DNA of 37,528 nt from a virus: positions 1-37,528 of IMG/VR virus record IMGVR_UViG_3300030101_000274. The stretch is one strand, 5' to 3'. Positions 1 to 37,528 of this stretch are shown one piece after another; positions within the stretch are counted from its first letter, which is position 1; every line of letters starts with the position of its first letter. Position numbers and translations under genes: made by a program. Under the pieces are notes generated by a model, which was given only the letters and a program-made list of their open reading frames with translations, searched no databases and was not told the DNA's origin.

Positions 1-1
1 T

Positions 2-247
2 TCTAATAATGACTCAGACGGCAATCCACATAAAGCCGTAGCATACGGACAAGAATTTTTAGATACGTCTGATTTATCGAGTTTTACAAACTGGTCTAGC
101 CTTAATGCTGCTAAAGTACAAGGGTGGGTAGAGGCTTCTATGGATGCAAAAGAATCTGGTACAGTTGCTGGTCTTAAAGCAAGTTTAGATGCACAAATTG
201 CTAAAAAGATTACACCAACAAAAGTAACTAAATCATTAGGTTCGTAA
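2..247 (+). CDS. C-terminal part of a small phage protein, cut by the window edge
   Basis: The frame is open from base 2 to a TAA at 245-247, so only about 81 C-terminal residues are visible. The readable part has a Trp-containing stretch (QGWVEASMDAKES) and a tail rich in Lys and Thr. Its pattern recalls the short tail-associated phage proteins with a W-V-x-A motif (DUF7936-like), but this is only a resemblance. The next gene starts two bases after the stop, so it belongs to the same rightward late operon. Function is not known. Confidence 0.7.
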   Translation, partial: SNNDSDGNPHKAVAYGQEFLDTSDLSSFTNWSSLNAAKVQGWVEASMDAKESGTVAGLKASLDAQIAKKITPTKVTKSLGS

Positions 248-248
248 T

Positions 249-446
249 ATGGAACAACAATACTTTGTAAACGTGCTACAAATATTAGACGTAGCAACAG
301 AAAGAGGTGCTTGGAAAGGTGCTGAAATAGAGTCTATAGCTATGTTACGCAAACAAACTATGGAGCAGATTAAAAACTTAGCTGAAGATTCTCAACAAGA
401 AGAACCTCAAGTTGAATCAATCACTAAGAAAATAGGAGAAAAGTAA
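249..446 (+). CDS. Small hypothetical phage protein
   Basis: A 65-residue soluble protein, mostly helical in character, with no signal peptide or membrane segment. Its centre (WKGAEIESIAMLRKQTMEQI) looks like an amphipathic helix and the C-terminus is charged. It begins with ATG directly after the previous stop, and its own TAA shares a base with the next ATG (TAATG), which indicates translational coupling. I do not recognise a function; small proteins of this type sit between structural and lysis genes in many marine podoviruses. Confidence 0.65.
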   Translation: MEQQYFVNVLQILDVATERGAWKGAEIESIAMLRKQTMEQIKNLAEDSQQEEPQVESITKKIGEK

Positions 447-643
447 TGGATATAATAATGAACTTAGTTCAATGGATTACTACTATAGTAACAGTTGCTT
501 CAATAATAGCAGCATCTACACCTACACCTAAAGATGACGAATGGATTGGTAAGTTATATAAGCTTATTGATTTATTGGCTGTAAATATAGGCAAAGCTAA
601 AGAACAAGCACCTGTAGTAGAATCAAAAGATGGCGACAGCTAA
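446..643 (+). CDS. Small membrane protein of the late operon (holin candidate)
   Basis: A 65-residue protein with one hydrophobic segment at about residues 5-24, followed by the conserved-looking sequence TPTPKDDEWIGKLYKLID and a polar tail. Proteins with this TPKD motif after a single membrane helix are common in podoviruses and are usually left unnamed. With a spanin pair and endolysin downstream, a holin-like role is possible, but a single helix of this kind is not diagnostic. The start overlaps the previous stop by one base and the end overlaps the next gene by 14 bases. Confidence 0.7.
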   Translation: MDIIMNLVQWITTIVTVASIIAASTPTPKDDEWIGKLYKLIDLLAVNIGKAKEQAPVVESKDGDS

Positions 644-815
644 AGATGCTTTAAATGCGATTGAGTCGCATGAAAAAGAATGTAAATTAATTTACAAAAG
701 TATAGATGCTAGGCTAGAAGCTGGCTCTAAAAGATTTGATAAATTAGAAGCTATACTATGGGGTGTCTATCCTTTTATATTAGCAACAATAATAGCATCA
801 AGGTTTTTAGGATGA
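630..815 (+). CDS. Small tail-anchored membrane protein, XhlA-like
   Basis: A 61-residue protein with a helical, charged N-terminal two thirds (NAIESHEKECKLIYKSIDAR) and a C-terminal hydrophobic helix at about residues 42-59. This arrangement matches the widespread phage proteins resembling XhlA, which anchor through a C-terminal membrane helix and are found near lysis genes. The start lies inside the preceding gene and the stop (TGA) overlaps the next start (ATGA), so it is translated as part of a coupled chain. Membrane location is well supported; a role in lysis is inference. Confidence 0.7.
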   Translation: MATAKDALNAIESHEKECKLIYKSIDARLEAGSKRFDKLEAILWGVYPFILATIIASRFLG

Positions 816-1000
816 GTAGACAAAAAAAATCTAAATCTAAAGTAAATCAAGCAGGAAACTATACAAAACCTGCAATGCGTAAACGTCAATTTCAACGAAT
901 TAAAGCTGGAACAAAAGGCGGAAAAGCAGGACAATGGAGTGCAAGGAAAGCACAAATGTTAGCAAAAGCATATAAAGACGCAGGTGGTGGATATAAGTAG
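812..1000 (+). CDS. Small basic phage protein
   Basis: A 62-residue, strongly basic protein. The ATG at 812 overlaps the previous TGA (ATGA) and is preferred over an upstream in-frame ATG at 758 that would run deep into the neighbouring gene. The C-terminal sequence GQWSARKAQMLAKAYKDAGG resembles a short protein seen repeatedly in marine phage genomes. The charge suggests nucleic-acid contact, but no domain is recognisable. Its TAG overlaps the GTG start of the next gene. Confidence 0.7.
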   Translation: MSRQKKSKSKVNQAGNYTKPAMRKRQFQRIKAGTKGGKAGQWSARKAQMLAKAYKDAGGGYK

Positions 1001-1686
1001 TGTCTTATTTAATAAGCAATATACCGCATTTTAAATGTTGGGTTAGAAAAGAATTCACAGTAAATCATCAAAGATATCATGGAGAATTTTTACACGCTAT
1101 AGCAATTGCTGTTAATACCATTCCAGATAGATCACTAAGCTTTCAAGTAGTTTTTACTGGATGTGAAGCTGAAGATGATGAGTCTAATATACATGGTGGT
1201 GCAATGTGGGCTAGGATGCCAATACAAGCTCTTGTAGCAGATATACCTGTAGCAGAGTGGGCATTACCCATGGAAGACCATTTGGCTCAACCTTGGGATT
1301 GTGAAGCCAGAGATCACTCTGTAATTGTTATGGATAGAGTAAGTTCTAGTCCTTGGATATGCAAAATTAATAATGAATTTTATCAAGGAAAATATTTATT
1401 TACTGTAGATTACACTAACAATTCTATTGCTGATTGTCCTGCACAACACAAACAATCTCATGTTGTATATATTACTGAAGATTGTGAATGGAAGGGTAAT
1501 ATAGTTGCTCTACCTAATAATAGAGTAAGAGCCACTAGTCCTGCTTTATGGGTTACTGGAGAAGGACCGCCTGACTTTGCTCCATCTCAACACATCCACT
1601 CAGCAGAAGGACACGAAAGTTATCTTGATCCTTTAACGACTTTCAACAATTTATATAGTGAAGGAGTAGAAACAGATGAAACTTAA
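1000..1686 (+). CDS. Conserved marine-phage protein of unknown function
   Basis: A 228-residue protein beginning with GTG at 1000, directly overlapping the previous TAG. It has no signal peptide or membrane helix. Blocks such as GGAMWARMPIQALVADIP, AQPWDCEARDHSVIVMDR and NNRVRATSPALW match my memory of a protein family conserved across cyanophages, pelagiphages and uncultured marine podoviruses, where it is found in the late region. Many Trp, His and Cys residues suggest a compact folded domain. No enzymatic motif is visible. Confidence 0.75.
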   Translation: MSYLISNIPHFKCWVRKEFTVNHQRYHGEFLHAIAIAVNTIPDRSLSFQVVFTGCEAEDDESNIHGGAMWARMPIQALVADIPVAEWALPMEDHLAQPWDCEARDHSVIVMDRVSSSPWICKINNEFYQGKYLFTVDYTNNSIADCPAQHKQSHVVYITEDCEWKGNIVALPNNRVRATSPALWVTGEGPPDFAPSQHIHSAEGHESYLDPLTTFNNLYSEGVETDET

Positions 1687-1825
1687 TAGACGACAAAAAG
1701 AAACTTTAAAAAAACATAGCAAACATCATACGAAAAAACATATGGATGAAATGGTTAAGTCTATGAAAACAGGAACTAAGTTTGGTGATGCTCATAAAAA
1801 AGCTCTAAAAAAAGTAGGTAAATAA
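1676..1825 (+). CDS. Small basic phage protein (49 residues)
   Basis: A short frame from ATG 1676 to TAA 1823-1825, encoding 49 residues beginning MKLNRRQKETLKKHSKHHTK and ending KKALKKVGK. It overlaps the previous gene by 11 bases, and its TAA shares a base with the ATG of the next gene, exactly the coupling seen across this operon. Very similar short His/Lys-rich proteins (R-R-Q-x3-L-K-x-H) recur in marine phages. Function is unknown; the high basicity suggests binding to DNA or RNA. Confidence 0.75.
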   Translation: MKLNRRQKETLKKHSKHHTKKHMDEMVKSMKTGTKFGDAHKKALKKVGK

Positions 1826-2064
1826 TGCCTCTTAAAAAGTCTCAAAGAAGTTTAAAAAATTGGACAGATCAAAAATGGCGAACCAAGTCAGGTAAAAAGT
1901 CTTCTAAAACAGGAGAAAGATATCTCCCTGAAAAAGCTATTAAAGCTATGTCTAGTTCTGAATATGCTGCTACAACTAGAAAAAAAAGAGCAGATACAAA
2001 AAAAGGTAAACAATTTTCTAAACAGCCAAAGAAAGCTGCAAAAATATCAAAGAGGTATAGGTAA
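1825..2064 (+). CDS. DUF5872-like basic protein
   Basis: A 79-residue protein very rich in Lys and Arg, with the blocks WTDQKWRTKSGKKSS, GERYLPEKAIKAMSSSEYAA and a terminal KRYR. This matches what I recall of the DUF5872 family, which is common in phages and some giant-virus and bacterial genomes; the function is not known. It overlaps its neighbours by single bases on both sides. A role in condensing or binding nucleic acid would fit the charge but is not shown. Confidence 0.7.
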   Translation: MPLKKSQRSLKNWTDQKWRTKSGKKSSKTGERYLPEKAIKAMSSSEYAATTRKKRADTKKGKQFSKQPKKAAKISKRYR

Positions 2065-2486
2065 TGTATGAATACACTTGTAAAGTTGAAAGAGTCGTTG
2101 ATGGTGATACTATTGACGTTGTTTTGGACCTTGGGTTTGACATTCTTTATAAGTCTCGTGTTCGTTTATATGGTATTGATACTCCCGAGTCACGGACTCG
2201 TAATCTTGATGAGAAAGCTAGAGGAAAAATGGCTTCGGCTTTCTTAAAAGAAGCTATAGATAATGGCACTAAAGTTGTTATACAAACTAAATTAAAAGAT
2301 TCTAGAGGTAAGTTTGGTAGAGTTTTAGGTGATGTTGTTGTTGACGGAATAAATATTAACCAGTTAATGATAGATAATTACCATGCTGCTGCTTATTTTG
2401 GTCAAAGCAAAGAAGCTATAGAAGCAGTACATGATTCTAATAGAACTAGACTTATAGAGCTTGGTAAGTTCAAACCCATTGAGTAA
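2064..2486 (+). CDS. Thermonuclease-like (SNase/TNase family) nuclease
   Basis: A 140-residue single-domain staphylococcal-nuclease-like protein. The expected catalytic and calcium-binding residues are visible: Asp15 in VDGDTIDV, Arg34, Asp39 and Glu42 in RVRLYGIDTPES, and Arg86 in GKFGRVLGD, corresponding to D21, R35, D40, E43 and R87 of the S. aureus enzyme. It has no signal peptide, so it should act in the host cytoplasm on DNA or RNA. TNase-like genes are frequent in marine podoviruses, where host DNA degradation is the usual proposal. It is coupled to its neighbours by one-base overlaps (TAATG). Confidence 0.88.
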   Translation: MYEYTCKVERVVDGDTIDVVLDLGFDILYKSRVRLYGIDTPESRTRNLDEKARGKMASAFLKEAIDNGTKVVIQTKLKDSRGKFGRVLGDVVVDGININQLMIDNYHAAAYFGQSKEAIEAVHDSNRTRLIELGKFKPIE

Positions 2487-2836
2487 TGGAACAAGCAGTT
2501 ACATTTATAAATGAAGTAGGCTTTCCAATAGCTGCTGCATTAGGTTTAGGTTTTTTTATATGGAAACTTATCAATAGAATTATTGACGGAATGGAAACTA
2601 AACTAGATGTATTAGACGATAAAGTAGCTGATCAAATAGAACAAATGGAATCTAGATTAGGAACTAAATTAGATTCACAACATGGCATTTTAGTAGCCCT
2701 TATAGATAGAGTTAGATCACTAGACAATGAAATTATTAGACAAGACACACTAATTAAAACGATACTTGGTGTGCCGCAATTAATAGATAGTAGCAAAATA
2801 GCTAAAGCAGATCGTGATGATCAAAGAAAAGACTAA
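2486..2836 (+). CDS. Membrane-anchored coiled-coil phage protein
   Basis: A 116-residue protein with an N-terminal hydrophobic segment at about residues 9-31 (EVGFPIAAALGLGFFIWKLI) and then a long helical, charged region likely to form a coiled coil. The N-terminal GFPI pattern resembles short YvrJ-like and related phage membrane proteins. It sits between the nuclease gene and the curli cassette, and its TAA overlaps the next ATG. A holin or lysis-accessory role is possible given the position but is not demonstrated by sequence. Confidence 0.7.
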   Translation: MEQAVTFINEVGFPIAAALGLGFFIWKLINRIIDGMETKLDVLDDKVADQIEQMESRLGTKLDSQHGILVALIDRVRSLDNEIIRQDTLIKTILGVPQLIDSSKIAKADRDDQRKD

Positions 2837-3300
2837 TGACAGAATGGGATAAAATTTTTTCAATTATAGGAATTATTATTATTCTTTTTGTAGTAGCTTT
2901 AAATGCTAATGCAGATCAAATAGTACATAAATTTAAATCTCCTAGTTTTAATGGTGAAGCTACATCTAGTCATTATTTAACTATAGAAAATCAAGAACAT
3001 AGTAGAAAACTTACAATAAAAGAAGAAATTAAAGCTTTACAAGATGAAATAGAAAGAGAAAAAGAAAATTCTACTTTAGCTAGATTTATGAGAAATTTAG
3101 AGTCTAGAGTTTACGCTGAATTATCTAGACAGTTAGTAAATAATTTATTTGGCGAAACACCGCAAAGTGAAGGAACAATTACTTTAGAAGGTAATCTAAT
3201 AGAATATACAAGTGATGGTGTCACATTAACTTTAAAAATAACGGAAGCAGATGGAACAGTTACGGAAATTACCATACCTATCGGTACTTTTACTTTCTAG
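2836..3300 (+). CDS. csgF: CsgF-like curli assembly factor
   Basis: A 154-residue exported protein. Residues 7-26 are hydrophobic and are followed by a likely cleavage site around NANA-DQ. The mature start QIVHKFKSPSFNG matches the CsgF N-terminal pattern (TFQFRNPNFGG in E. coli), the part that inserts into the CsgG pore. The C-terminal half, about residues 90-154, contains the family-like region with SRQLVNNLFGE, a short beta-rich domain and ITEADGTVTEITIP. In bacteria CsgF couples the CsgG secretion channel to nucleation of curli fibres at the cell surface. It is followed directly by csgG, which strongly supports the assignment. It is very unusual cargo for a phage late operon. Confidence 0.88.
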   Translation: MTEWDKIFSIIGIIIILFVVALNANADQIVHKFKSPSFNGEATSSHYLTIENQEHSRKLTIKEEIKALQDEIEREKENSTLARFMRNLESRVYAELSRQLVNNLFGETPQSEGTITLEGNLIEYTSDGVTLTLKITEADGTVTEITIPIGTFTF

Positions 3301-4120
3301 TTGTTCTATATTTCAACAGTTTGAAGATACATATGAACAAAGATTTGAAACAACTAATGTTGTTACCATATCTGAGTTACAGTCAAAAGAACTTGCAAAT
3401 GTTATTAAACCTATAGTAAAACCTGTAGTAGCTGTTTATCCTAGTGCGTTTACGGATCAAACAGGACAAAGAAAAAGTAATAGCGAATTTGCATTATTTA
3501 GCACAGCTTTAACACAACAACCAAGTGCTTTATTAATTAGAGCCTTAAAACACGCTAGTAATGGAGAATTTTTTGTAGTTGTTGAAAGAGTAGGTTTAGA
3601 CAACCTTACAAAAGAAAGACAATTAATTAGGTCTGCTAGAGAGCAGTTTGAAAAAGACGAAGAAAAAAAAACATTAAGACCTTTATTGTTTGCAGGAGTT
3701 TTAGTAGAAGGTGCTGTTATAGCATATGAAAGCAACTTATCTACAGGTGGTACAGGAGCTAGATACTTAGGTATTGGCTCTAGTATTCAATATAGAGAAG
3801 ATAGCGTTACAGTATCTTTACGCATGGTTTCAGTAGCAACAGGCGAAATACTTATAGAAGTTATGACTGAAAAAACTATTTTTAGTTATGGCAAATCTGA
3901 AGATGTATTTCGTTTTATAGAAATGGGAACAGAGCTTATAGAAATAGAATTAGGTAATTCTAGAAATGAGTCTTCTACCATAGCTCTAATGAAAGCTATT
4001 GAAAGTGCTGTACTAGAATTAATAAATGTCGGATACGACAGGAGTTTTTGGAAACATGAAGAGATTGAAATTAATGAGCCTAATTGTGATGCTGAGTGCC
4101 TCAGTAACATACGGGGCTGA
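3251..4120 (+). CDS. csgG: CsgG-like outer-membrane curli secretion channel lipoprotein
   Basis: A 289-residue lipoprotein. The signal peptide is short, with lipobox LSSC and lipidation Cys18; it is encoded wholly within the 3' end of csgF. A stop at 3239-3241 makes ATG 3251 the first possible start, with GGAAG just upstream. CsgG hallmarks follow in order: VAVYPSAFTDQTGQ, FSTALTQ, VVVERVGLDNLTKERQLIR, VEGAVIAYESNLSTGGTGAR, SSIQYREDSVTVSLRMVSVA, TGEILIEV, KTIFSYG, VFRFIE and LINVGYDRSFW. Family members form a nonameric beta-barrel that exports unfolded curli subunits. The constriction-loop residues differ from E. coli: Phe56 appears kept, but Tyr51 and Asn55 are not. CsgF precedes it and a curlin-like substrate follows. 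Confidence 0.93.
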   Translation: MEQLRKLPYLSVLLLSSCSIFQQFEDTYEQRFETTNVVTISELQSKELANVIKPIVKPVVAVYPSAFTDQTGQRKSNSEFALFSTALTQQPSALLIRALKHASNGEFFVVVERVGLDNLTKERQLIRSAREQFEKDEEKKTLRPLLFAGVLVEGAVIAYESNLSTGGTGARYLGIGSSIQYREDSVTVSLRMVSVATGEILIEVMTEKTIFSYGKSEDVFRFIEMGTELIEIELGNSRNESSTIALMKAIESAVLELINVGYDRSFWKHEEIEINEPNCDAECLSNIRG

Positions 4121-4787
4121 TAATGAAATATATGTTGATCAGTCAGGAACTGGTGCAAATATAGACTTAGAACAACTAGGTATATCTAATATTATTGGTG
4201 GTCTTAATTCAACAGCAGGAAGTTTAACTGCTTTTGATTTAGATGGTACTTCTATGACTTTAGATATTAATATGATTGGTGCTACTAATAAATTTTTAGG
4301 TGATATAAACGCTAATAGTTTTACAGGACTATATAATTTTACTGGCGGTTCTAACACTTTTACTATTCAAGTAGACCCTACTAATACTTATAGTTCAAAT
4401 AGTTCTGATCAAAATGTAGCAGTTACAGGTAGTAGTAATACTTTTACGTTAAATCAAGGCACTACTGCAATAGCAGCATCTTTAAATCTAGATTGGATTA
4501 TTCAAGGTTCAAATAATACAGTTACATCTAATATAAATATTGATGGAGCAACTAATTATATGGATATAGATGGTTCTGATAATACTGTTACATACACAGG
4601 AACTGGTGTAAATGCTAGTGCTGGTGGATATTTTTATTTAGATCATACTGGTGGGCAAAGAACTTTTAATATACAACAACTGAGCACACAAGATAATGAT
4701 TGGCTTAAAATTATATCCGTTGGTGGTAATGCTGCTTCTACTGTCTGTGTCATTCAAAACGACCAAGGTACAAGCACAAGCTGCTAA
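4056..4787 (+). CDS. Secreted curlin-like repeat protein (candidate CsgG substrate)
   Basis: A 243-residue protein. ATG 4056 is chosen because it opens a clear signal peptide (MKRLKLMSLIVMLSASVTYG) and has AGGAG upstream; a longer frame from 4026 would place ten residues before it. The mature part is rich in Asn, Thr, Ser, Gly and Gln, and starts with a curlin-type segment (DQSGTGANIDLEQLGISN). A motif of form G-S-x-N-T-[FV]-T recurs at residues 98, 125, 151, 173 and more loosely 198, about every 25 residues, as expected for stacked beta-strands of an amyloid-like fold. Two Cys lie in the last 13 residues. It could be a curlin subunit or nucleator; a role in virion adhesion is an alternative. 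Confidence 0.72.
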   Translation: MKRLKLMSLIVMLSASVTYGADNEIYVDQSGTGANIDLEQLGISNIIGGLNSTAGSLTAFDLDGTSMTLDINMIGATNKFLGDINANSFTGLYNFTGGSNTFTIQVDPTNTYSSNSSDQNVAVTGSSNTFTLNQGTTAIAASLNLDWIIQGSNNTVTSNINIDGATNYMDIDGSDNTVTYTGTGVNASAGGYFYLDHTGGQRTFNIQQLSTQDNDWLKIISVGGNAASTVCVIQNDQGTSTSC

Positions 4788-5811
4788 TATTGGAGATATA
4801 TCAGAATTAAATGGCTCTGCTCAAATTGTAAGAGATAAACCATATATAGCTGATTTAGACTTTGCTATACAAAGTAACGATGAGGCTATAACTACAAATG
4901 GCAGAATGGCTATTACTTTTTTAGATGATAGTCAGGTTAAACTTACAGAACATTCACAATTAATTATTGATGAATATATTTATGATCCTGATCCAAGCAA
5001 AGCAAAAATGGCTCTTACATTTGGATTGGGTACAGCACGTTTTATAACAGGCAATCTTAATCGCATAGATAAACAAAACATAAGTCTTAAAACACCTACT
5101 GCTGACATAGCTATAAGAGGCACAGATTTTACAGCAACAGTAGATGAATTAGGTCGTAGTTTAATAATACTGCTTCCAGACCCATTTGGGCTTTCTAGTG
5201 GCGAAATAGAAGTTGTGACAGCTATGGGTACTGTAATACTAAATAAGCCCTATGAAGCGACTACAGTAAGCGTATTTGAATCTGCACCTAGTAAACCAGT
5301 TATATTAGATTTAACTTTAGATGCTATAGACAATATGTTGATTGTTACTCCACCTAAAGAAGAAGCAGTAATAGAAGAACAAATAGTAACTAAAACAGAA
5401 AATATATTAGATTTTAATGATTTAGATATAGATTACTTAGCAGAAGATTATTTAGCTGAAGATGATTTAGAGTTTACAGAATTAGATATAAATTATTTAG
5501 ACGTTAATTTTCTTGAAGATTTGTTAAATGTTTTAGATGCTTTAGCAATTGATAAAGAAGAAGATCAATTAGCACAAGCGACAAGCACACAAATAGTAGG
5601 AACTTTACTTGGTAAAGACCCTGATACACAAATAACTGCTTTAATTACAGGTAATGTAGTAAGTTTAAGAAGGGCTGTAAATGAGACAGTAAGAGTAGAT
5701 TTAGATGCTAGCAATTCTTATACAGTTATATTTATACAAGATGGTGTTTCAAATATAGTAAAAGTTAATGGAGGAAGTGATTCTGTAATAACCATAACTC
5801 AGAGTGATTAA
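4696..5811 (+). CDS. Secreted FecR-domain protein
   Basis: A 371-residue exported protein. The predicted signal peptide spans about residues 1-28 and ends in VQAQA; it is encoded inside the curlin-like gene, a 92-base overlap. Residues 31-175 form a FecR-type domain, with SELNGSAQIVRDKPY, NDEAITTNGRMAITFLDDSQ, TFGLGTARFITG and LKTPTADIAIRGTDFTA. A Leu/Asp/Glu-rich linker with YLAEDYLAEDD-type repeats follows at about 245-290, then a short beta-rich C-terminal domain. FecR domains often occur in periplasmic sensors, and FecR proteins are found beside CHASE2 cyclases in bacteria. The next gene encodes such a cyclase. The start has little Shine-Dalgarno signal, so it may depend on translational coupling. 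Confidence 0.85.
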   Translation: MIGLKLYPLVVMLLLLSVSFKTTKVQAQAANIGDISELNGSAQIVRDKPYIADLDFAIQSNDEAITTNGRMAITFLDDSQVKLTEHSQLIIDEYIYDPDPSKAKMALTFGLGTARFITGNLNRIDKQNISLKTPTADIAIRGTDFTATVDELGRSLIILLPDPFGLSSGEIEVVTAMGTVILNKPYEATTVSVFESAPSKPVILDLTLDAIDNMLIVTPPKEEAVIEEQIVTKTENILDFNDLDIDYLAEDYLAEDDLEFTELDINYLDVNFLEDLLNVLDALAIDKEEDQLAQATSTQIVGTLLGKDPDTQITALITGNVVSLRRAVNETVRVDLDASNSYTVIFIQDGVSNIVKVNGGSDSVITITQSD

Positions 5812-7574
5812 TGAAAAAGGTATTATTAGTTTTAGTTATAGTTTTATTTGTACCATTTATTACACAAGTAAATATATTACAAATATTAAAACTTAAAACT
5901 TTTGATGCACTAGTACCAGAACAACAGCCTTCAGATTATTTTACTATATTAAATATTACAGAAGAGGATATAGCTAATGAAGGTGGCTATCCATTATCAA
6001 GACAAACTTTAGCTCAAATACAAATTAATCTTTTACGCAAAGGTGCAATAGGAGTTGGATGGGTTATAGCTTTTCCACAGCCTGATAGATTTGGTGGTGA
6101 CTTTGAATTTGCACAAGCTTTAGAATTTTCTCCAAGTGTATTAGCAATGTTTGAAGGCAATGGTAAATATCCTCCTACTACAGGCACAGTAATATTGGGT
6201 GATGATATAGGTGGTTTACAAGCTCAAGGAGTAATACAAAACATTGATTTATTAAAACAAAGTGCTAATCAAGGTTTAGCAGTAGCACGAACTGATGTAG
6301 ATAATTTAGTAAGAAGATTGCCATTACTAATGAGAACTAATGATGGATGGGTTGCTTCTTATGGCACAGAAGTTTTAAAAATATTAGCTGGTGCAGATAC
6401 ATATGTAATTAAAACTAATATTAACGGCATAGAAGAAATAAGAGTAAAAGGTTTACCCCCTGTCAAAGTTGATAGTTTAGGCAGAAAGTGGATAAGTTGG
6501 GTTGATACACCACAAACTAATCTTGCTGAAATGGATGTAGAAAATAAGTTTGTTTTTGTAGGATTTACAGCTAAAGGCATTATGCCTCAAATTGCAGTAC
6601 CAAATAACAAACTGTTAGAGCCACATAAAATACAAGCAGCATTAGCTGAATCTATATTAATACAAGACAGCCCTTATATACCTGATTACGCAATAGCAGT
6701 AGAAGCAGTATTATTAATATCATTGATATTGCTATCTTGGGTTCTAATAAATATTTTTGGAATATCGTTAGGAATACTATTTACCAGTCTATTATTTTTT
6801 TCTACAGCAGGTGGTGGTTATTATTTAATACAACAAGGTTTATTAATTGATGTAACTTGGTCATTAATATCACAGTTTATAACTGCATCTACTGCATTTT
6901 ATTTAAGATTTAGAGAACAATATAAATTAAGACAACAAATTAAAGGGCAGTTTGGTAAATATCTTGATCCAAGAATGGTTAAAAAGTTACAAGATAATCC
7001 AGAACTTTGTCAGGTTAATGGCAAAAGAGTTGACTGTTCTATTATATTTACAGACCTTAGAGGTTTTACTAGCCTATCAGAGTCAGTAGAACCTGAAATG
7101 GTAACGTACATAATGAATTCTGTATTAGATGTACAAGTACAAGCAGCTAATAAATATTTTGGTTGTACCGATAAGTTTATTGGAGATGCTGGTATGTTTC
7201 ATTGGAATACAATTATTCCACAAGATAATCATCATAATCTTGCTTTGCAAGCAGCAAAAGAAATAGAAAAAAATATTGACCAGTTAAATATTAAATTTGC
7301 AAAAGAAAATATACCAGAAGTTGCTATTGGTATAGGTGTAAATTCAGGAGTTTGTATAGCTGGTAACTTTGGAGCAACAGATAGATTTGCATTTAGCCTT
7401 ATAGGAGACCCTTGTAATGTAGCAGCTAGATTAGAATCAAGTACAAAGGTTGCTGGAGTAGGAGTCTTGATAGGTGAAGAAACTGCCAAATATAGCGATT
7501 TTAAGCTACAATCATTAGAACCTATAGAAGTAAAAGGTAAAGCTAAACCATTACAGGTTTATACATGGGCATAA
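5811..7574 (+). CDS. CHASE2-domain membrane class III adenylate/guanylate cyclase
   Basis: A 587-residue signalling enzyme. The order is an N-terminal membrane helix (about 4-20), an extracytoplasmic CHASE2 domain (about 30-285, with PLSRQTLAQIQINLLRKGAI), three membrane helices (about 292-360), a short linker helix and a class III cyclase domain (about 400-585). All key catalytic residues are present: metal-binding Asp415 (FTDLRGFTSLSE) and Asp459 (KFIGDAGM), purine-contacting Lys455 and Asp533, and Asn536 and Arg540 (NVAARLES). The Lys/Asp pair favours ATP, so cAMP is the likely product, but this is inference. It starts on the last base of the FecR stop codon and closes the curli cassette. 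An intact active site suggests function rather than decay. Confidence 0.93.
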   Translation: MKKVLLVLVIVLFVPFITQVNILQILKLKTFDALVPEQQPSDYFTILNITEEDIANEGGYPLSRQTLAQIQINLLRKGAIGVGWVIAFPQPDRFGGDFEFAQALEFSPSVLAMFEGNGKYPPTTGTVILGDDIGGLQAQGVIQNIDLLKQSANQGLAVARTDVDNLVRRLPLLMRTNDGWVASYGTEVLKILAGADTYVIKTNINGIEEIRVKGLPPVKVDSLGRKWISWVDTPQTNLAEMDVENKFVFVGFTAKGIMPQIAVPNNKLLEPHKIQAALAESILIQDSPYIPDYAIAVEAVLLISLILLSWVLINIFGISLGILFTSLLFFSTAGGGYYLIQQGLLIDVTWSLISQFITASTAFYLRFREQYKLRQQIKGQFGKYLDPRMVKKLQDNPELCQVNGKRVDCSIIFTDLRGFTSLSESVEPEMVTYIMNSVLDVQVQAANKYFGCTDKFIGDAGMFHWNTIIPQDNHHNLALQAAKEIEKNIDQLNIKFAKENIPEVAIGIGVNSGVCIAGNFGATDRFAFSLIGDPCNVAARLESSTKVAGVGVLIGEETAKYSDFKLQSLEPIEVKGKAKPLQVYTWA

Positions 7575-7577
7575 AAT

Positions 7578-7973
7578 ATGAGTAAAGTTTTAATAGGTAT
7601 AATTGCAGTATTATTAATAATTGGTTATTTTCTTTGGAATGAAAATGCAAGATTATCTGCATTAAATCAAGCTTTTGAATTAAGGGATCAAGAACAACAA
7701 GCTGCTATAGAGTCTTTGCAAAATGATTTTAAATTGCAAACAGAAGGTTTATTAGAGATACAAAGTAAAAATCAAGCTATAGAAGCTGAAATGTCTAGAT
7801 ACTTAGATGTATTTAAAAGACATGATTTAACTAAACTAGCAGCAGCTAAACCATCTTTACTAGAGCCTAGGGTTAATAAAGGAACTAAAAATGTATTTGA
7901 TAGCATTGAAGAAGACAGTCGCAGCATTGATGATCTTGATGATGGTCTCCAGTTGCAGTCTGTTTCCAAGTAA
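7578..7973 (+). CDS. Rz-like i-spanin
   Basis: A 131-residue protein with an N-terminal membrane anchor (about residues 3-20), then a long charged, coiled-coil region (about 25-85) and a conserved-looking C-terminal part (RYLDVFKRHDLTKLAAAKPS, then VNKGTKNVFDSI). Topology and length fit an inner-membrane spanin of the Rz type. The decisive evidence is the next gene, a lipoprotein that starts inside this one in another frame, followed directly by an endolysin. Spanins complete lysis by fusing inner and outer membranes. Confidence 0.8.
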   Translation: MSKVLIGIIAVLLIIGYFLWNENARLSALNQAFELRDQEQQAAIESLQNDFKLQTEGLLEIQSKNQAIEAEMSRYLDVFKRHDLTKLAAAKPSLLEPRVNKGTKNVFDSIEEDSRSIDDLDDGLQLQSVSK

Positions 7974-8271
7974 ACAAAACGTACAAATAACTACTAAAGC
8001 TTTAGAAAGGCAAATAGCACAGCCTGTTATGCCTAGAGAAATAGATTTAAAAGAGCCATATTGGTATGTAGTTTCAGATAAAAACATAGATGAGTTTTTA
8101 GCTAGGGTTGAAAAAGAACATGGACAAATAGTTTTTTTTGCTATGTCTGTACCTGATTATGAACTCATGTCTTACAATATGCAGGAATTAAAGAGATATA
8201 TAAATGAACTTAAACAGGTTGTGGTCTATTATAGAAAAGTTACTACAAATAAACCTGAAACAGGGGAGTAA
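7891..8271 (+). CDS. o-spanin-like outer-membrane lipoprotein (Rz1 equivalent)
   Basis: A 126-residue lipoprotein. ATG 7891 is supported by AAGGA eight bases upstream and gives a typical lipoprotein signal with lipobox VSSC and lipidation Cys22. Its first 83 bases lie within the i-spanin gene, the classic nested Rz/Rz1 arrangement. The mature protein is longer than usual Rz1 proteins. It is not obviously proline-rich and contains a folded-looking region (PYWYVVSDKNIDEFLARVEK, then FFAMSVPDYELMSYN) that I recall from other marine phages near lysis genes. It should sit in the outer membrane and contact the i-spanin across the periplasm. Confidence 0.75.
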   Translation: MYLIALKKTVAALMILMMVSSCSLFPSKQNVQITTKALERQIAQPVMPREIDLKEPYWYVVSDKNIDEFLARVEKEHGQIVFFAMSVPDYELMSYNMQELKRYINELKQVVVYYRKVTTNKPETGE

Positions 8272-8272
8272 T

Positions 8273-8716
8273 ATGAACATATCACAAGAGGGGATAGCTT
8301 TAATTAAAAAGTTTGAAGGTTGCGAATTAGAAGCTTATCAAGATTCTGTAGGTGTTTGGACTATAGGATACGGACATACTAAAGAAGTAAAAGAAGGTGA
8401 CAAAATAAATCAAGATGAAGCCGAACATTTATTACAAGAAGAGATGCCTGAATACGAAGGCTATATAAATGACATGGTTACAGTACCTTTAAAACAATGT
8501 CAGTTTGATGCTTTAGTTTGTTGGGTCTATAACCTAGGACCAACTAATCTTGGCAATTCAACATTATTGAAATTACTTAATGCAGGTGATTATCATACAA
8601 CACCATCACAAATTAAAAGATGGAATAAAGCTGGAGGAAAAACATTGCAAGGATTAATTAGACGAAGAGAAGCAGAAGCACTTCTTTTTGAAGGTAAAGA
8701 ATGGATTGAGGTCTAA
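8273..8716 (+). CDS. Endolysin, T4-type lysozyme (GH24 muramidase)
   Basis: A 147-residue cytoplasmic-type lysozyme. The start at 8273 is fixed by GGGGAG just upstream and by the family N-terminus; a longer frame from 8204 would overlap the spanin gene without need. The E-x8-D-x5-T catalytic signature is complete: Glu15, Asp24 and Thr30, in the contexts KKFEG, YQDSVG and VWTIGYGHT. Family blocks QFDALVCWVYNLG and GLIRRREAEALLF follow. There is no signal peptide or SAR helix, so it needs a holin to reach the murein. It follows the spanin pair directly, completing a lysis module interrupted only by the upstream curli cassette. Confidence 0.95.
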   Translation: MNISQEGIALIKKFEGCELEAYQDSVGVWTIGYGHTKEVKEGDKINQDEAEHLLQEEMPEYEGYINDMVTVPLKQCQFDALVCWVYNLGPTNLGNSTLLKLLNAGDYHTTPSQIKRWNKAGGKTLQGLIRRREAEALLFEGKEWIEV

Positions 8717-8717
8717 T

Positions 8718-10586
8718 ATGCCTTTAGCTAAATATGTTTTCAAACCAGGTATTAATAAAGAAGGAACAAACTACTCTAATGAGGGTGGTTGGTTTGATGC
8801 TGATAAAGTAAGATTTAGAAAAGGTAAACCTGAAAGAATAGGTGGCTGGTCTAAATTTACTACAGATTCTTTTATAGGAACTTGTAGAAAATTATATCCC
8901 TATAAAGCAACAAGCGGAGATAGTTTTGTAATATTAGGCACTCATCAAAAATTATATAATCTTAATGGTGATGTTTACTATGATATAACCCCTATTAGAG
9001 CTACAACTACAAATGGTATTACATTTGCTGCAAGCAATGGCTCTTCTACAATAACTGTAACAGATTCAAGTCATGGAGCAGTTACAGGAGATTTTGTTAC
9101 TATTTCTGAAGCAGTTTCTTTAGGTGGATTAATTACAGCAGATGTATTAAATCAAGAGTATCAAATAGAAAAAGTTACAGGAGATAATACATACGAAATA
9201 ATAGCTAAAGATACTTCAGGAACAACAGTAACAGCAAATGCTAGTGATTCTGGTAATGGCGGTTCTGGGGTAGATGGTGTATATCAGATTAATTCAGGAT
9301 TAGATGTTTATGTAAGAAGCACAGGTTGGGGTGTAAATACTTGGGGAGCTGGAACATGGGGTTCTGCTAGTGATTTAACATTAACTAATCAACTTAGATT
9401 ATGGTCAATAGATAATTTCGGTGATGATACTATTGCTGCACCTAGAGCTGGAGCTTTATATTTTTGGGATAAATCAGATGGTCTTACTACAAGAGCAGTA
9501 GCTGTATCTTCAGAATCAGGTGCTAGTGATGTTCCAACAGCTTGCTTGCAAGTTATGACATCAGATGTAGATAAGCACGTTATAGCATTTGGAGCTAATC
9601 CTATAGGTAGTTCAACTATAGACCCATTATTAGTTAGATTTTCTGACAGAGAAAGTGCAGTTGATTGGACACCTACTGCAACAAATCAAGCTGGTGGTGT
9701 GCAATTATCTCAAGGTTCTACAATTGTAGGAGCTTTGCGTACTAGACAAGAAATACTTATATGGACAGATGCAGGTATTGTATCTATGCGTTTTGTTGGT
9801 GAGCCTTTTGTTTTTAGTTTTACAGAAGTTGCCGAGGGTGTAAGTTTAATATCACCAAATGCTGCAACTAATGCAAATGGTAGAGTCTATTTTATGGATC
9901 GTGATGGTTTTCATGTTTACTCAGGAACATCACAAAGGTTGCCATGTACTGTATTAGATTATGTATTATCTGATCTAAATCAAGATCAAGCTTATAAAGT
10001 ATTTGCAGCTTCAAATTCGAGTGTTAATGAAGTTATGTGGTTTTATCCTTCAGGCACAAATACAGAAATAGATAAGTATGTATTATTTAATTATTTAGAA
10101 AATACATGGTCTATAGGAACAACATCAGATAATTTTGTAAGAACTGCATGGAATGAAGCTTCTATATATGAAAATCCAATAGCAGCAAGTAAAAATAGCA
10201 GTACATCTAATTTAAATTATGTATATAGCCATGAAATAGGACATGGAGATGACACAGATGCTTTTACAGCTTTTATAGAATCAAGTGATTTTGATCTAGC
10301 ACCAGATGGAGAAAGATATACATTCATATCAAAATTAATACCTGATATAGAATTCAGAGATCAACAATCAACAAGTGATAGTGTAACTTTTACTATTAAA
10401 GGTAGAGACTTTCCTTTACAAGATTTATCTACTTTACAGACTATAGATGTAACACCAGCTTCTACATTTGCAAATACAAGAGCAAGAAGCAGACAAGCAG
10501 CATTACGTATATCTAATTCATCTAGTGATTACGGCTGGAGATTAGGTGATTTAAGATTAGAAATTAGACCAGATGGTAAAAGATAA
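8718..10586 (+). CDS. Tail/DNA-stabilisation protein resembling P22 gp10
   Basis: A 622-residue beta-rich virion protein. ATG 8718 is used because it follows GAGG and the previous stop; an in-frame start at 8688 would lie within the endolysin gene. The N-terminus (KPGINKEGTNYSNEGGWFDADKV, quoted in part, then VRFRKGKPERIGGW) and later segments such as LLVRFSDRESAVDWTPT, LRTRQEILIWTDAG and YFMDRDGFHVYSG match the packaged-DNA stabilisation or tail-hub family found in marine podoviruses. It probably forms part of the tail tube that plugs the portal. Assignment to the family is good; the precise position in the tail is inferred from P22. Confidence 0.78.
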   Translation: MPLAKYVFKPGINKEGTNYSNEGGWFDADKVRFRKGKPERIGGWSKFTTDSFIGTCRKLYPYKATSGDSFVILGTHQKLYNLNGDVYYDITPIRATTTNGITFAASNGSSTITVTDSSHGAVTGDFVTISEAVSLGGLITADVLNQEYQIEKVTGDNTYEIIAKDTSGTTVTANASDSGNGGSGVDGVYQINSGLDVYVRSTGWGVNTWGAGTWGSASDLTLTNQLRLWSIDNFGDDTIAAPRAGALYFWDKSDGLTTRAVAVSSESGASDVPTACLQVMTSDVDKHVIAFGANPIGSSTIDPLLVRFSDRESAVDWTPTATNQAGGVQLSQGSTIVGALRTRQEILIWTDAGIVSMRFVGEPFVFSFTEVAEGVSLISPNAATNANGRVYFMDRDGFHVYSGTSQRLPCTVLDYVLSDLNQDQAYKVFAASNSSVNEVMWFYPSGTNTEIDKYVLFNYLENTWSIGTTSDNFVRTAWNEASIYENPIAASKNSSTSNLNYVYSHEIGHGDDTDAFTAFIESSDFDLAPDGERYTFISKLIPDIEFRDQQSTSDSVTFTIKGRDFPLQDLSTLQTIDVTPASTFANTRARSRQAALRISNSSSDYGWRLGDLRLEIRPDGKR

Positions 10587-10789
10587 TGGCTGATATCAGA
10601 ACGATAGCATTACCAGTAGCTGATTTAGAATACAATTCTAATGATGAAGCTTTAACCAGAAGAACTATAGAACAAGCTATAGAAGATATAAATGTGAGAA
10701 TAACAAACATACAAAGAATGCAGTCTACAGTTACAAGTAAAGCTTCTAAACGACATCAATTTTTATTAATGGGGCTAAAACATGGCTGA
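10586..10789 (+). CDS. Small hypothetical phage protein
   Basis: A 67-residue protein starting on the last base of the previous stop and overlapping the next gene by 8 bases. It contains a helical segment (RRTIEQAIEDINVRITNIQR) typical of short tail-associated coiled-coil proteins. The C-terminus is basic (SKASKRHQFLLMGLKHG). Position between two virion-protein genes suggests a structural or assembly role, but nothing in the sequence proves it. Confidence 0.7.
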   Translation: MADIRTIALPVADLEYNSNDEALTRRTIEQAIEDINVRITNIQRMQSTVTSKASKRHQFLLMGLKHG

Positions 10790-11120
10790 TGATTTAAAAG
10801 TATTAGGTCAGCTAGACCCAGCAGCCACTACTACAACAGTTTTATATACTGTGCCAGATATGACACAAACCACAATTAGTTCGATTGTGGCAGCTAATAG
10901 AACAGGATCAGCTATAACATTTAGATTAAGTGTTCATGTAGCTGGTGCAGGTGCAAATGACAAACAATTTTTATACTACGATAAATCAGTTGCAGCTAAT
11001 GATTCGTTAGCTATAGTTATAGGTATAACCCTTAATCAAACAGATGTATTAAAGGTTTACACAAGTGCGGTTGATATGAGTTTTAATGTGTTCGGTTGCG
11101 AAACTAAAGAGGAAAGATAA
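10782..11120 (+). CDS. Probable virion structural protein, beta-rich
   Basis: A 112-residue protein made almost entirely of alternating hydrophobic and polar residues, as in a beta-sandwich. Segments TVLYTVPDMTQTTISSIVAA, NRTGSAITFRLSVHVAGAG and KVYTSAVDMSFNVFGCE resemble a small tail or capsid-decoration protein common in marine podovirus late operons. It is translationally coupled on both sides (8-base and 1-base overlaps). There is no catalytic motif. The exact structural role is unknown. Confidence 0.68.
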   Translation: MADDLKVLGQLDPAATTTTVLYTVPDMTQTTISSIVAANRTGSAITFRLSVHVAGAGANDKQFLYYDKSVAANDSLAIVIGITLNQTDVLKVYTSAVDMSFNVFGCETKEER

Positions 11121-13408
11121 TGGATATTAAACAACAAACTAAAAATGTAGCAGCTCAAGGTCGTTATGGCGACTCTATGCTTTTGCACGTTAATCCAGCA
11201 GAGGTAAAAGGATTAGCGTCAGCTATGCCTATAACAGTCAATCCGCAGACTGGACAGCCAGAAGCATTTTTACCTTTTCTTGCTCCTTTAGCAGGTTCTT
11301 TAATTGGTGGAAGTTTATTTAGTGGTGCTTTAGGAACATTAGGTGCTTCTGCATTAGGTTCAGGTCTTGCACAATATGCAGCTACAGGTGATCTTAAAAA
11401 AGGATTATTAGCTGGTCTTACAGGATATGGTGTAGGTACTGCACTACAAGGTGCAGCAGGTGCAGCAGGTGCATCCGCAGCTTCGCAAGCAGCTACTGAC
11501 GTTGCTACTACAGCAGGAACTTTAGGTGAAGCTGCAACTCAAGAAGCTATACAAAGTGCAGCTACACAAGCTGGAGGTGAAGCTTTAAAAACTGCTTCTA
11601 CTTTTGCTCCAGCTACAGCCACTACCGCAGTAACTGGCACACCTTTTGCAAATTTAAAATCAGTTTTTAATCCTGCTGCTATAACAGATACAACAGCAGC
11701 AACTGCTCCTGATTTATTAACAGCAGGAACAACAGTTGATCCTACTTTAGGAACAAGTTTTGGAAACTTAGCAACAGGATTAGCTGATCCTATGGCATAC
11801 ATACCAGTAGGTATAGGTATGGGTGGTACTGGAATAATGGAATCACAAGAAGCCTTTGCAAGAATGGTAGGTGAAAGCGAAGAAGCATATAGAAGAAGAA
11901 GAGAAGCAATGTATCGTGATAATCCTGAACCTATTCTTTATTCAGCAGAAGGTGGAAGAACTGGTTATTATGAAGGCGGTAGATTTGGTGAAATACCAGA
12001 CAATATAACAGGTGGTAATTTGCCACAAATATTTGCACCTGCTAAACAAGCATATGATGTAAACCCTGATTTTATGGCAGGATTTGCACCTGAAACTATG
12101 TATTTTAATCCAGCTACAATATCAGCCCCTGCGTCTGGTTTACAAGCAGGAGCACCTCCTATAGGCTTAGATACATATGAAGGCTCTAAAGGCGGTTATG
12201 GAGGTAGACAAGCATCTATAGCACCACAAACGACTATAGACCCATACTCAGCTTATACAGGTTCTGCACCTAAAGGTTTAGAATTTACTGAAGCTCCTAT
12301 GCCTGTACAACCTTTACCAGAATTACCTGTGCAACCAATTTTACCACCTGATTTTGGAATAGGCATACCAGATATAGATATAGGTAGTATTGATATTCCT
12401 AATATAGGAAATATAGATATTCAATCAATAATAGATGGATTAGGAAATTATGATATACCTGAAAGATTTGTACCTATAACAGGAGAAGATTTAGGAATTA
12501 CACAACCTTCTTTACCTAATTTTGTAACTCCATTTGATGACACTATAGCCGAAGAACTTCCTAAAGAAAGTTTTATGATGACGGCTGCCGAATTAGAAAA
12601 AATAGGAGGAACTCCACAACCAGTTAGTGGTGGCGGATTAGGTGCTCTTTTTGGTGGTTTAACTCCACAAGAACCAATTGTTAGTGAAATGAATACGCAA
12701 GTTGCACCTGCATTAGATGTAACTTCTGTACCTGCATTAGATGTTTTAGACCCAGTTGTAGCTAAACAAGTAGTTGATATTCCAACTTATAATTATAACG
12801 ATCCTGCTAGATTAGCCAGAATAGATGATTATTTTGGAAGTGATAGATTTGCATCTGCATCAGGTGGTTCTACTAATTTTCAAGAAGGAGGAGCTTTAAA
12901 ACCTATTCCAGAAGATAATAAAGGCTTACCTAATTTACCTAAAGATGTAAGAAATGAAATGGGTTATATGCAAGAAGGTGGTATGACTGATATGCAAAGT
13001 GATCCTCTTACCAAAGAAGTAACTATGTTTATTCTAGGTGAAACAGATAATGAACAAGCACTTAATGACTTTATAACTAAATATGGAAGTGATGCTTTTA
13101 TGCAATTAAGAGAAGCAGTTTTACAATCTATAGTTCCTAATGCCCAAACACAAGGTCTAATTAGAGGTGATGGAGAAGGCGGAATGGATGATGATCTTAG
13201 GGGCATGATAGGTGATAAAGAAAGAATAGCTGTATCTCAAGATGAGTTTATTGTTCCTGCTGATGTAGTATCAATGTTAGGAGATGGCAGTTCAGACGCT
13301 GGTTCTAAAGAACTTTATGACATGATGGATAGAGTACGCAAAGAAAAAACAGGCACTACTAAACAAGCACCTAGATTAGCTAATGCTGGAGGACTATTAC
13401 CCGCATGA
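11120..13408 (+). CDS. Large internal virion-like protein with glycine/alanine-rich N-terminus
   Basis: A 762-residue protein. Residues 50-200 are rich in Gly, Ala, Thr and Leu with hydrophobic runs, which could form membrane-active helices. The middle is rich in Pro, Gly and Ile (PIGLDTYEGSKGGYG; IGIPDIDIGSIDIPNIGNID). Short motifs of type [AE]-E-G-G-R recur (YSAEGGRTGYYEGGR, FQEGGALKP, MQEGGMTD). The C-terminus has a block conserved in marine podoviruses (ERIAVSQDEFIVPADVVSML). It lies where T7-like phages keep internal core proteins, so ejection with DNA is a reasonable guess. No enzyme domain is recognised. Confidence 0.7.
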   Translation: MDIKQQTKNVAAQGRYGDSMLLHVNPAEVKGLASAMPITVNPQTGQPEAFLPFLAPLAGSLIGGSLFSGALGTLGASALGSGLAQYAATGDLKKGLLAGLTGYGVGTALQGAAGAAGASAASQAATDVATTAGTLGEAATQEAIQSAATQAGGEALKTASTFAPATATTAVTGTPFANLKSVFNPAAITDTTAATAPDLLTAGTTVDPTLGTSFGNLATGLADPMAYIPVGIGMGGTGIMESQEAFARMVGESEEAYRRRREAMYRDNPEPILYSAEGGRTGYYEGGRFGEIPDNITGGNLPQIFAPAKQAYDVNPDFMAGFAPETMYFNPATISAPASGLQAGAPPIGLDTYEGSKGGYGGRQASIAPQTTIDPYSAYTGSAPKGLEFTEAPMPVQPLPELPVQPILPPDFGIGIPDIDIGSIDIPNIGNIDIQSIIDGLGNYDIPERFVPITGEDLGITQPSLPNFVTPFDDTIAEELPKESFMMTAAELEKIGGTPQPVSGGGLGALFGGLTPQEPIVSEMNTQVAPALDVTSVPALDVLDPVVAKQVVDIPTYNYNDPARLARIDDYFGSDRFASASGGSTNFQEGGALKPIPEDNKGLPNLPKDVRNEMGYMQEGGMTDMQSDPLTKEVTMFILGETDNEQALNDFITKYGSDAFMQLREAVLQSIVPNAQTQGLIRGDGEGGMDDDLRGMIGDKERIAVSQDEFIVPADVVSMLGDGSSDAGSKELYDMMDRVRKEKTGTTKQAPRLANAGGLLPA

Positions 13409-13878
13409 ATGAGCCAGCAATAAATCAAGAAGCTTCTGGATTCTATGAATTATCTTTAGTTCCTTCTGAAAATTTATCTTTAGTTTGGGATAAAATTGAA
13501 AAATATTTAAAACGATCAGCAAAAAGATCAGGTGGTAGAGAAAATATTGAAGATATTTTTTATAGAATATTAAGTAAAAAAACAAATTTATGGATAGTTT
13601 TTGATACAGGAAATTTAGAAATTACTGGAGCACAAGTTACTTTTTTTAATATTTATCCTACTGGAAAAAAAATGTTAAATTTAGATCACACAGGTGGAAA
13701 AAATATGCAAGATTGGGTAGAGCAAGGTATAGATACTATGATTAAATTTGCAAAAGAAAATGACTGTGATGGTATAGAAGGTGTAGGTAGGCATGGGCAA
13801 TGGCATTGGGTTAAAAATAAAAAAGGTTGGAAACGACCTTCATCAGTTTATGAATATGAATTTGAGGAGAAAAAATAA
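13405..13878 (+). CDS. Small GNAT-like protein of the virion gene cluster
   Basis: A 157-residue protein starting with ATGA overlap on the previous stop. The fold suggested by the sequence is alternating beta-alpha: an N-terminal helix, TNLWIVFDTGNLEITGAQVT, FFNIYPTGKKMLNLDHTGG, a helix, then CDGIEGVGRHGQWHWVKNK. This resembles the GNAT-like small proteins next to internal virion proteins in T7-like and marine podoviruses. A clear acetyl-CoA P-loop (R/Q-x-x-G-x-G/A) is not obvious, so it may be structural rather than catalytic. Confidence 0.6.
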   Translation: MNEPAINQEASGFYELSLVPSENLSLVWDKIEKYLKRSAKRSGGRENIEDIFYRILSKKTNLWIVFDTGNLEITGAQVTFFNIYPTGKKMLNLDHTGGKNMQDWVEQGIDTMIKFAKENDCDGIEGVGRHGQWHWVKNKKGWKRPSSVYEYEFEEKK

Positions 13879-15299
13879 TGGGCGGTAAAAGCGGATCATC
13901 TGCACCAACAGAACAAACTGTTTATAGCACAGACTTACCTGAATACGTTGAGCCGTATTTTAAACGACTACTGCAACGTGGTGAGGCTGAATCATTACAA
14001 GGATATACTCCATATGGCGGTCAAAGACTAGCTTACTTTTCACCTGATGAATTAACTAGTCAAGCAATGACTAGGGGCTTTGCAACTGCTGGTACTCCTC
14101 AACAATTTACAGATGCAGCAGCAAGATATGGACAAACTACACCATTAACTTCTCAATATACAGCAGGAACATTTGATTCAGGATATGCAGCAGGAGATGT
14201 AGGTCCAACTTATCAAGCAGGAACTATAGGTTCAGATTATAGAGGTAGACAAATAGGATCAGGTTACAGACCTGATATTAGACAATCACAATATGTTGCT
14301 GGAGATGTTGGTGGTCCATTTAAGGCTTTAGGCTTTGAAGATAATATACAAAGGTTTATGTCACCTTATCAACAAGGTGTAACAGATATAGCTAAAAGAG
14401 AAGCTATTAGAACATCTAATATAGCTGGTAAAGGTATAGCTGATGCAGCTACAGTTCAAGGTGGTTTAGGTGGATACAGAGAAGCTATACAACAAGCTGA
14501 ACGTGAACGTAATCTTGGTCAAAGACTAGATGATATACAAATGACTGGTGGACAAAGAGCATATGATGCTGCTGTTTCTGCTTTAGCAGCAGAAAGAGCT
14601 TCTGGTTTAGGTGCAGCACAATTTGGTTTACAACAATTCCAAGCTGGTGAAGGAGCACAACAAACACAAGAAAAATTAATGCAAGCTGCTTTTCAAGCTG
14701 GAGAACAAGCTAAACAACAAGCTGCTTCATTAGGCTTAACAGCAGAACAACAAACTGAAGCATCAAGACAAGCACAAGAAAAGTTTGCACAGTCTGGATT
14801 CCAATTGAGTCAACAAGCTTTACAACAACAAGGTGCTCAATCACTACAAGCTTATCAAGCAGGTGAATCTGCTAGACAACAAGCAGCAAAACTTGGATTA
14901 TCTGCACAGCAACAAGAAGAAGCTGCAAGACAAGCTCAAGAGAAGTTTGGTCAAAGTGCATATGATTTATCTAATCGTTATAACCTAGCTGCTGCACAGG
15001 GATTAATGGGTGCAGGTGAAACTATTAGTCAAGATGCAATATCTAGAATAGCAGCCTTACAAGGTATAGGTGAACAACAAAGAGCACTACAACAAGCTAG
15101 TTTTGATGTTGGTTATGAAGATTTTCAAAGACAAAGAGACTTTTCACAAAATCAACTTGGATTATTTAGTAACTTGTTAAGAGGTGTACCAGTACAACCA
15201 CAACAAAGAATAAGTACGTTTCAACAACAACCTGGATTATTTCAAACAGCAGTTGGTGCTGGTTTGTCGGGTTTAGGTTTATATAGAGGAATGGGTTAA
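13878..15299 (+). CDS. Glutamine-rich internal virion protein
   Basis: A 473-residue protein. The N-terminus (MGGKSGSSAPTEQTVYSTDL, then PEYVEPYFKRLLQRGEAESL) matches a family of marine podovirus virion proteins in the T7 gp14 position. Residues 255-400 are very rich in Gln and Ala and predicted helical, with two near-identical 40-residue repeats. The C-terminal part has Gln-rich and Gly-rich segments and a short hydrophobic stretch. A role as an internal core or ejection protein is likely from context and composition. It is coupled to both neighbours by single-base overlaps. Confidence 0.75.
   Translation: MGGKSGSSAPTEQTVYSTDLPEYVEPYFKRLLQRGEAESLQGYTPYGGQRLAYFSPDELTSQAMTRGFATAGTPQQFTDAAARYGQTTPLTSQYTAGTFDSGYAAGDVGPTYQAGTIGSDYRGRQIGSGYRPDIRQSQYVAGDVGGPFKALGFEDNIQRFMSPYQQGVTDIAKREAIRTSNIAGKGIADAATVQGGLGGYREAIQQAERERNLGQRLDDIQMTGGQRAYDAAVSALAAERASGLGAAQFGLQQFQAGEGAQQTQEKLMQAAFQAGEQAKQQAASLGLTAEQQTEASRQAQEKFAQSGFQLSQQALQQQGAQSLQAYQAGESARQQAAKLGLSAQQQEEAARQAQEKFGQSAYDLSNRYNLAAAQGLMGAGETISQDAISRIAALQGIGEQQRALQQASFDVGYEDFQRQRDFSQNQLGLFSNLLRGVPVQPQQRISTFQQQPGLFQTAVGAGLSGLGLYRGMG
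14691..14972 (+). repeat. Tandem 40-residue coding repeat in the Gln-rich virion protein
   Basis: Two copies of a 120-base unit lie at 14691-14810 and 14853-14972, 162 bases apart. Both encode [FY]-QAGE-x-[AK]-[KR]-QQAA-x-LGL, then a Gln-rich segment, then QAQEKF-[AG]-QS. The copies differ at scattered positions and many codons, so this is an old duplication kept by selection for the helix, not a recent slippage. Confidence 0.8.
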
Positions 15300-16633
15300 T
15301 GAATTTAGTAGAGTTAGCAACAGAATTAGAATACGTGCCTAAAGATCAATTAGCACAAATGTCACAAGACCCTAGCAGTAGGTATCCTCAATACTTAGTA
15401 TTATCAGAGATACAAAGAAGAACTGCTAATGAAAAGGCTTATGCAGCAGCACAACCAAAACCTACTTCTACAGTAGCAGAAGAAGTTGTTGGTGAGTTTA
15501 TGCAGCCTCAAAGTTTGCAAGCAGGTATGCCATCTGAATCAGCTCCAACTGATGCTTTCTCTTCAGAGTCTATGGGTATGCCTGCCTCTGCTCTTATGCA
15601 ACAACCCATGATGGGTATGGCTAGTGGTGGTCTAACTGGTTATGCAGTAGGTGGTCCAGCATTACAACAAAGTTTTGTAAATCCTTATCTTGACAGTATT
15701 AGAGAATTTGCTTCCGATAGATACTTTGATGAAGAAGACGATTTTAATTATGGCACAGCATTATTAGATGCTTCTTTATTAATACCTGGAGCAGGATTAG
15801 TAGGTGCTGCTGGTAGAGGTTTATTTGGATTAGGTAGAACTTTAACAGGAGCTATAAGAGGCAAAGGTTTAAAAGATAAAGCACTACGAGGTTTACAAAG
15901 TGCATTTACAAAACCTGGGGTTTCTAAAAAACAAATAGAAGCTACTCGTAAAAAAGCTTATGAAGATGCTAGAAAAAGAGCAGTAGATCAACAAAAGAAA
16001 AATCTAGGTGTTAAATCTACAGATGGCAAACAATTAGTTGCCACAGGTAAAGATACTTTAGTTCCTATGGGTTCTAAAAATGTACCTATTCCAGCAGGCG
16101 GTAGAGTTTTTGATCCTATGAAAACTGCTAAAGCTATAAGTTATCCTGTTGCTGGTGCATATGTATTATCAGGATTAGGTGGTGAAGATGCACCTGAGAT
16201 TCCACAAGAATTACAAGAATTAAATACTGGATTAGGAGGAGTAGTAGCCGAAAAACCTAAAAAAGAAATTGATTATGATCTTGTAGGATTAGGTGGTCTT
16301 ATTATGGGTTCTAGAGATATGAGTGAATTTGGTAAAGGTTTATCAGAATTTGCAACAACTGCTTCTAAACGTAAAATAGAAAAAGAAGCACTAGCTACTC
16401 AAAATGAACTTAGAAAAGCACAAGCAGCTAAATATAGAGCTGATCTCAAAACTATGGGCTTTAATGAACTACAAGGTGAAATACAATTAATTAATGAAGC
16501 TTTTGAAACAGGAGCTTTAGATATTCAAGACCCTGTTATACAAAATTATTTAATGTCTCTTTATGAAGCATTAGCTCAACGAAGAGGCGGTAGTTTACAA
16601 GACGACATATTAAAACAACAACAAGCTAGTTAA
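15299..16633 (+). CDS. Probable internal virion protein
   Basis: A 444-residue protein. The N-terminus (MNLVELATELEYVPKDQLAQ) is helical, followed by a Met/Gly/Ser-rich low-complexity part, a hydrophobic glycine-rich segment at about 155-190 (ALLDASLLIPGAGLVGAAGR), a basic region, and a helical C-terminus. The motif ASGGLTGYAVGG echoes the glycine motifs of the protein at 11120, pointing to a shared assembly partner. It lies in the T7 gp15-like position between the Gln-rich protein and the giant virion protein. No enzymatic motif is visible. Confidence 0.7.
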   Translation: MNLVELATELEYVPKDQLAQMSQDPSSRYPQYLVLSEIQRRTANEKAYAAAQPKPTSTVAEEVVGEFMQPQSLQAGMPSESAPTDAFSSESMGMPASALMQQPMMGMASGGLTGYAVGGPALQQSFVNPYLDSIREFASDRYFDEEDDFNYGTALLDASLLIPGAGLVGAAGRGLFGLGRTLTGAIRGKGLKDKALRGLQSAFTKPGVSKKQIEATRKKAYEDARKRAVDQQKKNLGVKSTDGKQLVATGKDTLVPMGSKNVPIPAGGRVFDPMKTAKAISYPVAGAYVLSGLGGEDAPEIPQELQELNTGLGGVVAEKPKKEIDYDLVGLGGLIMGSRDMSEFGKGLSEFATTASKRKIEKEALATQNELRKAQAAKYRADLKTMGFNELQGEIQLINEAFETGALDIQDPVIQNYLMSLYEALAQRRGGSLQDDILKQQQAS

Positions 16634-19600
16634 TGAGCACATACAAAGCACCTGACGGAACTGTTTATAACATTCCGACAGACCCATCCAGAAGGAGTCG
16701 TTTTGTTGCAGCTATAAAAGGTAAATACGGACAAGACTTAGACGAAACAACTGTAGCAGGACAAGCTGCTGAGTTTGTTAAGGCTATACCTAGAGGTGCT
16801 GCTAGTTTAGCTTTAGACGTACCAACTGGTATTGTTTCTCTTTTTGACATAGGTGATGATAGCGAAACCCTTAAAGGTTTACGAGGTCTTGAAAAGTCTT
16901 TACGAGAAGATTCCATACTAGCTGCTGATCCTAGATATGCTGATACGTTTGTAACAAAACTAGGTGAAGGTGTAGGTTCTTTTGGTCCATTTCTTGGAGC
17001 TGGATTAGCAGGTAGAGCATTAGCAAAAGCTGGTACTGTAGGTGCTAGAACTGGTGCATATGGAATACCAGCAGCTTTAGCTATACCAACAGGTATGGCT
17101 GCACAAGCTGATCGTATAAATATAGCCAGAGAAATGGGTGAAGATGTAGGTGCACTAACTGAAACAGGTGCAACATTATTAGGTGGTGCAATAGGTCTAA
17201 CAGAAATATTACCAGTAGCTAGTTTTTTAAAGAAAGTACCTAAGAGTGCCGTAAGAAACCCAACCACAAGACAACAAATAGAAACAGCACTTAAACGATT
17301 TGGTTCTGGTGCTTTACAAGAAGGTGGTCAAGAAGTCTTTGCAAGCTTGGCACAAGACCTTACTGCTCGTGGTTTATATAGTGATGAACTACCAATAGGT
17401 GAAAGCGTATTTGATGAGTTTACAATAGGCGGTATTATTGGTGGTACAGCTAATCTTGTTGTTAAAAGCATGGGTGACAAGAAAGGTGTAAAAGCAGAAT
17501 ATACTGCTGAAAAGGCAAGACGAGAAACATTAAATAAAAGAAATTTATTAGAAGCCAAGAAAGTAGAACTTGGTATTAAACAAGGTACTTTGCAACAAGC
17601 AGAAGACCTCCCTCCAATAGTTATTCCAAACATTCCCCCTCCTCCCCCGATATTAGATACCCCTAGGTTTGATTACACTCAAAACCCAGACGGCTCTTTT
17701 GCTATTTTAAATTTAGATCAGATTGATAATCCTATAGTTGGTATGTCACCATCTGAAACTGAGGCTATTAAAACAGTAGATAAATTTAAAACAGAAGCTA
17801 ATAACGTCAAACTAAAAGCCGAACTAGACAATGCTTTGTACGCACAAGGAAATGTAAATAGTTCTGCTGCATTTGAAATAGGACAGTCATTACTAGACCC
17901 TGAAGCTACAACTATTACTCCCGAAACTTTGTTGCAACACACAAAAATGTCTGAGGCTAAAAGAAAAACATTCTTAGAGGAAAACAAGGGCAAAACTTTT
18001 TCTATGTCAGAAGCTGAAGCTGTAATGACTAAAAAAGATTTTGATGATCTTAATACGTCTTTATCTGAGGCTGTATTTAAAGAGTCAGAAAAAAATGGTA
18101 TTCCATCTATAAGAACAGAAGGTAAGTTGGATACTTCACAAAAGTATATAAATGATCTTTTAGCGTCAAAAAATATAGATATGTCTTTAGGAGGATTAGA
18201 TACAGCTACTTTTATTAAAGCAATAGAAGTTTATACAGGCAGTAGAACAAACTTTAATAATTTAAGTAAAGCACAAAAGGAACTTTTTTTAGCAAGAGTT
18301 CATGCAATGCCAAAATTTAATAATAAAACTTTATTTCCTGATTTTAGACCTAGAGAATATACAGCTCAAGATATTGCAGATTTTGTAGCAAGTGTTGGTA
18401 AAAGTGAATTTACTGCAAACGAAGTAGAAACATTTTTAAGAGATAGATTTGAAGGCAAAACCCCTCGTAATTATCAAGAAAAATTTGAAGAAAATGATGG
18501 TATTTTATTAGAACAAGTAGATACCTTTTTAAATGATTTAATAGTTAGTGGCAGAAGTGAATTTACTGGCACAGGAACAAGCCCTTCTACTTCAGGTAGA
18601 GTAATAAAAGAAAACTTTGAGTTTGATATAGCTCGTAGAGCAGAAGGATTTAATCAAACACCAGAAGAGTTCAGAGCATCATTAGAAGCAGAAGGTAAAT
18701 TAGCTCCAGAAATTATTGACCAGTTAGTAGAAAAAGAAGCTGCTAGACAAGAGAAAATATTACCTCCACAAGATATTGAGCCAAAGCTCATAAACTATGC
18801 AGAGGCTATGGAGCAAGGAAGAAAAAATAAATTTGCTCAAGAAGCTAAAAGAATTCTTAATGAAAGAGGTCTTAAAGAAACTGGAGTTATTGTTAGTGAT
18901 GAACTGTTATCAGCTAGCACATTAAAACAAGCAGTTGATAATGAAATTGTATATGACCCTAGAGAAGTTAAGAAAAGGGGCATAGAAGGTGAGTACGATA
19001 AACAATCAGACATAATCTTTTTATCTTTAAATAGAGTTAATCCTGAAGGTAATGCAACAGATGCAGAAATACAACAAAGATTAAATAGAATAATAGATCA
19101 TGAAGTTATCCATGCACTTAGAGCTAAAGATTTAATTAATGAAAAAGAGTACAAATACTTACGCAATGTAGTTAAAACTAAAAAAGTACCTAAAGCTTTT
19201 GATGAAAATGCTGGCAATATTACTTTTTATCAAAGAAGTAAAAATATAAATGAGCCAGTTGCTAGAACCAGAAACTTAAATGAAGCACAAACAGAAGAGT
19301 ATATAGTAGAAGAAGCTATAGCTGAGTTGTATAGAGCAAGACAAGACATACCTACAGTTGCCCCTAAGACAAGAACAATATTTCAAAAGATAGTTGATTT
19401 CTTTAAAGGCATGGGTGATGCAATGCGAGTGTCAGGGTTTGCTAATGTTACAGAAGTATTTCAAGAAATAGATCAAGGCAATATAGGTCGTAGAGAAAGG
19501 GGTGAAATACGAACTACCAGAGAGTTAGATACTGGTGAAGAAGTAGATTTACTGCCAGAGGATTTAGCTAATCTAGCAGCCGAAAGTCAAAGACAAACTA

Positions 19601-22600
19601 CTGAGGCTTTAGTAGGTCGTGAAAGAGTATTAGGTGATGAGCCTATTGTTACTACACAAGAACTAGCTCAAATGAATAGGATTAGAATAATTCCTCCTAA
19701 AACACCTACACCAACAGGTACACCTCCTACAGGTGCTACACCTGCACCTACGTCAGGAACATTATATGATTCCTCTAAACTTTCTTTTGCTGATGCCATG
19801 ACAGAAAGGCAAAAAATTAAAGATGGTATAGAAGGAAAAAATCTTATAGGTGCTATGGAATGGTTATCTAAAAATGCACCTAGTAAAGACTATGAACTGG
19901 TAACTAAAAAAGTATTAGGTCAATTAAGAAAACTAAAAAGAGTTGGTTATGACTTTAGACTTTCAATAGTAGATTTTAAAACTAAAGGTGGTGTTGCTAA
20001 TCCAGATTATGTTGCTGGTTTTTCACAATATGTAGGCGGTTATCATAGAGCTAAACAAGGTGCTAGAGGTAGAATTTTAAAAGATGTTTTGATTGCTTTG
20101 AATGATATGAAAGGCACACGAACAGAAAAAAAATATCATGTTAATGGTCTAAATTATGAAACTATATTACATGAAGCTATTCATGCAGCTACAGTATCAT
20201 CTATTAGAGCTACACAAGCTGGTCTTATAAAAGATGCACAACTTACTAAAGCATATGCTGATTTAGAAAATGTAAGAAATAAAACTATAACTCATATTAA
20301 AAAAGAAATAAGAGAATATAGACAAGCCGTAGACGATAATTTTACTTCTAGAAAACAAGATAGTTTTAGTAAACAAGTTATTAGAGCAGCAAATAATAGA
20401 TCATATGAAAATCATTTGTTGAATTATATGTTAGGTAAAGATGGAAGAGGCATTACAGAAATGCTTTCTTTTGGATTTACTAACAGAGAGTTTCAGGAAT
20501 TACTAGAAAGCATACCATTTAAACCTAAATCAAAAGATACACTTTGGACTAAGTTTGTTAATGCTATTAGAAGTGTATTAGGTATATCAGCAAAACAAAA
20601 TACCGCTTTATCTGCTTTCTTGAAGGGCGGTGAGCAATACTTGTCTCAAACTAATAATGCCCTTAATGAATATCCAGCATTTAATCCTAATGACGATATG
20701 GCATTTGGACCTGATCCAGATATAGAGCCACAAATAACTTTACCTCCAGAACAGGTTATTGAAATACAAAGACAGATAGATGATTTAAACAGTACATTAT
20801 TTGCTTTGAATCGTATTTATAGTCAAGAAATGAATACTATGAGTAATGCTAATGCTGCAAAAATGCTCAGACAAATTAAAGATACAGAAAATCAAATAGA
20901 AGATTTACAGAAACGACTATCACCAGATCAAGATATAGACAGCAGAATTATCTTCCAAGAAGGAACTAGATTCCAAGGTGAAGCAAACACTTCAGAAAAG
21001 ACAAGATTACAAGAAGCAGTTAGAGAAGCAGAGGAGCTTGTTAAGAAGACACCTAGGGGTGGAGTACCCTATTACAACACAAATGCGTCAGACGTTGCTA
21101 TAGACGCTGCTATGACGTTTAATAAAGACCCTTCGTTACAAGCACCACAAGACATACCTCGTTGGTCTGCTCCTTCATTAGAAGGTGTTGATCAAGATAT
21201 ACAAGAAGCAGAAAAAAGAATAGGTGGTGCTCAACCTGCTCCACAAAAGTCTTTTGGTGCAAGATTAATAGAAGTTGTAAAAGACCCTATCACTTCTATT
21301 AGAAATACTTTTGGTAACTTTAGACAAAACTTTGTTGATAAGTTAGATAAAGTTGATAAGAAAATACTACAAGCCACAGAACAAAATGAAGATGTTAGGC
21401 TAGCAAATAATACCGCAGATACAGCGACTATGGCTGCTTTAAGAATGGCTGATCGTGCCAGAGGTTTATTTCAAGCTATGCTTACTAAAGGAAATATAGC
21501 TGATCAAATAGAAGGGCAAGATGCTTTAGCTACTGTAGTTAAAACAAAAGAGGGTGGATTAATACAAATACTTGCACCTTTATACTCAAAGCCTGAATTA
21601 GATCAAGAAAGAATATTTAAGCTTTATGCTTCTTTAAAAAGACAAGAAAACTTTAACGAACAAGGAAGACTTGTATCTTCTCCTATTACAGATGCAGATT
21701 TAGCTTTAATAGAAAAGATAGAAAATAACTACACAGATGTAAAAACTGTATTTGATAACTATCAAAAATGGAACAATGAATTAATAGAGTTTGCTGTTCG
21801 TAAGGGTTTATTGAGTAGATACAAATCTAATAATGAAATCATACAAGAGTTAATACAACTTCGTGAAGACGGCAAAATAAACATAGACAATCAAACATTA
21901 CAAACTATGCAAGCTTTATCGGATGAAGCTGGTGGTAGAAGTGTTGATCAAATTAGAAGTATAGGTCAGCAGTTTGGAGTAGATACAAGAGGACAAGCAG
22001 AGCTTTGGAAGGAACATTCTAGTTACTATCCTTTCTATAGAAATATGGTGGATGATTCAGGTATAACTGCACCAACAATAGCTGGTGGAGCTTTGCCTAA
22101 TAACCCATTAAGCATTTCTTTAGAAGGTTCAGAAAATCCTTTAGATGTAAATCCTTTAGAAGCTATATCTAGAAACTCATTATCTATACTTACAGCCTCA
22201 CTTAAAAATGATGGACTAGCTAAATTAGTTAGAGATTTAGAAGCTATAGGTGAAGCCAAAGAAATATCAGCAGCAGATGCTGGTCAATTAAATTCTATAT
22301 TTGTTTTTGAAGATGGAATAAAAAGACATTACTTAGTAGATCGTAATATTGTAGAAGGAGTACAAGGAGTGGGTGGAGTAGGTGTAAGCCCTATTACTAA
22401 ACTATTGGCTATGCCCGCAGGATTATTAAGAGATACTGTTACTCGTGACCCTGGATTTGTTGTAGTTAATATACTTAGAGATACGTTGTCATCTGCTGTA
22501 ACAAGTGGTGCTGAATTTACACCTGTTGTTGATTCTGTAAAAAATATGTTTAGAGACATGGAGCAGATAGAACAATTTGGTGTCATAGGTGGATATGATT

Positions 22601-24036
22601 TTGCCAATGATGAAGGTGAGGTTAAAGAATTTATAAATCGCACCATGCGTAGACAAGGACTAACACCTAATAATGGCATGAATGCAAAAGATGCCTTCTT
22701 CAAACTTTGGGATGGGTTGGGTGAACTAACAACAAAATCAGACGGAGCAACTAGATTAGCAGTCTATGAGTCGGTTTATAAAAAGTTAAAAGATCAAGGA
22801 TACACAGAAGCACAGGCTCAATCGGAAGCCGCTTATCAGTCGTTAGAAATAATCAACTTCGGCAGAAGAGGACTTGACCCAATGTTCAGGGTAATCACAT
22901 CTGCTATACCTTTCTTAAATGCAAGAATACAAGGATTAGACGTTCTATACAGAACATTCTTTTCTAAACAGTATTCGGCTTTAGAAAAACTACAAGAAGG
23001 GGAAACACTTGAAGACGTTCAAGGTAGAATATTTAGACGGGCAATGATAAACGGCTCATTCCTTACAGGTCTGACGCTACTTTATTATTTACTGGTTAGT
23101 GATACTGATGAATATAGAAACCTTAAACGTGAAGTCAGAGATGATAACTGGGTAGTACCCACACCTTTTGACTACGCAATAAAAATACCAATACCTTTTG
23201 AAGTCGGCATGATGTTCAAAGCTATACCTGAAAGAGTATTTGACTTGACTCTAGGTGATGATGCTTTCTCTCAAGCTTCCTTTGATGAATTCCTAACTTC
23301 TACCCAAAGACAACTAGGAACATCTGCTAATGTGCCTTTCATAGGCGGTGACATAGGCATACAAGCACTAAAACCAATAGTAGAAGCAGTAACAAATAGA
23401 AACAGTTTTACAGGACAAGAGATTGTTCCTTACTATCAACTAAAAAGAGAAGCTGGATATCAGGCTAGAGAAGGAACTAACTCACTAGCTAAAGCTTTAG
23501 GTGAAGCCTTAAACATATCACCCGCTAAGATAGAGCACGTCATAAGAGGATATACAGGAACACTTGGAGGATATGTCTTATCAGCTACAGATTCAATAAC
23601 TCGTACTGCTACAGGTCAGCCTTTGCTTCCTTCCAATGTTGATCTTGCAAGACAACTACCTGTCGTAAATAGGCTTATCATGGATACAGATAAGGCGGGA
23701 GGACTGCAACAACAATTCTATGAACTCAGGGGAGAAGTAGATAAAGCAGTTAATACAATGAATGCTCTCAAGAAACAACAACGCTTTGATGAACTATCAG
23801 CTTATAGAAGCAATATGAAAGGTGTTGTAGGTGTAAAAGGTCAGGTAAGAGCCTTAGAAAGATACTTAGATAATTGGAGAAAGAGAAGGGATAGACTTCT
23901 CAGAAACGAGAATATGTCTGTAATCGCTAAGTCAGACAAGCTTAGAGAAATGGAACTAGAAAGAGACAGAAGACTAGCCTTCGTTCCTGAACTAAGAAAG
24001 AAAGCTAGAGTGCCCGTCATAAACCTGAACCTTTAA
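16633..24036 (+). CDS. Giant 2,467-residue virion protein with two zincin motifs and an LPD38-like C-terminus
   Basis: This single frame is about a fifth of the window. The N-terminus (MSTYKAPDGTVYNIP) is followed by glycine/alanine-rich hydrophobic segments (about 110-280), a polyproline stretch near 327-343, then long helical regions. Two HExxH motifs are present: HEVIH at 823-827, followed by a possible third ligand in EEAIAELYRA near 895, and HEAIH at 1180-1184, followed by EMLSFGFTNREFQELL near 1276. The C-terminal ~700 residues resemble large polyvalent protein domain LPD38 (e.g. RDPGFVVVNILRDTLSSAV; AIPFLNARIQGLDVLYRTFF). It probably travels in the virion and enters the host, like T7 gp16. 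Peptidase activity is inferred from motif only. Confidence 0.82.
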   Translation: MSTYKAPDGTVYNIPTDPSRRSRFVAAIKGKYGQDLDETTVAGQAAEFVKAIPRGAASLALDVPTGIVSLFDIGDDSETLKGLRGLEKSLREDSILAADPRYADTFVTKLGEGVGSFGPFLGAGLAGRALAKAGTVGARTGAYGIPAALAIPTGMAAQADRINIAREMGEDVGALTETGATLLGGAIGLTEILPVASFLKKVPKSAVRNPTTRQQIETALKRFGSGALQEGGQEVFASLAQDLTARGLYSDELPIGESVFDEFTIGGIIGGTANLVVKSMGDKKGVKAEYTAEKARRETLNKRNLLEAKKVELGIKQGTLQQAEDLPPIVIPNIPPPPPILDTPRFDYTQNPDGSFAILNLDQIDNPIVGMSPSETEAIKTVDKFKTEANNVKLKAELDNALYAQGNVNSSAAFEIGQSLLDPEATTITPETLLQHTKMSEAKRKTFLEENKGKTFSMSEAEAVMTKKDFDDLNTSLSEAVFKESEKNGIPSIRTEGKLDTSQKYINDLLASKNIDMSLGGLDTATFIKAIEVYTGSRTNFNNLSKAQKELFLARVHAMPKFNNKTLFPDFRPREYTAQDIADFVASVGKSEFTANEVETFLRDRFEGKTPRNYQEKFEENDGILLEQVDTFLNDLIVSGRSEFTGTGTSPSTSGRVIKENFEFDIARRAEGFNQTPEEFRASLEAEGKLAPEIIDQLVEKEAARQEKILPPQDIEPKLINYAEAMEQGRKNKFAQEAKRILNERGLKETGVIVSDELLSASTLKQAVDNEIVYDPREVKKRGIEGEYDKQSDIIFLSLNRVNPEGNATDAEIQQRLNRIIDHEVIHALRAKDLINEKEYKYLRNVVKTKKVPKAFDENAGNITFYQRSKNINEPVARTRNLNEAQTEEYIVEEAIAELYRARQDIPTVAPKTRTIFQKIVDFFKGMGDAMRVSGFANVTEVFQEIDQGNIGRRERGEIRTTRELDTGEEVDLLPEDLANLAAESQRQTTEALVGRERVLGDEPIVTTQELAQMNRIRIIPPKTPTPTGTPPTGATPAPTSGTLYDSSKLSFADAMTERQKIKDGIEGKNLIGAMEWLSKNAPSKDYELVTKKVLGQLRKLKRVGYDFRLSIVDFKTKGGVANPDYVAGFSQYVGGYHRAKQGARGRILKDVLIALNDMKGTRTEKKYHVNGLNYETILHEAIHAATVSSIRATQAGLIKDAQLTKAYADLENVRNKTITHIKKEIREYRQAVDDNFTSRKQDSFSKQVIRAANNRSYENHLLNYMLGKDGRGITEMLSFGFTNREFQELLESIPFKPKSKDTLWTKFVNAIRSVLGISAKQNTALSAFLKGGEQYLSQTNNALNEYPAFNPNDDMAFGPDPDIEPQITLPPEQVIEIQRQIDDLNSTLFALNRIYSQEMNTMSNANAAKMLRQIKDTENQIEDLQKRLSPDQDIDSRIIFQEGTRFQGEANTSEKTRLQEAVREAEELVKKTPRGGVPYYNTNASDVAIDAAMTFNKDPSLQAPQDIPRWSAPSLEGVDQDIQEAEKRIGGAQPAPQKSFGARLIEVVKDPITSIRNTFGNFRQNFVDKLDKVDKKILQATEQNEDVRLANNTADTATMAALRMADRARGLFQAMLTKGNIADQIEGQDALATVVKTKEGGLIQILAPLYSKPELDQERIFKLYASLKRQENFNEQGRLVSSPITDADLALIEKIENNYTDVKTVFDNYQKWNNELIEFAVRKGLLSRYKSNNEIIQELIQLREDGKINIDNQTLQTMQALSDEAGGRSVDQIRSIGQQFGVDTRGQAELWKEHSSYYPFYRNMVDDSGITAPTIAGGALPNNPLSISLEGSENPLDVNPLEAISRNSLSILTASLKNDGLAKLVRDLEAIGEAKEISAADAGQLNSIFVFEDGIKRHYLVDRNIVEGVQGVGGVGVSPITKLLAMPAGLLRDTVTRDPGFVVVNILRDTLSSAVTSGAEFTPVVDSVKNMFRDMEQIEQFGVIGGYDFANDEGEVKEFINRTMRRQGLTPNNGMNAKDAFFKLWDGLGELTTKSDGATRLAVYESVYKKLKDQGYTEAQAQSEAAYQSLEIINFGRRGLDPMFRVITSAIPFLNARIQGLDVLYRTFFSKQYSALEKLQEGETLEDVQGRIFRRAMINGSFLTGLTLLYYLLVSDTDEYRNLKREVRDDNWVVPTPFDYAIKIPIPFEVGMMFKAIPERVFDLTLGDDAFSQASFDEFLTSTQRQLGTSANVPFIGGDIGIQALKPIVEAVTNRNSFTGQEIVPYYQLKREAGYQAREGTNSLAKALGEALNISPAKIEHVIRGYTGTLGGYVLSATDSITRTATGQPLLPSNVDLARQLPVVNRLIMDTDKAGGLQQQFYELRGEVDKAVNTMNALKKQQRFDELSAYRSNMKGVVGVKGQVRALERYLDNWRKRRDRLLRNENMSVIAKSDKLREMELERDRRLAFVPELRKKARVPVINLNL

Positions 24037-24357
24037 TTCATCTATAAGTTTCTCTTCCTTCAACTGTTTCAGTCTAAAGAAGTCATTGTGTTCAGGATAA
24101 CGAGCATGAAATAAACGAGCATAGAATCCTATATAGTCATTACTTATCTTGAACTCTCCTCCATTAGTCTCTATCTCACTATGCCACCTAATGCGATTTA
24201 TGATCGCCCAATGAGAGTAATGCTTTCTACCTGTGGCAATTGCCTCCAAAGTATACTGCTCAAACTTACCCCACACTTCAGGGTTTTGTTTGTGCCATTC
24301 CCACCATGCTTCTTTTCTTTCTTGCAAATCATCTTGCAACTGTTCAACTAATTTCAT
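23992..24357 (-). CDS. Conserved phage protein of unknown function
   Basis: A 121-residue soluble protein, first of the leftward gene block. The start is fixed by GGAGGTG just before the ATG. The block FEQYTLEAIATGRKHYSHWA, then INRIRWHSEIET, then FKISNDYIGFYARLFHARYP is familiar from many siphoviruses and podoviruses, where it is a conserved protein without a known role. It is rich in aromatic residues and His. Its last 45 bases overlap, tail to tail, the end of the giant virion gene on the other strand. Confidence 0.78.
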   Translation of the reverse strand: MKLVEQLQDDLQERKEAWWEWHKQNPEVWGKFEQYTLEAIATGRKHYSHWAIINRIRWHSEIETNGGEFKISNDYIGFYARLFHARYPEHNDFFRLKQLKEEKLIDELKVQVYDGHSSFLS

Positions 24358-24373
24358 AACACCTCCAGATTTC

Positions 24374-24394
24374 TATTAACCAGTTAAATATTAT
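24374..24394 (-). promoter_or_regulatory. Copy of the recurring AACYRGT palindromic element
   Basis: The gap between the RusA-like gene and the next leftward gene contains TTAACCAGTTAA followed by AATATT. It is a dyad (arms TTAAC and GTTAA) whose centre matches the element found at four other non-coding sites. This copy is the most symmetrical and lies about 20 bases upstream of the start at 24357. Role unknown: promoter or operator. Confidence 0.45.
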
Positions 24395-24780
24395 TTTTCT
24401 GGGATGGTAAATAGCTCCAAAATACACCTCGGATTATCTTTATCCACCCCACCAAATTTATAAACCACTTCTTTGATTTGTTCAAAGCTATCATCTTCTA
24501 GTATCTCTGCCTTCACCAAAGCATCACAAGTAAACTTGTCTATGATTGAACAGGGATTACTGATGTCTAATCTTCTATTACTTCTAGCGTAATAGGTAAA
24601 TACCAACTTCACAGGCTCGGTAAACCTCGGATAATCTTTAATCCTTTCTACTAATTGTTCTGAGTAAAGTCTCTTTGAAGTAGACAACACTCGGTAATGT
24701 GCGTTGCGATAGTTGTTCAGGTTGAGTATGAACTTCTTTTTCTTGGAGTAGTAGATTTCTAAGGGCAGATCAATTTGCAC
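24391..24780 (-). CDS. rusA: RusA-like Holliday junction resolvase
   Basis: A 129-residue protein beginning with GTG, with AGGA seven bases upstream. RusA-family features are visible: a basic segment (SNRR) leading into LDISNP with Asp72 and Asn75, then Asp81, FTCDALVKAEILEDDS with the Asp96/Asp97 pair, and a terminal strand with DNPRCILEL. In E. coli RusA the corresponding acidic residues bind the metal and cut four-way DNA junctions. It would resolve branched replication or recombination intermediates before packaging, in keeping with the annealing protein, exonuclease and SSB-like genes nearby. Confidence 0.78.
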   Translation of the reverse strand: MQIDLPLEIYYSKKKKFILNLNNYRNAHYRVLSTSKRLYSEQLVERIKDYPRFTEPVKLVFTYYARSNRRLDISNPCSIIDKFTCDALVKAEILEDDSFEQIKEVVYKFGGVDKDNPRCILELFTIPEK

Positions 24781-24788
24781 AGTAAATT

Positions 24789-24809
24789 CCTATGACTGGT
24801 AAATATTTT
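24789..24809 (-). promoter_or_regulatory. Recurring element upstream of the RusA-like gene
   Basis: Read leftward this is AAATATTTACCAGTCATAGG, ending in the AGGA that serves as ribosome site of the RusA-like gene nine bases on. The 16-base string ATTTACCAGTCATAGG recurs exactly at 30364-30379 on the + strand, and near copies occur at 26377 and 33470. The proximity to a start codon suggests a phage promoter or a translation-control site. Confidence 0.5.
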
Positions 24810-24833
24810 TTATGTGCAGCGTCACGCAGCGTG

Positions 24834-25004
24834 TTATTTCTCAATAAATACCAAAAACTTTTCATCATCTATCTTTACAATTGCCACAACATCCTTATCC
24901 TTAAACTTTCTTTCTGCACCTGTAAAAGACTTAGCTTTCACTTCGGTTGTCTCAATTACCAACTGTTCATCTGTGCTATCAAACGTAATTGATTTAAGTC
25001 TCAT
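24834..25004 (-). CDS. Small hypothetical protein (56 residues)
   Basis: Short leftward frame from ATG 25002-25004 to TAA 24834-24836. The product begins MRLKSITFDSTDEQLVIETT and ends KFLVFIEK; alternating residues suggest a small beta-sheet protein. It overlaps the preceding Cys-rich gene by 11 bases, as expected in a coupled operon. Its first 17 bases after the initial base are identical to the start region of that preceding gene, suggesting partial duplication. Function unknown. Confidence 0.62.
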   Translation of the reverse strand: MRLKSITFDSTDEQLVIETTEVKAKSFTGAERKFKDKDVVAIVKIDDEKFLVFIEK

Positions 25005-25140
25005 TTTTCATACACTCTGAACAACATCCACCGCTTCCTCCGTCTTTCATAGGTGATAAATCCTCTACATCAAATTTGTCTAGACATAGACAACAAATTG
25101 ATTTTCTATCTCCAAAATTAAAAATTGATTTAAGTCTCAA
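24994..25140 (-). CDS. Small cysteine-rich zinc-ribbon-like protein (48 residues)
   Basis: A short leftward frame starting with TTG at 25138-25140, with AAGGAG correctly spaced upstream. The product contains CCLC at residues 16-19 and CCSEC at 39-43, two CxxC-type knuckles about 20 residues apart, a pattern for one zinc ion. The TTG overlaps the stop of the preceding gene (TTGA) and its own stop overlaps the next start. Such mini zinc ribbons in phages often bind host transcription or replication proteins, but no partner can be named here. Confidence 0.62.
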   Translation of the reverse strand: MRLKSIFNFGDRKSICCLCLDKFDVEDLSPMKDGGSGGCCSECMKNET

Positions 25141-25298
25141 TTTTTCTCCTTATAATCTTTTATTCTTTTCTTACTATCAACATAACTCATAGCAAAAAGT
25201 TTCCAACTTACAGGTGAATACTCCTTGATCTTTGCAATCTTCAAGCCTTCCTCGTACCATTCTCTTTCTTGTTTTATTTGTTTTGCGTATTTACTCAC
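25137..25298 (-). CDS. Small hypothetical protein (53 residues)
   Basis: A leftward frame starting with GTG at 25296-25298, which overlaps the stop of the HNH gene, with AGGAA upstream. The product is charged and helical (MSKYAKQIKQEREWYEEGLK, then YSPVSWKLFAMSYVDSKKR). It overlaps the following TTG-started gene by four bases. Coupling on both sides supports it as real. No function recognised. Confidence 0.6.
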   Translation of the reverse strand: MSKYAKQIKQEREWYEEGLKIAKIKEYSPVSWKLFAMSYVDSKKRIKDYKEKN

Positions 25299-25590
25299 TT
25301 AATATTTCCTTTACTTGATCTAATAATTCTTGTTCTGTTCCGTATCTCTTCTCAAACTCTTTCTTCCAAGGATGCCTACTCACCCACAAGCCATTCATTA
25401 TTCCTTCTCGGTGATGCTGAAAGCAAAGAGGTAACACTAAGAAATGTGCGTTTACCTTAGTCTTGCCTTGAGTATGGTGAATCTCACTCGGTACAAATAG
25501 GTTGCCATGATTCCTACAGACAATACATCCTATTTGACTTACCTTGTCCATATGTCTTTTCTCTTTAGCAGTAGGGTTTCTTCCTTTCAC
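25291..25590 (-). CDS. Ref-like HNH nuclease
   Basis: A 99-residue protein starting with GTG that overlaps the previous stop (GTGA). It has a treble-clef HNH layout: CIVC near residue 22, EIHHTQGK near 37-44, LPLCFQHHREG near 53-63, and a C-terminal block SRHPWKKEFEKRYGTEQELL. The pattern matches Ref-like RecA-dependent nucleases (phage P1 Ref) and their phage relatives. Such enzymes cut DNA at RecA-promoted displacement loops. Here a Sak3-type annealing protein and a RusA-like resolvase are encoded nearby, so a role in recombination is plausible. No homing-endonuclease DNA-recognition domain is visible. Confidence 0.75.
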   Translation of the reverse strand: MKGRNPTAKEKRHMDKVSQIGCIVCRNHGNLFVPSEIHHTQGKTKVNAHFLVLPLCFQHHREGIMNGLWVSRHPWKKEFEKRYGTEQELLDQVKEILSE

Positions 25591-26042
25591 TTGTGTTTGT
25601 TGTAAGTAGGCTGATATCTATCTATCAAAACCTTTTCCCAATAAAGTTTCCTATCTTCTCTACAATGCAAGTATCTAACTCTATCAAATACTTTGTCTCT
25701 TTTATGACTAATCAATCTGTTATAAATATTTTTGGATTGACCTACATATACAATAACATCTTCGTTATAAAGTATGTAAACACAATCTCTTATAATCTGA
25801 TCAATGTAAAAGTCTTTTCTTACTTTACATCCACCTTTATATTTGTGTTTATGTTTGGGTTTTTTTTCTATATATGCAGGTCTAGTTATTCCTGTTCCAT
25901 ACGAAACAGGCTCTAAAAAACCTTCGTTATTTGTAGCACAGTAAACATACAACTTATCTCTATCTAAATCTGTAGCTAGAGTCATGCTCCGATTAAAATG
26001 ATTTATATGTTCGTGCAGACATAATATTAAATTATGCTCCAT
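25587..26042 (-). CDS. GIY-YIG family nuclease
   Basis: A 151-residue protein. The start at 26042 is chosen because it overlaps the previous stop and has a GAGAGATAGGT ribosome-binding stretch; an in-frame start at 26093 would add 17 residues within the neighbour. The C-terminal ~70 residues are a UvrC-N/URI-type GIY-YIG domain: VYI (88-90), YVG (99-101), Arg109 in KNIYNRLISHK and Glu136 in LYWEKVLIDRYQPTYN. The N-terminal half is unassigned, with a His/Lys-rich linker (KKPKHKHKYKGG). It may be a free-standing homing-type endonuclease or a repair nuclease; no intron or interrupted gene is visible. Confidence 0.82.
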   Translation of the reverse strand: MEHNLILCLHEHINHFNRSMTLATDLDRDKLYVYCATNNEGFLEPVSYGTGITRPAYIEKKPKHKHKYKGGCKVRKDFYIDQIIRDCVYILYNEDVIVYVGQSKNIYNRLISHKRDKVFDRVRYLHCREDRKLYWEKVLIDRYQPTYNKHK

Positions 26043-26367
26043 ACCTATCTCTCTCTTTTCTAGCAGAGACTTGCTTAGTCCTCCACTCTTCAAACCCTAT
26101 TTCTAATCCTTTCAAGTTTACCTTGAGAGCAGACAAAGTTCCTTTTGCCACTCCAACTCTAAGTCTAGCTTCATACAACTCGTCTGAAGCTTCTGCGTAA
26201 GTTTCCTGTGCTGATGTTGTTTTGATTCCCTCTCCCAAGGCTTTGAGTTTTAACTGTGCTTGTAGTTTCTTTACTTTAGCTTCACACTTATGCACCTCAT
26301 ACTCGGTCTGTTCCATTGTCGGAGCAAGACTTCGGATTTGGTGCATCCAATTCTCTTGTTGTTCCAT
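26032..26367 (-). CDS. Coiled-coil phage protein of unknown function
   Basis: A 111-residue, almost entirely helical protein. Blocks KCEAKVKKLQAQLKLKALGE and ELYEARLRVGVAKGTLSALK are heptad-like, and the ending EEWRTKQVSARKERDRYGA is one I recall from many marine and soil phages. No catalytic motif. It starts about ten bases after a copy of the recurring element, whose terminal AGGA serves as ribosome site. Position among DNA-metabolism genes suggests an accessory role in replication or recombination. Confidence 0.75.
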   Translation of the reverse strand: MEQQENWMHQIRSLAPTMEQTEYEVHKCEAKVKKLQAQLKLKALGEGIKTTSAQETYAEASDELYEARLRVGVAKGTLSALKVNLKGLEIGFEEWRTKQVSARKERDRYGA

Positions 26368-26497
26368 GTTGTTTTTCCTGTGACTGGTTAATATTTATAT
26401 CTCGCTCACTAGCAGGATCGGAGTTTCTGAATATGCGATCAAAGTTTTTTTGAAACTTATCGTTGTCTTCAGGTCTTCTTTTACTGCCTTTGCTCAT
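26297..26497 (-). CDS. Small basic phage protein (MSKGSKRRP type)
   Basis: A 66-residue protein. The N-terminal MSKGSKRRPEDNDKFQKNFD, then RIF, matches short phage proteins with an MSKGSKxRP start, common in marine and other phages. The C-terminal part after residue 30 is polar and low in structure and overlaps the next gene by 71 bases. The start overlaps the previous stop (ATGA). Function unknown. Confidence 0.65.
   Translation of the reverse strand: MSKGSKRRPEDNDKFQKNFDRIFRNSDPASERDININQSQEKQHGTTRELDAPNPKSCSDNGTDRV
26377..26397 (-). promoter_or_regulatory. Recurring element upstream of the coiled-coil gene
   Basis: Read leftward: AAATATTAACCAGTCACAGG, ending in the AGGA used by the gene starting at 26367. 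It matches the copy before the RusA-like gene at 18 of 20 positions. It also lies inside the 3' part of the small gene 26297-26497, so it is not free of coding constraint. Confidence 0.45.
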
Positions 26498-26691
26498 CTG
26501 TCTTTAAGTAGATTGCTGATAGTTTCTTTGATTGATTTTCTTCCATACTGTTCACTAAATACTCTCTCAGCAACAGTACGAGAGTAGGGTTCTTCGTTGT
26601 TATCCCTTCTCTCTTTACTGTTCATGGAGTACCAAGTGTTGAAGTTACCTTCATAGGAATCGTTATCGTCATATTCAAATACTTCACTCAT
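26494..26691 (-). CDS. Small hypothetical protein
   Basis: A 65-residue protein with an acidic N-terminus (MSEVFEYDDNDSYEG) and a basic, helical C-terminus. GGGGGAAGC just before the ATG gives a plausible ribosome site. It is coupled to genes on both sides by short overlaps. No domain is recognised. Confidence 0.6.
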   Translation of the reverse strand: MSEVFEYDDNDSYEGNFNTWYSMNSKERRDNNEEPYSRTVAERVFSEQYGRKSIKETISNLLKDR

Positions 26692-27010
26692 GCTTCCCCC
26701 TTATCTCTACAAATTCATCTAATATCTTTTTGGTTTTACCATACATATCATGGATAACCCTTGAATAACTTTCAGCTTTAATAGAAGTTTCGTTGTCTGA
26801 AGCATTAGATTCATGCTCTATGCAATAATCTAAATAGTCATTAATCTCTTTAAGCTTACTCATTACATCTTCGTGCCTACAAATAGGACATCCATATCCT
26901 TTAAGATGTTCATCAGGAGTAGTTAAGAAATCACCATGACGAGGACATCCTATTATGGTGTCCTCATCCATGATTATATATTTATCTTCAGAAGGGGATA
27001 TCATCATCAC
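26684..27010 (-). CDS. Zinc-ribbon protein of the CPxHG...GCPxC type
   Basis: Up to 108 residues. Near the N-terminus it carries CPRHG, then DEHLKGYGCPIC about 20 residues later, the knuckle arrangement (CxxH...CxxC) seen in DUF723-type zinc fingers that accompany phage and homing nucleases. The remainder is helical and charged, without a nuclease motif. The start is uncertain: three consecutive ATGs at 27004-27010 overlap the previous gene, and another in-frame ATG lies at 26971 just before the zinc knuckle. Likely DNA-binding, by family analogy only. Confidence 0.65.
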   Translation of the reverse strand: MMMISPSEDKYIIMDEDTIIGCPRHGDFLTTPDEHLKGYGCPICRHEDVMSKLKEINDYLDYCIEHESNASDNETSIKAESYSRVIHDMYGKTKKILDEFVEIRGKHE

Positions 27011-27293
27011 TCAATTCAGGCTTTGATTCCTCAACAACAGGCGGTGTAGGTTCAGCCTGTTTTTGTGGTTGAGGTATATCCAAACGAGCATACTTATACT
27101 CGTTACCATTCTTAGAAGTCCTATCCCAAAGGGCAACACGCATTTCTGCTTCCTCCCCACCTTTAACCTTCTCCACTAAAGCCTTCAGCAAGTTCTTATC
27201 TAAAGTAACCTTGCCTGTCCAATCAGGTTGCTTATCGTTCTGCTTATAGTTATTAGTGTAGATTGCTCCGTCACTTTGCATTCTCTCTTCCAT
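26988..27293 (-). CDS. Phage SSB-like protein with acidic DDDIPF tail
   Basis: A 101-residue protein. The core (DWTGKVTLDKNLLKALVEKV, then AEMRVALWDRTSKNGNEYKY) is a small beta-rich region that I recall as conserved in pelagiphage-like genomes. The C-terminus is Pro/Glu-rich and ends in SDDDIPF, the classic acidic tip by which SSB recruits partner proteins. The start has GAGGAGGTGAAG upstream. It directly follows the Sak3-like annealing gene, which fits a ssDNA-binding protein of the recombination module. The fold itself is not an obvious canonical OB match, so the SSB label rests on tail and context. Confidence 0.65.
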   Translation of the reverse strand: MEERMQSDGAIYTNNYKQNDKQPDWTGKVTLDKNLLKALVEKVKGGEEAEMRVALWDRTSKNGNEYKYARLDIPQPQKQAEPTPPVVEESKPELSDDDIPF

Positions 27294-27997
27294 TACTTCA
27301 CCTCCTCAGATGATACTTTTAAATTTTCTACATATTGAAGAGATAGATCGTCTAACCTTTTCTTTTGGTCAGGGAATTTATCTTTCAACACCTTTATCTG
27401 CTCGGCATTAGCCTTGTATTGACTCTTAACTTCATCAGGAGTCTCAGCCATGGTGACTACCTTCATAAAGCCTTCAACAAAAGCTTCTGCCCACGCTTCG
27501 TTATAATCAAAGTCGTCTTCCTGTTTAGGTTCTTCCTTTACAGGTTCTTCCTTCTTAGGTTCAGGCTTCTTTCCAACAGGCTTTTCTTCTTTGGCATCAG
27601 CATCAGGCAAGTCTTCACCAGCATAAATGTAATGCCCCAAACCCCACATACCTAAACACTTAGTCAAACACCTCATCTTAGAAGTGTTTACTTGAAATGA
27701 ATTAGGATTGATTACAGGTTGGTTCTTGTGGTTCATTATTGGAAGCCACATTTCCCTAACAAGATCACCTATGGAAACTCTACACCTAACTTCACACGTT
27801 CCGTCAGGCAAGGTAACAAAAGGAACATGGTTATCATCCTCATAGAAACTATACTTAGCTTCAGGATAATGCTCCATTAATACACCCCATGCCCATGCCC
27901 AAGAAAGATAAGTTAAGTTCATTTTTTTCTCTGTATGCTCAGATACATCTACCTTAGATAAAGTATCCCATACATCCTTATACGTTAAATCAGCCAC
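27293..27997 (-). CDS. Sak3-like single-strand annealing protein (DUF1071)
   Basis: A 234-residue protein starting with GTG, with AAGGAGGT upstream. Residues 1-130 are a good DUF1071/Sak3 match: LTYLSWAWAWGVLMEHYPEA, then TLPDGTCEVRCRVSIGDLVR, EMWLPIMNHKNQPV and VNTSKMRCLTKCLGMWGLGH. Residues 132-170 form a Lys/Glu/Pro-rich linker, followed by a helical C-terminal domain. Sak-type proteins anneal complementary single strands and drive phage recombination. Its neighbours are an SSB-like protein and, two genes upstream, a RecB-like exonuclease, forming a lambda-Red-like set. Confidence 0.88.
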   Translation of the reverse strand: MADLTYKDVWDTLSKVDVSEHTEKKMNLTYLSWAWAWGVLMEHYPEAKYSFYEDDNHVPFVTLPDGTCEVRCRVSIGDLVREMWLPIMNHKNQPVINPNSFQVNTSKMRCLTKCLGMWGLGHYIYAGEDLPDADAKEEKPVGKKPEPKKEEPVKEEPKQEDDFDYNEAWAEAFVEGFMKVVTMAETPDEVKSQYKANAEQIKVLKDKFPDQKKRLDDLSLQYVENLKVSSEEVK

Positions 27998-28368
27998 TAC
28001 GCTACCTCCTTATTTTTAGTTAGTCGTTTATATTTATTTTCAAACTCAGACATCATGTCAGACTCAGGCAAGTGCTTACTCATTATGATTGCATCTGTCA
28101 TAGATAATCTTTTCATTGTCTGTACTCTATGAAGTTCAAGATATGATTCACCCCAATAAGCATTTTGTTCTTCATCATAATCAACGAGATTAGATGTACA
28201 GGCATATTCAAGAATAGTTTGCTCCTCTAAGTCCATGCCCTCATTGTCAAACTTAATCTTAGAAAAGTATGTTTCCAAGTCAGGACAGATAATAAGAAAT
28301 CTATCTATGTATTCTTTATCACCACTCCTTGTCCAAGTCTCAATATAGTAATTGCATCTAGGTATCAT
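27997..28368 (-). CDS. Hypothetical phage protein
   Basis: A 123-residue soluble acidic protein with GGAGGTGACAG before its ATG. It contains many Tyr, Glu and Met residues (YYIETWTRSGDKEYIDRFLI; HRVQTMKRLSMTDAIIMSKH) and no motif that I recognise. It is coupled to the annealing protein gene by overlap of its stop with the next GTG, so it may act in the same recombination module. Confidence 0.65.
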   Translation of the reverse strand: MIPRCNYYIETWTRSGDKEYIDRFLIICPDLETYFSKIKFDNEGMDLEEQTILEYACTSNLVDYDEEQNAYWGESYLELHRVQTMKRLSMTDAIIMSKHLPESDMMSEFENKYKRLTKNKEVA

Positions 28369-28508
28369 CTGTCACCTCCCATATCTATGATTAAATGATC
28401 TTTCATCCACTCTCTGCTAATTCCCTCATCAGCTAGCTTATCCTTCATGCGATTTTCATATCGCTTGAGCATAGCTTTATTTCGTCTTTCTTTTATTTTC
28501 TTATTCAT
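28365..28508 (-). CDS. Small basic protein (47 residues)
   Basis: A leftward frame from ATG 28506-28508 to TGA 28365-28367. The product begins MNKKIKERRNKAMLKRYENR and continues with SREWMKDHLIIDMGGDR. It overlaps the exonuclease gene by 8 bases and the next start by ATGA, filling what would otherwise be a 130-base gap. The basic helix suggests nucleic-acid or protein binding. Function unknown. Confidence 0.6.
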   Translation of the reverse strand: MNKKIKERRNKAMLKRYENRMKDKLADEGISREWMKDHLIIDMGGDR

Positions 28509-29280
28509 CACCCACCTCACTAGGGTCGTAGTTTTTAGTTAGTTTCCAATATGTTAATAAAGCATTAAACATATCTCTGTGTTTTGAATGAGTCACTTCA
28601 TCCAATACATGACAAGCTATTAAACTTGTATCCTCCCTATCAACAAAGATAGAGACTCTCTCTGCCTTATCAAACCCACACCCTTGAGCGTAAGCTGATA
28701 ACTGCATACCATGTTCGTCATATACTAATCTTCTAGGGTCTTTGCCCTTGAGATCATCTTTAGTTTTGAAGTCCACAAATATTCCACTCTCGGAATACAA
28801 GTCTATCTTCCCTCCATAGCCTTCTTTAGCACAGAATGAATCCTCTGCTATCCACGTTTCTAGGGGATAGTTCTCATCAAGCCAATCCATTATGGCTAGA
28901 TATGGTTCTGATTCTTTGCCTGATACAAAACCTTCTTCTATCTCATAATGTATCTCGCTTCCTCTGTCAGCCGCTTTTTTGCCAACTAACTTAGAATGCT
29001 CTCTGCATCTTCTAACGTACTCATCTATGGTTTCATTAGACTCAATGTTCAGCACCATAGTAGACTTGATTGCTTCTTTTATTTTCCATTCTTCCAATGC
29101 TGGTTTTGAAGAGACACCTATAATCCCTGTTACTGAAGGAACGTATCTGTGCTTTCTTGCATCAGCTAATGTAGTGTTCCTTTCCTTTCCATTAGCCCCT
29201 ATGATTGTGTACATTGGCTCACCTTCTTGTGTGTACCAATGCCCTGATTCTGAAGTGTGTTTGTCTGTCATATCCTCCAC
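28501..29280 (-). CDS. PD-(D/E)XK exonuclease, RecB/Cas4-like
   Basis: A 256-259-residue nuclease. Motifs from the GTG 29280 start: GSEIHYEIEEG with His111, Glu147 region, GGKIDLYS with Asp160, IFVDFKTK with Asp170 and Lys172, and MQLSAYAQG with Gln193, the full RecB-family active site. The start may be GTG 29280 or ATG 29271; the latter overlaps the previous TGA and is three residues shorter. No Cys cluster for a 4Fe-4S site, unlike Cas4. It would supply 3' single strands to the Sak3-like annealing protein two genes downstream. Confidence 0.85.
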   Translation of the reverse strand: MEDMTDKHTSESGHWYTQEGEPMYTIIGANGKERNTTLADARKHRYVPSVTGIIGVSSKPALEEWKIKEAIKSTMVLNIESNETIDEYVRRCREHSKLVGKKAADRGSEIHYEIEEGFVSGKESEPYLAIMDWLDENYPLETWIAEDSFCAKEGYGGKIDLYSESGIFVDFKTKDDLKGKDPRRLVYDEHGMQLSAYAQGCGFDKAERVSIFVDREDTSLIACHVLDEVTHSKHRDMFNALLTYWKLTKNYDPSEVGDE

Positions 29281-29510
29281 ACTCCTACACCTTCCTCTCT
29301 TGATAAAACACGAAATTTTTCATTAGGATTCTTTTGCGTATATCTCAGGCAATAGTTCCTAATTATTTTTATTTCTTGACGTATCTTACTTTTGGGCAGT
29401 TCAATCATTATATGATCGCCTTTATTCATCTTATCCAAAGGTATGTCATATTTCCTAGGCTTGCCCCTACCTACAGGCAAGGGTACACCTTCCTTAATTT
29501 CAAATTCCAT
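29268..29510 (-). CDS. Small conserved phage protein, possible DNA-binding
   Basis: An 80-residue protein with AGGAG before ATG 29510. The pattern EIKEGVPLPVGRGKPRKYDI, then MNKGDHIMIELP, then a basic helix and GVGVWRI is a widespread small phage protein (DUF7303-like as I recall), often found next to recombination or regulatory genes. Basic residues in the helix suggest DNA contact. It is the first gene of the leftward recombination operon and starts about 20 bases from the parS-like site. Confidence 0.65.
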   Translation of the reverse strand: MEFEIKEGVPLPVGRGKPRKYDIPLDKMNKGDHIMIELPKSKIRQEIKIIRNYCLRYTQKNPNEKFRVLSREEGVGVWRI

Positions 29511-29528
29511 TAGTTACTCCTATTGATT

Positions 29529-29544
29529 TGTTCCACGTGAAACC
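29529..29544. promoter_or_regulatory. parS-like ParB centromere site
   Basis: The sequence TGTTCCACGTGAAACC matches the bacterial chromosomal parS consensus TGTTNCACGTGAAACA at 15 of 16 positions; only the last base differs. It lies in the 122-base divergent gap between the leftward recombination operon and the + strand island. No parB-like gene is visible in the window, so any binding would be by the host ParB or a phage protein encoded elsewhere. I saw no other CACGTG in the window. Confidence 0.7.
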
Positions 29545-29632
29545 CTTGTACATTTTCGCTCCAACTAATAATGATTTAATGATGTTACCATGAAGTCTTG
29601 ATAATGTGCAAGTTATGATTTATAGTTTCTGC

Positions 29633-29890
29633 ATGGAGAAGGAATTAGTGAAAATAGACTCTTTGATTGTGAAACAAGCAGTCAGAGATATCGCTAGTAA
29701 AGACGTTGATACATCAACAAAAGCACTCTCCTATTTTATCTCAAAAGACTTCTATGATTTGTGCCACAGAAATAATGTGAACGCAGATAAGATTCTAATG
29801 AGTATAAAAGAATTGAATAAGTACCCTCTATTGTCAAGAAAGAAAATGTCGAATGACATAGCTAGATTGATTGATAGGCAGTTTGTATGA
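29633..29890 (+). CDS. Small hypothetical protein before the primase-helicase
   Basis: An 85-residue protein if started at ATG 29633 (MEKELVKIDSLIVKQAVRDI). In-frame alternatives are ATG 29615 and GTG 29606; none has a strong ribosome site. The product is helical and charged (DLCHRNNVNADKILMSIKEL, then LLSRKKMSNDIARLI), with a possible helix-turn-helix-like spacing that I cannot confirm. It is flanked by the parS-like site upstream and a large palindrome downstream, so a regulatory role in replication start is an attractive but unproven idea. Confidence 0.6.
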   Translation: MEKELVKIDSLIVKQAVRDIASKDVDTSTKALSYFISKDFYDLCHRNNVNADKILMSIKELNKYPLLSRKKMSNDIARLIDRQFV

Positions 29891-29898
29891 GGGGTATA

Positions 29899-29960
29899 TA
29901 GTAAGTATATATACTTACTAAGTTTTAATTAATAAGTAACTACTAAGTAGTAAGTATATA
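29899..29960. promoter_or_regulatory. Palindrome and repeat block before the primase-helicase gene
   Basis: Positions 29899-29920 form a perfect 22-base palindrome centred on TATATA, with arms TAGTAAGTATA. The 13-base string TAGTAAGTATATA recurs at 29948-29960, and TACTAAGTA at 29941-29949 is a further small dyad. The stretch is nearly all A and T. It could be an operator, a promoter or a melting region of a replication origin. Confidence 0.6.
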
Positions 29961-29978
29961 CATCATGGAGCAAAAATT

Positions 29979-31748
29979 ATGGAGAGTCAAGAGCAACGAG
30001 AGAAAGCAGATATCAGAAACCACATTCAACACAATTCAAAAACTAATGATTATCGGCACGGACAATACAAAATAACCTGTCCAAGTTGTCAAAGAGAAAG
30101 AACCAAAAACAAAGGTGACACACCTTTATCAATTAATATAAATTCAGAGACTATTGTTTATCATTGTCACCATTGTGGCATACAGGGAGCAATGGCAAGA
30201 GATCAAGGAGCAAGAATGAAAGTAGTGAAAGCAGAACCAAAACCAAAACAAATTAAATTACCCAAGACCATGACAGAAGGCAAAGCAGTCAAGTGGTTGG
30301 CAGATAGAGGGATAAGTATTGAAACGGCAGAAGCATCTGGTTGCGTCATCTCAGAAAAAAATAATTTACCAGTCATAGGTTTTACTTTCTCTGCGGGAGG
30401 GGAGACCATTGCGGTGAAGTGGAGATCGGCTAATGGGAGTAAGGATTTTTGGTGGGATAACAACGCTACTAAGTTGTGGGGGAGACAAGTACACAATGAT
30501 AGTTTACCTACAGTTGAATCCACAATAGTAATTACAGAAGGGGAGATAGATACACTTGCTATCAAAGAAGCATTTAAAGATCACAGTAACATAGACGTTT
30601 ACTCAGTACCCAATGGTGCACCAAACAAAGTAACTGATTCAAAGATAGACCCCTCAGAAGACGGAAGGTTTAAGTACATATGGGAAGATAGACACCTGTT
30701 TGAAGGAGTTGATAGAGTCATACTCGCTACAGACTCAGATGATAATGGTCAGATACTAGCGGATGAGTTGTCTCGCAGACTTAACAAAGCTAGATGTTAC
30801 ATAGTAGATTACAAAGGTCACAAAGATGCCAATGAATTACTTATCAATACTGATTCTGAAACTGTCAGGAAGCAGATACTAAACGCTGAACCTGTTCCCT
30901 TACATGGATTAAACAACATAGACTTCTATGCAGATGAGTTCCAAACTCTTTATGAACAAGGTAAGCCAAGAGGAGTAAGCACAGGGTTTGATTCGGTAGA
31001 TAAGTTGTTCACATTACAGACAGGTTATTTGAATGTAGTAACAGGATACCCTGGTGACGGAAAGTCTGCATTTATAGATCAGGTCATAGTAAATGTAGCT
31101 AAAAACTATGGTTGGAAAACTTGCTTTTGTTCCTTTGAGAAACCTCCTACATTGCACTCAGTTCAGCTTGCTCAATGCCTTGTCGGTAAACCTTTCTTTG
31201 AAGGGCAGAACCAAAGAATGACACAAGAAGAAAAAGACTTTGCTCAGAGTTGGATTAACGATCACATCCTATTCCAAGACTATCAAGACGGAGGTATGCC
31301 TACGATTGAATCTATCTTAGAGAAGGGTGCTAGTGCGGTCATGCGATATGGCATAAGGATACTAGTGATAGACCCATATAACTTTATACATACAGATCAC
31401 AAAGGATTAGAGACTGATGCAGTCAGCGATATGCTTACGAAAGTACAATTGTTCGCAAAGCAACATGATGTAGCAGTCTTTTTTGTAGCACATCCTACAA
31501 AACCCGCAGAACGTGGTAAGAAAACAATAGTCACAGGAGTTGACATAGCCAAGTCAATGGCATGGTTTAGTAAAGCTGATATGGGGTTGACTGTATTTAG
31601 GGGGGATAGTAGTGTAACAGTTAATGTTTGGAAGGCTAGGTGGGGTTGGTCAGCACAATGTGGCTCAACAGACTTAACTTTCAATCCTCTTAATGGTAGA
31701 TATGATGAAGCAGAAGAAGTACAAGACGACTACGATTGGGATTTCTAA
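29979..31748 (+). CDS. Primase-helicase, T7 gp4 type
   Basis: A 589-residue replicative enzyme starting at ATG 29979 with GGAG eight bases upstream. Domains in order are a zinc-binding domain (Cys34, Cys37, Cys63, Cys66), a TOPRIM primase core (Glu187 in ITEGEID, Asp252 and Asp254 in ATDSDDNG), and a RecA-like DnaB/gp4 helicase. The helicase shows Walker A GYPGDGKS at 356-363 (Lys362), Walker B ILVID with Asp465, and His505 in FFVAHP. It unwinds DNA and makes primers at the phage fork. It is preceded by the palindrome block, consistent with an origin or operator there. All key residues are intact. Confidence 0.95.
   Translation: MESQEQREKADIRNHIQHNSKTNDYRHGQYKITCPSCQRERTKNKGDTPLSININSETIVYHCHHCGIQGAMARDQGARMKVVKAEPKPKQIKLPKTMTEGKAVKWLADRGISIETAEASGCVISEKNNLPVIGFTFSAGGETIAVKWRSANGSKDFWWDNNATKLWGRQVHNDSLPTVESTIVITEGEIDTLAIKEAFKDHSNIDVYSVPNGAPNKVTDSKIDPSEDGRFKYIWEDRHLFEGVDRVILATDSDDNGQILADELSRRLNKARCYIVDYKGHKDANELLINTDSETVRKQILNAEPVPLHGLNNIDFYADEFQTLYEQGKPRGVSTGFDSVDKLFTLQTGYLNVVTGYPGDGKSAFIDQVIVNVAKNYGWKTCFCSFEKPPTLHSVQLAQCLVGKPFFEGQNQRMTQEEKDFAQSWINDHILFQDYQDGGMPTIESILEKGASAVMRYGIRILVIDPYNFIHTDHKGLETDAVSDMLTKVQLFAKQHDVAVFFVAHPTKPAERGKKTIVTGVDIAKSMAWFSKADMGLTVFRGDSSVTVNVWKARWGWSAQCGSTDLTFNPLNGRYDEAEEVQDDYDWDF
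30359..30379 (+). promoter_or_regulatory. Rightward copy of the recurring element inside the primase gene
   Basis: AATAATTTACCAGTCATAGG on the + strand shares an exact 16-base string with the element before the RusA-like gene. It encodes NNLPVIG in the primase domain, so its presence could be partly coincidental, but a 16-base exact match within an AT-rich window of this size is not expected by chance. Confidence 0.35.
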
Positions 31749-32247
31749 ACAAGAAGTTCACGTCAATGATGTCGGCAGTCCATATCTGCATAAACATCAC
31801 GAAGTTGTAATAAGGGTTTTTAATAATACAAAAGTTGGTCGAGCCATAGTGTTAGACCAACACCTTATTGACGTTCTATTCAATGAAGATCAATTAGATT
31901 CAAGACAACATAGTGTCTGTGATAAGTATCTAGGAATGATATCTAAGTCAGGAACTTTTCCAGCAGCTCCCCAGATGGCAGAAAGAATATTTACTGGTAA
32001 TAAGAATTCTCAGCCTCTTCCCAAGTCCTGTATTTTGATCGGTGTTCAAAGGAACATAAAAGAAATCTGTGGAAATGCCAAAGAAAGAATCTTTTGGAAA
32101 CTCATGGTAGATAATCCCAATAAGATAAGTATTCTAGAGTTAGAAATCATAAGGGAGTGTGCTAACGCACTATTGAATTATTGGTATGTCAGTCAGGAAA
32201 ATCCTGTTTCTTTGTTTCAGCAAGCCCTGTTAAACCCACACCAATAG
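31705..32247 (+). CDS. Hypothetical phage protein downstream of the primase-helicase
   Basis: About 180 residues. Possible starts are ATG 31693, 31702 or 31705, all within the end of the primase-helicase gene and none with a good ribosome site; the shortest is listed. The protein has a beta-rich N-terminal half (QEVHVNDVGSPYLHKHHEVV, then IRVFNNTKVGRAIVLDQHLI) and a helical C-terminus. No catalytic motif is recognised. Its last 59 bases overlap the RHH gene on the other strand tail to tail. It may work with the helicase, by position only. Confidence 0.65.
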   Translation: MKQKKYKTTTIGISKQEVHVNDVGSPYLHKHHEVVIRVFNNTKVGRAIVLDQHLIDVLFNEDQLDSRQHSVCDKYLGMISKSGTFPAAPQMAERIFTGNKNSQPLPKSCILIGVQRNIKEICGNAKERIFWKLMVDNPNKISILELEIIRECANALLNYWYVSQENPVSLFQQALLNPHQ

Positions 32248-32482
32248 AAACTGTTTCGCTTGTAACTGAACCTGAATAGATATCCTTTCCTTCTTGTTCT
32301 GCTATATCTTCTACTGCTTCTTTTGATTCTTGTAAAAGTTTATTAACCGCAACATTCTTTTCATCTGCCATGCTATGTATCATGTGAATGATTTGTTTGT
32401 TGAGTGATCGGCTTTCCTTTTTAGCTAGTGCATGGGCAAGATCATAAGTTTCTTGCGAGCATCTAATGAATAGACTTTTCAT
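32189..32482 (-). CDS. Ribbon-helix-helix (Arc/MetJ-like) DNA-binding protein
   Basis: A 97-residue protein with GGAGAA before its ATG. Residues 1-45 have the RHH pattern: a short strand (KSLFIRCS), helix (QETYDLAHALAKKES), turn and second helix (RSLNKQIIHMIHSMAD). Such proteins bind operators as dimers through the strand. The C-terminal half is acidic and probably flexible. It is a good candidate to bind one of the inverted repeats in the window, such as the palindrome at 29899 or the AACYRGT element. No toxin partner of a TA pair is recognisable next to it. Confidence 0.7.
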   Translation of the reverse strand: MKSLFIRCSQETYDLAHALAKKESRSLNKQIIHMIHSMADEKNVAVNKLLQESKEAVEDIAEQEGKDIYSGSVTSETVSIGVGLTGLAETKKQDFPD

Positions 32483-32789
32483 CTTGTTCTCCTTCTTGTT
32501 CGTCTTCGTAGACTATCTTCGGTGACTCTTGCACTTCGGCTATAGCTACACTTTCTCTGCCCACTTGATAGAATCTGTTTTCCTCTAGCTGATGTATCGC
32601 TGATTCTAATAACCATTCATTAGCTATAATCAATGGGTCATCTAACAATGAAATAGCAAAACTTAAAGCATCCATTTCGGTATCAAAAACCCAAACTAAA
32701 TGCACCCACTCGGCACTACTCTTAGTTGAAAACACATTTCTAGGGTCAGGGATATCTAATTTATATGTATGTCTTACTACTGCAAACAT
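32463..32789 (-). CDS. Hypothetical protein upstream of the RHH gene
   Basis: A 108-residue protein from ATG 32789; a TTG start at 32813 would add eight residues. Neither has a clear ribosome site. The sequence is rich in aromatic and acidic residues (MFAVVRHTYKLDIPDPRNVF, then EWVHLVWVFDTEMDALSFAI) and ends in an acidic Glu/Asp/Gln tail. It overlaps the RHH gene by 20 bases, so the two are co-translated. Function unknown; an acidic protein paired with a small DNA-binding protein could be a modulator, but that is speculation. Confidence 0.6.
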   Translation of the reverse strand: MFAVVRHTYKLDIPDPRNVFSTKSSAEWVHLVWVFDTEMDALSFAISLLDDPLIIANEWLLESAIHQLEENRFYQVGRESVAIAEVQESPKIVYEDEQEGEQDEKSIH

Positions 32790-32849
32790 CCATTCATTAT
32801 AAGCATAATGCAAGCAGAAAGAAAGCTTACGACTGTCACAAATTTAAGC

Positions 32850-32890
32850 CAAAAAAAAAGAGAGATAAGTATTTGACTACCTATCTCTCT
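32850..32890 (-). terminator. Leftward intrinsic terminator
   Basis: Read leftward, AGAGAGATA (from 32890 down) pairs with TATCTCTCT (32867-32859) around a 14-base loop and is followed by a run of about nine T. On the + strand the T run is absent (A run before the stem), so it acts on leftward transcripts, ending those that pass the gene at 33084. Confidence 0.75.
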
Positions 32891-32974
32891 CTATACATCT
32901 ACTAACTAGACATGGAGGTTTCATTCGTGAAAATGAATCTCTAATATAAACGATCTGATTGCACAATGCAATAC

Positions 32975-33006
32975 TTATCCACAATTAATTCACAGATTTA
33001 TCCACA
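32975..33006 (+). promoter_or_regulatory. DnaA-box cluster (candidate origin or DnaA-binding site)
   Basis: Two perfect DnaA boxes TTATCCACA lie at 32975-32983 and 32998-33006, in the same orientation. Between them, at 32986-32994, TAATTCACA differs from the TTATTCACA form by one base. The starts are 11 and 12 bases apart, so all three face the same side of the helix. The surrounding DNA is AT-rich and non-coding, and the AACYRGT element follows directly. Confidence 0.72.
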
Positions 33007-33008
33007 GA

Positions 33009-33022
33009 AATTTACTGGTAAA
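33009..33022. promoter_or_regulatory. Recurring element copy next to the DnaA boxes
   Basis: TTTACTGGTAAA at 33011-33022 is a dyad with arms TTTAC and GTAAA, matching the core of the element found at four other non-coding sites. It starts five bases after the last DnaA box, which makes it a likely partner site in this regulatory or origin region. Confidence 0.45.
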
Positions 33023-33083
33023 TAGAATATTTTTCACATCCATACGAACATCTTGTGCCTATTCTGTCTGTCAGACACTATAT

Positions 33084-33305
33084 CTAGTCTTGCTTTTCAT
33101 ACATGGTTAAAAGTTCACTTCTTTTTAGTAGAAACTTTTGCCATTCAAAGAGAAGATAGTAAAAGTCCTCTTCGCTTTTCACCACAGGATAAGGCTCACC
33201 CCATTCCTCTTCACAATTTAGTTCTTTAAAGAATTCCAACATCAACCACATAGTTATCAACGCACCCATGTCTGCTTTATTTATATTTGCTTTTGTTATA
33301 TCCAT
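33084..33305 (-). CDS. Small hypothetical protein
   Basis: A 73-residue protein flanked by two long non-coding regions. It is helical, with hydrophobic patches (MGALITMWLMLEFFKELNCE) and many aromatic residues (EEDFYYLLFEWQKFL), so it may be a small interaction protein. It has no Shine-Dalgarno; TATAAT lies directly before the ATG. It has its own leftward terminator at 32850 and lies between the DnaA boxes and the repeat region, so it is probably expressed as an independent unit. Confidence 0.6.
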   Translation of the reverse strand: MDITKANINKADMGALITMWLMLEFFKELNCEEEWGEPYPVVKSEEDFYYLLFEWQKFLLKRSELLTMYEKQD

Positions 33306-33432
33306 AATTATATTTAATTAAGATTGAAACAATTTCCAATCACTACTCTAATATGTCAACGAAAACCAAAAACAGCCGTTTTTTTATTATCTTTTTTTCA
33401 TTGACAAAATAACCAAAAAATCACACACAGCA

Positions 33433-33520
33433 AAAACACAGCAGTAGGTCGGCTTTCACCCAATAAAAACCTGTGACTAGTAAATATTTTATTTACAGCA
33501 GGATAAAACACAGCAGTAGG
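33433..33520. repeat. Direct repeat pair in a non-coding regulatory gap
   Basis: The 16-base string AAAACACAGCAGTAGG occurs at 33433-33448 and again at 33505-33520, 72 bases apart. The gap 33306-33583 is otherwise AT-rich and non-coding. A copy of the AACYRGT element sits between the repeats at 33470-33490. The layout suggests a control region for the leftward gene at 33305. Confidence 0.65.
33470..33490 (-). promoter_or_regulatory. Recurring element between the direct repeats
   Basis: Read leftward: AAATATTTACTAGTCACAGG. It matches the element before the RusA-like gene at 18 of 20 positions, with CTAG in place of CCAG at the dyad centre. It lies in free non-coding DNA between the two 16-base repeats, so coding constraint cannot explain its conservation. 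Confidence 0.5.
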
Positions 33521-33540
33521 CTGTAAAATTTAGACCAAAA

Positions 33541-33576
33541 AAAAAGGCGGTAACTACCTAAGTAGCTACCGCCTTT
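33541..33576 (-). terminator. Leftward intrinsic terminator after the ART-like gene
   Basis: GGCGGTA at 33546-33552 pairs with TACCGCC at 33567-33573. After one mismatch a second stem of four pairs (33554-33557 with 33562-33565) closes on a four-base loop. Leftward, the stem is followed by about nine T. It begins roughly ten bases after the stop of the gene at 33584. The + strand side also has TTTAATTT, so weak bidirectional action is possible. Confidence 0.85.
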
Positions 33577-33583
33577 AATTTAT

Positions 33584-34294
33584 TTAGTCCTCTTCAGGAA
33601 CATAGATTATCTCTGATTCTTTACGACCATTAAGATATGCCAACGCATCACTCTTATTGATTGTCTTCTCAAAGACCTCTTGATCTTGATTCCACCTGTT
33701 AGCAAACCAACACGCTCTATCTTTATCAAGAGTCCAAGAGAAACCTTTATCATCCATGCCACCACGAAATATTGTTATCTCGTCAGGTAAAGAATCAAAA
33801 AAGGTTTTCTCTTCTTCATTCATCATCAGATTAGGATTGGAGTATTGCTCTGTCAAAAAGCTTCTCCAAGAATATTTGTTTTGATATATATTCTCGGAGT
33901 CTATCCAAACACGAACGACTTGTTCCCAATAATCCTCATCTAAATCAGGAGTCCACCATTCACCATAAGCTTCTAATAAAGCATCATGCCTGTAAGGTCT
34001 TTCATGCAAATAGATAAACATTTCTATATCTTTATTCTCAATAGCACTCTGCACTTGAATACATTTAGCTTCGTACTGCAAATTGTATTGAGTTGTTAAT
34101 ATAGGATTGTCACCCATTGGAGCAACGACCAACAAAGGATGATGAATAGTCTTTCCAAAGGAAGCTTCTCCAACACATTCCTTTAGATCATCATGCAATT
34201 CAACCTTCTCTTCAGAATTGTTTAACGCATTAAATACGCTATCATCACTAAAAAGATCGCCTAATTGCTTATGTATTTCTTGAAGTCTATTCAT
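33584..34294 (-). CDS. ADP-ribosyltransferase-like protein (R-S-ExE motif)
   Basis: A 236-residue protein with GAGGAGGT before its ATG. The C-terminal ~70 residues show the mono-ADP-ribosyltransferase signature: Arg177 in EITIFRGG, Ser186 in GFSWTLDKD, and the ExE pair Glu226/Glu228 in GRKESEIIY. The ExE form in known toxins and T4 Alt/Mod modifies arginine. The N-terminal ~165 residues are an unassigned acidic helical domain with several Trp and Tyr. It probably modifies a host protein during infection; the target is unknown. It ends a leftward operon and is followed directly by a strong terminator. Confidence 0.72.
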   Translation of the reverse strand: MNRLQEIHKQLGDLFSDDSVFNALNNSEEKVELHDDLKECVGEASFGKTIHHPLLVVAPMGDNPILTTQYNLQYEAKCIQVQSAIENKDIEMFIYLHERPYRHDALLEAYGEWWTPDLDEDYWEQVVRVWIDSENIYQNKYSWRSFLTEQYSNPNLMMNEEEKTFFDSLPDEITIFRGGMDDKGFSWTLDKDRACWFANRWNQDQEVFEKTINKSDALAYLNGRKESEIIYVPEED

Positions 34295-34797
34295 TGTGAT
34301 ACCTCCTCATCTTCCCAAGGCAAACCCCTAGGGTATTTGCCAAAGGGAGGATTGAAACCAACAGGATAAACATACAGATGATATTGATCTGCGACATTCA
34401 CCAATTGACACTCAGGAGGGTATAACTCAACCGCCCACCTATCTTGTCCGTCTTCGCAAAGAGCATTTTTGATCTGTTGCAAGTCAGTCCAAGAACGAAC
34501 AGGCTTTCTATCAAGTCTTTTGATAGATAGATATGCCATACCTAAACGACATAACTCATCATCATAAATTTCGTCAGTCTCCTTTCCAACGTAAACATAG
34601 ACTTGATAGGTATCATTCAAATAAACTTTGCATGAAGTTAGTCTGTTGTATTGCCTTTTAGCTTCCTCCCAAGAAAGGTTATAAGGATTCCTTTCCTGTA
34701 TACCTTTTATCCTTTCTTTTATGGGCATATCTTTAGGGTACAAACTTCCTTCAACAAATTTATCCAAAGGTTTAGAACCTAGATTTCTATCAATCAT
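34291..34797 (-). CDS. DUF7694-like phage protein
   Basis: A 168-residue protein with GGAGGTG upstream of the ATG, which overlaps the previous stop (ATGA). The C-terminal half carries YLSIKRLDRKPVRSWTDLQQ, IKNALCEDGQDRWAVELYPP and VADQYHLYVYP, which match a family common in phages (DUF7694 as I recall), with no known function. The stop overlaps the ART-like gene start, so the two are produced together; the pair may act jointly. Confidence 0.72.
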   Translation of the reverse strand: MIDRNLGSKPLDKFVEGSLYPKDMPIKERIKGIQERNPYNLSWEEAKRQYNRLTSCKVYLNDTYQVYVYVGKETDEIYDDELCRLGMAYLSIKRLDRKPVRSWTDLQQIKNALCEDGQDRWAVELYPPECQLVNVADQYHLYVYPVGFNPPFGKYPRGLPWEDEEVSQ

Positions 34798-34988
34798 TTA
34801 GACACCTCCTTCCTTTCGGATTCCCAATTTAAAATATCAAGATCAAACTTCTTGGCAATATCTAGAGCCATGTTAAATCTTCTTTTACCTATTTCAGATG
34901 ATCTATTCGTTCTAATTAACTCTAGATTTATCTGCTCAAGATACAATAAGACTGCATCAGTCATTACTTCTTTCTCTAGTTTATCCAT
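34794..34988 (-). CDS. Small hypothetical protein
   Basis: A 64-residue helical protein (MDKLEKEVMTDAVLLYLEQI, then RSSEIGKRRFNMALDIAKKF). The start overlaps the previous gene by 8 bases and has GGAGGTG upstream; the stop overlaps the next ATG. Nothing in the sequence indicates function. It is part of the four-gene leftward operon downstream of the hammerhead ribozyme. Confidence 0.6.
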   Translation of the reverse strand: MDKLEKEVMTDAVLLYLEQINLELIRTNRSSEIGKRRFNMALDIAKKFDLDILNWESERKEVSK

Positions 34989-35298
34989 GAGACACCTCCA
35001 AGATTACTCTGTCACCTTTTAAAGTGAACGTAACAGTATCACCAACATCTGCTTGAGCCTTGATACCTTTAATAGATATCCTCCTATCTGCTCTAGCATT
35101 TTTAGTTCTGTAACATTTGATGAATGTTCTAGTTCCGTTTTTAAACTCAGCTTGAAAACTGTGCCAAGAACCACTCAACATATCATCAAAGAATACATCT
35201 TGAGTCTTAACAAACTCTCTAACGCTAGCATTAGCATCAATGATATGTTTGTTAATCATTGTTTTGGTTAACTTAATAACCGCTTTTTTATCACTCAT
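34981..35298 (-). CDS. Hypothetical protein, first gene downstream of the hammerhead ribozyme
   Basis: A 105-residue protein. ATG 35298 is preferred because GGAGG lies five bases upstream; an in-frame ATG at 35310 would include that ribosome site in the coding region. The N-terminal part is basic and helical (MSDKKAVIKLTKTMINKHII), followed by a beta-rich half (WHSFQAEFKNGTRTFIKCYR, then GDTVTFTLKGDRVILEV). It could be a small RNA- or DNA-binding protein. Its leader contains a complete hammerhead ribozyme that would give the mRNA a new 5' end about 82 bases before this start. Confidence 0.65.
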   Translation of the reverse strand: MSDKKAVIKLTKTMINKHIIDANASVREFVKTQDVFFDDMLSGSWHSFQAEFKNGTRTFIKCYRTKNARADRRISIKGIKAQADVGDTVTFTLKGDRVILEVSHG

Positions 35299-35328
35299 AA
35301 TTTCCTCCATTGTAAGTAATAGTTAGTA

Positions 35329-35389
35329 AAACTGATTTCGAGGATTTTTCCTCTCATCAGGCAAAAACACACATTTTTGCTATCAGTTT
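35329..35389 (-). ncRNA. Type III hammerhead ribozyme
   Basis: Read on the - strand from 35389 to 35329, all parts of a hammerhead occur in order. Stem III 5' strand AAACUGAU (35389-35382); cleavage base A17 at 35381 (NUH triplet AUA); stem I GCAAAAA/UUUUUGC with a six-base loop (35380-35361); core CUGAUGA (35360-35354); stem II GAGGA/UCCUC with an AAAA loop (35353-35340); core GAAA (35339-35336), whose last A starts the stem III 3' strand AUCAGUUU (35336-35329). Stem III has eight pairs and is open, which defines type III. Cleavage is predicted between 35381 and 35380. Confidence 0.93.
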
Positions 35390-35483
35390 GTAAGAATTGG
35401 CTTTCATAAGTCCATTCTAAGAAAGAAACTGAAGGCAAGTTAACCTAGGACACCTCCTAAATTAACCTACCTTTAGAATCCAC

Positions 35484-36848
35484 TTATGCGTAGAAGTCAG
35501 CAGTATCAACGTAAACCACCTCACCAAAAGGAAGGTTTTCAGAGTAACGACTCTTATCGGTTACGCACCACACTACAGGACACTCAGGCTCTTGTTCAGG
35601 CTCTACAGTTCCATATCCATCCGTAAAGTAAACAAAGGCTTGAACGTCTTCCACATCATCAGACCATTCATTGAACAGATGAAAGGGAGGGTCAAAGGAA
35701 GTTCCTCCCCCACCACGAACCTTGAGTTCTAGGTCTTCACCTTGATTCAGTTCGTAGATATCCCACCATTCACCTTGATCATTTTTCACTACTGTAGATG
35801 CACAGTAGCAAACTCTAACCTTGTCCAATCCGCAGTCTTCAGCCATAGCTTGTACTTCACTCGCAAACTGATCTAGTTCGTGTTGTGAAACACTTCCGCT
35901 AGTATCAACCGCAATAGCAAGTTCTCCTCCTTCAGGATTACGAACCTTGCTAGGTAAGTTGATACCTCTCCACGCATGACGTTTATTAAGTCTAGACCAA
36001 GAATAGTCATTGCAAGTCAACGACTGTAAGAAGTCATTCAACATATCTTTCCAAGATATAGCTGATTCCTTTTCACTCTCAATGCCACCTTTCATATCAG
36101 AAGTACCGCTTCCAAATTGCTCTAGCTTGTCAGCTAGTGAAACTGCTCTTTGAATCTCGCCTTTGAGTTCTTGCATTTCTGCTTCGTTCATTGGCTTGCC
36201 TTCTTCGTTGGTAGCATCCCAAACTTCTCCAATTGCGGAAGGAAGATTATCTAAATCAGCGAAAGACCGCGATTGACCATTTTCGTCTTCAGTAGAATAT
36301 TTTCCTTTACCAGTCAATGATTGATCTTCTCCTTGATCATCAGACTCAGAATCCCCCCCACCTTCGGAGTCTTGCGACTCTTCAGGCTTGTGTTCTTCGT
36401 TGTCATTGTTGATCTGATCAACCGCATCTTGCAAGGCATCCTCATCTTTGATCAGATGTTGATACACCTTCTCAGCAGTCCAACCTTTGTACTGATAATC
36501 AAGAAGACCGCCTGTAGGCAAAGTCATTCTTAGATCATAGTGAAGGTAGTTATTGATTACATAATCGCAAGCAATATTCCAAACTTTAGGATGTCTCTTC
36601 CCTCTCCTCAAAGGATGTTCATAGACAACATGTAAAGCTTCGTGGACAAGTACACCTTGCAGTTCTTCTTCGGTAACACCCTCAACAAAATCAGGAAAGA
36701 AATATATCTTCTTTCCACAAGTTGCCATAGTGTCACACTTAGAAGAATCGACCTCCACTAAATCAAGGTGTAAGAGCATACTTGCCATACCTACATTGCC
36801 TTGCATTAGCTTTGATCTAGCCTTAATGATCTTATCTAAACTAGTCAT
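35484..36848 (-). CDS. DUF2201-like metallopeptidase/VWA protein
   Basis: A 454-residue protein. ATG 36848 is preferred over an in-frame GTG at 36869 because GGAGGT lies seven bases upstream. The N-terminal domain has HEALH at residues 69-73 and a following ACDYVINNYL block, typical of the predicted metallopeptidase of DUF2201. A long acidic, low-complexity linker (about 145-200) leads to a VWA-type domain with a MIDAS motif: Asp315, Ser317 and Ser319 in DTSGSVS, Thr in GGGGTSFDP and Asp in FTDGYG. Such proteins usually work with a MoxR-type AAA ATPase. None is in the window, but it could lie just beyond the right edge. The 185 bases after its stop hold the ribozyme. Confidence 0.87.
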   Translation of the reverse strand: MTSLDKIIKARSKLMQGNVGMASMLLHLDLVEVDSSKCDTMATCGKKIYFFPDFVEGVTEEELQGVLVHEALHVVYEHPLRRGKRHPKVWNIACDYVINNYLHYDLRMTLPTGGLLDYQYKGWTAEKVYQHLIKDEDALQDAVDQINNDNEEHKPEESQDSEGGGDSESDDQGEDQSLTGKGKYSTEDENGQSRSFADLDNLPSAIGEVWDATNEEGKPMNEAEMQELKGEIQRAVSLADKLEQFGSGTSDMKGGIESEKESAISWKDMLNDFLQSLTCNDYSWSRLNKRHAWRGINLPSKVRNPEGGELAIAVDTSGSVSQHELDQFASEVQAMAEDCGLDKVRVCYCASTVVKNDQGEWWDIYELNQGEDLELKVRGGGGTSFDPPFHLFNEWSDDVEDVQAFVYFTDGYGTVEPEQEPECPVVWCVTDKSRYSENLPFGEVVYVDTADFYA

Positions 36849-37528
36849 CTTTCTTACCTCCAAAGGCACGTTCTAAGAACCCACCTTTAAGTCCGCCAAC
36901 AGACTGTTCAAGACCTTCAGCTACTTGCTTACGTTTTGATTCACCTAGTTCTGTATCATCCCTTAGAGACTCCACAGAGTTGATAGAAGCAAGAACGCTT
37001 ACAAGTTGTTGATGAGCATCAGAGATAGATTGATCATTGCCTAAGATGTCTGAATTAATAGAAGGAAGAGTTTCAACCGCCTGTCTCAATTTCTCGATAC
37101 TGCTATTGTTGAAAAATCCCTTCTGCTTGTTTTCAGGGTCGTAGGCTTTTAGCTTCTCAGCTAAATGATCTACTTGCGAAACAAGTGCATCAACAGTAGT
37201 AACTAAAATGTTCTTAATGTTGGTGCTTGCTCTGTTTACTGCATCACTCTCTATCCTCTTCCTAAGTTCATCAGATACATTTAATCTAATATCAGAACCA
37301 AAAGTCGGTAGCGGAGACAATTCAAACTGGAAGATAAATTTATCTCTCAGTCTTTGCAAATCCCAATCGTCAGTCGGATAATCGTCTTCATCAAACGCAT
37401 CACCTAATCTGTCTTTTGCATTCGCAATGTCTAGAGGTAGTTGCTTGAAAAAACCCTCTACCTCTCTATCCCAAATCACTTTCGCTTGATTGACTTCGTA
37501 CTGAAGCTTTTCAAGTTGTGAGTTAGGA
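36841..37528 (-). CDS. Partial helical protein paired with the VWA/metallopeptidase
   Basis: The frame is open to the right edge, so the N-terminus is missing; at least 228 residues are visible. A GTG at 37479 is an internal candidate, but the sequence upstream (PNSQLEKLQYEVNQAK) reads smoothly and is probably part of the protein. It is helical and charged, with FFKQLPLDIANAKDRLGDAF, then acidic residues, and a C-terminal GLKGGFLERAFGGKKDD. It resembles DUF6744-type phage proteins in gene order and pattern. It overlaps the VWA gene by 8 bases, implying a joint function. Confidence 0.65.
   Translation of the reverse strand, partial: PNSQLEKLQYEVNQAKVIWDREVEGFFKQLPLDIANAKDRLGDAFDEDDYPTDDWDLQRLRDKFIFQFELSPLPTFGSDIRLNVSDELRKRIESDAVNRASTNIKNILVTTVDALVSQVDHLAEKLKAYDPENKQKGFFNNSSIEKLRQAVETLPSINSDILGNDQSISDAHQQLVSVLASINSVESLRDDTELGESKRKQVAEGLEQSVGGLKGGFLERAFGGKKDD

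Follow-up and report, generated by a model that had tools for sequence, protein, structure and literature searches.

An intergenic type III hammerhead ribozyme of a phage and hammerhead arrays in related viral contigs

The locus and the anatomy of its ribozyme

The window analyzed here is a 37,528-nucleotide stretch of viral DNA (positions 1 to 37,528 of IMG/VR record IMGVR_UViG_3300030101_000274), and the genes that concern us lie on its minus strand. The gene at 36841 to 37528 has probably lost its 5' part at the contig end (its counterpart in the related locus L034 encodes 327 amino acids), and it is the partner of a gene at 35484 to 36869, which encodes a putative metallopeptidase and VWA-like protein (DUF2201_N, DUF2201). 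Between the stop of this VWA gene at 35484 and the next start codon, an ATG at 35298 preceded by the Shine-Dalgarno sequence GGAGG (35304 to 35308), there is a gap of 185 bases. Based on the Shine-Dalgarno sequence, we reassigned the start of this downstream gene, which now spans 34981 to 35298 rather than the 34981 to 35310 of the open reading frame (ORF). The downstream gene block ends at a strong intrinsic-terminator-like site (33543 to 33576, minus strand). Elsewhere, positions 16633 to 24036 of the window are occupied by a single ORF of 2467 amino acids.

Within the 185-base gap, a 19-bp hairpin (35432 to 35473, minus strand) lies just after the VWA stop and is a candidate 3'-end protector of the upstream mRNA. 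It is also present in the related loci L001, L007, and L008, with a different sequence in L007. A second small hairpin folds at the 5' side of the ribozyme (approximately 35394 to 35420, minus strand) and has a counterpart in L008 and less clear ones in L001 and L007. The ribozyme itself occupies 35329 to 35389 on the minus strand, and the downstream ATG lies 30 nt past its 3' end. Masking of the ribosome-binding site was considered at this locus and rejected, since the Shine-Dalgarno sequence is predicted to be unpaired both before and after cleavage.

The minus-strand RNA from 35389 to 35329 is 5'-AAACUGAUA/GCAAAAAUGUGUGUUUUUGC-CUGAUGA-GAGGAAAAAUCCUC-GAAA-UCAGUUU-3', and its core and stems can be read directly. 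Stem III, which is open, pairs AAACUGAU (35389 to 35382) with AUCAGUUU (35336 to 35329), that is, 7 bp plus the invariant U16.1-A15.1 pair (U35382 with A35336). Stem I (35361 to 35380) is a loop-closed hairpin of 8 bp in which GCAAAAAU (35380 to 35373) pairs with GUUUUUGC (35368 to 35361), with a closing U-G pair and the loop GUGU. Stem II (35340 to 35353), also loop closed, consists of 5 bp, GAGGA (35353 to 35349) with UCCUC (35344 to 35340), and the loop AAAA. Across relatives the loops are strongly conserved (UGUGU and AAAA/GAAA). The catalytic core is made up of CUGAUGA (35354 to 35360) and the GAAA segment (35339 to 35336); all core positions agree with the consensus (C3, U4, G5, A6, N7, G8, A9, G12, A13, and A14), and the core-adjoining pairs 1.1-2.1 and 10.1-11.1 are both G-C, with helices of 8, 5, and 7+1 bp. 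Position 17 is A35381, an H and not a G, and the predicted cleavage site AUA/G therefore falls between 35381 and 35380, at the H17 position of the hammerhead consensus. Cleavage is predicted to leave a 2',3'-cyclic phosphate at 35381 and a 5'-OH at 35380, and stem I would then be the flush 5' end of the downstream mRNA.

Judged from its sequence, this RNA belongs to the type III hammerheads in all the structural features open to testing, and we infer that it cleaves itself. A first-pass annotation of the window had already described a complete type III hammerhead on the transcribed strand of a phage operon leader, and our direct reading agrees with it on the coordinates, the stem lengths (7, 5, and 8 bp), the cleavage position at 35381/35380, and the length of the gap. 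It had also called the last gene of the downstream operon ART-like, but Pfam and PHROGs show no ADP-ribosyltransferase in the gene at 33584 to 34294, which is apparently the one that was meant.

Detection and conservation of the ribozyme

The core words alone are weak evidence, since the pattern CTGATGAN{4,34}GAAAT is expected 0.37 times per window. When the core and all three stems are required together, there is 1 match in 200 dinucleotide shuffles of the window, and in 341 kb made up of the window and its relatives there are 18 real matches versus 0 in 20 shuffles. We also used a covariance model trained on 72 type III ribozymes of other loci, with the window ribozyme and its orthologues excluded from the training set. 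The sole match of this independent model in the window is the ribozyme, at 45.9 bits and an E value of 1.3e-12, although the short calibration makes these E values rough. In the 341 kb there are at least 53 high-scoring matches, and the best shuffled score is 28.

Rfam 15 detects no hammerhead in the window, either at the gathering threshold or at an E value of ≤10, and nothing in 114 kb of relatives at the gathering threshold. A search with the Rfam type III family had been suggested as a check by the first-pass annotation; we judge its silence to be a false negative, because RF00008 also scores a textbook relative, one whose cleavage site is GUC and whose 10.1-11.1 pair is G-C, under its cut-off (42.2 bits against 48.5), which indicates that Rfam is insensitive to this ribozyme group. 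The cut-off under which the window ribozyme falls is a library threshold and not a structural feature. In stem order, core, cleavage site, and open stem III, the ribozyme is the same as RF00008 (Hammerhead_3). It differs in scoring under the cut-off or not at all, in its AUA/GUA site, in its short GUGU loop 1 and AAAA loop 2, and in the U10.1-U11.1 found in most of its relatives, an arrangement that hammerheads tolerate according to the main text of Perreault et al. 2011 (PMC3088659). Since Rfam annotation overlooks this group, the number of such ribozymes in virus genomes is probably underestimated. A blastn search of the locus against cultured phages gave no match.

Orthologous loci were fetched through protein similarity, either of the downstream gene's product or of the VWA protein upstream, and not by structure. 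The ribozyme is found at the same boundary in these loci, though the gene that follows it differs in some; in L034, for example, a 75-aa gene is inserted after the ribozyme. Stem II occurs as GAGGA/UCCUC, GACUU/GAGUC, and GGCUC/GAGCC and stem III as CUGA/UCAG and CUAA/UUAG, paired in each case, and in stem I one A-U pair is deleted on both sides in relatives. These paired changes were read by eye, since alignments A2 and A3 misplace a one-base indel. The first-pass annotation had named loss of core bases in all homologous phage loci as an outcome that would speak against it; what we find is a ribozyme kept in place with paired changes. In alignment A1 the covariation score is 0.94 versus 0.25, which is partly circular since the members were picked by a pairing descriptor, and we do not rank it as primary evidence. 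Taken with the independent covariance model, the conservation at the orthologous loci indicates that the self-cutting RNA between the two phage genes is almost certainly real.

Four of the orthologues (L001, L004, L005, and L007) have one extra nucleotide after A9, which we count against the role in punctuating the operon that is proposed below. This extra base between A9 and stem II, as CUGAUGA-U-GACUU...GAGUC-GAAA, can be seen at about 2951 to 2975 in L001 and about 2397 to 2421 in L007, as well as in L004 and L005, and it recurs at 6270 to 6323 in L044.

Hammerhead arrays in related viral contigs

Relatives whose sequence extends past the window's contig end have five or six hammerheads of types I and III on one strand; these span about 5 kb, and nearly every small operon has one in front of it. 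There are six in 5 kb in G004 (locus L034) and five or so in G001, G002, and others, and clustered hammerheads that flank genes on the transcribed strand are present in relatives G001 to G012. The window has only one, because its contig ends inside the next upstream gene. The first-pass annotation, in treating a single ribozyme, was not mistaken but left part of the picture out: an array cut off by the contig ends with this ribozyme, and conserved hairpins precede it.

The L034 array begins with a type III ribozyme at 10455, followed by a 129-aa gene (30 nt to the next called ORF), and continues with a type III at 10955 before genes of 65 and 61 aa (28 nt), a type I at 11409 before a 77-aa gene (22 nt), a type I at 11709 before a 353-aa AAA ATPase (37 nt), and a type III at 12937 before the 327-aa gene and the VWA gene (29 nt). 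The sixth, a type III at 15458, is the window's ribozyme and stands before the block of the window's downstream gene or its replacements; it is 18 nt from the called ORF, while the Shine-Dalgarno-preceded start in the window gives 30. Positions 10.1-11.1 are U-U in three of the six and A-A in one. The A-A combination, together with a 2-bp stem II, is conserved between L034 (10455 to 10503) and its homologues L032, L033, L035 to L040, and L042. Based on these arrays, we consider it likely that the window's type III hammerhead is the last (the sixth in G004) of a series that punctuates a minus-strand operon of this phage group.

The ribozymes are not confined to these relatives. A type III pattern with 21 specified bases has at least 120 matches in viral contigs but only 7 among some 85,000 species genomes of bacteria and archaea, so that we regard it as a predominantly viral form; the comparable pattern for type I also has at least 120 matches in viral contigs. 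The matches in bacterial genomes (L176 to L182) belong to Sphingobacterium griseoflavum, Paceibacterota, and other metagenome-assembled genomes, several of them CPR. We collected 189 distinct ribozymes (159 type III and 30 type I) in 138 loci, and the genes that follow them fall into 88 sequence clusters. In three of the loci, stem II of a type III ribozyme is expanded by a long, branched insertion, CUGAUGAGCGUCCGAAGGGCAUGAAGUUUAGCUUCAGCCUUUGGGUAUGCGAAA (L051 at 3108, L069 at 6145, and L081 at 5564).

The closest cultured relatives by terminase are HTVC023P, HTVC027P, 023Pt_psg01, DSL-LC04, Pag-Yong1, and CRP-901, which are at most 58% identical and of which HTVC023P and HTVC027P are pelagiphages. 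Scans of these phages, by structure search on the fetched parts and by core-word pattern on the whole records, found no convincing ribozyme or array, and the array is thus not essential to the wider group. In the freshwater cyanophage among them, Planktothrix phage Pag-Yong1 (L173, 4238 to 8695), the VWA and ATPase genes diverge from the terminase gene, an arrangement shared with the window's relatives, and no hammerheads were found there.

Position rules and proposed processing of the operon transcript

The two types of ribozyme occupy different positions. Among the 159 distinct type III copies, 80% lie 16 to 40 nt before an ORF start, compared with 15% of random positions. The start of a type I ribozyme, in contrast, coincides with the upstream stop (within -9 to +11 nt) in 22 of 26 cases, and in a separately selected set it does so in 55 of 86, compared with 6.9% at random. 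The separately selected type III set (19 copies) gives a weaker result, with 58% at start-codon distance and a strong hairpin within 12 nt in 6 of 15. A strong hairpin lies within 100 nt upstream of 69 of the 82 type III copies that follow an ORF, and 57 of these hairpins end no more than 12 nt away, whereas the controls have 116 of 268 for other intergenic sites and 33 of 157 for shuffles (Fisher P = 3e-11 versus intergenic sites). Where no upstream ORF is called, such a hairpin is rarer (P = 0.004), but 15 of 27 type III copies still have one, which we count against the role proposed below. Most contigs came from a single pattern and are mutually related, and these P values consequently overstate independence. 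In one orthologous group, six of the eight pairs of the hairpin are changed on both sides. The window's own strong hairpin ends 42 nt before the ribozyme and does not adjoin it, which we count against the punctuation of the operon.

Because up to six ribozymes stand in a row, the viruses probably cut one long message into separately protected gene messages. A long early transcript would be cut cotranscriptionally at every ribozyme. Where the ribozyme is of type III, a strong hairpin would remain on the upstream mRNA near its new 2',3'-cyclic-phosphate 3' end; the first nucleotide of the downstream mRNA, with its 5'-OH, would already be paired in stem I, and the ribosome-binding site would follow some tens of nucleotides later. 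At a type I site, where the ribozyme starts at the upstream stop codon, the stem III hairpin would remain as the 3' end. After a type III cut, the 3' strand of stem III, freed of the short released strand, would pair with CUGA of the core, making cleavage one-way. The net effect would be the autocatalytic conversion of one transcript into several messages with separately protected ends, and expression of the two gene blocks in the window may be uncoupled in this way. More tentatively, we propose that a widespread, mostly uncultured phage group might segment its operons with arrays of composite RNA punctuation. Each mark would join a 3'-protecting hairpin, a hammerhead whose freed stem III strand refolds onto the core, and, ahead of the ribosome-binding site, a flush 5' hairpin; type I would serve 3' ends and type III 5' ends. 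In the early operon of phage T7, the polycistronic early transcript is cut between its genes by RNase III, and hairpins protect the resulting ends. The arrays would achieve autocatalytically what RNase III sites achieve there. The likeness is a functional analogy: cutting in T7 is catalyzed by a protein with no ribozyme involved, and what the sequence shows here is the hairpins that would protect such ends.

The upstream hairpin might instead help the ribozyme to fold, by stacking on stem III or insulating it, rather than protect the upstream mRNA. Many of the hairpins end at distance 0 from stem III, with no gap, as such a role would favor. However, stems are weakest in the ribozyme that opens the array (4 bp in stem III and 2 bp in stem II), which nevertheless lacks an upstream hairpin where this was tested, and we regard the folding role as unlikely.

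A further feature concerns A15.1 and the 3' strand of stem III (35329 to 35336, minus strand), which is complementary to the core CUGAU as well as to its stem III partner. In the lowest-energy folds of both the 61-mer and its 3' product, CUGAU of the core pairs with AUCAG of stem III, and the active fold lies 1.1 kcal/mol above this alternative, with energies that omit tertiary contacts. Given this gap, part of the window RNA could misfold before cutting, and this too counts against the proposed punctuation. Refolding of the product is predicted in 96.6% of 119 distinct type III cores, versus 15 to 21% when positions 15.3 to 15.5 of stem III are randomised, a percentage inflated by shared ancestry; in a small independent set it is weaker (13 of 19). 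Refolding of the product that prevents religation is the simplest interpretation of these predicted folds. The same observations, that the alternative fold is the predicted minimum and that almost all of the main type III set shares the complementarity, would also suit a regulated switch, in which the CUGAU-AUCAG fold stays inactive until a signal, an ion level, or upstream translation frees the ribozyme and so tunes the downstream genes. We find this distinctly improbable: no conserved ligand-like domain is evident, the positions fit constitutive processing, the Shine-Dalgarno sequence is predicted to be open with or without cleavage, and tertiary loop contacts, which lie outside the energy model, should favor the active fold.

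That the window's 19-bp hairpin was flagged as terminator-like raises another explanation, namely that the hairpins are transcription terminators or pause sites and that the ribozymes only trim the read-through fraction. Hairpins abutting ribozymes lack a U tract, however, and the T-rich tail after the window's hairpin is lost in L001, which has CAGTTTCGCTCGC in its place, so that there is little to recommend this explanation. It is very improbable that the ribozymes stand outside phage gene control as selfish or circle-forming elements of the retrozyme kind. There are multiple copies per genome and pairs of them could release circles, but the copies hold fixed positions at gene boundaries with a different sequence at each site, orthologous sites are kept between relatives, and the spliced or circular products that Perreault et al. 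sought for their own clusters were not found, according to the main text (PMC3088659). That the window RNA resembles a hammerhead by chance, or has decayed and lost the ability to cut, would agree with the silence of Rfam and with an AUA site less usual than GUC, but it is hardly credible in view of the intact core bases, the paired changes in relatives, and the E value from the independent covariance model.

The main text of Perreault et al. describes clustered hammerheads that flank genes in the prophages of A. tumefaciens, A. caulinodans, and C. scindens and already proposes the processing of long phage transcripts or operons (PMC3088659). It also reports that related phage and clustered prophage ribozymes cleave in vitro and that the A. 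tumefaciens ribozyme cleaves in E. coli as well. The likeness to those clusters is that several hammerheads flank phage genes; the difference is that here, in virus contigs, one 5-kb operon has up to six, which follow position rules and have hairpins upstream. We found no description in that main text of a long regular array, a hairpin adjoining the ribozyme, the placement of type I at stop codons, or a stem III complementary to the core. The same text leaves the function of bacterial and phage hammerheads unclear, and arrays with positional rules offer a directly testable answer, that is, transcript segmentation and end protection. Also described there is the hammerhead of the haloviruses HF1 and HF2 (HHphage), 13 nt upstream of a start codon, which is similar in lying shortly before a start codon in a lytic virus but, on that description, differs in a core insertion near C3, an archaeal host, and a single copy.

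The hammerhead of Pseudomonas Bruynogheviruses, such as DL54, is near-identical to a virus-contig copy, with 47 nt at 93.6% identity to that in L067 (blastn), and likewise lies at the start of a gene. The type III copy of DL54 (44918 to 44974) ends where gp71 starts, and model R1 gives it 74 bits; unlike the relatives that have arrays, this phage has one clear type III ribozyme and one type I candidate and no long array. We take PaP3 to be a Bruynoghevirus too. Its hammerhead was tested and is active (Perreault et al. 2011, PMC3088659, main text). Nothing was found in the open-access literature on LUZ24 and a hammerhead, though prior descriptions may exist. Cultured Pseudomonas phages with a near-identical copy are a possible laboratory system. 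The type I candidate of DL54 (L175, near 43617 on the minus strand), which the type I descriptor does not match, has GGCCA/UGGCC as stem II and CCCAA/UUGGG as stem I.
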